From Sulfuricurvum sp. (GTDB lineage Bacteria; Campylobacterota; Campylobacteria; Campylobacterales; Sulfurimonadaceae): DNA of 43,371 bases. Where the stretch lies: contig NZ_JAFLKV010000036.1 in assembly GCF_019163035.1 (NCBI RefSeq), forward strand, positions 1 through 43,371. The letters are read 5' to 3'. Shown here piece after piece: positions 1 to 43,371 of the stretch. Both the position numbers and the translations under genes were made by a program. The notes under the pieces were generated by a model. That model was not told the origin of the DNA and did no database searches. It saw only the letters and a list, made by a program, of their open reading frames with translations. Each line of letters begins with the position of its first letter. The stretch's first letter is position 1.

Positions 1-4
1 CGAT

Positions 5-1060
5 TTAATCAACTAGTATTGCTCTTAACTGTCTATACTTATAGATTATTTTTTCTCCAATACTCTCTACCTCTTCATGCGTCATTTTTCCAAATGAAAA
101 ACTGATCGCCATGCTAGCTTCTTCTGTTGAATACCCTATAACCTTCAAAATACGTGAGGGTTGAGATAATCCCAGAGAACAAAGCTCTCCGTTGGTTAAA
201 AAGATCCCTTCAAGTGCCATAGATCGGATCAAATCTCGGGCAAATATACCATCAAATCCGATATAACAGGTATTAGGGAGAGTCAAGCTAGGATTTATCA
301 TCAACTTCACTCTGCACCCAAGAGCATCTGTAATTTGCTTCACAAAACAATCTCGTATATTTCTTATGTGGTCATAAGAATCATTTGCCGATTTCATATA
401 CGTATGATAAAAATGATCATAAACTGTTAGATCGATAGCGGGGATCATATCTGAGAAATTACATTTACTGCAAAGGAAAACACCCGAATGTTTAAACGAA
501 CCCACTTTATAGCCCCAGACAAATGCCGCAAATACTTTGGGTGTGTTCTCAAGTTTCAACGCATTGCTTAAATCCAAAATTAGATGTTTCATGTCAAAAT
601 ATCGGTTAACTCTTTTCATTGACTCAATATAAAATGTATCTTCATCAACCGCACTGCACACTAAATAGCGAGCTCCGCGCTCTTTAGCCAAAGCCAAAGA
701 TTTTTCACACAGTCCACCCGCGGAATCAGCATCTATCCAGAGAACGGTACGCCCTGATTTTTCGAGAATTAGTCCTGCATGATAAAGATTATAAGGGAGC
801 TTTGAAGAAAAGGCGATGATCTCTTTTGACGGAACGGCCTGATCGATAAAAAAACTCACAGCAGTAGGCGAAAAATTACAAAATACTCCTTCGGAATATC
901 CGAAAGATGATGCGAAGGAGCGGTTTAAATTTTTTAAGAGTTCAAGACTTTCACCATCACCGCTGCGTAAGCGTATCCCTATGGGTGCGGATTCAAACGG
1001 CTGAAAGCTCGGTGCGTGGTTGACATCGAGACAATAGAGCTTTTTATGAGGCTGCAACAC
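5..1060 (-). CDS. Divergent NifS-like (aminotransferase class V) protein coupled to fdhD
   Basis: PLP fold-type I protein of the cysteine desulfurase/selenocysteine lyase group, 351 aa. The C-terminal third aligns with NifS/IscS: 'LTNGELCSLGLSQPS' carries the active-site-loop Cys (C294), and 'ISFSFGKMTHEEV' matches the family's closing motif. 'VWGYKVG' supplies the likely Schiff-base Lys (K185, with Tyr in place of the usual His before it), and D163 in 'LILDLSNAL' matches the PLP-binding Asp. The His that normally stacks on PLP appears replaced (Pro near residue 89) and the substrate-binding N-terminal region is poorly conserved. It starts at GTG (or the following TTG) inside the last codons of fdhD, overlapping by 17 bp, so translation is probably coupled. 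In E. coli, IscS hands sulfur to FdhD for the formate dehydrogenase cofactor; I infer this protein is a dedicated sulfur (or selenium) partner of FdhD. It could also be an inactive scaffold. Fold assignment is confident, role is inference. Confidence 0.7.
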   Translation of the reverse strand: MLQPHKKLYCLDVNHAPSFQPFESAPIGIRLRSGDGESLELLKNLNRSFASSFGYSEGVFCNFSPTAVSFFIDQAVPSKEIIAFSSKLPYNLYHAGLILEKSGRTVLWIDADSAGGLCEKSLALAKERGARYLVCSAVDEDTFYIESMKRVNRYFDMKHLILDLSNALKLENTPKVFAAFVWGYKVGSFKHSGVFLCSKCNFSDMIPAIDLTVYDHFYHTYMKSANDSYDHIRNIRDCFVKQITDALGCRVKLMINPSLTLPNTCYIGFDGIFARDLIRSMALEGIFLTNGELCSLGLSQPSRILKVIGYSTEEASMAISFSFGKMTHEEVESIGEKIIYKYRQLRAILVD

Positions 1061-1898
1061 ATACCTCTTCTATAACGCAGGGGGTCGAATCGGTTTGAAT
1101 CACCGTATGCGCGGTATCGACGCGTGAGGAGTGGGTATAGAGATTCATTTTACCCTCTCGTGCGAATCCGATCAACGTTATACCGTGAAGTTGGGCGGTT
1201 TTAATCCCCAACCGTGTCGGAGCCGCTTTGGAAATCACCATCGTGATACCGTGCATAACACATTTAACGACCATTTCCATTGAAAGTCTGCCGCTTACGA
1301 TTAAGAATGCGTCTTGGGTATCGGCGTGAGATAATCGGGCTTTGCCGATGACTTTATCGATAGCGTTGTGACGACCGACATCTTCCGCTTCGATCGCTTC
1401 ACCCTCTTGAAGTACCAATCGTGCTTTATGGACGCATCCGCTTTGGCGGAACAGTGCACTGCTACCGTAAAAACGATCCACTTCGTCAAACAGCATATCA
1501 ACGTTATAGCTAATGGTAGAGCGGTTAAACTCTTTGACAATTTTATCTTCCACATTCCCTGTCACACCGACACAGCATCCTGTGGTAAGGGTCTTCTCTT
1601 TAAAAAGGTTTTGAATATTCTCTTCATTAACTGATGCGTCAATATAAACCGATAAACCGTTATCGGAAATTCTTAAAGAATGGATATCTTCCACGTGAGT
1701 AATAACCCCCTCACTCATCAAGAATCCGACGATGTGAGCATCTTGATCCTGAGCAATCCCCATAACGGAGAGGAGTTTCATTCCGTTTAGATAAAAGTCG
1801 ATTCGCTCTTCGGCAATAATCTCATCTTCTTCAATCATCACTGAGCCGTTACGATACACTTTTTCGATAATCAATTTTTTAAGAACTTCTTGTGACAT
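1044..1898 (-). CDS. fdhD: Formate dehydrogenase accessory sulfurtransferase FdhD
   Basis: FdhD transfers sulfur from a cysteine desulfurase to the bis-MGD cofactor before it is inserted into formate dehydrogenase. The 284-aa protein has the family's hallmark stretches: a Cys pair in 'TTGCCVGVTG' (C108/C109), 'SGCVHKARL', 'EDVGRHNAIDKVIGKA', 'SGRLSMEMV' and 'SKAAPTRLGI'. Length is normal for the family. The ATG is preceded at a suitable distance by AGGG. It is the second-last gene of the fdh operon, separated from fdhC by about 50 bp that contain a strong hairpin, and its 3' end overlaps the NifS-like gene. The order fdhA-fdhB-fdhC-fdhD is the one known from Campylobacter and relatives. Confidence 0.96.
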   Translation of the reverse strand: MSQEVLKKLIIEKVYRNGSVMIEEDEIIAEERIDFYLNGMKLLSVMGIAQDQDAHIVGFLMSEGVITHVEDIHSLRISDNGLSVYIDASVNEENIQNLFKEKTLTTGCCVGVTGNVEDKIVKEFNRSTISYNVDMLFDEVDRFYGSSALFRQSGCVHKARLVLQEGEAIEAEDVGRHNAIDKVIGKARLSHADTQDAFLIVSGRLSMEMVVKCVMHGITMVISKAAPTRLGIKTAQLHGITLIGFAREGKMNLYTHSSRVDTAHTVIQTDSTPCVIEEVCVAAS

Positions 1899-1921
1899 GT
1901 CGATACCCTGTATATAAAATT

Positions 1922-1941
1922 GCGGAGGAAAAATCCTCCGC
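1922..1941 (-). terminator. Intercistronic hairpin between fdhC and fdhD (attenuator or processing site)
   Basis: A perfect 8-bp GC-rich stem (GCGGAGGA/TCCTCCGC) with a 4-nt loop sits in the gap after fdhC. On the transcribed minus strand it is followed by AATTTTATA, only a weak U tract. It may attenuate expression of fdhD and the NifS-like gene relative to the structural subunits, or stabilise the fdhABC transcript 3' end. A full terminator seems less likely because fdhD has no obvious promoter of its own. Confidence 0.5.
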
Positions 1942-1949
1942 TTGGAACA

Positions 1950-2897
1950 CTATTGTCGTCCCGCTTTTTTCAAATCATCCAATACATCCGGAGCAACTTG
2001 TTCGAGATATTCTCTCGGATAGCTGCCGCTCCATAGTCCTTTTAGATATCCTTTGACCGAAACCGCCGAAGCGTAGACGAAATCAAGGATAAAGAACATA
2101 ATCAGAACACTGGCACCGAAGTGTAGATAGAGCAATACACGTCGGAATTGAATAACATCCGCATGAGTCAATGAACTCGGATGCAATGTAATAATCATCG
2201 CACCGCTGAAACACAGTGCTGCCCCCATAGCGGCATAGAAAAACCAGATAACGCGCTTGGAAGGTTTAAAGCTTCCCGGCAAGAAATGGCGGAAAGTACT
2301 GTTCTTTCTCCACCCTTTCATATCTTTAGCCGCAATAACGGTAAAGACGAGCCAAACCGCGATCCATGCCAAACCGGTTAATTCATGGAATTCTCTCAAG
2401 ATACGAGGAATATCTCCCCCCTCAGAGCGTAAACCCCATGTAATATTGAATCCGGTCAATACGAGTATGGAAATCATTCCGATATTCAGCCAAATTACCG
2501 CTCGTTGGAACGATGTCAATACTTGAACCGTATCGTTAGGTCTCGTAATCGTCGGTGTTACCCGACCGTTTTTAATGTACAAAAAGACAAAAATCATAAT
2601 CTCGGCAAAAAATACATACCAGATATACTCTTGTCGCTCATTGCTCGCACGAATAATTTCAGGAGCAACCGTGTTATATGCCGGACCGAAAGCGGCATTT
2701 ATCATTTGCTCCAACTCTGAAGCGGGAGCAGTAAGTACACCGCTGGTATCACCGATCAGTGCATGCATCGTATATTGGATCAGGTAACCCCAATCCATAA
2801 TCATCAAAAATCCGACAAAAACGAATCCGACAACACCAAGCCCAAGAGCCGTTAGAATGTAGGCTTTATTACACTCCCAAAAAGTTTTACTTTCCAT
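1950..2897 (-). CDS. fdhC: Formate dehydrogenase cytochrome b subunit
   Basis: Membrane anchor of respiratory formate dehydrogenase that takes electrons from FdhB and reduces quinone through b hemes. The 315-aa sequence contains several hydrophobic helices, including residues about 14-35, 90-108, 135-155, 172-190, 215-235 and 252-275. Histidines lie in membrane-proximal positions ('REFHELTGL', 'YLHFGASV') typical of heme b ligands in this family. There is an N-terminal extension with an extra helix and a loop of about 50 residues before the conserved core, as in epsilonproteobacterial FdhC. Its start overlaps the end of fdhB by 11 bp, implying translational coupling. Placement after fdhA and fdhB fixes the assignment. 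Confidence 0.93.
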   Translation of the reverse strand: MESKTFWECNKAYILTALGLGVVGFVFVGFLMIMDWGYLIQYTMHALIGDTSGVLTAPASELEQMINAAFGPAYNTVAPEIIRASNERQEYIWYVFFAEIMIFVFLYIKNGRVTPTITRPNDTVQVLTSFQRAVIWLNIGMISILVLTGFNITWGLRSEGGDIPRILREFHELTGLAWIAVWLVFTVIAAKDMKGWRKNSTFRHFLPGSFKPSKRVIWFFYAAMGAALCFSGAMIITLHPSSLTHADVIQFRRVLLYLHFGASVLIMFFILDFVYASAVSVKGYLKGLWSGSYPREYLEQVAPDVLDDLKKAGRQ

Positions 2898-3483
2898 TGT
2901 TGTATGCCTCCCATCCGTATGGTTTCAACGATGTATTATCACCGCGTTTAGCAGTGCGATACTCATAAATCTTATCGACTTCAGAGGCATCGCCGGCAAT
3001 GAGCGCTTTGGTTGAACACATCGATGCACACATCGGGATTTTCCCCTCGGCGATACGGTTTTGTCCGTAATGTTCAAATTCATTCTCGCTGAGCGTTTCA
3101 TCCGGTCCACCGGCACAAAAGGTACATTTATCCATGACCCCTTTGACACCGAAGATACCTTCATGTCCAAACTGCGGAGCACCGAAAGGACATGCATAAA
3201 GGCAATAGCCGCATCCGATACATTTATCTTTGTCATGCAATACGATTCCGTCCGTTCGGATATAAAAACAATCCGTCGGACACACTTTTTGGCACGGTGC
3301 ATCGGAACAATGCATACATGCCACCGAGAGAGATTTCTGTTTACCTTCGATCCCCTCGTTAATGGTTATAACCCGTCGGCGATTCACGCCGACAGGAATT
3401 TCATGCGCTTCTTTACACGCGACGACACACCCGTTACAATCGATGCATCGGTAATCGTCACAATAAAATTTCATACGTGACAT
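2887..3483 (-). CDS. fdhB: Formate dehydrogenase iron-sulfur subunit
   Basis: Electron-transfer subunit carrying four [4Fe-4S] clusters between the catalytic subunit and cytochrome b. The 198 aa contain the expected cysteine groups: 'CIDCNGCVVACKEAH', 'CMHCSDAPCQKVCPT', 'CIGCGYCLYACPFG', and 'CTFC...PMCASMC' distributed through the protein. It lacks the C-terminal membrane helix seen in E. coli FdnH, so it is peripheral, held by FdhC on the periplasmic side. The ATG follows a purine-rich AGGGGGG ribosome site only 12 bp after the fdhA stop. The 3' end overlaps fdhC. Confidence 0.95.
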   Translation of the reverse strand: MSRMKFYCDDYRCIDCNGCVVACKEAHEIPVGVNRRRVITINEGIEGKQKSLSVACMHCSDAPCQKVCPTDCFYIRTDGIVLHDKDKCIGCGYCLYACPFGAPQFGHEGIFGVKGVMDKCTFCAGGPDETLSENEFEHYGQNRIAEGKIPMCASMCSTKALIAGDASEVDKIYEYRTAKRGDNTSLKPYGWEAYNNGK

Positions 3484-3495
3484 TTATCAGCCCCC

Positions 3496-6336
3496 CTACG
3501 CTTTTTCAATACGCACGAGCGTACATTTGGTTTCAGGGCAAGCGGTGACAATGTCATACCCGTAACTTGTAACCTGATTCGAGTTTTCTCCGAGCGCATA
3601 CGGTGCAGTCCCCTTCGGATATTTGTCTACGAGGCTTTTACCGCTCCATAGACCCGAAAAGTTTTGCGGCATGAAAATATCCGTTTCAGCGACCGAATAA
3701 CTGTAGACCGCTTTGACTTTAATCTTACCTTCGCCCGTTCCATGTACCCAAATCATGTCACCGTTATCAACCCCATATTTTTTGGCGAGTGTCGGATGGA
3801 TATGTGCGTACATTTCCCCCGCTAGTTCGGCCAAATATTTTGAGGCTCGAGTTTCGGTTCCCGTACCCATGTGTTCAACAATACGTCCTGTGACCACATT
3901 GATCGGGAAATCCGCAACCCAGTTTTGTTTGTTCTGCTCACTGGCGTAACGAATGTTCGTACGATAGTGATCTTTTTTGTCTTCAAACGTCGGATATTTG
4001 GCAACCAAATCTTGACGGAAGCTGTGAAGCGGTTCACGGTGTTTAGGAAGTTGGTCAGCCCAATCCCATGCACGTGCTCTCGCTTTTCCGTTTCCGTACG
4101 GACATAGTCCTGCTTCCAACGCTTTGTTAACCAGAATATACGTATTATCGTTTTTCCAGTTTTTACCTTTGACTTTCTCTTTTTCTTCAGCCGTTAACGT
4201 GATGCCGAAAGATTCGATATTGTCTGCGGTAATTTCAAGATGCCCGCCTTTGAATCGTGAACCGGCCGGTTCATTAACCGCAAGCAATGTTTGTCCATTT
4301 TTCTCAGCGACAACCACTGGCTTGCCATCAGGTCCCTTGTCCGTCCATCCTGCACGGAATCCCATACCACCTTCCATAACCGAAACATCGGTTCGGTACA
4401 TGATCGGAGTTCCCGGGTGTTTATCACTCCAGCACGGCCACGGCAATCCGTAATACTCACCCTCAACCACACCGGAGCCTCTTAGAGTAAGCGGATCAAA
4501 CAGCGCCCAATTCTCTTGTTGGCGTTTCATACGTTCCGGTGTTACCCCTTGAAGACCGATTGTTTTGACGGCACGGTTAAACTCTCTTGTCGCATCTTCC
4601 GGCCATTCATAACTCGGTTTACCGTTTTTCAACGAACGGGTAAATTCTTCATAGAATCCGAGTCGTTTTGCAAATTCAAATAAAATTTCGTGGTCTTCTT
4701 TTGCTTCATACAAAGGTTTCACAACCTGTGAACGCCATTGATAACTGCGATTTGTCGCCGCTACCGAACCTGAACTTTCAACTTGGCTGGCTGCCGGAAG
4801 CAAGAACATATTATCGGTACGATCGGTAATAACCGCCGCATCATTGACATACGGATCGATAAAGACGACCAAATCTAGTTTGTCTAACGCTTCTTTCGTT
4901 TTATGGGTCATTGTAATGGTTGAAATACCGTTCCCGATACAAATCAACGCTTTGAGCGGTGTACCCGCATTGTTTGCGGCATTCTCATCATCAATAACAC
5001 CCCAAGGCCATGTAGAGAGGGCAAACCCTTTTTTCTCCATCATATCTTTGGTTTTAAATCGACCTTTTAACCATTCGTAATCGACTTGCCATTGTCCTGA
5101 ATAATATTTCCAAGACCCCTCATTGATCGGGTAGTATCCCGGCAAAATGTCGGATAGATTGGCCATATCACTCGCCCCTTGAACATTATCATGTCCGCGA
5201 AGAATGTTACATCCGCCACCCACTTTTCCGATATTTCCGAGGAACATTTGCATAATAGGCCCTAAACGGGTATTGCTCGTTCCGATCGTATGCTGCGTCC
5301 ATCCCTGATTCCAGATCAAACAACCCGGGGAATTTTCTGCAAAGAGTTTCACCACTTCAAGGAATTTTTCCGCTGTACATCCACACACATTCGCAACGAC
5401 GTCCGGCGTATACTGTTCTGCTTCGACAACAATGGATTCCCAATCGAAAACACGCTCATCCAAATATTGCTTGTCATGCAAGTTGTTTTTAACAATGTAA
5501 CGGATCATTCCGTATAAAAATGCGATATCGGTTCCGGTTCGAATACGTGCAAACAAATCCGCATGCGCAGATGTTTTAGTATATCTCGGATCGATCGAAA
5601 TAATTTTCGCACCGTTCTCTTTGCCTTTTAGAATGTGTTGCATTCCGACAGGGTGATTGACCGCAGGATTAGCTCCCATAATCAAAATAACTTTCGAATT
5701 TTGCATATCTCCCAGATGGTTGGTCATACCGCCATACCCAAGTGTATTCGCCACACCGGCGACTGTAGGGCTATGTCAGATACGAGCCTGATGATCGATA
5801 TTATTCGTTCCCATAAACGCGGCAAATTTGCGGATATAGTACGATTGCTCGTTCGATACTTTGGCTGACCCGAGCATCATGATGCTATCAGGTCCATATT
5901 TTTTTTGAAGAGCTTGAATTTGTGCACTGACCGAATCAAGTGCTTCATCCCATCCAATACGTTCCCAAACACCGTCTTTTTTGACTGTCGGGTAGCGTAA
6001 ACGATTGGTTGAACGCACTTTATCGATCAGGTCAGCACCTTTACAGCAATGACCGCCGAGACTTACAGGATGCTCTTGGGCAACCTCTTGTCTTACCCAG
6101 ACACCGTCTTTTACTTCCGCAATAATTCCGCATCCGACCGAGCAGTGGGTACAAATAGTTTTCACTTTTTTTGAACCCGGATAAGCTTCTTTCAGCTGAC
6201 TCGGCGTTGCTTTGACAACTGGTTCACTTGCTGAGCAAACAGCAACTGCACCGATCGAAGTGAGAGCACCCATTTTTAAAAATGAGCGGCGCCCAATCTT
6301 CGAATTCAACAATTCCGTTGAGTTTCTTGGACTCAT
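3496..6336 (-). CDS. fdhA: Selenocysteine-containing formate dehydrogenase catalytic subunit
   Basis: Catalytic Mo/W-bisMGD subunit that oxidises formate to CO2. The ORF track splits it at an in-frame TGA (5776-5778), but the reading frame continues without change as 'HQARI-U-HSPTVAG', the classic active-site context, so the TGA is read as selenocysteine (U187). Full length is 946 aa. A Tat signal ('GRRSFLKM', residues 15-22) directs periplasmic export. An N-terminal [4Fe-4S] site is formed by 'CTHCSVGC' (C62, C65, C69) and 'GGHCCKG' (C97/98). The adjacent His188 is the usual catalytic partner. The start ATG has an AAGGAGA site 5-6 nt upstream. tRNA-Sec, selA, selB and selD all occur in this window, and a SECIS hairpin follows the UGA. 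The 752-aa ORF in the track is only the part after the Sec codon. Confidence 0.97.
5733..5778 (-). promoter_or_regulatory. Bacterial SECIS element of fdhA
   Basis: Starting right after the UGA, the mRNA folds with an outer stem CATA(g)CCC/GGGTATG that has one bulged G. It also has an apical stem TCGCC/GGCGA closing a GGTGT loop. The apical GGU lies exactly 18 nt after the UGA, the same distance as in E. coli fdhF, where the loop GGUCU is bound by the SelB C-terminal domain. Sequence and spacing are seen directly; SelB binding is inferred from the family. Confidence 0.88.
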
Positions 6337-6357
6337 TCGTTCTCCTTTTCTTTAAAA

Positions 6358-6573
6358 TTAGAGGGCAGATTTATAAAATTTGTCCCAATATTCCGTTTTA
6401 GTGTAGAGTGTTTCATCTTTGCGGGAATTCCCGACAGCTACCCCATCACCTTCGGTGTGTTCACCCCGATGGCGACTGGGGTGCGTCGCGGTGATCAAGC
6501 CTAAACTCCCCGCCGCAACAACGCCTCCGATCCCTAACCGTTTGAGAAAATCTCGTCGTCCGTTAGTGTCCAT
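6358..6573 (-). CDS. Small Tat-signal protein of formate dehydrogenase operons
   Basis: A 71-aa protein with a twin-arginine signal ('GRRDFLKRLG', residues 5-14) and a hydrophobic stretch rich in Gly, Val and Ala (about 15-27). A short tail ends in 'WDKFYKSAL'. It matches the family described as 'formate dehydrogenase region TAT target', found next to fdhA in Campylobacter (the Cj1513c position) and relatives. No catalytic residues are visible, and its function is unknown. It may be a small periplasmic subunit or an export/assembly factor for FdhA. The ATG has an excellent GGAAAGGAGG ribosome site. It lies 21 bp upstream of fdhA in the same operon. Confidence 0.85.
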   Translation of the reverse strand: MDTNGRRDFLKRLGIGGVVAAGSLGLITATHPSRHRGEHTEGDGVAVGNSRKDETLYTKTEYWDKFYKSAL

Positions 6574-6587
6574 TGTTACCTCCTTTC

Positions 6588-7169
6588 CTAAGATAAATAG
6601 AATTCAAAATATGATTTTTCAAATGCGATAAAAAGGGCGAGAAACGAAGCACACTCTTGGTAAAAGTCAGCTCGGTTACTGTTGAACTGCGCATCGATGA
6701 ATCCGCCGATATAGGGCTCTATAACACTTTGAAAGAGTTTCTTCTGCAACGGGCTATGTCCATCGTTGAGCAAGCTGGCGGAAAGACCGAACAATATTCC
6801 GGCTTCATCTTCCCCGACACACACGAAATCGGCTTTAATATATCCCGCTTCACACATAATCTCTTTGGTCATAATTGTCGGCATTCCGAGTTCGCGTTCA
6901 TCATGATAATAGGACATAGATGAATTGATAAAATCACCAAACGGGAGATTAAAGAGGACATGGGCTTCACGCGCTACCTCGTCTTTATTATCCTGCAATG
7001 AGGTGATCATACGATCGGTGTATTCCTTGATCCCCTCTGCAAACGGGGATTCACTGACGGCACGTAGTACCGTGAGGATCGATTCCGAATCTTTCTCTAC
7101 CCCTTCGTTTCGGTATAACGAACCTAAGACAGTGTAAATTGCGGCTCTGGCGCCTACTAGCGATTCCAT
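6588..7169 (-). CDS. TorD/DmsD-family molybdoenzyme chaperone
   Basis: Cytoplasmic chaperone that would bind the FdhA Tat signal and hold the protein until cofactor and Fe-S insertion are complete. The 193-aa all-helical sequence has the family layout: 'ARAAIYTVLGSLYR' at the N-terminus, 'HVLFNLPFG' with an aromatic-rich stretch around residues 85-105, and 'FYQECASFLALFIAFEKSYF' at the end. Its position between a ferredoxin gene and the Tat-targeted fdh genes matches Cj1514c in Campylobacter jejuni. Its ATG overlaps the stop of the ferredoxin gene (TAATG) with AAGGAAGG upstream, so the two are translationally coupled. Confidence 0.85.
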   Translation of the reverse strand: MESLVGARAAIYTVLGSLYRNEGVEKDSESILTVLRAVSESPFAEGIKEYTDRMITSLQDNKDEVAREAHVLFNLPFGDFINSSMSYYHDERELGMPTIMTKEIMCEAGYIKADFVCVGEDEAGILFGLSASLLNDGHSPLQKKLFQSVIEPYIGGFIDAQFNSNRADFYQECASFLALFIAFEKSYFEFYLS

Positions 7170-8671
7170 TAATATCCTTCCTTAGCGCCATTGTCAAAAT
7201 GATCTTTGAGCATTAGTTTCGGCTTACACTCCGCACAGCAGTAGAGGGTTCGCGTTTTAACATCATCCCACATCAATGAAGCAAACATACCCGCCACTTT
7301 AGCAATGGCCTTTTCCGTTGCAAACGGCTTACCGCATTCAACACAGCAAAACACTTCGTCTTTGGCAACCGCCGAAAAGGTTACATAGCTCTCCTCTTCT
7401 CTAAAACGCCCCGGTACTAAAGTAATGGAGTGTTCAGGACAGGTACTCTCGCAATGACCGCATCCGGTACACAATGCCGGATTAAGGGCAAGAGATTGAT
7501 TCTGTGGTTGTGCTTGGAAAGCACCGCTTTTGCACACATAGGCACATCCCATGCACAAAGTACATTTGTCATCAACATACAAATCATTAAAAAGTGAATG
7601 TTGCAATGTATACACGTTGTTGCTATATCCTTTTAAAGACGCCAACCCTTCACTCACTGCCATACGAAGAGGTAAATTGTTCAATCGTCTAGCAAGCGGT
7701 GTAAAACGTTTAGAATGGCGCGATGCTGAAACGATATCTCCGATCACATCGCCGCCGAAGCGTTCAAAGATACGGTTCACATTACAAATTGCCACTTGGG
7801 TAGATACCGGCAGCGCTGTTATATCCGGAAAGTAAACGTCTCCTCCAGATTTGAGAACCATTAACGAGAGATAAAGTTCATTGAGAAGAGAATAATTCGG
7901 AACGCTGAGTATCACTGTTTCGCTGTAGAGAGGTGAAGAGAGTTTCATCAAATCGGCATCGGTCGCAACGAGAACACCGTAACCTTCGCTATTTTCCAAC
8001 GCAGCGATTAACCCCGCAACATTAAAACGGGAATTTTGGATGGCTCCGGATGGGCATACCGCAACACACGAACCGCATTCTGTACAGTCGCTTAGACGTA
8101 AATGGATGGTTTTTGCCTCTGTATCTTCGACAAGAGCGGAATACTCACAGCTATCCAGACAGGCACGACATGCAGGCAAATCTTTGGAAGCGTAATCGCA
8201 TTGCCCTTCTGTGAAAAGAAGGCTTTTTGTAAAGGTGGTTTTGGTTGCTCTGGCAGTAAGTTGGGGAGCAACACGTGATAAATTACCGTGAATCTCAATC
8301 GCATCGTATTTAAGCCATGGATTATTGTCTCCGCAGTAAATTAAAGAGGATGCAGGATAGCTAACGATCTCGTTACCCGCTCGAACATTTACATGATAAT
8401 CGCCGGCACGTCCTTCAATCCGAACAATTTTAGAAGCATCGACAACTTGTACATTGAACCCTTCGTCTAAAGACCCTATCAAACTGTAAGTACCGTCGTT
8501 TATCAGAACAATAGAGTGTTGATTATTTAGAGGATACGAGAAGTCAAGCGTATTATCAAATAAAGTGTCATCCACACTCTGTTGAATACGAATCAGTTTA
8601 TCTTTATAAGTATCAGGTGAGTTTTCTAATAAATACATACAGGCGTATGTCATAGCGCTATAATCGGTCAT
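7169..8671 (-). CDS. Polyferredoxin heading the formate dehydrogenase operon
   Basis: A 500-aa cytoplasmic iron-sulfur protein. Cysteine groups suggest four [4Fe-4S] clusters: C168-x2-C-x3-C with an earlier Cys (C158), 'CTECGSCVAVCP' (196-207), 'CTLCMGCAYVC' and 'CTGCGHCESTCP' (about 370-415). A C-terminal pair 'CCVECGKPF' and 'CCAECKPK' looks like a zinc or additional metal site. The first 150 residues and the segment between the two ferredoxin blocks resemble no domain I can name with certainty. It has no signal peptide, so it stays in the cytoplasm, opposite the periplasmic FdhABC. It might serve cofactor or cluster assembly, or a soluble electron branch. It is the first gene of the operon, with AAAGGA before the ATG and two 17-bp operators upstream. 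Confidence 0.85.
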   Translation of the reverse strand: MTDYSAMTYACMYLLENSPDTYKDKLIRIQQSVDDTLFDNTLDFSYPLNNQHSIVLINDGTYSLIGSLDEGFNVQVVDASKIVRIEGRAGDYHVNVRAGNEIVSYPASSLIYCGDNNPWLKYDAIEIHGNLSRVAPQLTARATKTTFTKSLLFTEGQCDYASKDLPACRACLDSCEYSALVEDTEAKTIHLRLSDCTECGSCVAVCPSGAIQNSRFNVAGLIAALENSEGYGVLVATDADLMKLSSPLYSETVILSVPNYSLLNELYLSLMVLKSGGDVYFPDITALPVSTQVAICNVNRIFERFGGDVIGDIVSASRHSKRFTPLARRLNNLPLRMAVSEGLASLKGYSNNVYTLQHSLFNDLYVDDKCTLCMGCAYVCKSGAFQAQPQNQSLALNPALCTGCGHCESTCPEHSITLVPGRFREEESYVTFSAVAKDEVFCCVECGKPFATEKAIAKVAGMFASLMWDDVKTRTLYCCAECKPKLMLKDHFDNGAKEGY

Positions 8672-8719
8672 AAAAATCCTTTGTCGTGTATTACGATCAG
8701 ATTTTTGCCAACGTGTAGC

Positions 8720-8734
8720 GATACAGCCTGTATC
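8720..8734. promoter_or_regulatory. 15-bp perfect palindrome in the fdh operon leader
   Basis: GATACAGCCTGTATC reads identically on both strands except for its centre base. It lies 14 bp downstream (in the direction of transcription) of the 17-bp operator at 8749 and about 50 bp before the polyferredoxin start. A palindrome of the same size and similar AGCCT centre follows the operator in front of the diiron operon (18992). It could be a second protein site or a 5' mRNA hairpin. Confidence 0.4.
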
Positions 8735-8748
8735 TTTTTGGGCAATAA

Positions 8749-8765
8749 GTAAACTATTATTTTAC
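8749..8765. promoter_or_regulatory. 17-bp palindromic operator, copy 1 (fdh operon)
   Basis: GTAAACTATTATTTTAC, an inverted repeat with one mismatch, 77 bp upstream of the polyferredoxin ATG. It shares the pattern GTWAA-N7-TTWAC with copies at 8858, 9046, 19027 and 20184 and a weaker copy at 12305, all outside genes and all next to selenocysteine- or formate-related units. The binding protein is not identified. Confidence 0.7.
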
Positions 8766-8857
8766 GTTTTGTAATTATTCTTCATTGTGGCTTAAATTAA
8801 TATTAAAGTCATTTATTTAATTTTATAGAAAATTCAAGCGGAATATAAGATAGTTAA

Positions 8858-8874
8858 GTTAAAATATTTTTAAC
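8858..8874. promoter_or_regulatory. 17-bp palindromic operator, copy 2 (fdh operon/tRNA-Sec)
   Basis: GTTAAAATATTTTTAAC is the exact reverse complement of copy 4 at 19027. On the minus strand a TATATT hexamer begins about 11 bases beyond its edge, so the palindrome would occupy roughly the -35 position of an fdh promoter. Confidence 0.7.
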
Positions 8875-8917
8875 CTTTTATGCTTTATGTGGAATAATTT
8901 GAGGGGAAAAGAGGATT

Positions 8918-9015
8918 TGGCGAGAAGGTGAAGGAATTGAACCTTCCTTCGAACAGCCACCTGCCCGAACAATGGGTTTGAAGTCCATGGTGCCCACCAG
9001 GGTCACATACCTCCC
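8918..9015 (-). tRNA. selC: tRNA-Sec (anticodon UCA)
   Basis: About 98 nt, similar in size to E. coli selC. The anticodon loop is CTTCAAA (UCA anticodon) on a stem ATGG/CCAT. The long variable arm is a 9-bp stem TTCGGGCAG/CTGTTCGAA with two G-U pairs and a GTGG loop. The T arm is GAAGG-TTCAATT-CCTTC, followed by an 8-nt acceptor strand and GCCA, so CCA is encoded. The D arm GTGaCCC-TGGT-GGGCAC has six pairs with a bulged A, in the tRNA-Sec manner. The pair closing the anticodon loop is A-C, and the 5' acceptor strand (GGGAGGT...) pairs with ACCTTCTC only imperfectly, using G-U pairs. The exact 5' end is therefore uncertain by a base or so. It lies upstream of the fdh operon on the same strand and opposite selA. 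Confidence 0.93.
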
Positions 9016-9028
9016 ATCTCACAATGCC

Positions 9029-9034
9029 ATTCTA
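9029..9034 (-). promoter_or_regulatory. Probable -10 box for tRNA-Sec
   Basis: TAGAAT on the minus strand, 13 nt before the tRNA 5' end, with the 17-bp palindrome at 9046 about 11 nt further upstream where a -35 box would be. Confidence 0.45.
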
Positions 9035-9045
9035 GCTAAATAAAA

Positions 9046-9062
9046 GTTAAATATTTTTTAAC
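9046..9062. promoter_or_regulatory. 17-bp palindromic operator, copy 3 (tRNA-Sec/selA)
   Basis: GTTAAATATTTTTTAAC lies between the divergent tRNA-Sec and selA, 30 bp from the tRNA and 18 bp before the selA ATG. For tRNA-Sec it would sit near -32; for selA it must overlap the promoter or the leader. It could control both. Confidence 0.65.
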
Positions 9063-9080
9063 CTGTATCGGAGCACTACG

Positions 9081-10433
9081 ATGGAGACCCATAGCAGACC
9101 TGCCATCCCTCAACTGGGGAGATTTTTGGATCGAACTGAGTTTATCACTCTTAATCGCCAAACACTAACCATCTTAGCTCGTCAACTTTTTGAAGAGATT
9201 CGTCACGGTAAAACCGATATCGGAGCAAATACTGATGAGTCCGTTTTGGTAGAAATAATCTTATCCCGATTGGATACGCTGTGTCATGATTCATTGATTC
9301 CTTTGATCAACGCGACAGGGATTGTTTTGCATACCAATCTCGGACGAAGCCCCATCGAAAAATCAATACTTGATGAAATGCAGGAGAGCATCGGGAGCTA
9401 CTGTAATCTTGAATTTGATATTGATAGCGGAAAACGAGGGGAACGCTACGGACATTTGACTAAAAAACTCTCATTTTTACTGGGATGCGAAGATGCCATC
9501 GTCGTTAACAATAACGCAGCAGCCGTCTTTTTGATCCTAAATACCTTCGCTAAAGGAAAAGAGACCATCGTATCGCGAGGAGAATTGGTAGAGATCGGCG
9601 GTTCCTTTAGAATTCCCGATGTGATGAGGGAGAGTGGAACCCTGCTAAAAGAGATAGGGACGACCAACAAAACCAAAGCCTCTGATTATACGGCGGCAAT
9701 CACTCCGCAGACGGCGGTTATGATGAAGGTTCACCGCTCCAATTTCTCCGTTGTTGGTTTTACCCATGAGGTAGCATTTGAAGAGCTGATACCTATTGCT
9801 CAGTCTAATAATGTTATCGACTACTATGATGCCGGTAGTTTGAATCTTTTCGACGCTCCCTATCTGGGGAATGAAACGTGTGCCAAAGCACTGTTTGAAC
9901 ACGCACCTTCCCTCGTTAGCTTTAGCGGAGACAAACTGTTGGGCTCCGTACAAGCGGGAATCATCGCCGGAAAAAAAGAGCTCATCGACAAAATCAAAAA
10001 AAATCAACTCTTACGGATGCTTCGAGTCGATAAACTGACGATGTCCGTATTGGAAAAAACCCTTACTCGCTATATCCAAAAAGGGCCTCAGGCGATAAAA
10101 ACCCATAAACTCTTATCTAAAACACTTATTGATATGCAACTACAGGCTGATTTTGTCCTCTCAGGGGTTGATCACTCATATAAACTTTCCACAGGTAAAA
10201 CATCCACCTATGCGGGAGGAGGTTCACTTCCACAGCATCTGCTAGAGAGTCTCGCACTAATTATCGAAGATCACCCTAAAAATGCCGAACGCACGATTAA
10301 AGCACTCCGTGCGCAGGGTCTCATTGCCCGAATCGAAAAAGATAGGGTTCTTATCGACTTACGCAGTATCGATGATGATGAGCTATCACAGGTAATGAAG
10401 ATTTTAAATACCGTTTTGGAGGAACGCCCATGA
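9081..10433 (+). CDS. selA: L-seryl-tRNA(Sec) selenium transferase SelA
   Basis: PLP enzyme that converts seryl-tRNA-Sec to selenocysteyl-tRNA-Sec with selenophosphate. The 450 aa show 'NATGIVLHTNLGRSP' (78-91), 'RGERYGHL' (119-126), 'VNNNAAAV' (142-149), 'SRGELVEIGGSFRIPDVM' (165-182) and the PLP-binding Lys in 'SFSGDKLLGS' (K285). Length is normal. The ATG has a CGGAG site seven bases upstream. selA and selB overlap by four bases (ATGA), so they are coupled. The position divergent to tRNA-Sec and the selenoprotein operon it serves, with a shared palindrome between them, points to co-regulation. Confidence 0.98.
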   Translation: METHSRPAIPQLGRFLDRTEFITLNRQTLTILARQLFEEIRHGKTDIGANTDESVLVEIILSRLDTLCHDSLIPLINATGIVLHTNLGRSPIEKSILDEMQESIGSYCNLEFDIDSGKRGERYGHLTKKLSFLLGCEDAIVVNNNAAAVFLILNTFAKGKETIVSRGELVEIGGSFRIPDVMRESGTLLKEIGTTNKTKASDYTAAITPQTAVMMKVHRSNFSVVGFTHEVAFEELIPIAQSNNVIDYYDAGSLNLFDAPYLGNETCAKALFEHAPSLVSFSGDKLLGSVQAGIIAGKKELIDKIKKNQLLRMLRVDKLTMSVLEKTLTRYIQKGPQAIKTHKLLSKTLIDMQLQADFVLSGVDHSYKLSTGKTSTYAGGGSLPQHLLESLALIIEDHPKNAERTIKALRAQGLIARIEKDRVLIDLRSIDDDELSQVMKILNTVLEERP

Positions 10434-12262
10434 AAACCACTATAGTCGGTCTGGCCGGACATGTCGATCACGGGAAAACGTCACTTATTCGTGCATTAAA
10501 CGGTTTTGACGGGGATCAGACCCGCGAAGAGAAACGGCGCGGTTTGACGATGGATCTCAGCTTTACACAGATGGATCAACAGGAGAAACGGATATTTTTA
10601 GTCGATGTTCCAGGACATGAAAAATTTGTAAAACACTATTTGGCAGGGGTATTCGGTTTCGACGTTCTTCTACTGATTGTCGCGGCTAATGAAGGGATTT
10701 GTAAACAAAGTATTGAGCATCTCGAACTCGCGCATCTTGCCGGAGTAAAAAGTGTTATTTTGGTTCTTACCAAATGCGATCTGGTAGAACCGGATGATGC
10801 GGCAATCGTCGAAAAAGATATTTTAAACCTCATCGAAAATATCGGTTTAAAGAGTTTATTTTCAGCTCATGTAGGACGACATGATCCCTCCTCCTACGAA
10901 CAGCTCAAACATAAACTCTTCTCGTATGATTTACCGCAACGTCCACAAGAGCCTTATTTTCGTTACTATATAGATCGGAGTTTTTCCAAAGACGGCTATG
11001 GAACCATTGTCACCGGAACCGTTTTAGGTGGTTCCTTAAAAACCAAAGATAAAATCACTATTCCGCGACTCAAAACTACCGCTATTGTTAGAACGATTCA
11101 TTCAGGGCTGAACTATGTCCCCACTGCCCTTCCGAATGAGCGTATAGCCCTTAACCTCTCAGGCGTAAAATCGCATGATCTTAAACGGGGAGATATCCTT
11201 TGTACCCCTAATTTTCTACGCGGCTTCCTTCAGATTGATGTCATGATCACGCCTCTCAAAGGGGTGACACTTAAACATCAAAGTGAAGCGACGGTATACA
11301 TAGGTTCAGCCCGCCACAACGTCGTATTAAAAATCATCTCCGAACATGACACCTATGCTATTGCCATTTTTGAAAGCACCACCCCGATTTACGCCTTGTA
11401 TCGTGAAAAATTTATTCTGCGTGATGCGCAGGGGACGCTCGGAGGAGGCGAAGTCCTTAATCCCATAGCCGATCCTATGAAACGAAAACAAAAAAATGAA
11501 TTTCTTCTTTTGCTACAGCAGAAAAAACTCTCCGAAGCGTTTGCTATGCTGATGGAGATTCATAAGAAAGGTTTCGGTTTGATCGGAGCCTATCAGCGTT
11601 TCGGGATGGATCATACCTCTGCGCTTGAGTTAGCAATGGGAGTTGCGAATTCTTACCTCGATCATGATGAAAAAGTACTTTATCCCTCTAGCACGTTAGA
11701 GATGCTTAAAGAGTATATTCGAGCGATTTATAAAAAAAACAGACGTGCCCTCCTCTCTAAAAACTCGCTCCATTTACGGTTTATCTGGGCATCTGTCAAT
11801 CTTTGCCAAGAAGTCCTTACTCAACTCGAATCAAATGATGAGCTACAATTTAGTGAGGGGTTATACCGAAGTGTCCATTGTGATATTGAAGATATGCCGC
11901 AGTATATGGAAGAGTCTCTCTATGGTATTTTAGAGACACAGGGGTGGGCACCAGAAGCTCCGTATGTGATTTATGAAAGTCTCGATCTTGATCGTATTCA
12001 CGGGGACGACACGATGAAACGGCTCTGCAGTGCCGGAAAAGTGATTCGACTGGCGCACAATCTTTTTATCAGCGCACCTCACCTATCGCACACGATGCAG
12101 TATCTACGCGGAGTCATCAGTGACTATGGATATGTCGATATCGAGCTGGCCAAAACGCAAACAGGGCTAAGCCGAAAGTATTTGATAGCCTATCTGGAAT
12201 ATCTTGACCGATTTGAAGATATACAATGCGAGGGTACTCGCCGATCTTTGAAGGCGGCATGA
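10430..12262 (+). CDS. selB: Selenocysteine-specific elongation factor SelB
   Basis: GTPase that carries Sec-tRNA to the ribosome at UGA codons marked by a SECIS hairpin. The 610-aa protein has an EF-Tu-like N-terminus with P-loop 'GHVDHGKTSL' (residues 10-19), 'RGLTMDLSF' in switch I, 'DVPGHEKFV' (G3) and 'LTKCDL' (G4). These are followed by beta-barrel domains and a C-terminal set of winged helices (about 370-610) that bind SECIS RNA. Length agrees with bacterial SelB. It overlaps selA by ATGA. Its only evident client in this window is fdhA. The 3' end is followed by about 75 bp before the sensor trio, with no terminator seen. Confidence 0.97.
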   Translation: MKTTIVGLAGHVDHGKTSLIRALNGFDGDQTREEKRRGLTMDLSFTQMDQQEKRIFLVDVPGHEKFVKHYLAGVFGFDVLLLIVAANEGICKQSIEHLELAHLAGVKSVILVLTKCDLVEPDDAAIVEKDILNLIENIGLKSLFSAHVGRHDPSSYEQLKHKLFSYDLPQRPQEPYFRYYIDRSFSKDGYGTIVTGTVLGGSLKTKDKITIPRLKTTAIVRTIHSGLNYVPTALPNERIALNLSGVKSHDLKRGDILCTPNFLRGFLQIDVMITPLKGVTLKHQSEATVYIGSARHNVVLKIISEHDTYAIAIFESTTPIYALYREKFILRDAQGTLGGGEVLNPIADPMKRKQKNEFLLLLQQKKLSEAFAMLMEIHKKGFGLIGAYQRFGMDHTSALELAMGVANSYLDHDEKVLYPSSTLEMLKEYIRAIYKKNRRALLSKNSLHLRFIWASVNLCQEVLTQLESNDELQFSEGLYRSVHCDIEDMPQYMEESLYGILETQGWAPEAPYVIYESLDLDRIHGDDTMKRLCSAGKVIRLAHNLFISAPHLSHTMQYLRGVISDYGYVDIELAKTQTGLSRKYLIAYLEYLDRFEDIQCEGTRRSLKAA

Positions 12263-12304
12263 TGGAAAAGTATCCCATTTTAAACCAAATTTATCGATTA
12301 TAAA

Positions 12305-12321
12305 GTAAACTATTTTTTTAT
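12305..12321. promoter_or_regulatory. 17-bp operator-like sequence, weaker copy 6 (sensor trio)
   Basis: GTAAACTATTTTTTTAT matches copy 1 at 15 of 17 positions but the right half is degraded. It begins immediately after a TATAAA hexamer (12299-12304) and would cover the transcription start of the binding-protein/kinase/regulator genes. That position would suit autorepression. It is weaker than the other five and could be chance in AT-rich DNA. Confidence 0.4.
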
Positions 12322-12339
12322 TTTTATTCTTAAAGTGTG

Positions 12340-13497
12340 ATGATGCAAAAAAACATTAAACCCATATCTCTCCTATTGCTTCTCATCACACTGATCGTAC
12401 TCTATTTTCTATTCCCTTTTGAACGCGAACATAAAAACGATATCGTGTTTGGTAGCAGTGCCGCACTTTCGGGTCCATTGCAAGACAACGGTATCGATTA
12501 TACGAATGGAATAGCGTGCGGATTTAAGGCATTCAATGATGCCGGCGGAATACAAAATCGCCACATCAAGCTACGTGTATTGGATGACCAATACGAGCCT
12601 TTCATCACGAGAAAAAATATTGATTCTTTAATGCGGGATCCGGATTTATTCGGTATTCTCGGCGTTGTCGGAACACCTACCTCCGAAGAGGCACTCAAAA
12701 TCACTGCCAGAACGCAAATACCTTTTTTAATGCCCCTCAGCGGCGCTGAGTTTTTATATAACTACCATTATGAGCATCTCTTTACTCTCCGCCCGAGCTA
12801 CGCCGATGAAGCACGCCGAATGGTTCATCATATGCAAAAACAAAATATTCAAAAGATTGCAATTTTTTATCAAAACGATAGCTATGGACTTGCATCACTA
12901 TATGCCCTCCAAGAAGCAGTTCGTCCCACATCCATTAAAGTAATTGCCGAGGGGGTCTACAATCGCAATACACTCTCCATCCATTATGCGTTTAATGAGA
13001 TTACGAAAGCGCAGCCTGATGCCGTTGTGATCGGAGGTGCCTTAAAGCCGACTGTCGAGTTTATCCGCAAAACGGCACAGTTTAACCCGAATCTTTCATT
13101 TTATACTTTCTCTTTTGTCGGCTATGAACCTCTTCGCAAAGCTCTACTATCGGAAAATTTAAAGAACATACCGATGTACATGACCCAAACCGTCCCTCCA
13201 CTGAGTAAAAATCTCGCTGAAATCGTCCTTTTTAAACGTCTTTATAAACACTATTATCCATTGAAAGAACCGACTTCTATAGCATTTGAGGGATATCTGG
13301 CATCACAAGTTATCCTTAAAGCACTGAGTAATTCCTCAACGCTATCACGTTCTTCATTTGAGCATGCCCTCTCAAAACTTGAATTTTCTCTTGTTGATCG
13401 ACAAATAATCCGTTATAGCAAGTCATACCATCGGGGACTGCAAAATGTCTACCTTTTACCGTTAAACTCCGAAACCGGAGGTGATGTCGATGAGTAA
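12340..13497 (+). CDS. LivK-type periplasmic binding protein of a two-component system
   Basis: Type I periplasmic substrate-binding protein (385 aa from the ATG at 12340; the track starts one codon earlier at GTG). An N-terminal hydrophobic segment (about 8-25) acts as a signal or anchor. The core starts with 'DIVFGSSAALSGPLQDNG' and includes 'GIACGFKAFNDAGGI', both typical of branched-chain amino acid/amide binding proteins. There are no transporter permease or ATPase genes nearby. Instead its stop overlaps the start of a sensor kinase, so it is probably a ligand-sensing partner, as TorT is for TorS. The ligand cannot be told from sequence; the gene context suggests something tied to formate or selenium-dependent respiration. 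A ribosome site is not obvious. Confidence 0.75.
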   Translation: MMQKNIKPISLLLLLITLIVLYFLFPFEREHKNDIVFGSSAALSGPLQDNGIDYTNGIACGFKAFNDAGGIQNRHIKLRVLDDQYEPFITRKNIDSLMRDPDLFGILGVVGTPTSEEALKITARTQIPFLMPLSGAEFLYNYHYEHLFTLRPSYADEARRMVHHMQKQNIQKIAIFYQNDSYGLASLYALQEAVRPTSIKVIAEGVYNRNTLSIHYAFNEITKAQPDAVVIGGALKPTVEFIRKTAQFNPNLSFYTFSFVGYEPLRKALLSENLKNIPMYMTQTVPPLSKNLAEIVLFKRLYKHYYPLKEPTSIAFEGYLASQVILKALSNSSTLSRSSFEHALSKLEFSLVDRQIIRYSKSYHRGLQNVYLLPLNSETGGDVDE

Positions 13498-15097
13498 GCC
13501 GTGCCGCTATCTGAATATTTTTTATCAACTATCATTGGGGATGAAGACTCGTATATTGATCGCTGTTACTGCATTAGGGATTCTTATTATCGGATTCATT
13601 GCGACATTGACCCTGTATGGAATGAAAAATAGCTTCGATAATTCCTTTCATTTACGCACTCTCTCAATCGCCCGCCTCCAGACGATCAAAGACGTTCATA
13701 CCCTCAACATACTCAATACCTACCGAGATATTATCGATAACCACACCGATGTAGAAAAAACCTATGAAGTCCTTAATATTCTTAAAAAAAACCTCGATTT
13801 ACGTTGGAATGAGTACTCTTTGTCACGACACGATATTCAAACCAATTTTTTTGATACTATGGATGAAACGATACTTTCAACGTTTCTTACCCCTATTCCC
13901 AATACCATTATGATTGATGAAGACGAAATCTATTCGAAAGCGAATCTCAATATTCAGCGTCTCTTAAAAACCATCGATACGATAACGGTTCTTTATAAAA
14001 ACAACCAACGTCCACAAGCCGATGCACTTATCAAAAGTGATCTTTACCCGATTTTAGATACTACTAACATCTATTTAGAACAACTGACGGCCTTTCATTT
14101 ACAACGCTCCATCTATGAAAAAGAGAAAACGGATCGTCTATTTGGTGCTACTTCGTGGGTGATATTCGTAATGATATTTGTAGTTCTAGGAATTTCAGTC
14201 TTTTTGGCTTATTTCATATTAGAACATATCAAAACACTTCATCAATCACTAGAAGATCGTGTACGCGACAAAACCAAAGAACTCGTAGATCTAAATACAT
14301 CCCTTGAACTTCGTATTACACATGAGATTCGTCAAAGCAGGCTAAAAGATGAAATGCTCCATCAGCAGGCTAAACTAGCGTCTATGGGAGAGATGATTTC
14401 CAATATTGCTCATCAGTGGCGACAACCGCTTAACGCACTCACTATCCTAATTCAAACTTTCCGACTAAAAAGCCGCAGTAATAAATTGACGCCGGAGTTT
14501 ATCGATTCTCAAGTCACCGAAGGTCTCCGCATCGCAAACACTATGTCCGATACTATAGAGAGTTTCCAAAACTACTTTAAGCCGAATAAAGTGAAAACCA
14601 TTTTTCCTCTCCTTGAGACGATTCGCCATGCCGTTAGCTTGATTGAGGGGATATTGCATCATGCGAATATAGACGTTGAATTCAATACGAAAAAGGAGAT
14701 TATGATTTCAGGCTATCCGAACGATTTCACCCAAATCATTATCAATCTCCTCAATAATGCAAAAGACGCATTACTGATCTCACCCGACAAACTCAAAATG
14801 ATACGAATTCACATCACTCACAAACCGGAAAAATCACTCTTGCTCATCCGTATTATCGACAATGGAGGGGGCATTCCCTCCTCCGTTCTTAAAAGAATAT
14901 TTGAACCTTATTTTACGACAAAACATCAATCCAGCGGAACAGGTATAGGATTGTATATGACTCAAAAAATCATAGCAGACCAATTCGAGGGGATGATCAG
15001 TGCGCAAAATATCAGATTGCTTTTTAATGAAACCTATTATAATTGTGCTTCTTTTAAAATCACAATACCACTATTCGAGATTGAGAGTAAAACATGA
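13490..15097 (+). CDS. Membrane sensor histidine kinase
   Basis: Sensor kinase of about 535 aa. It has a first membrane helix (about 18-42), a periplasmic domain of roughly 170 residues rich in predicted helix, and a second helix ('WVIFVMIFVVLGISVFLAYF', about 220-242). A coiled linker, a phosphoacceptor box ('GEMISNIAHQWRQPLN') and an ATPase domain follow, with N box 'NLLNNAKDAL', 'DNGGGIP' and 'GTGIGLYMT'. I chose the ATG at 13490, eight bases after GGAGG, rather than the GTG at 13481. The gene overlaps the binding protein by 8 bp and the regulator by 4 bp. This is an operon-encoded trio in which the kinase probably reads the binding protein in the periplasm. Confidence 0.88.
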   Translation: MSKPCRYLNIFYQLSLGMKTRILIAVTALGILIIGFIATLTLYGMKNSFDNSFHLRTLSIARLQTIKDVHTLNILNTYRDIIDNHTDVEKTYEVLNILKKNLDLRWNEYSLSRHDIQTNFFDTMDETILSTFLTPIPNTIMIDEDEIYSKANLNIQRLLKTIDTITVLYKNNQRPQADALIKSDLYPILDTTNIYLEQLTAFHLQRSIYEKEKTDRLFGATSWVIFVMIFVVLGISVFLAYFILEHIKTLHQSLEDRVRDKTKELVDLNTSLELRITHEIRQSRLKDEMLHQQAKLASMGEMISNIAHQWRQPLNALTILIQTFRLKSRSNKLTPEFIDSQVTEGLRIANTMSDTIESFQNYFKPNKVKTIFPLLETIRHAVSLIEGILHHANIDVEFNTKKEIMISGYPNDFTQIIINLLNNAKDALLISPDKLKMIRIHITHKPEKSLLLIRIIDNGGGIPSSVLKRIFEPYFTTKHQSSGTGIGLYMTQKIIADQFEGMISAQNIRLLFNETYYNCASFKITIPLFEIESKT

Positions 15098-15762
15098 ACC
15101 ATTCACTTAATAAATACAACATCCTGATTGTAGACGATGAAGTACCTATTTTAAATCAAATGTCATTTATCTTAGAAGACTTTGTCGCCAAAGTCTATAC
15201 GGCAACCGATGGGATCACTGCGCTAGAGCAGCTTTCTAAACATAAAATTGATATTGTTATTACCGATATTTTAATGCCGAACATGAATGGCATAGCCTTC
15301 ATCTCCGAAATCAAAAAACGAAATATTTCTCTCTCAGCTATCATTATTACAACAGCTCATTCGGAAACGAACTATCTTCTTGATGCCATTAAATTACGCG
15401 TGGACGGTTACTTGCTTAAACCGATTATGGCAGATGAAATGCTCGAATTGATTGATAAATCAATAGCCCTAAAAGCCAAAGAAGATGAATTATGGATCAA
15501 AGACCGTATGCTTGAGGGGATTAGTACCTTTGTCGGAGGAAAAAAAATAGAGATTATCCGTTATCTCTTCGAGCATGTTGACGCGGAAAGTGTCTTTTAC
15601 GGCTCCTATGAAGATATTATGCTCGCACTCAACGTTAGCAAGCCGACCGTTGTTTCAACATTTAGACAGTTGATTGAGGTCGGTATTGTTACCAAACTCA
15701 AAAATAAAATTTATCGTGTAAATGCTTCAGCACACAGCGAGAAAAGTGTGATTGAACCTTAA
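15094..15762 (+). CDS. Response regulator with RepL/Crp-like winged-helix output
   Basis: A 222-aa response regulator. The receiver has 'ILIVDDE' (10-16), phosphoacceptor D58 in 'VITDILMPNMNG' and K109 in 'GYLLKP'. The output domain (about 148-211) is not OmpR- or NarL-like. It reads 'GSYEDIMLALNVSKPTVVSTFRQL' followed by 'GIVTKLKNKIYRV', the pattern of a helix-turn-helix plus wing seen in RepL- and Crp-type winged helices. It therefore probably binds DNA. It is the only DNA-binding regulator encoded within the island that bears the 17-bp palindromes, so it is the leading candidate to bind them. It is co-translated with the kinase (ATGA overlap) and ends inside a hairpin shared with the convergent gene. 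Confidence 0.85.
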   Translation: MNHSLNKYNILIVDDEVPILNQMSFILEDFVAKVYTATDGITALEQLSKHKIDIVITDILMPNMNGIAFISEIKKRNISLSAIIITTAHSETNYLLDAIKLRVDGYLLKPIMADEMLELIDKSIALKAKEDELWIKDRMLEGISTFVGGKKIEIIRYLFEHVDAESVFYGSYEDIMLALNVSKPTVVSTFRQLIEVGIVTKLKNKIYRVNASAHSEKSVIEP

Positions 15763-15773
15763 AAAAGGTTCAA
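15752..15773. terminator. Bidirectional hairpin at convergent gene ends
   Basis: A 9-bp stem TTGAACCTT/AAGGTTCAA with an AAAA loop covers the stop codons of both the response regulator (+) and the PhnD-like gene (-), which overlap by 4 bp. T tracts after it are short on both sides, so efficiency is unclear. Confidence 0.6.
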
Positions 15774-16565
15774 CCATTTCATTGCACTCTCAAGATCATT
15801 ATACCCTTGTAGCTCATACTCTCCCGTTATAACCCATTTGGATAACGCCTCCATCTCCATCATTTTGGTGATGTCGCTACGCTGAGTATCCATCCCCAGC
15901 ATAAATTCGACAAATTCATTAACATAGGATGCATTAGGGGTAATGTTGGTGAAATTGCAATGCGAATACCCTCGACTTTTGTAAAACGGTCTGAGCGACG
16001 AACCGCTCAGTCCCAGTTCGATCATCCGCATCCATGTCGATGTGGCAAGGGCGATAGCGTCGTATTCGTTATTTTTGAGTTTTTCCAAAATATCGTATTC
16101 GCTTCGTCCGGTATCGCCGTGTTTCCCCAAATCACTATCCATACGGTTCATCGTATAATCGCGATTTGGCTCTAACCCTTGCTCTTTTAAATAATAGGCG
16201 GGGAGGATAAACGCCTGTGCCGAGTCACCACTGCCGAAACAGACCCGTTTATTTTTCAAATCTTCCAATGTTTGGATATTGGAATCTTGATGGGCGATAA
16301 ACATCGAGGTAAAATCGACATCACTGTCCCGCATCAAAAGTGCTTCCGCAAACGGAGCACGTTTTTTCGTCCGAAGCCACGCGACATTGGTATTCCACGC
16401 CAAATCGACTTTGTGATCCAATAGCGCTTGTACCTGTGTCTCGTAATTGGAGAACAGTACATAATCAAGATCAAATTTTTTCTCTTTGGCATAATCACGG
16501 ATGATCTCCCAAATGAGGACTACTTTCGGGTCATACGCGACCACGCCTACCATTAATGATGCCAT
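15759..16565 (-). CDS. Cytoplasmic PhnD/SsuA-like binding-fold protein
   Basis: A 268-aa protein with the type II periplasmic-binding fold of the phosphonate/phosphite (PhnD) group. It has 'MVGVVAYDPKVV' at the start, 'LLDHKVDLAWNTNVAW' (substrate-cleft region), 'LKNKRVCFGSGDSAQ' and a late 'YSHCNFTNI'. It has no signal peptide or lipobox; the mature fold begins almost at the first residue, so it should be cytoplasmic, and there are no transporter genes with it. It may be an enzyme, a ligand chaperone or a sensor. It is the last gene of a three-gene operon with a flavoprotein-like and a diiron protein, 15 bp after the former, with AAAGGA before its ATG. Function unknown. Confidence 0.7.
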   Translation of the reverse strand: MASLMVGVVAYDPKVVLIWEIIRDYAKEKKFDLDYVLFSNYETQVQALLDHKVDLAWNTNVAWLRTKKRAPFAEALLMRDSDVDFTSMFIAHQDSNIQTLEDLKNKRVCFGSGDSAQAFILPAYYLKEQGLEPNRDYTMNRMDSDLGKHGDTGRSEYDILEKLKNNEYDAIALATSTWMRMIELGLSGSSLRPFYKSRGYSHCNFTNITPNASYVNEFVEFMLGMDTQRSDITKMMEMEALSKWVITGEYELQGYNDLESAMKWLNLF

Positions 16566-16580
16566 GTGAATTCCTTTTAT

Positions 16581-17705
16581 TTAGGGTATTTGTTGTCCGG
16601 TTAACGCTTTGCCGAGCCAAACGCTGAGTACATCGGTTGAGGGAGCCATAACCGCAGCGGCATACGCATCTCTCAAATAGCGCTCAAGCGGAAGCCGTTT
16701 GCTGTATGCGTGCCCTCCTCCGACTTTCATCGCACGGCTGCATACGTCCACCGCATTAGTACTCGCTTCCAATCGAGCCGATATAATCAACGCCAGAGCA
16801 TCGCTGCGTCCTTCCAGCGCGGCTTGTGCCGCATTGAGCGTTAATGCTTTGGAAGCACTCGCCGAAGAAAAAAGTGCTGCGATATGCAGCTGTACGGTTT
16901 CGATTTGCGAGAGAGTCGAACCGTCAGTATATGCGCGTGACGATGCATACTCAATCGCACATCCGCTGGCCGCAAGCGATAAACCCGTATAGACGGAGGC
17001 AAGCCCCAGAATAAAGAACGGAGCAACCACATTAAAGACAATTCCGACACCGTCTCCGTGAGCACCTACAAGATGATCGTCGCTGATGGCAACATTCTCA
17101 TAATAGACAGGGACACTGGCATTTCCTCGCATCCCTAATCCGTCCCAAGCACTATCGTCATGACGCATCCCTTCCATCGTATTGGGAGTTGCGAAAACGC
17201 TCAGCCCTTCTCCTTCGGGATTTGCGGCTAAAACAAGATAATAATCGGCATGATGCGCCGAGGTCACAAAGCTTTTTTTTCCGTTGAGAAGATATCCGTT
17301 CTCCGTTTTTACCGCTTTAATTTCGGGATTGTAAAAATGGGTTCCTGTCCCTGTTTCACTAAATGCAAGTGCCAAAGCCAACTCACCCGAAGCGATTTTC
17401 GGCAAATAAAACTCTTTTTGCTCCGATGTTCCGAAAGCAACGATGGACATCGTCGCAACGTTATGCATCATGTAGCACAGCGCGGTTGTTGCACACACGC
17501 TTCCCAATGCCATACATGTTTCGACGTGATCGACAATGCTTCCTGATGCGCCTCCGTACTCTTTAGGGACGAGCAAACCCGTATATCCCTCTTTTTTAAG
17601 AGCCGTATAGGCTTCTTTCGGAAATACACCCTCTCTATCGGCTTGCACCGTATACGGCGCGACATGACATTGCGCAAAAGCGCTCACTTCTTCAAATAAT
17701 CCCAT
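16581..17705 (-). CDS. Acyl-CoA dehydrogenase-fold flavoprotein lacking the usual catalytic Glu
   Basis: A 374-aa protein with the acyl-CoA dehydrogenase fold: N-terminal helices with 'GLLVPKEYGGASGS', a middle beta domain ('ALAFSETGTGTHF', 'GYLLNGKKSFVTSA') and a C-terminal helical bundle. Where true dehydrogenases have the Glu in 'IYEGT', this one reads 'AYAAAVMAPSTDVL', with no acidic residue at that spot. Such changes are found in flavin monooxygenases of this fold (DszC and SfnB relatives) and other non-dehydrogenase members. No other beta-oxidation genes are nearby. Genetic partners are a diiron protein upstream (10 bp gap) and a PhnD-like protein downstream. I infer an oxidative step on an unknown small molecule. 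Confidence is high in fold and low in reaction. Confidence 0.75.
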   Translation of the reverse strand: MGLFEEVSAFAQCHVAPYTVQADREGVFPKEAYTALKKEGYTGLLVPKEYGGASGSIVDHVETCMALGSVCATTALCYMMHNVATMSIVAFGTSEQKEFYLPKIASGELALALAFSETGTGTHFYNPEIKAVKTENGYLLNGKKSFVTSAHHADYYLVLAANPEGEGLSVFATPNTMEGMRHDDSAWDGLGMRGNASVPVYYENVAISDDHLVGAHGDGVGIVFNVVAPFFILGLASVYTGLSLAASGCAIEYASSRAYTDGSTLSQIETVQLHIAALFSSASASKALTLNAAQAALEGRSDALALIISARLEASTNAVDVCSRAMKVGGGHAYSKRLPLERYLRDAYAAAVMAPSTDVLSVWLGKALTGQQIP

Positions 17706-17715
17706 TTATTCTTCC

Positions 17716-18936
17716 TTACATAAAATTTGCAGTATGAGACATAGATATCTCTTTAGCTGTTTCTTCATCAAATCCGCATTCGATCATGCGGCGTACTCGG
17801 TTTTCTCCCATCCTTTTTTTAAGTTGCTCCACCCGCTCATATCCGAGCGCATACCCATCTTCATCACTTCCTCCGGCTAAAATGGCTAAGGAGGAGAGCA
17901 AAAGCTCATTTTCCTGATTCATCTCATCCAAATACACTTTTCGGCTATCCACCGCCTCTTTCAGATACGCTATTCTTTTAGGATTGGCCTGAACAAGCGC
18001 TTTGACATGTACCAATCCGTAATTGACATGACGCTGTTCATCTTTTTTGGCAAGGGTGACAATTTTTTTCGTGACTGGATCGGGGGCGTATTTGATCAGA
18101 AAATCGAGCAGATCCAAAAAGGTCCCCTCTCCCAATACGTGAAGTAAAAATGAAGTTTTAAAATAGTCTTTTTCGATAAAAAGAGAGTAGAGGGAACGTT
18201 GCGTTGCGGTCGTCGAGTATTGCAGTCCTATTTTTTTTGCATTGGCACGACGTGAAAATGCTTCGATATGACGTGCTTCATCATAAATGATTGTCCCCAG
18301 AAACATCACCAGTTCCATATAATAGGGAGAAATTTTGGACAAAAATTTTCCGGGGATATACAAAGCGGAGAACTCATTTTCCGCGAGATAGGTCATCACC
18401 TGACATATCGCCGTTTCAATCTCAGGATCAAGATCGGGGATCGCTGCCCAATCTATATCGGTATCGGCACTCCATTGATTCTGCTTCGCTTCTTCATAAA
18501 GCCGTGTGACATTTTTTGCCCAAAGAAACTCTTTTTCGCTCAGTTCAAAAGCATACAGAGGAGAGGAGTTTTCGATATGGGCACCGCGGGGCATTAAACC
18601 AAAGAGTTTCGGCGCGACATCAAGCGCCGGTTCTGTTCGTCCATCAAACCCTTGTTCATCCGATAGAGTATGCGATTCAAAATCTTTTCGTACAAGATAC
18701 GAAAAACCCTCAAGATCGGAACTGGTAGCGACTAGAGAACATCGATTGACCTGTACCCACCCCTCAAATTCAAAAGATACGGAACGCTGAACAACGGTAA
18801 CTTTAAAGATTTCACCCATCCGAAGCGTCGGAAGAAGTGCATTAAGGCGTAAAAGCCAGGCCTGAGTGAGGGAAGAAGAACGTATCGTATGTTCTGCGAC
18901 ATACGTGTTCATTAAAAAGAGGTCTTGTCGTTCCAT
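17716..18936 (-). CDS. Ferritin-like diiron protein, oxygenase or oxidase candidate
   Basis: A 406-aa protein whose central region (about 180-310) shows all the ligands of a ferritin/ribonucleotide-reductase-like diiron centre. These are E188 ('LAENEFSAL'), E220-x2-H223 ('YDEARHIEAF'), E270 ('LGEGTFLDL') and E300-x2-H303 ('KDEQRHVNYG'). An N-terminal part of about 110 residues and a C-terminal tail ('DEETAKEISMSHTANF') are not recognised. It is not NrdB: the radical tyrosine context and length differ and no nrdA is near. It is first in an operon with the flavoprotein-like and PhnD-like genes and has a GGAGA ribosome site. A 17-bp operator and two further inverted repeats lie in its leader. 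Probably an O2-dependent oxidase or oxygenase; the substrate is unknown. Confidence 0.78.
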   Translation of the reverse strand: MERQDLFLMNTYVAEHTIRSSSLTQAWLLRLNALLPTLRMGEIFKVTVVQRSVSFEFEGWVQVNRCSLVATSSDLEGFSYLVRKDFESHTLSDEQGFDGRTEPALDVAPKLFGLMPRGAHIENSSPLYAFELSEKEFLWAKNVTRLYEEAKQNQWSADTDIDWAAIPDLDPEIETAICQVMTYLAENEFSALYIPGKFLSKISPYYMELVMFLGTIIYDEARHIEAFSRRANAKKIGLQYSTTATQRSLYSLFIEKDYFKTSFLLHVLGEGTFLDLLDFLIKYAPDPVTKKIVTLAKKDEQRHVNYGLVHVKALVQANPKRIAYLKEAVDSRKVYLDEMNQENELLLSSLAILAGGSDEDGYALGYERVEQLKKRMGENRVRRMIECGFDEETAKEISMSHTANFM

Positions 18937-18957
18937 AAAGTCTCCGATAGAGGCAGG

Positions 18958-18990
18958 AACAACAGCATGATCAGAGCGACGGCTGTTGTT
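18958..18990. promoter_or_regulatory. Leader inverted repeat before the diiron operon
   Basis: AACAACAGC and GCTGTTGTT, a perfect 9-bp inverted repeat separated by 15 nt, lies in the 5' leader of the diiron gene, ending 22 bp before its ATG. It would form a hairpin close to the ribosome site (GGAGA), so it may affect translation or mRNA stability. Confidence 0.45.
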
Positions 18991-18991
18991 T

Positions 18992-19006
18992 GTCTAAGCC
19001 TTAGAC
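18992..19006. promoter_or_regulatory. 15-bp perfect palindrome in the diiron operon leader
   Basis: GTCTAAGCCTTAGAC is a perfect odd palindrome directly after a TATAAG -10 candidate, so it probably spans the transcription start. It occupies a position like that of the 15-bp palindrome at 8720. Confidence 0.45.
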
Positions 19007-19012
19007 CTTATA
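19007..19012 (-). promoter_or_regulatory. Candidate -10 box of the diiron operon
   Basis: TATAAG on the minus strand, 14 nt downstream of the 17-bp palindrome at 19027 and adjacent to the 15-bp palindrome. The palindrome centre would fall near -35. Confidence 0.4.
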
Positions 19013-19026
19013 GCGCCAAAAATTAA

Positions 19027-19043
19027 GTTAAAAATATTTTAAC
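19027..19043. promoter_or_regulatory. 17-bp palindromic operator, copy 4 (diiron operon)
   Basis: GTTAAAAATATTTTAAC, identical to the reverse complement of the copy at 8858. It lies in the 128-bp gap between the selD stop and the diiron gene, which indicates that the diiron operon has its own regulated promoter rather than relying on selD read-through. Confidence 0.7.
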
Positions 19044-19064
19044 CTTTTTTTCTTTACAAGAGAC

Positions 19065-20114
19065 TTAATTACTATCAATTACTACAATATCATAGCCCTC
19101 ATAGGGGAGAACGTCACCGACAATAGCGGCACTCAAACCTGAATCAATGCATTTCACTACCATTTGTTGTGCAAATTCCTGAGGTACACTCACTAAAAGT
19201 CCCCCCGAGGTCTGAGCATCAAACAGAATCATTTCCCGCTCAAATTCGATCGAAGAGGCTAAATAGACATGCGGTTTATTATACTCACGGTTGGCATGCG
19301 ATCCTGCGGGGATAATCCCCATAGAAGCCATTTCAATCGCTTCGGGAAAATAGGGAACCTTAGCGAGATCAACCCGCATCGTCACGTTTCCAGCACTCAT
19401 CTCCCGCATGTGTCCCATAAAACCGAAGCCCGTTACGTCCGTACACGCCGATGCGTGAGACTCTCTGGCGATCAATGAGGCTTTATAATTAAGGGTACGG
19501 AGATTTTCGGCCACTTTCATGGCAAGTACTGGATCTAGCAGATCAGACTTAATCGCCGTAATCAAAATCCCCATCCCCAAAGGTTTGGTCAATATAAGAA
19601 CATCTCCGATCTTCGGGGTATTGTTACGCAGTACTTTATTCGGATGGACAAACCCCGTACATGAGAGACCATACACCATTTCAGGTGTTCGGATCGTATG
19701 CCCGCCGACGATTACCGCTCCGCACTCGATCGCTTTATTCTGCCCTCCTCTCATGATTTCTGAGAGGATTTCAGGCGTGTGGTGCTCAGAATCAAATCCG
19801 ACCACATTAAGTGCCGTTTTGGCATCCCCACCCATCGCAAACACATCACTGAGTGAATTTGCAGCAGCAATTTGCCCATAGATGTAAGGGTCATCCACAA
19901 CTGGAGTAATAAAATCAACAGTCTGAACAATAGCCAAATCATCATTGATTTTATAGACTCCCGCATCTTCATTTCCTTCAAAACCGACAATCAAGTCTTT
20001 GTGAAATGATTGGATATGACATGTCGATTCGGCTAAAGATCCGGGTGAAAGCTTGGCGGCACACCCTGAAGCACGAACAAATTTTGTGAGTTTAGCATCA
20101 GTATTCATCATCAT
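19065..20114 (-). CDS. selD: Selenide, water dikinase SelD (Cys form)
   Basis: Makes selenophosphate from selenide and ATP, the selenium donor for SelA. The 349 aa begin with the catalytic loop 'ASGCAAKLSPG', where C18 and K21 match the catalytic Cys/Sec and Lys. C18 is a normal TGT codon, so this SelD is not itself a selenoprotein. Further motifs: 'GNEDAGVYKI', 'QTVDFITPVVDDPY', 'AANSLSDVFAMGG', 'VGGHTIRTPE' and 'DAQTSGGLL'. Three ATGs occur in a row; the first has AGGG six bases upstream. It lies about 8 kb from selAB and has its own 17-bp operator 70 bp upstream. Confidence 0.98.
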   Translation of the reverse strand: MMMNTDAKLTKFVRASGCAAKLSPGSLAESTCHIQSFHKDLIVGFEGNEDAGVYKINDDLAIVQTVDFITPVVDDPYIYGQIAAANSLSDVFAMGGDAKTALNVVGFDSEHHTPEILSEIMRGGQNKAIECGAVIVGGHTIRTPEMVYGLSCTGFVHPNKVLRNNTPKIGDVLILTKPLGMGILITAIKSDLLDPVLAMKVAENLRTLNYKASLIARESHASACTDVTGFGFMGHMREMSAGNVTMRVDLAKVPYFPEAIEMASMGIIPAGSHANREYNKPHVYLASSIEFEREMILFDAQTSGGLLVSVPQEFAQQMVVKCIDSGLSAAIVGDVLPYEGYDIVVIDSN

Positions 20115-20183
20115 ACAATTCCCTATTCTTTTTATTTTTTATTCAAGAATTGTAATGGTTAAAATTGAATTTAGACTGAAAAA

Positions 20184-20200
20184 GTAAAATATTATTTTAC
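20184..20200. promoter_or_regulatory. 17-bp palindromic operator, copy 5 (selD)
   Basis: GTAAAATATTATTTTAC, a near-perfect palindrome 70 bp before the selD ATG. On the minus strand TAAATT begins ten bases downstream and could be the -10. The same gap separates copy 2 from its candidate -10. Confidence 0.7.
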
Positions 20201-20281
20201 CAGTATTCTTTATCGATAGCCACTGAAGTAGTTTAGAGACCAAATGCCATAATTTCTCTACGAATATACCTTTATTTTTTC

Positions 20282-20287
20282 TACAAT
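20282..20287 (+). promoter_or_regulatory. Candidate -10 box of the small gene at 20328
   Basis: TACAAT, 40 bp before the start codon and preceded by an AT-rich stretch, the usual epsilonproteobacterial promoter arrangement with no clear -35. Confidence 0.4.
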
Positions 20288-20327
20288 AGCGTCAAAACAA
20301 AGCTGTGAAAGAAGCTTAGGAGTTAAT

Positions 20328-20669
20328 ATGTATTATCTTTATGATCAAAATTCTCTAATTCCTTTACATAACACACCTGATGAAGCGATCGCATTGGCCA
20401 GTTTCTGCGATAATATTTTAGTCACGAATCGGATAGAGGAAGCCATACATATAGCGAAGTATCCTAAGTCAGCTTTTTTACTTCATCCAAAAAATACACT
20501 GAGTCTTTTTAGTTATTGTAAATACCAGATACGCTATCGCTCCTTGGAAGAGTTTCGGATCATTTTGTATGCCTCTCCTAAAAATATTTTGTACCGAGTG
20601 CTATCATGTATTGCAGTCATTTCCTTCGGAACCTATCGTCTGATACCATTTCCAATGAAAAAACAATGA
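20328..20669 (+). CDS. Small protein of unknown function upstream of a lipocalin
   Basis: A 113-aa protein I do not recognise. It begins 'MYYLYDQNSLIPL', has a middle rich in mixed alpha/beta-type residues, and ends in a hydrophobic run ('LYRVLSCIAVISFGTYRLIPFP') that could be a C-terminal membrane anchor. A very good ribosome site (TTAGGAG) seven bases before the ATG, a plausible promoter and the ATGA overlap with the lipocalin gene support it as real. Coupling to the lipocalin suggests a shared envelope-related role, but no domain evidence supports a function. Confidence 0.65.
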   Translation: MYYLYDQNSLIPLHNTPDEAIALASFCDNILVTNRIEEAIHIAKYPKSAFLLHPKNTLSLFSYCKYQIRYRSLEEFRIILYASPKNILYRVLSCIAVISFGTYRLIPFPMKKQ

Positions 20670-21187
20670 AAACCCTACTCTTTTTACCTTTTATAGCCTT
20701 TTTTTTCTTGAGTGGATGCACCTCTGCACCCACTCCAAACCTTCCCACAGTTAAAAAAATCGATTTGAATCGTTATGCAGGTACTTGGATCGAAATCGCC
20801 CGTTATGAAAACCGTTTTGAAATCGGATGTGTAGGTGCAAGCGCCCAATACACTCTCGAAAAAGATCATGTACGTATCATCAACAGCTGTTACAACACAC
20901 AAGGAGAGAAAAGCGGTGAAGCTATTGGACGAGCCTACGCAGTAGAAGAGAGCAACAACAGCAAACTCAGAGTAAGTTTTTTTCGCCCCTTTTATGGAGA
21001 TTACTGGGTTGTGATGCTGGGAGAAGATTATCAATACAGCGTAGTCGGTGATCCAAAGAGAAAATATCTCTGGATACTTTCACACACAAAAGAACTAACC
21101 GAAGAGGACAAAAAAACCATTCTCGCCTATCTTCCCACGATCGGTTATGATCCTAGTAAACTCTACTGGACAACGTTAAAACCATGA
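20666..21187 (+). CDS. blc: Lipocalin family outer-membrane lipoprotein
   Basis: Blc-type lipocalin of 173 aa. I start it at the ATG at 20666, which overlaps the upstream stop (ATGA). This gives a clean lipoprotein signal 'MKTLLFLPFIAFFFLSGC' with the lipidated Cys at residue 18; the track's longer version adds 20 unlikely residues. The lipocalin signature 'YAGTWIEIARYENRFE' follows, then eight beta-strand-like segments and 'WVMLGEDYQYSVVGDP'. Bacterial Blc binds fatty acids or lysophospholipids and helps maintain the envelope under stress. Gene symbol by homology class only. Confidence 0.88.
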   Translation: MKTLLFLPFIAFFFLSGCTSAPTPNLPTVKKIDLNRYAGTWIEIARYENRFEIGCVGASAQYTLEKDHVRIINSCYNTQGEKSGEAIGRAYAVEESNNSKLRVSFFRPFYGDYWVVMLGEDYQYSVVGDPKRKYLWILSHTKELTEEDKKTILAYLPTIGYDPSKLYWTTLKP

Positions 21188-21262
21188 CCTTCAAGTAGTT
21201 TGTTGATATAGCATCGTGTCATATTTTTTCTCTTATTGTGCACAAATCGGTATGATCACAAC

Positions 21263-22501
21263 ATGACAATTGAACAAAAACTCTCAATTTTAACCGACTC
21301 TGCAAAGTACGACGTTTCATGTTCCTCATCGGGATCGGTACGCACCCTCGATTTTGGAGGGGTAGGCAGTGTGGGTAATGGCGGAATCTGTCATGCGTAC
21401 TCTGCCGATGGACGTTGCATTTCACTTTTGAAAATCCTTTTAACCAACTACTGCCTCTACGATTGTGCCTACTGTGTTAACCGAATTAGCAACGATATTC
21501 GGCGTGCCGCTTTTACACCCGAAGAGGTGGCAGAACTTACGATTAACTTTTATCGCCGAAACATGATTGAAGGGTTGTTTCTAAGCTCAGGCATTATCAC
21601 GAGCGAAGATCATACCATGCGACTGATTTTAAAAACACTTCAGCTTTTACGTCACTCCTATGGGTTCAACGGTTACGTTCATGTTAAACTCATCCCTGGC
21701 GCATCAGAGGAGTTGATCATCCAAACCGCAGCACTCGCCGATCGGGTAAGTTCGAACATTGAACTCCCCAGTTCTGCGAGCCTAGCGCTCCTCGCCCCGG
21801 ATAAAACTCGTGAAAAAGTTCTTCAGCCACTTACAATGGCAAAAAACTACTCACTTGAGCACCAAAAACGCCCTATTGGAATGTCAACCCAGCTCATCAT
21901 CGGAGCAACTCCTGAAAACGACCTCGATATTCTTCGGCTTAGCTCCAGTTTATATGACAAAGCGATGCTAAAAAGGGTATATTACTCCGCGTACATACCC
22001 ATAAATAATACAAAAAATCTCCCTGCCTTAACGACCCCTCCTCCACTTTTGAGAGAACATCGCCTTTATCAGGCTGATTGGCTGATACGCTTTTACGGGT
22101 TTGGATTTGAAGAAATACTCAATGAAGAAACTCCCTATTTGGATGAGCGATTTGATCCTAAACTCTCCTGGGCACTGAGAAACCTCCATCTGTTCCCTAT
22201 CGAAATCAACACGGCTGAGCGTGAAATACTCCTACGTATTCCAGGGCTTGGGGTGCGAGGTGTCAATAAAATTCTAAAAGCACGTCGATTCAGAGCTCTC
22301 AATGTCTATGATTTGGAGACGATGAAAATCTCCCTCAAACGTTTGCGCTATTTCGTCACAGTGAGGGGCAAACTGCTGGTAGATCACTCTTTGGACTATC
22401 AGCAGATCCAAACCGAGCTCTTATTGCTCCCGAAACCTTCCCCCGCCGCTCAGCCGACCTTGTTCGATCATTTTTACCCCACAGTAATGGGTGAACTATG
22501 A
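21263..22501 (+). CDS. Radical SAM protein of the UDG-linked DNA modification/repair family
   Basis: A radical SAM enzyme of 412 aa. The cluster motif is 'NYCLYDCAYCVNR' (C-x3-C-x2-C), preceded by the glycine-rich 'GGVGSVGNGGICHAYS'. Later 'IPGASEELI' and 'SSNIELPSS' match the family annotated as putative DNA modification/repair radical SAM protein. The C-terminal part ('EREILLRIPGLGVRGVNKIL') resembles a helix-hairpin-helix, consistent with nucleic acid binding. I start at the ATG 21263 rather than the TTG at 21236; TATGAT ends just 6 nt before it and no ribosome site is visible, so a leaderless message is possible. It overlaps its partner gene by four bases. The reaction is unknown. Confidence 0.85.
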   Translation: MTIEQKLSILTDSAKYDVSCSSSGSVRTLDFGGVGSVGNGGICHAYSADGRCISLLKILLTNYCLYDCAYCVNRISNDIRRAAFTPEEVAELTINFYRRNMIEGLFLSSGIITSEDHTMRLILKTLQLLRHSYGFNGYVHVKLIPGASEELIIQTAALADRVSSNIELPSSASLALLAPDKTREKVLQPLTMAKNYSLEHQKRPIGMSTQLIIGATPENDLDILRLSSSLYDKAMLKRVYYSAYIPINNTKNLPALTTPPPLLREHRLYQADWLIRFYGFGFEEILNEETPYLDERFDPKLSWALRNLHLFPIEINTAEREILLRIPGLGVRGVNKILKARRFRALNVYDLETMKISLKRLRYFVTVRGKLLVDHSLDYQQIQTELLLLPKPSPAAQPTLFDHFYPTVMGEL

Positions 22502-23238
22502 TTCTTTGGGAATACGATGGGAGTTTTGAGGGATTTTTATCCTTAGTGCATAAAAGCTATGCACTCAAAACGATCCCCGATACCATCACTCGCAGCCAGA
22601 ATTCAGGGACATTGTTGGATGAAAGTATATGGATAGAAACCGATCCTTTTAACTCCGAAAAAGTAGCTGCATCACTCCAAAAATATTTCTCAAAAGAAGC
22701 AATTGAACGGCTGATGCACGCTTTTTTGTGTGACGATGTTAATCCTGAGCGGGATATTCTTCTCTATATTCGGATAGGATTCAAATCAGCAGAATATTTA
22801 AACGACTTGGCTCATCCAACCATCTATGCTATCCACGGCTATCAACGACGTGTTTTATCTACGCTCCACAAGATGAACGCCTATTTACGTTTCGAAGAGC
22901 TTGAAGACAAAACTCTTTACGCAAAAATAGAGCCCCCTCGAAATGTTCTCCCATTGATGGGTGCACACTTTTGCAAACGCCTTCGCGGTGAACCGTTCAT
23001 CATACATGATAGACTCAGATCGTTAGCTCTTTGGTTTAGAGAGGGTGAGATGAAAATTGAGTCTGTTGAAGGGTATACCAACCCCGAATCAAGTCCAAAT
23101 GAGAAAAAATTCCGCCATTTATGGAAAACTTTTTTTGATCATGTCGCCATCGAATCACGAAAGAATCCTTCACTTCAGCGCTCTCATGTACCATTAAAAT
23201 ACCGTATTTATATGTCTGAATTTTTCATTTCACCTTAA
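22498..23238 (+). CDS. Partner protein of the DNA-linked radical SAM enzyme
   Basis: A 246-aa protein matching the family called 'probable DNA metabolism protein' (DUF4130) that nearly always neighbours the radical SAM protein before it. In other bacteria it can be fused to a uracil-DNA glycosylase domain. Visible features are 'YDGSFEGFLSLVHKSY' at the start, 'VHKMNAYLRFEE'-like text in the middle and 'HFCKRLRGEPFIIHD'. No uracil-DNA glycosylase domain is present here and none is encoded in the window. It is translationally coupled to the radical SAM gene (ATGA). Function is unknown beyond this association. Confidence 0.83.
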   Translation: MILWEYDGSFEGFLSLVHKSYALKTIPDTITRSQNSGTLLDESIWIETDPFNSEKVAASLQKYFSKEAIERLMHAFLCDDVNPERDILLYIRIGFKSAEYLNDLAHPTIYAIHGYQRRVLSTLHKMNAYLRFEELEDKTLYAKIEPPRNVLPLMGAHFCKRLRGEPFIIHDRLRSLALWFREGEMKIESVEGYTNPESSPNEKKFRHLWKTFFDHVAIESRKNPSLQRSHVPLKYRIYMSEFFISP

Positions 23239-23324
23239 ATGCGAATAGACATAAAATATCTACGAAAATTCTATTTTTTTTCCTATTATTCCTCTTTACA
23301 CTTCATTTGAAATGGATCTTTTTA

Positions 23325-24266
23325 ATGACTAAACGTAAAGTGATTCTTTTACTCAACATGGGAGGCCCAAATAACCTCTCTGAAGTAAAAATATTTTTGA
23401 ATAACATGTTTAATGATCATCGTATTATTAGTGCTCCAAAACCGATTCGTAGAATGATCGCATGGCTCATTACGTCCCGCCGCCACAAAGAAGCCGAACA
23501 TAATTACTCTCTTATCGGTGGAAAATCGCCGATTTTGGGTCATACCCATCACGTAGTAAAGGCACTCTCAGAGCATGTTGATGCTGATGTACACTACGTG
23601 ATGCGCTACACTCCCCCTTTTACGAATGACGTTTTACAGTCGGTCGCTTCGTACGATGAAATATATGCGATACCTCTCTACCCTCATTTCTCAACCACCA
23701 CGACACTCTCATCGTTCGATGCGCTCTATGAAGAAGCACAAAAGCTTGGTATTTCGGAGAAAATCCGAACGGTAGATCGCTACTATAATGATCTCACTTA
23801 TAATGCAACCATAGTGGAGAGGATTAAAGAGGCACTAGGTAATGATAACGAGAGTGAGTTTGAACTGATTTTTTCCGCCCATGGTTTGCCGAAAAAAATT
23901 ATCGATCATGGTGATTTGTATCAGCGCCATATACGTGCCAATGTCTATTACGCCAGACGTGCACTTAATGAAGCGGGGATATTTTTTCATAACACCCATC
24001 TGGCTTACCAATCACGTTTAGGACCTATGGAGTGGATTCGTCCCTATTTAGAAGATAAGCTTAGGTCTTTGAAAAAGAAAAAAGTGATTATCTATCCAAT
24101 CGCTTTTACGATCGATAATTCTGAAACCGAGTTTGAATTAGATATTGAATACCGCGAAAAAGCTGAAGCGATGGGATTCGAAGAATACCGTCTAGCCAAA
24201 GCACCGAATGATCATCCACTCTTTATCCAAACGCTCCAAACGCTCTACTATTCGATGCACGTATGA
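23325..24266 (+). CDS. hemH: Ferrochelatase
   Basis: Inserts Fe2+ into protoporphyrin IX, the last step of heme synthesis. The 313-aa protein (from the ATG at 23325; the track's TTG at 23307 adds six residues) has 'LLNMGGPNNLSEV', 'YPHFSTTTT', the metal-binding His in 'FSAHGLPKK' and the acidic patch 'DNSETEFELDIEY' with the catalytic Glu. GGAT lies about eight bases before the start. It heads a run of six overlapping genes ending in photolyase, and overlaps the next by ATGA. The preceding 86 bp are AT-rich with a TATTAT candidate -10. Confidence 0.95.
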   Translation: MTKRKVILLLNMGGPNNLSEVKIFLNNMFNDHRIISAPKPIRRMIAWLITSRRHKEAEHNYSLIGGKSPILGHTHHVVKALSEHVDADVHYVMRYTPPFTNDVLQSVASYDEIYAIPLYPHFSTTTTLSSFDALYEEAQKLGISEKIRTVDRYYNDLTYNATIVERIKEALGNDNESEFELIFSAHGLPKKIIDHGDLYQRHIRANVYYARRALNEAGIFFHNTHLAYQSRLGPMEWIRPYLEDKLRSLKKKKVIIYPIAFTIDNSETEFELDIEYREKAEAMGFEEYRLAKAPNDHPLFIQTLQTLYYSMHV

Positions 24267-25693
24267 TCAGAGAATATGCAGTCGTAGGAGGAGGAATCGG
24301 GGGGTGTAGTATCGCTGCATTATTGAATGCCCACGGTCATGATGTCGTATTAATCGAAAAAGAGCCGACCCTCGGTGGATGTGCTTCCACCTTTATTCAT
24401 CACGGTAATAGCTACAATGCCGGTGCAACGACGATCTCAGGCTATCATGAGGGTGGAGTAGTTAAAAGGCTATTCGACACCGTGGGCGTTACTCCCAATC
24501 TGATCTCTACCAATCCTGCCATCACGATACTCCAAGGGAAAAAGAGCTGTATCCGCTATAGAGACATCGATACATTTGTCAAAGAGATGGAACGTTTTTA
24601 TCCTCATCCAAAGCATGGTGAGTTTTGGAAACTCGTATACTCTGTTCAAGAAGCGTTTTACACACTCGAAGCTAGTTACTACTATTCCAACCGATCGTGG
24701 CTAAAAAAAATCGCGTCATTGCTCAGTTTTTATCCTCTACTGAAAACATTTCGATCCTATCTTTTCTCTAATTCCAGAGAGTTTATCACGCGATTTTACG
24801 GGGATGTTACCCCTGAGTTTATGGATTTTTTGGATGCACAAATCCTCATCGTTGCACAAGCTTCGAGTGATAAGGTTAATTTCTTTACGGCGGCTCTCGC
24901 ATTGGGATACACATTTTATGAAACCCATTATCCTATAGGAGGGATGGGAACAATATGCGAGTCTCTTACCTCTAAAATTGCTGATATTCGTAAAGGTTGT
25001 AAAGTGATCACGATAAAACGTGACAAAAAACTTTATCATATTACTACATCTGCTGGCATCATTCGTGCCCGTAATCTCATAATGGGAACCTCTCATTATG
25101 AGAGTTCGCAATGGTTTGATGATAAAGAAATCAGAGATTATTATGCCTCTTTTGAGAAACGAAACAACCATCAAAGCGCCTTTATTCTCTATATGAAGAT
25201 TAAATCTGATACTGTTTTTCAGCACCATTATCAGCTTATTAGTGATTCTGTGATTCCCTATACCATCTCCAAATCACTTTTTGTCTCTTTTAGTGATCCT
25301 TTCGATACCGCTTTTACTACGGGGTACTACCATATCACGGCATCAATCCATACGGATTCACGCATTTGGCTCGGATTAAGCCCATCGTGCTACAAAACTC
25401 AAAAAACCGAGCTTCATGATTTGCTTCAAGGATGGATTTGTGATAGACTCTGCATACGAAGAGATGAGATCGTTGAAAGTTTTGCTGCAACTCCCAAAAC
25501 CTTTAGTCGCTACATCAACCGAACCCAATTGGGAGGCAATGCTATGACTCTCTGGAATTTTCTCCCCCTCCTTCCCTCTAACGATACCCACATTCGAGGA
25601 TTTTATCAGGTAGGTGATACCTCCTATGCCGCGCAAGGGTGGCCGGGAGTCGTGATGGGTGCATTTAATTGTTTGAGATTGATTCATGAGTAA
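24263..25693 (+). CDS. CrtI-like FAD-dependent desaturase/oxidoreductase
   Basis: A 476-aa flavoprotein of the phytoene desaturase family. The dinucleotide-binding motif 'VVGGGIGGCSIAALL' lies at residues 7-21, followed by 'LIEKEPTLGGCAST'. 'YPIGGMGTICESL' (mid-protein) and the C-terminal 'VGDTSYAAQGWPGVVMGAFN' match the second FAD-contact region of CrtI/CrtO-type enzymes. There are no other carotenoid genes in the window (no crtB or crtE), so the substrate is uncertain. Being coupled to ferrochelatase by ATGA, it could act on a carotenoid, a porphyrin precursor or a related polyene. It also overlaps the next gene by 8 bp. Confidence 0.8.
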   Translation: MIREYAVVGGGIGGCSIAALLNAHGHDVVLIEKEPTLGGCASTFIHHGNSYNAGATTISGYHEGGVVKRLFDTVGVTPNLISTNPAITILQGKKSCIRYRDIDTFVKEMERFYPHPKHGEFWKLVYSVQEAFYTLEASYYYSNRSWLKKIASLLSFYPLLKTFRSYLFSNSREFITRFYGDVTPEFMDFLDAQILIVAQASSDKVNFFTAALALGYTFYETHYPIGGMGTICESLTSKIADIRKGCKVITIKRDKKLYHITTSAGIIRARNLIMGTSHYESSQWFDDKEIRDYYASFEKRNNHQSAFILYMKIKSDTVFQHHYQLISDSVIPYTISKSLFVSFSDPFDTAFTTGYYHITASIHTDSRIWLGLSPSCYKTQKTELHDLLQGWICDRLCIRRDEIVESFAATPKTFSRYINRTQLGGNAMTLWNFLPLLPSNDTHIRGFYQVGDTSYAAQGWPGVVMGAFNCLRLIHE

Positions 25694-26708
25694 TATCGAA
25701 CTCCGAATCACACCGCGTGACTGGATCAGTGTACTGTTGATCGGGATGCTTTTTTCAACATTACTTTCAAGCTTTGGGTACTATTTACTGGGTTTCAAAC
25801 CACTCCATGGCGGGTTATTCGGGATGGCTCTAGGTTTTTTTATCACCCTTTTTTCGCTCGTATTTATAACCCTCATGAACCGCTATCTCCTCCCTGAAAT
25901 TGAAAAACGTTTATGGAACACTATCGCTGCAATATTTTCTTTTTTATCTGGCTTTTTAGGGGCTTTGAGTACCTATTATATACTTGAGCATAGCTCCGTA
26001 GAGATCATCTCTACATTTGCAACTCACCCCTATCAAAACGCCTCCATCATAGGGATTCTTACCTATTTGATCGGGGCGCTAATGTATCGATTTGTCAAAA
26101 CCCGGAACCAAAAAGAGCATATTGATCATCTTTTCGTCCAAAGTCGTGTCGGATCACTCGAAACACAGCTTAATCCCCATTTTCTTTACAATGCCCTTAA
26201 CTCGCTCGCAGAACTGATCCACCAAGATCCTCTTAAAGCCGAAGAAGCTGTGCTCAAAATTTCTGCTTTTTTACGAAATACGATGCACGAAGCCCCACTT
26301 ATACGCCTAGATGAAGAGATTAAAAACGCACACGATTACATCGATCTTGAAAATATCCGCTTCGGAGGTTCTATCGTTGTTCGTGTAAATTCAGACTCAT
26401 CGTTCAATCAATGGCTGGTTCCCAAATTCTCCATTCAGCTTTTGTGCGAAAATGCTCTTAAACACGGGATGATCCGATCTTCCGATCCCTTTACCATCAC
26501 CATAAGAACATTTTATGATGACGCCTTGCATATTGAGGTTTCAAACAGCGGTCGAGCTATCACCTCTATTGCTTTTGGTATCGGGCTCTCTAACCTCCAA
26601 GAGCGGCTCACCCATCTATGCGGCGGCAAACTCACGATTACCCATCTCGATCCGCCAACCTACACATTATCCCTAAAGGAGTGTCATGAATATCTTGATT
26701 GTCGATGA
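25686..26708 (+). CDS. LytS/YehU-type sensor histidine kinase
   Basis: A 340-aa kinase. Four membrane helices make up the N-terminal 130 residues (about 14-34, 42-64, 78-98, 116-134). A His_kinase domain follows with the phosphoacceptor in 'NPHFLYNALNSL' and an ATPase domain ('LCENALKHGM', 'GIGLSNLQERL'). There is no extracellular sensor domain, so the signal is probably sensed in the membrane. Its partner regulator follows with a 23-bp overlap. It overlaps the desaturase gene upstream by 8 bp, making it part of the hemH-to-photolyase chain. Confidence 0.9.
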   Translation: MSNIELRITPRDWISVLLIGMLFSTLLSSFGYYLLGFKPLHGGLFGMALGFFITLFSLVFITLMNRYLLPEIEKRLWNTIAAIFSFLSGFLGALSTYYILEHSSVEIISTFATHPYQNASIIGILTYLIGALMYRFVKTRNQKEHIDHLFVQSRVGSLETQLNPHFLYNALNSLAELIHQDPLKAEEAVLKISAFLRNTMHEAPLIRLDEEIKNAHDYIDLENIRFGGSIVVRVNSDSSFNQWLVPKFSIQLLCENALKHGMIRSSDPFTITIRTFYDDALHIEVSNSGRAITSIAFGIGLSNLQERLTHLCGGKLTITHLDPPTYTLSLKECHEYLDCR

Positions 26709-27381
26709 TGAACCCCTAGCCCTAGCCCGGCTAAAACGGTTACTCACCTCACTGAATCACACCTCTATCACCCAAGCCTCCAGCGGCTCCGAAGCGATAG
26801 AACTCGCCGCACAATATCCATTTGATATTGCTTTTTTGGATATTTCTATGGCGGAAATGGATGGAATCGAACTCGGCTACGCCCTACGATACCATCATGA
26901 AAATCTTTCCATCATTTATCAGACTGCCCATGAAAATTATGCACTAAAAGCCTTTGATGTGGGTGCAGTTGATTATCTCTTAAAACCCTATACCGCTGAA
27001 GCATTGGAGCGTGCAATCACTCGGGTAAATGTCAAACCTAAAGAGCTCCGTCTTATTTCAAAAGCAGGAGATAACCATTATCTCCTCACTCCTGAAGTCA
27101 TTTTTTACGTCAAAGCCGATTTATCTGAAGTCATCTTCCGCTCCGATGAAGGGTTTTCGTATTATCCGAAAAAAATTTCCGATGTCGAAACACTACTTGA
27201 ACCCTATGGATTTTTACGGATACACCGCTCTTATCTCATAAATCTTAACCGTATAAAAGAGATGGAAACAATCGATCAAAGCCGTCTCAGTTTTACCTTC
27301 GATGGGATCAAAGAGTCTATCGAGAGCTCCAAAGAGGGGGCAAAACAATTTCGTCATTCATTTAAAGGAACAACAATATGA
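26686..27381 (+). CDS. LytTR-family response regulator
   Basis: A 231-aa regulator: receiver with 'ILIVDDEPLAL' at the start, phosphoacceptor Asp in 'IAFLDISMAEMDG' and 'YLLKPY', then a LytTR DNA-binding domain (about 120-222) containing 'FYVKADLSEVIF', 'FLRIHRSYLINLNRI'. It is paired with the LytS-type kinase upstream. LytTR proteins usually bind pairs of short direct repeats; I did not find a convincing pair in front of hemH, so the target is unknown. It overlaps the next gene by ATGA. Confidence 0.92.
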   Translation: MNILIVDDEPLALARLKRLLTSLNHTSITQASSGSEAIELAAQYPFDIAFLDISMAEMDGIELGYALRYHHENLSIIYQTAHENYALKAFDVGAVDYLLKPYTAEALERAITRVNVKPKELRLISKAGDNHYLLTPEVIFYVKADLSEVIFRSDEGFSYYPKKISDVETLLEPYGFLRIHRSYLINLNRIKEMETIDQSRLSFTFDGIKESIESSKEGAKQFRHSFKGTTI

Positions 27382-28325
27382 CACTCGCTGTATCTAGCTG
27401 CCTATTAGGCGAAAAAATTCGATTTGATGGGGGACATAAACGGGATCGTTTTATCACGGATGAGCTCTGTGGATTTGCTGAATTTGTCCCTTTTTGCCCT
27501 GAACATTTAGCCTTTGGGACTCCCCGTCCCTCTGTTCGTCTGGTAAGTGTAGAGGGAGCGGTTCGGGTCCATTCGAACAAAAGCGGTGAGGATTTATCTG
27601 ATGCACTGCTCCAGAGCTGTCATGACGAACTCACTAACCTTGAAGCCAAGAGCTTGTGCGGGATCATCTTCAAATCCAAATCACCTAGTTGCGGAATGAA
27701 AAGTGCCAAACTTTATCTCGAAAACGGCTACTGTGAAGGGAAAGAGGACGGTGTGTTTATGCATCTGTGCCGTGAGCGGTTTCCTCTCCTGCCGATGGAG
27801 GAAGAGGGACGACTTGAAGATGCGTGGCTGAGAGAAAACTTTGTGATGCAGATTTTTGCCTACGATGCGTATGAGACATTCAAAGCCTCAAACCCCTCAT
27901 TAGGTGATTTGGTACGTTTTCATACAATCAATAAATTTCTCCTTCAATCTAAAGACGAAGCTCTCTATCGAGAACTAGGCAATATCGTCGCTAACCGAGA
28001 AAACCATACACTTCAAATGTTATTGGGGATCTATGAGTTGGGATTTAAAACCGCCATTGCGCGAAAAAGTTCGATCAAAAAAACCCGTAATGTATTAGAC
28101 CATTTGGCTGGATTTTTCAAAAATGAGCTCACTAAAAGCGAAAAAGAGGCATTGCATACCCAAATAGGTGATTATGCTTCGAAAATAATCCCCCTCATAG
28201 TTCCCGTCTCGACGATCTACCTTTATGCTAAAAAATACAACACAGAATATCTACTGGATCAAACATTTCTAACCCCCTATCCTAAAACCCTCTCGTTGCG
28301 TTCTCATATCAGCGGCGGTAAATGA
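27378..28325 (+). CDS. DUF523-DUF1722 (YbgA-like) protein
   Basis: A 315-aa two-domain protein. The N-terminal DUF523 (1-140) has 'VSSCLLGEKIRFDGGHKRD', 'FVPFCPEH' and 'SKSPSCGM', whose cysteines could bind a metal or cluster. The C-terminal DUF1722 (about 150-305) includes 'FHTINKFLLQSKDEA' and 'VSTIYLYAKKY'. The same pairing with photolyase occurs in E. coli, where ybgA precedes phr. It has been linked by context to DNA repair or thiol/tRNA chemistry, but its function is not established. It overlaps both neighbours by four bases. Confidence 0.85.
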   Translation: MTLAVSSCLLGEKIRFDGGHKRDRFITDELCGFAEFVPFCPEHLAFGTPRPSVRLVSVEGAVRVHSNKSGEDLSDALLQSCHDELTNLEAKSLCGIIFKSKSPSCGMKSAKLYLENGYCEGKEDGVFMHLCRERFPLLPMEEEGRLEDAWLRENFVMQIFAYDAYETFKASNPSLGDLVRFHTINKFLLQSKDEALYRELGNIVANRENHTLQMLLGIYELGFKTAIARKSSIKKTRNVLDHLAGFFKNELTKSEKEALHTQIGDYASKIIPLIVPVSTIYLYAKKYNTEYLLDQTFLTPYPKTLSLRSHISGGK

Positions 28326-29698
28326 GGATGCGTCGGATACTGTGGTTTCGACGAGATCTCAGAGCTGAGGATAACACGCTTCTATCCCAAGTGGGAGATG
28401 TTCTCCCCATTTTTATTTTTGATACCGATATACTCGAAAAACTCTCCCCAAACGATAGACGAGTCACCTTTATTTTTAACGCGCTATTGCGATTAAAAGA
28501 AACCCTAAAAATGCGCAATCTCGATTTAGCCATTTTTTACGGAAAACCGACCGACGTGTTTCAATGGCTCTTAGCTCAAGAGTCCTTTGATGATGTATGT
28601 GCCTCAGGAGATTATGACCCCTACGCACGTGAACGAGATCGTGAAGTGTCACATCTTATCCCTTTTACCTACCTTCACGATACCTATATCTTTGAACCGG
28701 ATGAAGTTCTAAAAAACGACGGTTCACCCTACCTAGTTTTTACCCCGTTTTACAATCGGGCTAAACTAGTGTTTCGACCTGAACACAGTGCCGAATCGGT
28801 TGCAGTTTCTCAAAATCTGATCCCCTATTATTATGAGGGTATTCACCACATTGATGGAAATGCTCACACCCTCCTCACCATCTCCCTTAGTTCCATTGGC
28901 TTTATTGAGCAACCGCTGACACCGCATCAACAACTCTCTCCTACAGATAAATTAGATCAGTTTGCTTTGAAACTGGGTAGTTATCCACATGATCGGGATT
29001 TTATGGCACTTGATGCGACGTCGGGACTCTCAACCGATCTGCGATTTGGAACAATCTCGATCCGAGCCGTGATTCGATGGTTGGTGGAGCAAAAAAAAGA
29101 GGGAGTCGATACTGAACCTTTTTTTCGTCAGCTCATTTTTCGTGAATTTTATGCGATGCTTTTAGCTCATTTCCCCCGTCTCGTCGATCAAAACTTCCGC
29201 TACCCATTTAGGGGAATAGATAATAACGACTATTTTGAGGCATTCTGCACAGCATGTACCGGAGTCCCTATCGTCGATGCGGGAATTCGTGAACTGTTAG
29301 CGAGCGGAGAGATGCATAACCGTGTACGGATGATCTGTGCCTCGTTTTTTACTAAAAATTTGCTGTTACCGTGGCAATGGGGGGAACGGTTTTTTGCAGA
29401 GCATTTGATGGATTACGATGCGAGTTCGAATATCCTCTCATGGCAATGGAGCGCTGGTACGGGAGTCGATCCGCAACCTTATTTTCGGATTTTCAACCCC
29501 TATACGCAAAGTGGTAAGTTTGATAAGGAGGGACTCTATATCAAAAAATATCTTCCTGAACTATTCTATCTCCCACCTAAAATATTCTCTGATGAAGCAT
29601 TATGGAGAGAATACATTTGGAATGAGTATCCTAAGCCGATCGTGGATCATAAGCAAAGTTCTAAGCGAGCATTGGAGTATTTTAAAAATAGTTTGTAA
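28322..29698 (+). CDS. phr: Deoxyribodipyrimidine photolyase
   Basis: Class I CPD photolyase/cryptochrome-family protein of 458 aa that repairs UV-induced pyrimidine dimers using visible light. The N-terminal antenna domain starts 'ILWFRRDLRAEDN'. The FAD-binding region has 'DATSGLSTDLRFGTIS', 'LIFREFYAMLL', 'VDAGIRELLASGEMHNRVRM' and 'WQWSAGTGVDPQPYFRIFNP', all hallmark stretches. It ends the six-gene overlapping chain that begins with hemH. The next gene downstream encodes a LOV photoreceptor. Confidence 0.95.
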   Translation: MRMRRILWFRRDLRAEDNTLLSQVGDVLPIFIFDTDILEKLSPNDRRVTFIFNALLRLKETLKMRNLDLAIFYGKPTDVFQWLLAQESFDDVCASGDYDPYARERDREVSHLIPFTYLHDTYIFEPDEVLKNDGSPYLVFTPFYNRAKLVFRPEHSAESVAVSQNLIPYYYEGIHHIDGNAHTLLTISLSSIGFIEQPLTPHQQLSPTDKLDQFALKLGSYPHDRDFMALDATSGLSTDLRFGTISIRAVIRWLVEQKKEGVDTEPFFRQLIFREFYAMLLAHFPRLVDQNFRYPFRGIDNNDYFEAFCTACTGVPIVDAGIRELLASGEMHNRVRMICASFFTKNLLLPWQWGERFFAEHLMDYDASSNILSWQWSAGTGVDPQPYFRIFNPYTQSGKFDKEGLYIKKYLPELFYLPPKIFSDEALWREYIWNEYPKPIVDHKQSSKRALEYFKNSL

Positions 29699-29720
29699 AA
29701 TTTTATTACTCAAATCTAAA

Positions 29721-29742
29721 AAAGACACTTTAAAGACACTTT
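29721..29742 (+). repeat. Perfect tandem 11-bp repeat abutting a -10 box
   Basis: AAAGACACTTT occurs twice back to back, and TATAAT follows at once (29743). Two direct repeats one helical turn apart in the -35 region are what OmpR/PhoB-type winged helices bind. The gene downstream encodes such a winged helix fused to LOV, so this may be its own operator. Confidence 0.6.
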
Positions 29743-29748
29743 TATAAT
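29743..29748 (+). promoter_or_regulatory. -10 box of the LOV-regulator operon
   Basis: TATAAT, only 4 nt before the first ATG (29752) and 13 before the second (29761). Transcripts would have almost no leader if this is the promoter. Confidence 0.55.
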
Positions 29749-29751
29749 ACA

Positions 29752-30480
29752 ATGGAGGCAATGAATATAAATTTACTTATCAAATTATCGAATAATTGTT
29801 ATTGGGAGCCTAAAACACAGGCAGTTATCTATGATAATCATCCCGTTCCCTTAACATCAAATATGACGACACTCTTAACTCTTCTGATCGAGCACTACGA
29901 TAGACCTATAAGCAGTATTGATATATTTTTTCATATTTGGGATGATTATGATAAAGAGTTTAACCCAAAACATATTCGTAGTTTAATCAGTAATTTGAGA
30001 AAAAGGCTCCCTTGTTTAATCATTAACAATTATTATGGGGGGCACTATGTCCTGAAAAAGTTTCGTGACAACATACCTGATATTACCGACTATGTCCTTG
30101 AAATTTTGGATCAAGCCAAAAATGGGTTAACTATATCTGACCCGAATCAGCCAGACAACCCCGTCATTTTTGTCAATGAAGCATTTACCGATTTGTTCGG
30201 CTACACTTCTGAAGAGGTTATAGGTCGTAACTGTCGTTTTTTACAGGGAGAGGATCGAGATCAAACGGGACTTGACGAAGTACGCGAAGCGCTTAGTAAA
30301 CAGCGAGATGTCACCGTTACCCTGCGTAACTACACTAAAAGCGGAGAGCTTATTTTTAATGAACTCACTATTAGCCCTATTTTCGACAAGAAAAATAATA
30401 AGATAAAGTATTTTTTGGGGGTTCAGAAAAATGTGACCGCCGTACAAAAATTGATTCAACAAATCAAAAGGATGATTTAG
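29752..30480 (+). CDS. Winged-helix DNA-binding protein with a LOV blue-light domain
   Basis: A 242-aa protein with an OmpR-type winged helix first (about 15-102: 'SSIDIFFHIWDDYD', 'KHIRSLISNLRKRL', 'NNYYGGHYVLKK'). A short helix and a LOV domain follow (about 125-232). The LOV core is textbook: 'VNEAFTDLFGYTSEEVIGRNCRFLQG' region with photoactive Cys161, flavin-contacting Asn in 'LRNYTKSG' and 'FNELTISPI', and Gln in 'FLGVQKNVT'. It should bind FMN and form a light-driven cysteinyl adduct that alters DNA binding. There is no receiver domain. The start may be ATG 29752 or ATG 29761; GGAGG lies between them. It follows photolyase and precedes a large kinase by 3 bp. Cys numbering assumes 29752. 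Confidence 0.92.
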   Translation: MEAMNINLLIKLSNNCYWEPKTQAVIYDNHPVPLTSNMTTLLTLLIEHYDRPISSIDIFFHIWDDYDKEFNPKHIRSLISNLRKRLPCLIINNYYGGHYVLKKFRDNIPDITDYVLEILDQAKNGLTISDPNQPDNPVIFVNEAFTDLFGYTSEEVIGRNCRFLQGEDRDQTGLDEVREALSKQRDVTVTLRNYTKSGELIFNELTISPIFDKKNNKIKYFLGVQKNVTAVQKLIQQIKRMI

Positions 30481-30483
30481 ACG

Positions 30484-33400
30484 ATGGTTAAAGATAAAAA
30501 AGTAGATACCTACAAAAATTTGACGATTGTAGGGCTAGGTGCCAGTGCCGGTGGGTTTGAAGCACTTCAAAAATTTATCCAAAACATCGAGCTCTCTGAC
30601 CGAGTTACCTATGTTATCGTCCAACATCTCGATCCAAAACAACCCACATTATTAGGAACGTTACTATCACGTTTTTCAAAAATCCCGATTACGGAAATCA
30701 CGGATGGATTAGAGCCTTTGGCGGATAATATTTACTATTGTCCACCAAATTCGGATCTATTAATCGAAAATGGGCGTTTCATCCTCACCGCCCCCTCGAT
30801 AAAACCCTATCCTAAACCCTCTGTCAATCGATTTTTAAAGTCATTGGCTCAAGAGAAAAAAGAAAAAGCGATCGGTATTATCCTCAGCGGTACCGGAAGT
30901 GACGGTGCAGAGGGGATCATCGCCATTAAACAAAACGGCGGGATCGCTCTCGCGGAAAATGAAAACGCAAAATATTTTTCGATGCCGAAAGCGGCTATCG
31001 ACACACACGCCGTAGATGCTGTTCTCCCCTCAGAACTTTTAGCACAGGGGATTACCTACGCGATTGATGATCCCAAATACTTTGACCGTCATTTTGATCT
31101 TTTAGACAATATTGACAAAATCTTTAAACTTTTAAATCAAAAAAGTGACGTTGATTTCAGTGACTACAAAGAAAATACTATCCATCGCCGCTTAGAGCGC
31201 AGAATTATCGATACAAAATCCGAAAGTGTGGATGATTATATCGATCTGCTTCAGCGCTCTCCCGCAGAAATTTTAAAGCTAAAAAAAGAGCTACTCATCA
31301 TCGTTACCTCTCTTTTTCGAGATAAAGAGGCATTTAAAGCTCTTGAAAAAGAGTTAGAAACCCTCCTCCGAGATAAACTCGATAACCACTTACGCATTTG
31401 GATTGCTGCGTGCGCTACCGGTGAAGAGGCATACTCTGTCGCTATCGTGGTGACAGAGCTGTTGAAAAAAATGGAAATTACGAAAAAAGTAACTATTTTT
31501 GCGACTGATGTGAGTGAAGAAGCAATTGACGAAGCCCGAAATCGAAGCTTCAATGATGATGAAATCAGCGAAGTTGATCCACATATACTTGCTAATTACT
31601 TTGTCGAAAAAAACCACCGTTTTTCCCCTACAAAACCGATACGTGACATGATCGTGTTTTCAAAACACGACGTCATCAAAGACCCACCGTTTCTTAACCT
31701 TGATCTCGTTAGCTGCCGCAATCTTTTGATCTATTTTAATGCAGATCTTCAACATCGTGTTATCAGTATCTTCTCTTATGCAATGCGGTATCAAGGTTTG
31801 ATGTTTTTGGGCCTCTCTGAAACAATCGGAAACCTCACCTCTATTTTTGCCATCATCGATAATAAACATAAAATTTATCGCAAATCGACTGATATGGGAA
31901 ATTCCGATATCGATGCCCTCGCCTATTTCCAGAGAAAAGATTTCCAACGCGGCTCACGAAAACTGCGGGATGAAGTCAATGTTCTGGATATCAATGTCTC
32001 AATCAACAGTGCCGTTTCAGGATACTTCGCACAAAACGGCGTGGTCGTCGATTCGAACGGGGGTATTTTATTTTTCAAAGGTGAAAACAGCCATCTCTCT
32101 CACCCCAGCGGTTTAGTAACCAATGAGATCTACAAACAAGTGAGTGATTTTCTTCGCCTCGATCTGCGTGCAACTCTCAACGAAGCGGTCAAAAATGAGT
32201 CGGTAGCGGTTTCCAAAAAAATCCGTATTCTCCCCCTCACGGATGATCGCATCTACATCATAATCACCGTCTTTCCCCTTGGTCGCAATAAACTCGCCGA
32301 AAGTAGCTATTTTGTCACCTTCGAAGAGATCAATGAAACCGAACGCTCCCCGCTTCTGTCGCATCAGATGCAAGCACACGACATCAATGATGTCAATATC
32401 CTTGAAAATGAGCTAACCGCACTCAAAGAGCGTCTCCAAATCACCATCGAAGAGCTAGAAACTTCCAATGAAGAGCTCCAAAGCACCAACGAAGAGCTCC
32501 AAAGCACCAACGAAGAGCTCCAAAGTACCAATGAAGAGATGGAAACCTCTAACGAAGAGTTACAAAGTACGAACGAAGAACTCAGCACCGTCAATGATGA
32601 GCTTCAGCACAAAAACAAAGAGTTGGCGTTTGTCAATGAAGCGCTCAACCGAGTGGTTGAAGTGATTAACACCGATGTGTTAATTTTGGACAAAAATCTC
32701 GATCTCTTTCTCCATACCAAAGGGATGGAACGTTTTTTCCAAATCAACTATTCCCATAAAATCAATTTGAGCGAAATCGTCATCAATGCCCTCGTTAACA
32801 TCCCGAACCTTTTTGATAATGTCAAAAGTGTTGTCCAAAACAAAACCGAGATTGAATACGATTTGATCATTGATAGCCGAATCTATTGGTTTCAAATCAA
32901 AGCGATCAATTTTACTACCGACGATTTCGGCGTCATTATCGGATTTACCGATAAAACCGATATTATCCGCAACCAAGAACTAATGTTTCAGCAATCCAAA
33001 CTCGCTAGTATGGGGGAGATGATCGGCAATATCGCCCATCAATGGCGTCAGCCGCTTAACTCGCTCGCACTCAACCTTTTCGGGGCCGAGAAAAAATTTC
33101 GTGCGCATACCCTTAGTGAAGAGGTATTTCGCGATTTTGTCGAAGAGTCCCAAAAAACGATCCAGCATATGTCGCTTACAATCGATGATTTTCGCGATTT
33201 TTTCAATCCCAATAAAATGAAAAAAATATTTCATCTCAACGCCCTCATCACTAAAACGATCTCCTTCGTCAGAGACTCGTTTAAACAATCAGGAATCACG
33301 ATTCTCCATGATGAAATGAATGATTGTGAGATTTATGGCTATGAAAATGAGTTTTCACAAGTGCTAATCAACATTCTCAACAACTCCAAAGATGCAATTT

Positions 33401-33684
33401 TAAGCTCTCAAAAAAGTGAGGGAACCATCCGGTTCAAAGTTGAAAAAGATACACAAAGAGTTACCATCTTCATCACCGACAACGGTGGGGGAGCTTCTGA
33501 TGAGATTATGAACCGCTTATTTGAACCTTATTTCACAACCAAAGAGAAAAAAGAAGGGACTGGAATCGGCTTATATATGTCCAAAATGATTATCGAAAAC
33601 AGTATGAATGGATCCATTGAAATGAAGTCGATTAAAAACGGGATGAAAACCTCTATTTCACTGCTAGTAGGTGAAAATGCTTAA
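30484..33684 (+). CDS. CheB-CheR-PAS-histidine kinase fusion
   Basis: A 1066-aa multidomain signalling protein. Residues 1-190 form a CheB methylesterase with catalytic S21 ('GASAGG'), H48 ('VQHLDP') and D140 ('SGTGSDGAEG'). About 215-480 form a CheR methyltransferase ('IWIAACATGEEAYSVAIVV', 'CRNLLIYF'). A heptad-repeat coiled coil (656-711) leads to a PAS domain, then a kinase with 'GEMIGNIAHQWRQPLNSLAL' and ATPase motifs 'NILNNSKDAI', 'DNGGGASDE' and 'GTGIGLYMS'. It has no membrane segment. CheB/CheR fused to kinases are known, often of unknown target since no chemoreceptor is adjacent. Its stop overlaps the next gene, which carries a receiver, and a LOV protein precedes it, so it is probably a cytosolic hub of this light-linked cassette. 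Confidence 0.92.
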   Translation: MVKDKKVDTYKNLTIVGLGASAGGFEALQKFIQNIELSDRVTYVIVQHLDPKQPTLLGTLLSRFSKIPITEITDGLEPLADNIYYCPPNSDLLIENGRFILTAPSIKPYPKPSVNRFLKSLAQEKKEKAIGIILSGTGSDGAEGIIAIKQNGGIALAENENAKYFSMPKAAIDTHAVDAVLPSELLAQGITYAIDDPKYFDRHFDLLDNIDKIFKLLNQKSDVDFSDYKENTIHRRLERRIIDTKSESVDDYIDLLQRSPAEILKLKKELLIIVTSLFRDKEAFKALEKELETLLRDKLDNHLRIWIAACATGEEAYSVAIVVTELLKKMEITKKVTIFATDVSEEAIDEARNRSFNDDEISEVDPHILANYFVEKNHRFSPTKPIRDMIVFSKHDVIKDPPFLNLDLVSCRNLLIYFNADLQHRVISIFSYAMRYQGLMFLGLSETIGNLTSIFAIIDNKHKIYRKSTDMGNSDIDALAYFQRKDFQRGSRKLRDEVNVLDINVSINSAVSGYFAQNGVVVDSNGGILFFKGENSHLSHPSGLVTNEIYKQVSDFLRLDLRATLNEAVKNESVAVSKKIRILPLTDDRIYIIITVFPLGRNKLAESSYFVTFEEINETERSPLLSHQMQAHDINDVNILENELTALKERLQITIEELETSNEELQSTNEELQSTNEELQSTNEEMETSNEELQSTNEELSTVNDELQHKNKELAFVNEALNRVVEVINTDVLILDKNLDLFLHTKGMERFFQINYSHKINLSEIVINALVNIPNLFDNVKSVVQNKTEIEYDLIIDSRIYWFQIKAINFTTDDFGVIIGFTDKTDIIRNQELMFQQSKLASMGEMIGNIAHQWRQPLNSLALNLFGAEKKFRAHTLSEEVFRDFVEESQKTIQHMSLTIDDFRDFFNPNKMKKIFHLNALITKTISFVRDSFKQSGITILHDEMNDCEIYGYENEFSQVLINILNNSKDAILSSQKSEGTIRFKVEKDTQRVTIFITDNGGGASDEIMNRLFEPYFTTKEKKEGTGIGLYMSKMIIENSMNGSIEMKSIKNGMKTSISLLVGENA
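32449..32616 (+). repeat. 21-bp tandem repeats encoding a heptad coiled coil
   Basis: Eight in-frame units of 21 bp encode EELxxxN heptads (EELETSN, EELQSTN three times, and variants). Several copies of GAAGAGCTCCAAAGCACCAAC are almost identical at DNA level, so the number of units could change by recombination or slippage. Confidence 0.85.
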
Positions 33685-35761
33685 TTCCTTGATACTTTTG
33701 TACGTCGAAGATGACGAATCTACGATTAGTGCATTTAGCAATGCTTTTGGTGATGATTTTAAAACAATCTTGATTGGACGCAATGGAGAAGAAGGGCTTG
33801 AACTTTTTCATAAATACTCACCGCATATGATTATCAGCGATCTTCAGCTTCCCAAAATGAGCGGGCTTGACATGATCGAAGAGATACGCAAAACGGATAG
33901 TTCGATTCCGATTATCGTCAACTCTGCATTTAGCGATACCAATCTCCTCTTGCGTAGTATAGATTTACGTGTTGATAGTTATGTACTGAAACCGACCAAT
34001 CCCAATCAACTTTTGAATGTTATGCACAAAGTAGCCCGAATAAATGTTCTGGAGAGTCTACTAAAAACCTCAAAAGAGACTATGCAGACGATTATCGATG
34101 AAATTCCTGATCCCATTTTGTATATCAAACCTGATTACTCGGTCATGATGCTCAACAACGCTGCCAAAAATTTAAATCCAAATATTGTTAACGATGAATC
34201 GATTAAATGCTATGGACTCAACTACCACTTAAAGCATCCATGTACGGAACATGACCATGTATGCCCTATAAAACAGGTGGGAATTACTAAAAAATCTATT
34301 ACTGTTCGTCAAATTCATATATTGGAGAGTGGAGAAAAACGCCATGTTGAGATACACATGCGTCCTATTTTTGATGAAGAGGGAGAAATTTCTGCTTATC
34401 TCGAAATATCTCACGATATCACCGACTATATTATTATTCAAGATCAACTTTTTTCTGAAACACAAAAACTTTCTCATATTTCGATGCACGATCCTCTCAC
34501 TCAACTTCCGAATCGACGCCTTCTAAATGATCGTATTGAGCAAACCATTCAACATAAACATCGATCAAAAGAACTTTTTGCCCTATTTTTTATCGATTTG
34601 GATCATTTCAAAGAGGTCAATGATTCGATGGGGCATTTAAGCGGTGATCAACTTCTCATTGAAGTAGCAAAAAGGATAACAAAAGTAACTCGCAATGGCG
34701 ATACTATTGCCCGAATCGGAGGTGATGAATTTGTTCTTATAATCGAAAATGGCTCAGATGTTACCCATTTTGCTCATGTTGCAGAAAAATTGAAAAAGCT
34801 TTTTGAAACCCCTTTCCTGATCGGTGGCAAAAAGATCTTTAGCGCATGCAGTATCGGTATCAGTATCTATCCGAATGATGGAGATAATGCAGAAGCTCTT
34901 TTGAGTAATGCGGATGCGGCGATGTACGCTTCGAAAGAATCGGGTCGAAATAAATACCATTTTTACACACCGCAAATGAGAGAGGAAGCGACTACCTATC
35001 TCCAAGCCGGAAATGAACTCAAAGAGGGGATTAAAAACAATGAATTGATTCTATTTTATCAGCCGATAATTGATTCATTAACGAATCAGTGCCTCTCTTT
35101 TGAAGCATTAATCCGTTGGAATAATCCGAAAAAAGGGCTTATTACTCCTAATGATTTTCTACCGACAGCGCATAAAGCAGGATTGATGATAGAAATAGAC
35201 GAGTGGGTTATTACTACGGCTATCAAAACATTTAGCCTCCTATCTCCTGCATTTAAAGAACAAGGTTCTGTTGCAATTAATCTTACTGTAGAGACTCTAC
35301 TAAATGAATCTTTTGTTAAGTTTATTGAAAACATTGTTGCTTCTTATGGACTAAAACCAGAAAACCTAGTTTTAGAGATTGTGGAGACCTCTTTGATGAG
35401 TGATATCATTACTGCCAAAAGAGTGATTAGTGATTTACATGCATTAGGGGTTAAAATTGCAATTGATGACTTTGGTACAGGATATTCGTCGCTGAGTTAT
35501 ATTTTGGAGCTTGATATTGATATCTTAAAAATTGATCAATCGTTTATCCGTAAAATAGGTGTGGATGAGCGAGGACCTACTCTGATTAAAAGTATCATAG
35601 CCCTCTCAAAAATCATTGATGTTACCATCGTAGCCGAAGGTGTCGAAACAGCGGAACAAAAAGAGTTTTTGGTCACGCAGGGGGCAAATGAGCTCCAAGG
35701 GTATTTATTTGCTAAACCGATGAAGCAGCTTGATTTGATTCAATTTTTACCATTAAAATAA
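33677..35761 (+). CDS. Receiver-PAS-GGDEF-EAL cyclic-di-GMP protein
   Basis: About 694 aa from the ATG at 33677 (the track starts at a GTG two codons earlier). Domains in order: receiver ('LLYVEDDES', phosphoacceptor in 'IISDLQLPKMSG', 'YVLKP'), PAS (about 135-255, with Cys-containing 'HPCTEHDHVCPI'), GGDEF (about 270-430, 'RIGGDEFVLI') and EAL (about 440-690, 'SFEALIRWNNP', 'IDDFGTGYSSL', 'AEGVETAEQ'). Both catalytic signatures look intact, so it could make and/or degrade c-di-GMP. It overlaps the kinase gene by 8 bp and is therefore the likely phosphorylation partner of that kinase. The output would be a motility/biofilm decision. Confidence 0.93.
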   Translation: MLNSLILLYVEDDESTISAFSNAFGDDFKTILIGRNGEEGLELFHKYSPHMIISDLQLPKMSGLDMIEEIRKTDSSIPIIVNSAFSDTNLLLRSIDLRVDSYVLKPTNPNQLLNVMHKVARINVLESLLKTSKETMQTIIDEIPDPILYIKPDYSVMMLNNAAKNLNPNIVNDESIKCYGLNYHLKHPCTEHDHVCPIKQVGITKKSITVRQIHILESGEKRHVEIHMRPIFDEEGEISAYLEISHDITDYIIIQDQLFSETQKLSHISMHDPLTQLPNRRLLNDRIEQTIQHKHRSKELFALFFIDLDHFKEVNDSMGHLSGDQLLIEVAKRITKVTRNGDTIARIGGDEFVLIIENGSDVTHFAHVAEKLKKLFETPFLIGGKKIFSACSIGISIYPNDGDNAEALLSNADAAMYASKESGRNKYHFYTPQMREEATTYLQAGNELKEGIKNNELILFYQPIIDSLTNQCLSFEALIRWNNPKKGLITPNDFLPTAHKAGLMIEIDEWVITTAIKTFSLLSPAFKEQGSVAINLTVETLLNESFVKFIENIVASYGLKPENLVLEIVETSLMSDIITAKRVISDLHALGVKIAIDDFGTGYSSLSYILELDIDILKIDQSFIRKIGVDERGPTLIKSIIALSKIIDVTIVAEGVETAEQKEFLVTQGANELQGYLFAKPMKQLDLIQFLPLK

Positions 35762-35838
35762 AATATTTTTAGGCGCTTGACAAGATGTTATCGTGTCTAA
35801 AGTAAATATGAAGTACAATTAAATAAAAAAGAGGTTTT

Positions 35839-36216
35839 ATGAATTCCGAAAAGGTTATTTCCGGTTTTTTTATCATCCTTGCGCTTACCCTGAATTTCGG
35901 GTTTGTGTACGGTGATTTTGATGTCATCGCGTATCACAGTGTCTATGAACTGGTTGCCGCTATTACCGTAAATATTATTGCTACCATTATGAAATTGGGA
36001 GATAAAACCCAAACAGGCTCCGTCCTCCTCGCTACTAGTTTTGTAGCGGATCTTCAACTCATTGCGGCTGCATCGTTTTGGGGGATTGTGAATATGACGG
36101 GAGTAATGAGTGTAGAATTGTTTACGATTGTTGTCTCTCTTGCAGCGGGTGCATTAGTCGCTAACGTTATATCCGTCACCCTCTTCGTCGGTGAAACTCT
36201 TTTACTTAAACGCTGA
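35839..36216 (+). CDS. Small membrane protein (DUF6394-like) upstream of a K+ channel
   Basis: A 125-aa protein with four predicted membrane helices (about 7-28, 35-53, 62-83, 92-117). It resembles the DUF6394 family found in Campylobacterota. A GAGG site precedes the ATG, and the channel gene begins 11 bp after its stop, so they form a two-gene unit. TTGACA at about 35777 with an AT-rich region beyond may be its promoter. It could be an accessory or regulatory subunit of the channel; no functional residues are identifiable. Confidence 0.7.
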   Translation: MNSEKVISGFFIILALTLNFGFVYGDFDVIAYHSVYELVAAITVNIIATIMKLGDKTQTGSVLLATSFVADLQLIAAASFWGIVNMTGVMSVELFTIVVSLAAGALVANVISVTLFVGETLLLKR

Positions 36217-36227
36217 TATCCTAATCG

Positions 36228-37901
36228 ATGAGTAACGAATCGACAATCTGGCTTTTTTTACGAAAAATGAGGACTCCCCTCATTGTTCTCAATCTTGCAC
36301 ACTCAATCCCAGTTATTTTATTAACCCTTGTTCCGGGTGTAGACGGAAGCGGAAAAACGGTTTACCTAAGTTTTTTCGATGCGATGTATATTGTCGGATA
36401 TACGGCAACGACCATCGGATTCGGTGAAATCCCTTATCCATTTAGCTATCCGCAACGAATGGTGGTTCTACTTACTATTTACGCCTCTGTTCCGGCATGG
36501 ATTTATGCGTTAGGTTCGATCATCGCATTGTTTCAGGAAAAAACCTTTACTACTGCGATGAAAATGAATAACTTTCGGCGGAGAGTCCATCATTTGGGTC
36601 AAGATTTCATCATTATCTGTGGCTATACCGATGCGGGAAAACTGCTGATTGATAAACTTAACAAAGATAACCTTTACCGAATCATTGTTATCGATAAAAG
36701 CATCGAAAAAATCGAAGCATTACAAAGTGAAATGTATCTCCCCTCAATTCCCGCTATCGTCGCGGATGCTTCCATGACCGAAGTCCTTAAATCTTCCGGT
36801 ATTGAATCCCACCATTGCAAATTTATCGTTACCCTTTTCGATGATGATCAGCTCAACTTAAAAATTTCCGTTCGTGCCCGTATCTTGAATAAAAAACTTC
36901 ATATTATCGCTCGTTCAGGTATTAAACAAGGGGGAGAAAATCTTTCAAATATTGGTGTCGATCATGTCATCGATGCTTTTTCTATTATCTCAAAACGGAT
37001 CGATTTTGCACTTCGTTCTCCGTATCTTTTTAATCTTCTTAGTTGGGTTCAAGGGGGGAATTTGCATGTTAGTAAAAGTGATATTCTCCCTAAAGGAAAA
37101 TACATCGTATGTGCAAAAGGTCGTTTTGGAAAGACGCTTCAAAATACCCTCGATAACAACCAAATCGAATACACTTATCTCGATATTAACAAAGATACCC
37201 ACGAAAAAGTCTCTTCGGATCAAGATTTCTTTATTCAGGCGGGGATCATGGAAGCGGCCTGCATTATTGCAGGAACCAATGATGATGCAATCAACCTCTC
37301 AATCATCGCTACCGCGCGGACTCTAAATCCTAATATTTTTGCTATCGTTCGGGAAAATGAGCTCGAAGAGCGAAGCCTTTTTAGTAATCTAAAAGTTGAC
37401 AAAATTTTCGTACTTGATCAAATCGCCGCACTGGATGGCTACAACTACATTGATAGACCGATGACATTCAAATTTATCGATGAGATTTCTAAACAAAGCT
37501 ATGAAACATTTGTTGATACGTTATTGCTCATTACTAAACGTGTTAATAAACGCCCTGCCCTTATCGAGATGGAAATTGATGAGCAACAGATGTATGCCCT
37601 TAGTCGCTATTTAACAGAATCTACAGTAACCATTAAGCAACTTATCGATAATCCGTATCGTGATGGAGACAATCTAGAAATCGTTATTTTAGGACTTGAA
37701 CGAGAAAATGGTGAATTTATCCTTTTACCAGATGGTAATACAGTGCTTCGACCACATGACCACATACTCTTAGCGACAACCCGTCCGAGCTTAGATCGTT
37801 TCCAAACCATTGTCAACCATTATTATGAACTCTATTATGTCATTCACGGTGTCGAAGCACGACGATTTAAATTCCCTTTTAGAAGAACTGCTAAATACTA
37901 A
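36228..37901 (+). CDS. TrkA-domain potassium channel
   Basis: A 557-aa protein with two membrane helices around a pore loop whose filter reads 'TATTIGFGEIPY' (about 63-74), indicating K+ selectivity. Two RCK/TrkA-N nucleotide-binding domains follow: 'FIIICGYTDAGKLLIDKL' (about 126-143) and a second beginning 'YIVCAKGRFGKTLQNTL'. A TrkA-C-like segment ('LEIVILGLERENGEFILLPDG') lies near the end. This layout is that of Kch/MthK-type ligand-gated channels, with tandem RCK domains in one chain. It has little visible ribosome site and may depend on the upstream gene. It converges with recR, overlapping by 11 bp. Confidence 0.88.
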   Translation: MSNESTIWLFLRKMRTPLIVLNLAHSIPVILLTLVPGVDGSGKTVYLSFFDAMYIVGYTATTIGFGEIPYPFSYPQRMVVLLTIYASVPAWIYALGSIIALFQEKTFTTAMKMNNFRRRVHHLGQDFIIICGYTDAGKLLIDKLNKDNLYRIIVIDKSIEKIEALQSEMYLPSIPAIVADASMTEVLKSSGIESHHCKFIVTLFDDDQLNLKISVRARILNKKLHIIARSGIKQGGENLSNIGVDHVIDAFSIISKRIDFALRSPYLFNLLSWVQGGNLHVSKSDILPKGKYIVCAKGRFGKTLQNTLDNNQIEYTYLDINKDTHEKVSSDQDFFIQAGIMEAACIIAGTNDDAINLSIIATARTLNPNIFAIVRENELEERSLFSNLKVDKIFVLDQIAALDGYNYIDRPMTFKFIDEISKQSYETFVDTLLLITKRVNKRPALIEMEIDEQQMYALSRYLTESTVTIKQLIDNPYRDGDNLEIVILGLERENGEFILLPDGNTVLRPHDHILLATTRPSLDRFQTIVNHYYELYYVIHGVEARRFKFPFRRTAKY

Positions 37902-38460
37902 CCCTATCTTCCATCGCTTTGGTGAGAGAGAGAATATCGACGTTTTCTAAACTTACCCCTGTCGGAACACCCTGCGCAATACGGCTAAAACGGACATCAA
38001 AATTGATTAGTTTATCTTCAATATAGAGCATCACACCCTGATTCGCGATTGATGGAGTGAGGGCGAAAATCACCTCTTTAATCCCGCTTTGAATAATCCC
38101 GCGCAGATGAGAAATATCTAGCTCTTCGATAGACTCCAGCACGAAATAGCGACCATCAAAGAGACCGTTCTCTTCAAATGTCAAAATATCTTTGGCATTT
38201 TCAACGATACAGAGTATTTCGTGATTACGACACTCATCACTGCAAATCGAGCAAAGCTCATCTTCGCTCAACCCTCCGCATGATCGGCATTTTTTGAGGC
38301 TAGTGATTGCATTTTCGATGGCATGAGCGAGTTTGAGAGCACCGAAACTATCGTGCATAACCATATGATAGGCTAGACGTGTTGCGGACTTTTGTCCTAT
38401 AGCAGGGAGCTGTTGCAGAGCATCGACAAGGCGATTAAATTTTTCAAGTGATCGTTTCAT
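37891..38460 (-). CDS. recR: Recombination mediator RecR
   Basis: RecR helps load RecA at gaps with RecO/RecF. The 189-aa protein has the N-terminal helix-hairpin-helix ('LPAIGQKSATRLAYHM'), a four-Cys zinc site ('CRSCGGLSEDELCSICSDECR') and a Toprim domain starting 'CIVENAKDILTFE', ending with 'ARIAQGVPTG'-like text. Length is normal for epsilonproteobacteria. TACAAT lies seven bases before the ATG with no ribosome site in between, so the message is probably leaderless. It overlaps the end of the convergent channel gene. Confidence 0.95.
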   Translation of the reverse strand: MKRSLEKFNRLVDALQQLPAIGQKSATRLAYHMVMHDSFGALKLAHAIENAITSLKKCRSCGGLSEDELCSICSDECRNHEILCIVENAKDILTFEENGLFDGRYFVLESIEELDISHLRGIIQSGIKEVIFALTPSIANQGVMLYIEDKLINFDVRFSRIAQGVPTGVSLENVDILSLTKAMEDRVSI

Positions 38461-38467
38461 AATCGAT

Positions 38468-38473
38468 ATTGTA
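38468..38473 (-). promoter_or_regulatory. -10 box of recR
   Basis: TACAAT on the minus strand, 7 nt upstream of the recR ATG; transcription would begin at or next to the start codon. Confidence 0.5.
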
Positions 38474-38540
38474 GCAAACGTTGTGCCATAAATAGTTTAG
38501 TCTTTATGACTCAATTAAGCTAACACTCTTTTTGACATGG

Positions 38541-38546
38541 TATAAT
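38541..38546 (+). promoter_or_regulatory. -10 box of dnaJ
   Basis: TGGTATAAT, a strong -10 with upstream TG-like extension, about 30 bp before the dnaJ GTG. It lies inside the track's TTG-initiated extension, which therefore cannot be coding. Confidence 0.65.
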
Positions 38547-38576
38547 TGCGCGAAAATATGTTTTCGGAGTCAATTC

Positions 38577-39692
38577 GTGGAAAATTTGAGTTATTATGAA
38601 ATTTTAGAAGTCACTAAAAATGCTAATGGTGATGAGATCAAAAAAGCGTACCGCAAAATGGCGAAGCTCTACCATCCTGACCGTAATCCGAATGATGAGA
38701 GTGCAGAACATAAGTTCAAACTCTGTAATGAAGCGTACCAAGTTTTGAGCGATGATCAACAACGTGCACGCTATGACCGTTACGGCAAAGAGGGATTGCA
38801 AGGGGGCGGTGGACGACGTCAAAGCGGTGGTTTTGATGATTTAGGATCTATTTTTGAAGAGATGTTCAATGGCTTTGGCGGAGGCGGTCGTAAGCAATCA
38901 CGCGCAGCAACGGATAAATTCCCACTCGATATGGGTGTGGAGATGCGTGTGAGCTTCAAAGAGGCAGTTTTCGGATGCGAAAAAGAGGTGACGTTTACCA
39001 CTAAAAATTCGTGTAAAACATGTAAAGGAACCGGAGCCAAAGAGGGCAAAGTGACCAGTTGCAGCCAGTGTGGCGGCAAAGGGCAAGTGTATGTTCGCCA
39101 AGGTTTTATGACCTTCTCTCAAACCTGCCCTGCGTGTCACGGCGAGGGGACGATGGCGAGTGAAAAATGTCCTGATTGTAAAGGTAAAAGTTTTACCGAG
39201 ATCAAAGAGAGCGTTACGATCAAAATCCCTGCCGGAATCGATACGGGAAATCGTTTGCGTGTATCAGGACGCGGTAACACTGGAAAAAGCGGTGTAAGAG
39301 GTGATATGTATGTGACGTTTGAAGTGGAAGAGGACAGCCACTTTATCCGTAACGGAAACGACATCTACCTCGAAGTTCCAGTTTTCTTTACCCAAGCAGT
39401 ACTCGGTGAAAACATTACTATACCTTCACTAAATGGAGAGCTGACACTCGAACTCGAAACGGGAACCAAAGACGGACAGCAGTATCGCTTTAGAAATGAA
39501 GGTGTTACCGATGTTCACGGACGGGGCAAAGGGGATTTGATTGCTCAAATCCACCTCACCTACCCTAACCGCCTGAACTCAACGCAAGAAGAATTGCTCC
39601 AAAAGCTCCAAGAGAGTTTTGGGATCGAATCCAAGCCACATGAATCGATGTTTGAATCAACATTTGAAAAAGTAAAGGGATGGTTTAAATAA
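38577..39692 (+). CDS. dnaJ: Chaperone DnaJ
   Basis: Hsp40 co-chaperone that stimulates DnaK. 371 aa from a GTG at 38577, which has CGGAG at the proper distance; the upstream TTG start in the track overlaps the promoter. J domain with 'HPDRNP' (about 33-38), a glycine-rich region ('[13 protein letters not shown]', 'GFGGGGRK'), four CxxCxGxG zinc repeats ('CKTCKGTG', 'CSQCGGKG', 'CPACHGEG', 'CPDCKGKS', the last slightly divergent) and C-terminal peptide-binding domains. It stands alone, without dnaK or grpE, and is followed by paired hairpins. Confidence 0.96.
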
Positions 39693-39696
39693 ATTC

Positions 39697-39757
39697 GTCA
39701 TTCCGTACGTGATACGGAATCTAAGATGAATGGATCCCGAATCTAGTTCGGGATGAC
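39697..39757. repeat. Two-hairpin intergenic element between dnaJ and ccsBA
   Basis: Two 8-bp hairpins, ATTCCGTA/TACGGAAT (39700-39720) and ATCCCGAA/TTCGGGAT (39734-39754), are framed by GTCAT (39697) and ATGAC (39757). Such GTCATTCC...GGGATGAC units are a known style of dispersed intergenic palindromic repeat. It lies between convergent gene ends and may also end transcription from both sides. There is only one copy in this window. Confidence 0.6.
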
Positions 39758-39765
39758 AAGAATTT

Positions 39766-42700
39766 CTACTTCGTACTTCTTTTTGGATACGCCATCGCAA
39801 TAATGATTGCAATCACGGCATACGTCCACGGTACAAAATCAGGTACCGGAACGGGATCCCCTTTTGCATACGAGTGCATACCGCCTAGATAATAGTTTAC
39901 CCCGAAATAGGTCATTAGCACCGACGTAAATGCCAATAGTGATACAACGCTGAAGATGTAATCGCTATACGCCCCTTTGATCATACGCAAGTGGATAACC
40001 ACCGCATAGACCAAAATAGTGACAAGTGCCCATGTCTCTTTCGGATCCCATCCCCAGTAACGTCCCCAGCTCTCATTTGCCCAAACTCCTCCGAGGAAGT
40101 TTCCGACGGTAAGAAGTACCAACCCGATGATGAGACTCATCTCATTGATCGCATTGAGCTCTTTGATCGCCAGATTAAGACGAGTTTCATTAGAGGGTTT
40201 TTTGAGGATAAAGAGGATGAGAGTAATCATCCCTAGCAATGCACCAAGTCCAATGAATCCGTAACTAGCAGTAATCATCGCAACGTGAATCGCTAACCAG
40301 TAGGATTGGAGAACCGGAACGAGGTTGGTCACCTGCGGATCCATCCAATTGAGATGGGCGACAAATAGGATAAGCCCTGTCATGATCGACGTTGCCGCCA
40401 TCGTCATTACCGAGCGACGTGAGAAGATAAATCCTGCCAATACACTCGCCCAACCGATATAGATCATCGACTCATAGCCGTTTGACCACGGTGCGTGTCC
40501 TGAGATATACCAACGCATGATAAGACCTGCGGTGTGTGCCGTAAAGAAAAGAACTAACAGACCAAAGGATACTTTGCTCAGCCACTCTTCGCGGAAGGTT
40601 GGTTTGATAATTTTGATGAATGACAAGATCATCAACGTAAACCCGACAACAAAATAAAGCGGCCAAAGTTGCTCGAAAATATTCGATTTGTTGTAAAAAA
40701 TTTCGACTTTTGATTTCATATCACTCGGATAGACACTCGCACCCACAAAGCGTTGGTATTTGTCGATACGCTCCAATGCTTCATCCGCTTTACTCCAATC
40801 ACCGCTTTTCATCGCTTCATCGATTGAACCGAAATAGCTAATAGCGAGAAGTCGGACAATCTCCGATTCTTTTGGACTAAGCCCTTGCAATGCTTCGATA
40901 GTTGCATCCCACTTGTGGTTTTTATCGCTTGGTTTCGGCCATATACGTACCAATGAACCGGTATAAACCATATAGGCAACATTAACCCGTTCGTCTACTT
41001 GTAAGAGAGCTTTATCGAATTTACCCCGTTTCCCCGGTGCTTTTCGGTTTGCTTCATTGACCAATTTTTCCAATTTGTAGCCGCTAATCTCATCAGGAGC
41101 TAGAAAAAACTGTGAGAATGCTGCTGTTTTCGCACTCTCAGGAATCCCGAGTAGCTTGTTGATCTCTTTGTCACCTGTGCGGATAATGGCAATCTCACGC
41201 CACGCATCGGGACGGAGCATCATCCCTAACACGACTTGATTTGAGGTCAAACCTAAAAATGTGTCGTTACGGTTTAGTTTTGCCAAGATCTCATGACTAA
41301 GTGTATCCATCGGCTTCATACGCCCACTGGCATCTTGGACGATGAGATGACCGAATTTATCGGCATGGGCTTTATCGAACCCTTTTGCCGTAGCGATAAC
41401 CGGATTTTCTTCATCCGCAGCGATAGCGTTTGTCGAACTAAATAGTACTAAGATAACCACCGCTAACGCTGCAACGGTACTTTTGGCTTTAATCGATTTT
41501 AGTTTTTCACCCAGAGCGGCAAAACGACCGCTTTTCACGATCAATACCCCAAACATCCCGATAGAGAGCAACAAATATCCGATATAAGTAATCAATGTCC
41601 CCGGATCGTGGTTAACCGAGAGAATCGTTCCGAGTTCATCTTGATCAAACGACGATTGGAAAAATCGGTACCCCTCATAATCCAAAATATGATTCATATA
41701 AATCCTAAAATCAAATTTTTCTTGATTGGCGGGATCGAGGACAGTCACTTCACTCGCATACGATGCCGGTGACATCGATCCCGGATAGCGCTCTAGCTCG
41801 AAATCACGTAGTGCGATGGCAAACGGGATTTTACGTTCGATGGAGCCGTAAGAAGATTCGATAACGGTATTACCCAAGATCACTTTTTTCGCTTCACCGA
41901 CTTCACCCGCTGAGCCTAATACGACCTCAGTCGTTTTGTTCTCTCCGCTACTAAAAGTAAGTGTTAGGGCATCGTGAGAGTCTTGTTGCATCATAGGCCC
42001 TTTTTTCCCTTTGGACGAAGCAGAGACCAGTTTCATTGAAGCTTTCGGGAAGAATTCGCGCAATACAAAACCGCTTTGGGTACTTTGGAACAAGGTTCGC
42101 TTGGTCATCTCATTCTTACCCTTGGAGAGAACGGATGTTTTCTGCGTATCCATACTGAGGGTTGCCAAAGCTGTTGGTGCACTCAAATACGCTTTCTCCC
42201 CCTCAACACTGAGAGAAACTACCGGTTTATCAAACGTTTTATTGGAATCAAAATCGATAACCAAATCATTGGCTTCGACAAACTCACCGCGTTGGAGAGA
42301 GACTTGTTGTGCTCCTGCCGCGCCTGTGACCATCAGATTAAAGAGCGGTTGACCTTTTGGATCGGCAACCATTTCATAGCTAACATCCCCCATATAGTTA
42401 TCAAGTTTAACTTTGATCGTTTCACCGTTGAGTGCCAACTCACGCTCAAAATGGTTAGATGTTCGTTTAGAGAGATATAAAGCCTCTTTAAAGGGATAAG
42501 CTTTTCCATCTTTGATGACATTAAACGAGATGTAAGGTTCAGAACTGACCAAAACATCGCGACTTTCCCCCTCGCGGATGTGCATTGTTCCCTCAAACCC
42601 GATATAGCGTGTGACTGCCGCACCGATGAGGATAATCAAAAAAGCGGCATGAAAGATAAAAACAAGCCACTTGCCACGGCGAGCCATGTTGAAGTTGATA

Positions 42701-42894
42701 ATATTGAGCGTCAGATTGATCGCCAATAACGCAAGAAGGATTTCAAACCAACGGGCATTATAAATATCCGCCTTAGCAGACATCGCGCCGTAATCGTTTT
42801 CAACAAACGTCGCATAGCCGATAGAGACGGCAAAAATGAGCATAAGAGCTGCCATGGTTTTCATGGAGCCGAGCAGTGAGAGAACTTTGTTCAT
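39766..42894 (-). CDS. ccsBA: Fused cytochrome c synthase CcsBA (ResB-ResC)
   Basis: System II cytochrome c biogenesis: moves heme across the membrane and attaches it to apocytochromes. The 1042-aa protein joins a ResB/CcsB part (1-470: N-terminal helices, 'GFEGTMHIREGES', a large periplasmic region and a helix near 440-460) to a CcsA part (about 730-1035, multiple helices). The heme-binding WWD motif 'WGRYWGWDPKETWALV' lies about residue 945-960, and conserved histidines are in 'WLAIHVAM' and 'VVIHLRM'. Fusion is usual in Campylobacterota (Wolinella, Helicobacter, Campylobacter). The middle segment after the signal-like 'LFSSTNAIAADEEN' is periplasmic. It presumably supplies the c-type cytochromes used in respiration. 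Confidence 0.95.
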   Translation of the reverse strand: MNKVLSLLGSMKTMAALMLIFAVSIGYATFVENDYGAMSAKADIYNARWFEILLALLAINLTLNIINFNMARRGKWLVFIFHAAFLIILIGAAVTRYIGFEGTMHIREGESRDVLVSSEPYISFNVIKDGKAYPFKEALYLSKRTSNHFERELALNGETIKVKLDNYMGDVSYEMVADPKGQPLFNLMVTGAAGAQQVSLQRGEFVEANDLVIDFDSNKTFDKPVVSLSVEGEKAYLSAPTALATLSMDTQKTSVLSKGKNEMTKRTLFQSTQSGFVLREFFPKASMKLVSASSKGKKGPMMQQDSHDALTLTFSSGENKTTEVVLGSAGEVGEAKKVILGNTVIESSYGSIERKIPFAIALRDFELERYPGSMSPASYASEVTVLDPANQEKFDFRIYMNHILDYEGYRFFQSSFDQDELGTILSVNHDPGTLITYIGYLLLSIGMFGVLIVKSGRFAALGEKLKSIKAKSTVAALAVVILVLFSSTNAIAADEENPVIATAKGFDKAHADKFGHLIVQDASGRMKPMDTLSHEILAKLNRNDTFLGLTSNQVVLGMMLRPDAWREIAIIRTGDKEINKLLGIPESAKTAAFSQFFLAPDEISGYKLEKLVNEANRKAPGKRGKFDKALLQVDERVNVAYMVYTGSLVRIWPKPSDKNHKWDATIEALQGLSPKESEIVRLLAISYFGSIDEAMKSGDWSKADEALERIDKYQRFVGASVYPSDMKSKVEIFYNKSNIFEQLWPLYFVVGFTLMILSFIKIIKPTFREEWLSKVSFGLLVLFFTAHTAGLIMRWYISGHAPWSNGYESMIYIGWASVLAGFIFSRRSVMTMAATSIMTGLILFVAHLNWMDPQVTNLVPVLQSYWLAIHVAMITASYGFIGLGALLGMITLILFILKKPSNETRLNLAIKELNAINEMSLIIGLVLLTVGNFLGGVWANESWGRYWGWDPKETWALVTILVYAVVIHLRMIKGAYSDYIFSVVSLLAFTSVLMTYFGVNYYLGGMHSYAKGDPVPVPDFVPWTYAVIAIIIAMAYPKRSTK

Positions 42895-42921
42895 GGTTAA
42901 CCTATTTGAAAAATATTCGCT

Positions 42922-42927
42922 ATTGTA
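42922..42927 (-). promoter_or_regulatory. Candidate -10 box of ccsBA
   Basis: TACAAT on the minus strand, 27 bp before the ccsBA ATG, within the 73-bp gap after gdhA. Confidence 0.4.
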
Positions 42928-42967
42928 GTGGGTGTTCGGTAAATGTTTGTTAATTAAAAATTAATAC

Positions 42968-43371
42968 TCACACACCTTCAAGAATCATTGCTTCCGCCAC
43001 CCGTTTAAATGCCGCGATATTGGCACCATCGACGAAATTTCGCTCCACTCCGTACTCTTTTGCCGTAAGTGAAACTCGTTTATAAATCTGACACATCAGC
43101 TCATCAAGTTTACGATCTACTTTATCAAAATCCCATTTTTCCATCGAAGCGTTTTGGCTCATCTCAAACTCACTCACCGCTACTCCTCCTGCATTGGACG
43201 CTTTTCCCGGCGCAAAGAGTATCCCTTCGCGTTGTAGAAGAGTTATTGCTTCAGGCAAAGTCGGCATATTTGCCCCCTCCACTACTGCGACACATCCGTT
43301 TGAAATCAGCTTTTTCGCATCCGATACCGTCAGTTCATTTTGGGTCGCACACGGGAACGCCGCGAAACACG
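42968..43371 (-). CDS. gdhA: Glutamate dehydrogenase, C-terminal part (runs off the window)
   Basis: The frame is open to the window edge, so the track's start at 43282 is internal. The visible 133 residues begin 'CFAAFPCATQNELTVSDAKKL' and continue 'GCVAVVEGANMPTLPEAI', which align with hexameric NADP-type GdhA (E. coli 'PCATQNELDV', 'EGANMPT'). GdhA makes glutamate from 2-oxoglutarate and ammonia. The last residues 'ANIAAFKRVAEAMILEGV' are the normal C-terminus, so only the 5' portion is missing. No clear terminator follows. Confidence 0.95.
   Translation of the reverse strand, partial: CFAAFPCATQNELTVSDAKKLISNGCVAVVEGANMPTLPEAITLLQREGILFAPGKASNAGGVAVSEFEMSQNASMEKWDFDKVDRKLDELMCQIYKRVSLTAKEYGVERNFVDGANIAAFKRVAEAMILEGV

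Follow-up and report, generated by a model that had tools for sequence, protein, structure and literature searches.

Is the short palindrome repeated between the selenocysteine and formate dehydrogenase genes of this Sulfuricurvum genome a shared operator, and if so, which protein reads it? We call the whole stretch of DNA analyzed (43,371 nt) the window. A pattern search of the window found five perfect palindromes of the form GTWAA-N7-TTWAC, starting at 8749, 8858, 9046, 19027 and 20184. All five are intergenic with none inside genes, and the copy at 8858 is the exact reverse complement of the one at 19027. A first-pass annotation of the same DNA had listed these five copies with exact coordinates and sequences, their intergenic placement and the reverse-complement pair. 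It had also pointed to a weaker sixth copy at 12305, which is real, with a single mismatch and a sequence kept in relatives. The sites and the genes around them are as follows.

3496-6336, minus strand: fdhA, selenocysteine formate dehydrogenase, in two ORFs flanking an in-frame UGA at 5776-5778
7169-8671, minus strand: 500-aa iron-sulfur protein that opens the fdh operon; conserved divergent neighbor of the sensor trio in other families
8749-8765, no strand: palindrome GTAAACTATTATTTTAC, proposed operator at the fdh promoter, site and flanks kept in five species, with a conserved TACAAA preceding it by 2-3 nt on the fdh strand
8858-8874, no strand: palindrome GTTAAAATATTTTTAAC, second copy, on the upstream side of fdh and the downstream side of tRNA-Sec
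8922-9015, minus strand: tRNA-Sec (ARAGORN; Rfam RF01852)
9046-9062, no strand: palindrome GTTAAATATTTTTTAAC, between tRNA-Sec (minus) and selA (plus)
9081-10433, plus strand: selA, with homologues throughout the order by protein search
10430-12262, plus strand: selB (TIGR00475, above cut-off)
12305-12321, no strand: weak palindrome GTAAACTATTTTTTTAT, one mismatch, upstream of the trio of binding protein, kinase and regulator
12337-13497, plus strand: periplasmic binding protein (Pfam Peripla_BP_6; nearest solved structures 4kv7 and 3lop)
13481-15097, plus strand: histidine kinase (HATPase_c, weak 4HB_MCP sensor)
15094-15762, plus strand: response regulator, receiver followed by a long helix and a winged helix (Pfam Response_reg 3.5e-26, RepL)
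19027-19043, no strand: palindrome GTTAAAAATATTTTAAC, upstream of the diiron operon
19065-20114, minus strand: selD, by homology among loci
20184-20200, no strand: palindrome GTAAAATATTATTTTAC, on the upstream side of selD

That each copy precedes a separate unit, as first proposed, is right overall, with one correction: tRNA-Sec is on the minus strand, with the 9046 copy between tRNA-Sec and selA and the 8858 copy downstream of tRNA-Sec. The 9046 site therefore serves tRNA-Sec and/or selA, and those at 8749 and 8858 face fdh. In alignments of relatives, GTAAACTATTTTTTTAT or a near form lies ~15 nt upstream of the binding-protein gene, and one relative has a perfect palindrome ~100 bp upstream of it (L036:14828). 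Within fdhA, the UGA is followed by a SECIS-type hairpin, TCGCC(GGTGT)GGCGA, whose stem varies among relatives and whose loop is GGTGT in these genomes. The tRNA-Sec is the sole Rfam match in the window, and ten related loci had no match at all. SelD carries one in-frame TGA in nearly all of the L273-L302 genomes; the window copy reads GCAAK, with cysteine.

The palindromes are too frequent for AT-rich DNA. The chance expectation for the pattern in the entire window is 0.21, and shuffling the 1,584 intergenic bases alone (33.7% GC) gave an expectation of 0.026 with at most two in 1,000 shuffles, versus five observed, which rules out chance occurrence. Scanning spacers from 0 to 15 in the window revealed enrichment at spacer 7 only. 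A loose form of the pattern, also counted by pattern search, occurs at 22 places in the whole genome. The 17 beyond the window have mixed spacers, whereas the spacers of the five window copies are almost purely A/T.

Within the genus, selA is confined to a few congeners, as judged by protein search. The stricter pattern GTWAAAWWWWWTTTWAC has 14 copies in four selA-positive congeners, of which 13 fall within the sel/fdh cassette at positions equivalent to those in the window, versus three scattered copies among 20 selA-negative congeners, all away from cassette positions. In five-species alignments, every site sits within conserved promoter sequence. The first-pass annotation had named two outcomes that would refute its proposal, a background rate in AT-rich intergenic DNA and a failure of the motif to be kept upstream of the same genes in relatives; both were checked and neither came about, the site being kept in five species and, in a shorter form, elsewhere.

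This sister form, GTAAA-N6-TTTAC (16 bp), is found in Sulfurimonas, the Arcobacter group and Sulfurospirillum between the fdh operon and a divergent trio of binding protein, kinase and regulator, and also upstream of selD, where the site in other families is mostly 80-160 bp away. In these groups and others the trio diverges from an fdh operon comprising the iron-sulfur protein, a TorD-like protein and fdhA, B and C, and such loci often continue into selA-selB or selD. GTAA-N8-TTAC occurs in 36 of 52 divergent fdh/trio intergenic regions versus 0.4 expected. In these 52 regions, the GTAA/TTAC half-sites show no enrichment at any other spacing between 2 and 15. Among all 4+4 palindromes with spacers of 2-15, GTAA-N8-TTAC ties with the overlapping TAAA-N6-TTTA for the largest excess, with a far higher ratio to expectation. 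Many of the regions hold two copies 53-55 bp apart. The conservation has gaps: a clean palindrome is missing from several fdh regions of Sulfurospirillum, matches to the 16-bp pattern in family f11 included none at the sel/fdh loci examined, and family f16 has the trio, fdh and sel genes with no palindrome at the fdh/trio region, nor at selD in G182. In two relatives (L032 and L034), the cassette has gained an insertion, between the trio and the binding-protein gene, of genes ~26% identical to fdhA and fdhB. In Sulfurimonas and the Arcobacter group, another short sequence, GTAAAAATGNNTTTAC, overlaps the start codon of selA, whose second codon varies; this sequence persists in the regulator-negative genome G103 and was therefore excluded as evidence.

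The 16-bp form also stands upstream of genes away from these loci, whose functions we read from translations: unlinked fdhTU-like genes (YeeE/YedE plus TusA-like) in one Arcobacter-family genome, a second torD-fdhA operon in Sulfurospirillum, NiFe hydrogenase genes, an HgdB/HgdC-like pair in one genome, and an operon of diiron and acyl-CoA dehydrogenase genes at 1.44 Mb in a genome of genus g2 whose sel locus is at 0.1 Mb. A site kept upstream of orthologous operons and shared by unlinked, functionally related ones meets the criterion for a regulon. The proposed regulon (fdh, tRNA-Sec, selA, selD, the diiron operon and the trio) thus survives and is extended by the unlinked fdhTU, second fdh, hydrogenase and diiron operons. 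Judged from sequence in the absence of direct binding data, the palindrome is a real operator of selenocysteine and formate genes.

Which protein reads it? The presence of the palindrome follows that of the trio's response regulator gene. A site upstream of selD was observed in 30 of 31 genomes or loci that carry this regulator, versus none of 30 selA-positive genomes without it (nominal Fisher p 1.4e-16, inflated by relatedness, since the genomes counted share phylogenetic history). For part of the genomes, a second query was used to check that the regulator is missing; for the remainder, its absence rests on a looser survey. Two contrasts fall within families, those of the regulator-negative genomes G103 (genus g2) and G323 (family f9). 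Over whole genomes, the 25 regulator-positive f9 genomes have 145 motif copies versus 38 for a reversed control pattern, compared with 6 versus 4 in the four regulator-negative f9 genomes and 38 versus 26 in 29 f11 genomes. Family f16 is the regulator-positive family that breaks the association, and f14 genomes have a related regulator and no motif at selA. The regulators form two clades, and that of the window falls in the clade with no usual link to fdh. Beyond the genus, the regulator closest to it is in G183 (family f17), a genome that likewise carries a 17-bp site, placed between selA and selD. Whether each regulator clade goes strictly with one operator length was considered; the rule holds only in part, as 17-bp copies occur beside 16-bp ones in Arcobacter-group genomes with a regulator of the other clade.

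The binding protein, kinase and regulator are encoded together in the window, and the trio is fixed beside fdh/sel in several families; the window cassette holds no recognizable transcription factor other than the response regulator. The AlphaFold2 model of the latter (pLDDT 86.8) starts with a receiver domain, from which a long helix (113-144) leads to a winged helix. Foldseek searches with the full-length model were swamped by the receiver domain, so the output domain was folded separately, and alone it resembles the dimeric palindrome binders CodY and CRP/CooA/CprK, with weak E-values. By Pfam, the output domains of 36 regulators match RepL (35 of 36), HTH_36 (17) and HTH_Crp_2 (4). The OmpR/PhoB-type Trans_reg_C is not among the families listed for them, leaving the criterion for a TorR-type regulator unmet, and the N-terminal receiver in place of a cNMP-binding domain leaves that for a CRP/FNR (NssR) type unmet too.

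We therefore propose that the palindromes are cassette-borne operators for selenocysteine synthesis and formate oxidation, most likely bound by the response regulator of the adjacent trio; binding is inferred, and we put the probability of this reading at about 0.62. The regulator as binder is a proposal of the present analysis, the first-pass annotation having named none. By this proposal, the periplasmic protein would sense a small ligand, for which formate or another small acid is a guess (4kv7 and 3lop are annotated as leucine/isoleucine/valine-type binding proteins), and would signal to the histidine kinase as TorT does via TorS, an inference by analogy. The phosphorylated regulator would then dimerize, each winged helix reading one GTWAA half-site, and a total operator length of 16 or 17 bp would be tolerated. 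TorT-TorS-TorR is the TMAO respiration system of E. coli. As there, a binding protein, a membrane kinase and a response regulator adjoin the respiratory enzyme that they are presumed to control. Here, in contrast, the binding protein is of the Peripla_BP_6 family, the output domain is a RepL/CRP/CodY-like winged helix and not of OmpR type, the operator is a palindrome instead of direct tor boxes, and the regulon comprises the selenocysteine machinery and formate dehydrogenase.

Promoter positions, presumed from sequence with transcription starts unmapped, bear on the sign of control. The first-pass annotation had placed the palindrome at the -35 position in several cases, with a -10 beginning 10-14 nt beyond it. 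This stands for the 8858 site, for tRNA-Sec (TAGAAT, 11 nt downstream of the 9046 palindrome on the tRNA strand), where the palindrome covers the presumed -35, and for the diiron operon (TATAAG, 14 nt downstream of the 19027 palindrome). It does not stand for fdh, where a better -10, conserved across families (TACAAA/TATAAAAT/TACAAT), lies on the opposite flank, preceding the palindrome by 2-4 nt on the fdh strand, so that the site overlaps the presumed transcription start. Overlap with the fdh start and the tRNA-Sec -35 suggests repression or on/off switching there. The selD site is followed after ~29 nt by a conserved -10 and so lies near -49; activation from that position is possible, the sign of control being inferred.

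The alternative that survives best, a genuine possibility that we nonetheless consider doubtful, is that another factor encoded elsewhere (CRP/FNR, ModE or CodY-like) binds the palindrome, and that the trio's regulator is an activator at a direct repeat, TTAA-N7-TTAA. Response regulators often bind direct repeats. Of the 52 regions (fdh promoters of L080-L159), 37 have this one upstream of the -10, versus ~7 expected; the window copy is at ~8793-8807. The repeat is retained in Sulfurospirillum where the palindrome decays, and remains with the trio in f16, where the palindrome is absent. Against this, the palindrome and the regulator gene are lost together, the cassette lacks any further factor, and the direct repeat, of which several fdh regions of Sulfurimonas showed no exact copy, may belong to the promoter. 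Inspection by eye revealed a similar repeat in several selD promoters. We hold our confidence in the trio's regulator as the palindrome's reader at the level given above because f16 loses the palindrome, several Sulfurospirillum fdh regions have no site, and TTAA-N7-TTAA may be the true site.

AT-rich palindromes are typical of Fur, PerR and Rex-type regulators, and a genus-wide housekeeping protein of this kind could bind the sites. This seems quite unlikely, as 18 of the 20 selA-negative congeners have no copy, though such regulators should exist there, and the geometries of Rex and NssR differ in half-site direction and spacing. That the inverted repeats are RNA hairpins or intrinsic terminators instead of protein sites is hardly tenable: the 8858 and 19027 copies do lie directly downstream of tRNA-Sec and selD, with T-rich stretches after them, but the predicted hairpins are too weak for terminators (-1 to -5 kcal/mol, z 0.1 to -1.9), conservation is in the half-site letters and not in pairing, and most sites, in all families, are upstream of genes.

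NssR of Campylobacter binds TTAAC-N4-GTTAA (PMC1274295), and the expectation that a different regulator acts on GTWAA-N7-TTWAC is consistent with our results. Like NssR and other CRP/FNR proteins of Campylobacterota, the candidate would be a winged-helix reader of a short palindrome with GTTAA/TTAAC-like half-sites; unlike them, it belongs to the response regulators and has no cNMP-binding domain, and the half-sites are reversed (GTWAA-N6/7-TTWAC). Formate dehydrogenase in Campylobacterota is under FdhTU-dependent post-transcriptional control (PMC6682613), and the relevant passages of that review describe no operator or transcriptional regulator for selenocysteine genes. The fdhTU genes serve the same enzyme as selenium accessory genes, and one Arcobacter-family fdhTU-like operon itself bears the palindrome; the difference is that FdhTU act post-transcriptionally. 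HrsM, a selenium-responsive regulator of Methanococcus (PMC11097638), likewise exerts transcriptional control over selenium-related genes, but is archaeal, of LysR type and targets Cys isoforms. The present finding defines an exact operator for the control of selenocysteine and formate genes, predicts its targets and singles out one candidate protein.

Small hairpins in 5' leaders may form a second layer. Two lie in the window.

8720-8734, minus strand: hairpin GATAC(AGGCT)GTATC in the fdh 5' leader, identical in five species
18992-19006, minus strand: hairpin GTCTA(AGGCT)TAGAC in the diiron 5' leader, stem constant and loop AGGCT, CGGGT or AGGGT in relatives

Hairpins with an NGGNN loop on a stem of 5 bp or more are found in the leaders of the window fdh and diiron operons, fdhTU, the HgdB-like pair, the Arcobacter-family diiron operon and some selD genes (outside the window L201, L193, L254-L265 and L089-L114, with no Rfam match), against a background of 1.4% per 90 nt of window and 4.8% per 200 nt of sequence preceding other genes. 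A nine-sequence alignment of diiron leaders (L254-L265) has three helices, with pairing in 95% of cells and four compensating pairs, and the last helix abuts the ribosome-binding site (Shine-Dalgarno region). The loops differ from the GGTGT of the fdhA SECIS. That these hairpins are SECIS-like elements bound by SelB is a guess.

The diiron operon, which the first-pass annotation had included as an operon of unknown function, consists of three genes.

17716-18936, minus strand: diiron (AurF/R2lox-like) protein, first gene of the operon, weak AurF and R2lox matches
16581-17705, minus strand: acyl-CoA-dehydrogenase-fold protein, Rv1679-like (NF049984, 2.7e-78, below cut-off)
15759-16565, minus strand: binding-protein-fold protein, Rv1680-like, distant to the selenate SBP TIGR04553, both below curated cut-offs

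Among 299 genomes of the order, the diiron gene is present in 23 from five families, 22 of which are among the 132 selA-positive genomes (Fisher 7.6e-8, uncorrected for relatedness); the lone diiron-positive, selA-negative genome is only 75% complete. The palindrome also precedes the diiron gene in two f9 genomes and one f15 genome. Most other operon-bearing f9 genomes and three regulator-negative f15 genomes have no palindrome upstream of it. The operon is thus tied to selenium use by its co-occurrence with selA, a link better supported than membership in this regulon everywhere, since 22 of 23 diiron genomes have selA and the operator is patchy at the diiron gene. As far as titles and abstracts go, no functional study of Rv1679 or Rv1680 is evident in the literature, and an uncharacterized operon with Rv1679/Rv1680-like genes in Mycobacterium gains a connection to selenium biology.

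More speculatively, and with low confidence, these observations could be joined into a two-layer regulon of Campylobacterota. A system of binding protein, kinase and an unusual receiver-winged-helix regulator would switch genes through the 16/17-bp palindrome (fdh, selD, tRNA-Sec, fdhTU, hydrogenase), NGGNN leaders (fdh, selD, fdhTU, diiron) would tune translation via SelB or selenium status, and the diiron operon would be a new selenium-acquisition pathway.

Elsewhere in the window, near a photolyase-like gene (28322-29698), 29752-30480 encodes a winged-helix protein whose translation, read by eye, contains a LOV-type PAS motif (GRNCRFLQ); it is possibly a one-component blue-light regulator.

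Follow-up and report, generated by a model that had tools for sequence, protein, structure and literature searches.

A winged-helix–LOV regulator family of Campylobacterales, predicted to act on a direct repeat before its own signalling operon

EL222 of Erythrobacter litoralis is a one-component LOV transcription factor in which the LOV domain comes first and is followed by a LuxR-type tetrahelical HTH with a 4-alpha helix. Regulators of the PhoB/OmpR type use a winged helix (wHTH) instead, and these domains bind tandem 11-bp half-sites across the −35 region, whereas regulators of the ToxR/CadC type are membrane proteins with a periplasmic sensor. A survey from 2014 placed eight of 1390 LOV proteins in the bacterial classes HTH+LOV or LOV+HTH (PMC4844311). 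In aureochrome 1a, a bZIP-LOV protein, light-driven dimerisation of the LOV domain raises the affinity for DNA (PMC4721966), and FG214 is a bacterial LuxR HTH-PAS one-component switch with haem as its ligand (PMC13060918). LOV regulators with the effector first are already known; for the wHTH-LOV family described here we found no report in the literature, subscription journals being largely outside the coverage, and searches for HTH-LOV proteins, or for LOV proteins in Sulfuricurvum or Sulfurimonas, returned nothing relevant.

The stretch of DNA analysed here, 43,371 nucleotides from Sulfuricurvum sp. and called the window below, contains a gene that joins an OmpR/PhoB-type wHTH to a LOV domain:

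29752-30480, forward strand: wHTH-LOV open reading frame as first quoted, 242 codons
29761..30480, forward strand: wHTH-LOV one-component regulator with the corrected start, 239 amino acids plus stop
29761..30054, forward strand: OmpR/PhoB-type winged-helix DNA-binding domain, covering residues 1-98 in the corrected numbering, with residues 69-82 as its recognition helix (Pfam PF00486, PDB profile search, AlphaFold2)
30085..30474, forward strand: LOV domain (residues 109-238), including its N-cap and C-terminal helices; the photoactive Cys158 lies in GRNCRFLQ

The preliminary description had read the protein as an OmpR-type wHTH with a C-terminal LOV domain and no receiver, and Pfam, a PDB profile search and AlphaFold2 all bear this out. 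Pfam matched Trans_reg_C at residues 30-87 (30.1 bits against a cut-off of 26.2, weak and above the threshold) and PAS_9 at residues 132-230 (77.5 bits), and both domains were matched in 12 of 12 genus orthologues, Trans_reg_C with E values of 0.01 or better. The N-terminal receiver of OmpR/PhoB response regulators is absent from the window protein, which gave no Pfam match to Response_reg. A profile built from 22 wHTH sequences found OmpR-family DNA-binding domains (CssR, E 3.8e-8) and ToxR in the PDB, and R73, I76, S77 and R80 of the recognition helix show little or no variation among the 22 aligned domains. At the sequence level, the LOV core matched the PDB entries of phototropin-2 LOV2, the LOV-GGDEF structure 8c05, YtvA, PF5-LOV and EL222 with E values of 1e-24 to 1e-30. 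AlphaFold2 with 12 alignment rows gave a model that was poor in the LOV half, and we used the model from 59 rows (mean pLDDT 91.5), where the wHTH (residues 7-98) is followed by a short linker (about 99-108) and the LOV fold (109-238). Its wHTH has the topology beta4-alpha-alpha-alpha-beta-hairpin, with a sheet of four strands at the N terminus, three helices and a hairpin at the C terminus, as in the Trans_reg_C fold. Among the matches listed by Foldseek for this model, LOV structures dominate and carry no information on the wHTH.

To place the protein in a family, we scanned one genome per species for 84,980 species with a search anchored on LOV peptides and inspected the best 80 of 287 loci. 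Full-length wHTH-LOV homologues were found at 18 of these, all in Campylobacterales and in records named Sulfuricurvum, Sulfurimonas, Sulfurospirillum or unplaced members; the remaining inspected loci showed matches in the LOV part, and the best 80 of 287 contained no wHTH-LOV gene outside Campylobacterales. A full-length copy is present in 17 of 398 sampled Campylobacterales genomes and in 12 of 41 genomes of the genus. The search for the same architecture in other genomes, suggested earlier, thus revealed a recurring family with 28 other full-length homologues, and the tree of the 29 sequences separates, with full support, 21 members of a main clade from 8 of a divergent one. The plasmid collection gave no match over 80% of the protein. 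In the window's own genome (88% complete) there is no second close LOV domain, the next matches being PAS domains with 24-30% identity. The genus has a second LOV family (L020-L026) of PAS-LOV proteins, most of which have a GGDEF-like domain at their end; it occurs in 7 of the 41 genus genomes and was not found in that of the window.

The photoactive Cys claimed for the LOV domain at the outset and all polar flavin contacts are present: N133, N157, R159, Q162, R175, N190, N200 and the signalling Gln222, together with the adduct-forming C158 in a GxNCRFLQ motif. Ser replaces Thr at the position of T418 in AsLOV2, and phot2 likewise has Ser there. Judged by these residues, the LOV domain of the window protein is apparently photocompetent and would be expected to bind flavin and to undergo a photocycle.

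Across the family, the photoactive Cys is kept in 27 of 29 homologues. It is naturally replaced by Ser in one (L038, which also has Glu for Gln) and by Ile in another (L044), and the signalling Gln is lost across the divergent clade of eight, giving way to Tyr in six members (L043, L157, L158, L160, L161 and L162) and to His in two (L044 and L159); the adduct Cys is retained in seven of these eight. Because the Cys is lost in two homologues and the Gln in a whole clade, light may not be the signal of every family member. The flavin might instead, or in addition, serve as a redox or oxygen sensor and report the cytoplasmic redox state of a microaerophilic sulfur oxidiser. The substitutions at the Cys and Gln positions agree with this, as does the presence of energy-taxis-like PAS and MCP genes next to the regulator in L154 and of similar ORFs in L155 and L156, and LOV proteins without the Cys can signal through flavin reduction (PMC4682037). 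The retention of the adduct-forming Cys in nearly all homologues and of every polar flavin contact in the window protein argues the other way, and we consider a redox or oxygen sensor unlikely. Natural LOV receptors that lack the Gln are reported for the most part not to have an aromatic residue in its place (PMC9098866). Two frames end early, near residue 229-232 in L160 (genome G312) and after residue 221 in L037, which may cut the C-terminal helix short or stem from sequencing errors.

Two elements lie upstream of the gene:

29721..29742, forward strand: predicted operator of two tandem 11-bp direct repeats, 2 x AAAGACACTTT, in the place of the −35 element
29748..29753, forward strand: −10 box TACAAT, separated by 7 nt from the conserved ATG 29761, with a predicted leaderless transcript

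The 12 genus orthologues all have their conserved start at the Met that lies 12 codons ahead of Cys-Tyr-Trp, and the additional Met further upstream in the window protein is not conserved among them. As the second Met alone is conserved and ATG 29752 lies inside the −10 box, the correct start is most likely ATG 29761 and not 29752. All 18 main-clade promoters have TANAAT a few nucleotides before the ATG and at the same distance. With so short an interval, a leaderless mRNA is predicted, provided that transcription starts at the usual distance from the −10 box.

The repeat at 29721, already noticed in the preliminary description, was confirmed with its 11-nt spacing, and it is conserved before the operon in all 29 wHTH-LOV loci (39-100% identity, the match being weak in L158). 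Both the spacing and the place across the −35 region agree with the binding mode of PhoB/OmpR. A strict 21-bp pattern had nine matches in the 41 genus genomes, one per genome and all at the wHTH-LOV gene, and none in the genus genomes that lack the gene. With up to three mismatches, the 12 carrier genomes gave 14 matches, 10 of them at the wHTH-LOV gene and 4 elsewhere, compared with 3 for the reversed-pattern control. A weight matrix built from the 18 main-clade sites only and applied to the 11 held-out loci found the site before the operon in every one, at rank 1 in eight and at rank 2 in three (L157, L158 and L159). The regulator closes the operon in seven of the eight divergent loci, and there the repeat precedes the first operon gene and not the regulator: it lies upstream of cheBR-hk in L160 and L044 and upstream of the GGDEF-EAL gene in L043, L158, L159, L161 and L162. 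The way in which the repeat stays with the first gene when the operon is rearranged is good evidence of autoregulation, and wHTH-LOV appears to regulate its own operon through this site.

The repeat could alternatively be the site of another regulator, with wHTH-LOV acting on distant genes. The genome of the window does encode further OmpR-like wHTH proteins, but the co-occurrence of the strict repeat with the wHTH-LOV gene and its attachment to the first gene of rearranged operons make such a division of roles very unlikely. Additional targets in the genomes were rejected: a looser pattern with one mismatch gave scattered matches, about twice as many as the reversed control, and some recurred in genomes without the gene. 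One second target was accepted in L157, where the chemoreceptor gene that follows the regulator has its own copy of the repeat.

The control could also have the opposite polarity. With the repeat lying across the −35 region and the end of its downstream half close to the −10 box, a protein bound there in the dark could occlude the polymerase until light releases it. A near-consensus −10 box without a recognisable −35 element is, on the other hand, more typical of activator-dependent promoters, a weak argument in Campylobacterota. The −35 element is often missing from promoters of this phylum, and the position of the repeat alone therefore does not show activation. We infer activation rather than repression, and regard the opposite polarity as somewhat unlikely.

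Two downstream genes are conserved partners in the operon:

30484..33684, forward strand: CheB-CheR-coiled coil-HisKA-HATPase hybrid (Pfam)
33671..35761, forward strand: response regulator with receiver-PAS-GGDEF-EAL (Pfam)

The CheB-CheR-histidine kinase lies directly downstream of the regulator in 17 main-clade loci, counting that of the window, and two divergent loci have it as the first gene of the operon. A GGDEF or GGDEF-EAL protein belongs to the wHTH-LOV operon in 23 of the 26 loci for which the flanking sequence suffices. Both partners are missing from three loci of the Sulfurimonas family. Other signalling genes adjoin the regulator in single loci. In L154, a PAS protein and a HAMP-MCP protein, together CetB/CetA-like, are divergent from the wHTH-LOV gene (6205-7711, reverse strand), and the ORFs in L155 and L156 resemble them in size and place. 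In L157, a phytochrome-like PAS-GAF-PHY-PAS-GGDEF protein with a degenerate GGDEF domain directly precedes wHTH-LOV (2504-5119, reverse strand); we set it aside as proof of a light context, since by eye it has neither the usual biliverdin Cys nor the DIP motif.

On the other side, the regulator has a neighbour that lies outside the conserved unit:

28322..29698, forward strand: photolyase (Pfam, neighbourhood comparison)

The preliminary description stressed that the wHTH-LOV gene directly follows photolyase and suggested light-controlled repair or behaviour. The adjacency is real in the window, where the photolyase gene stops 22 nt before the repeat, but it is no lasting link: photolyase adjoins the gene in none of the 28 other full-length homologues, and a single one (L167) has photolyase in the same region, about 8 kb downstream and on the other side, where it is again paired with DUF1722. 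In the window, photolyase is the last of four overlapping genes (25686-29698) for a histidine kinase (PF06580), a LytTR response regulator, a DUF1722 protein and photolyase. It forms an overlapping set of its own with DUF1722, lies upstream of the predicted operator on the same strand, and has no repeat before it. On these neighbourhood data we rejected control of photolyase by wHTH-LOV, and light-controlled DNA repair is highly improbable. Behaviour is the better-fitting suggestion, given that CheB/CheR-kinase, GGDEF/EAL and chemoreceptor genes are the partners conserved with the regulator.

Taken together, wHTH-LOV is probably a blue-light one-component factor that sets a chemotaxis and c-di-GMP operon from the repeat in its own promoter, with LOV taking the role that the phosphorylated receiver has in OmpR/PhoB regulators. 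In the dark, LOV would confine the protein to a state with poor, or different, DNA binding. Blue light would generate the adduct between Cys158 and flavin, upon which the helices flanking the LOV core may rearrange or the LOV domains dimerise. Two wHTH domains could then settle head-to-tail on the 11-bp direct repeat, which overlaps the −35 region, and their binding would set the transcription of the predicted leaderless operon of regulator, CheB-CheR histidine kinase and receiver-GGDEF-EAL protein. Light would thereby tune c-di-GMP and adaptation or motility signalling. More tentatively, though still plausibly, the homologues may form a "photo-OmpR" family confined to Campylobacterales, with LOV in place of the receiver, a head-to-tail assembly of the wHTH domains driven by light, and essentially one self-operator in each genome; the sister clade, with the Cys and mostly Tyr for Gln, might then be a combined redox and light sensor.

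With this family, the small group of bacterial LOV transcription factors gains a member of different DNA-binding fold and reverse domain order, whose predicted operator is short and precisely defined. These features open wHTH-LOV to direct testing and make it a candidate for an optogenetic part. The family would also put the sensing of light, or of flavin redox, upstream of signalling by c-di-GMP and CheB/CheR in chemolithotrophs that live in sulfidic and mostly dark habitats, the host of the window being a sulfur-oxidising member of Campylobacterota.

Compared with known systems, wHTH-LOV resembles EL222 in being a one-component LOV transcription factor that has a DNA-binding domain but lacks a receiver. 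It differs from EL222 in having an OmpR-type winged helix first, at the N terminus, in place of a LuxR-type HTH after the LOV domain, and in its predicted site, a tandem direct repeat. The contrast in order drawn earlier between the two stands, but the order itself has precedents in aureochromes, the 2014 survey and FG214. Like the HTH+LOV and LOV+HTH proteins of that survey, which occur in either order, the window protein has a DNA-binding domain and LOV in one chain with no further effector; the survey text names neither HTH type nor organisms (PMC4844311). Aureochrome 1a shares the effector-first order and is an algal bZIP protein with an unrelated DNA-binding fold; FG214 shares the DNA-binding-first order and differs by its haem, its LuxR HTH and a PAS domain that is not LOV. 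ToxR/CadC-type regulators also have an N-terminal OmpR-type wHTH without a receiver, and differ from wHTH-LOV by their membrane location and periplasmic sensing. The PhoB/OmpR response regulators share the wHTH fold and bind 11-bp tandem direct repeats, the kind of site predicted for wHTH-LOV, whereas wHTH-LOV has no receiver and carries its sensor, a LOV domain, at the C terminus.
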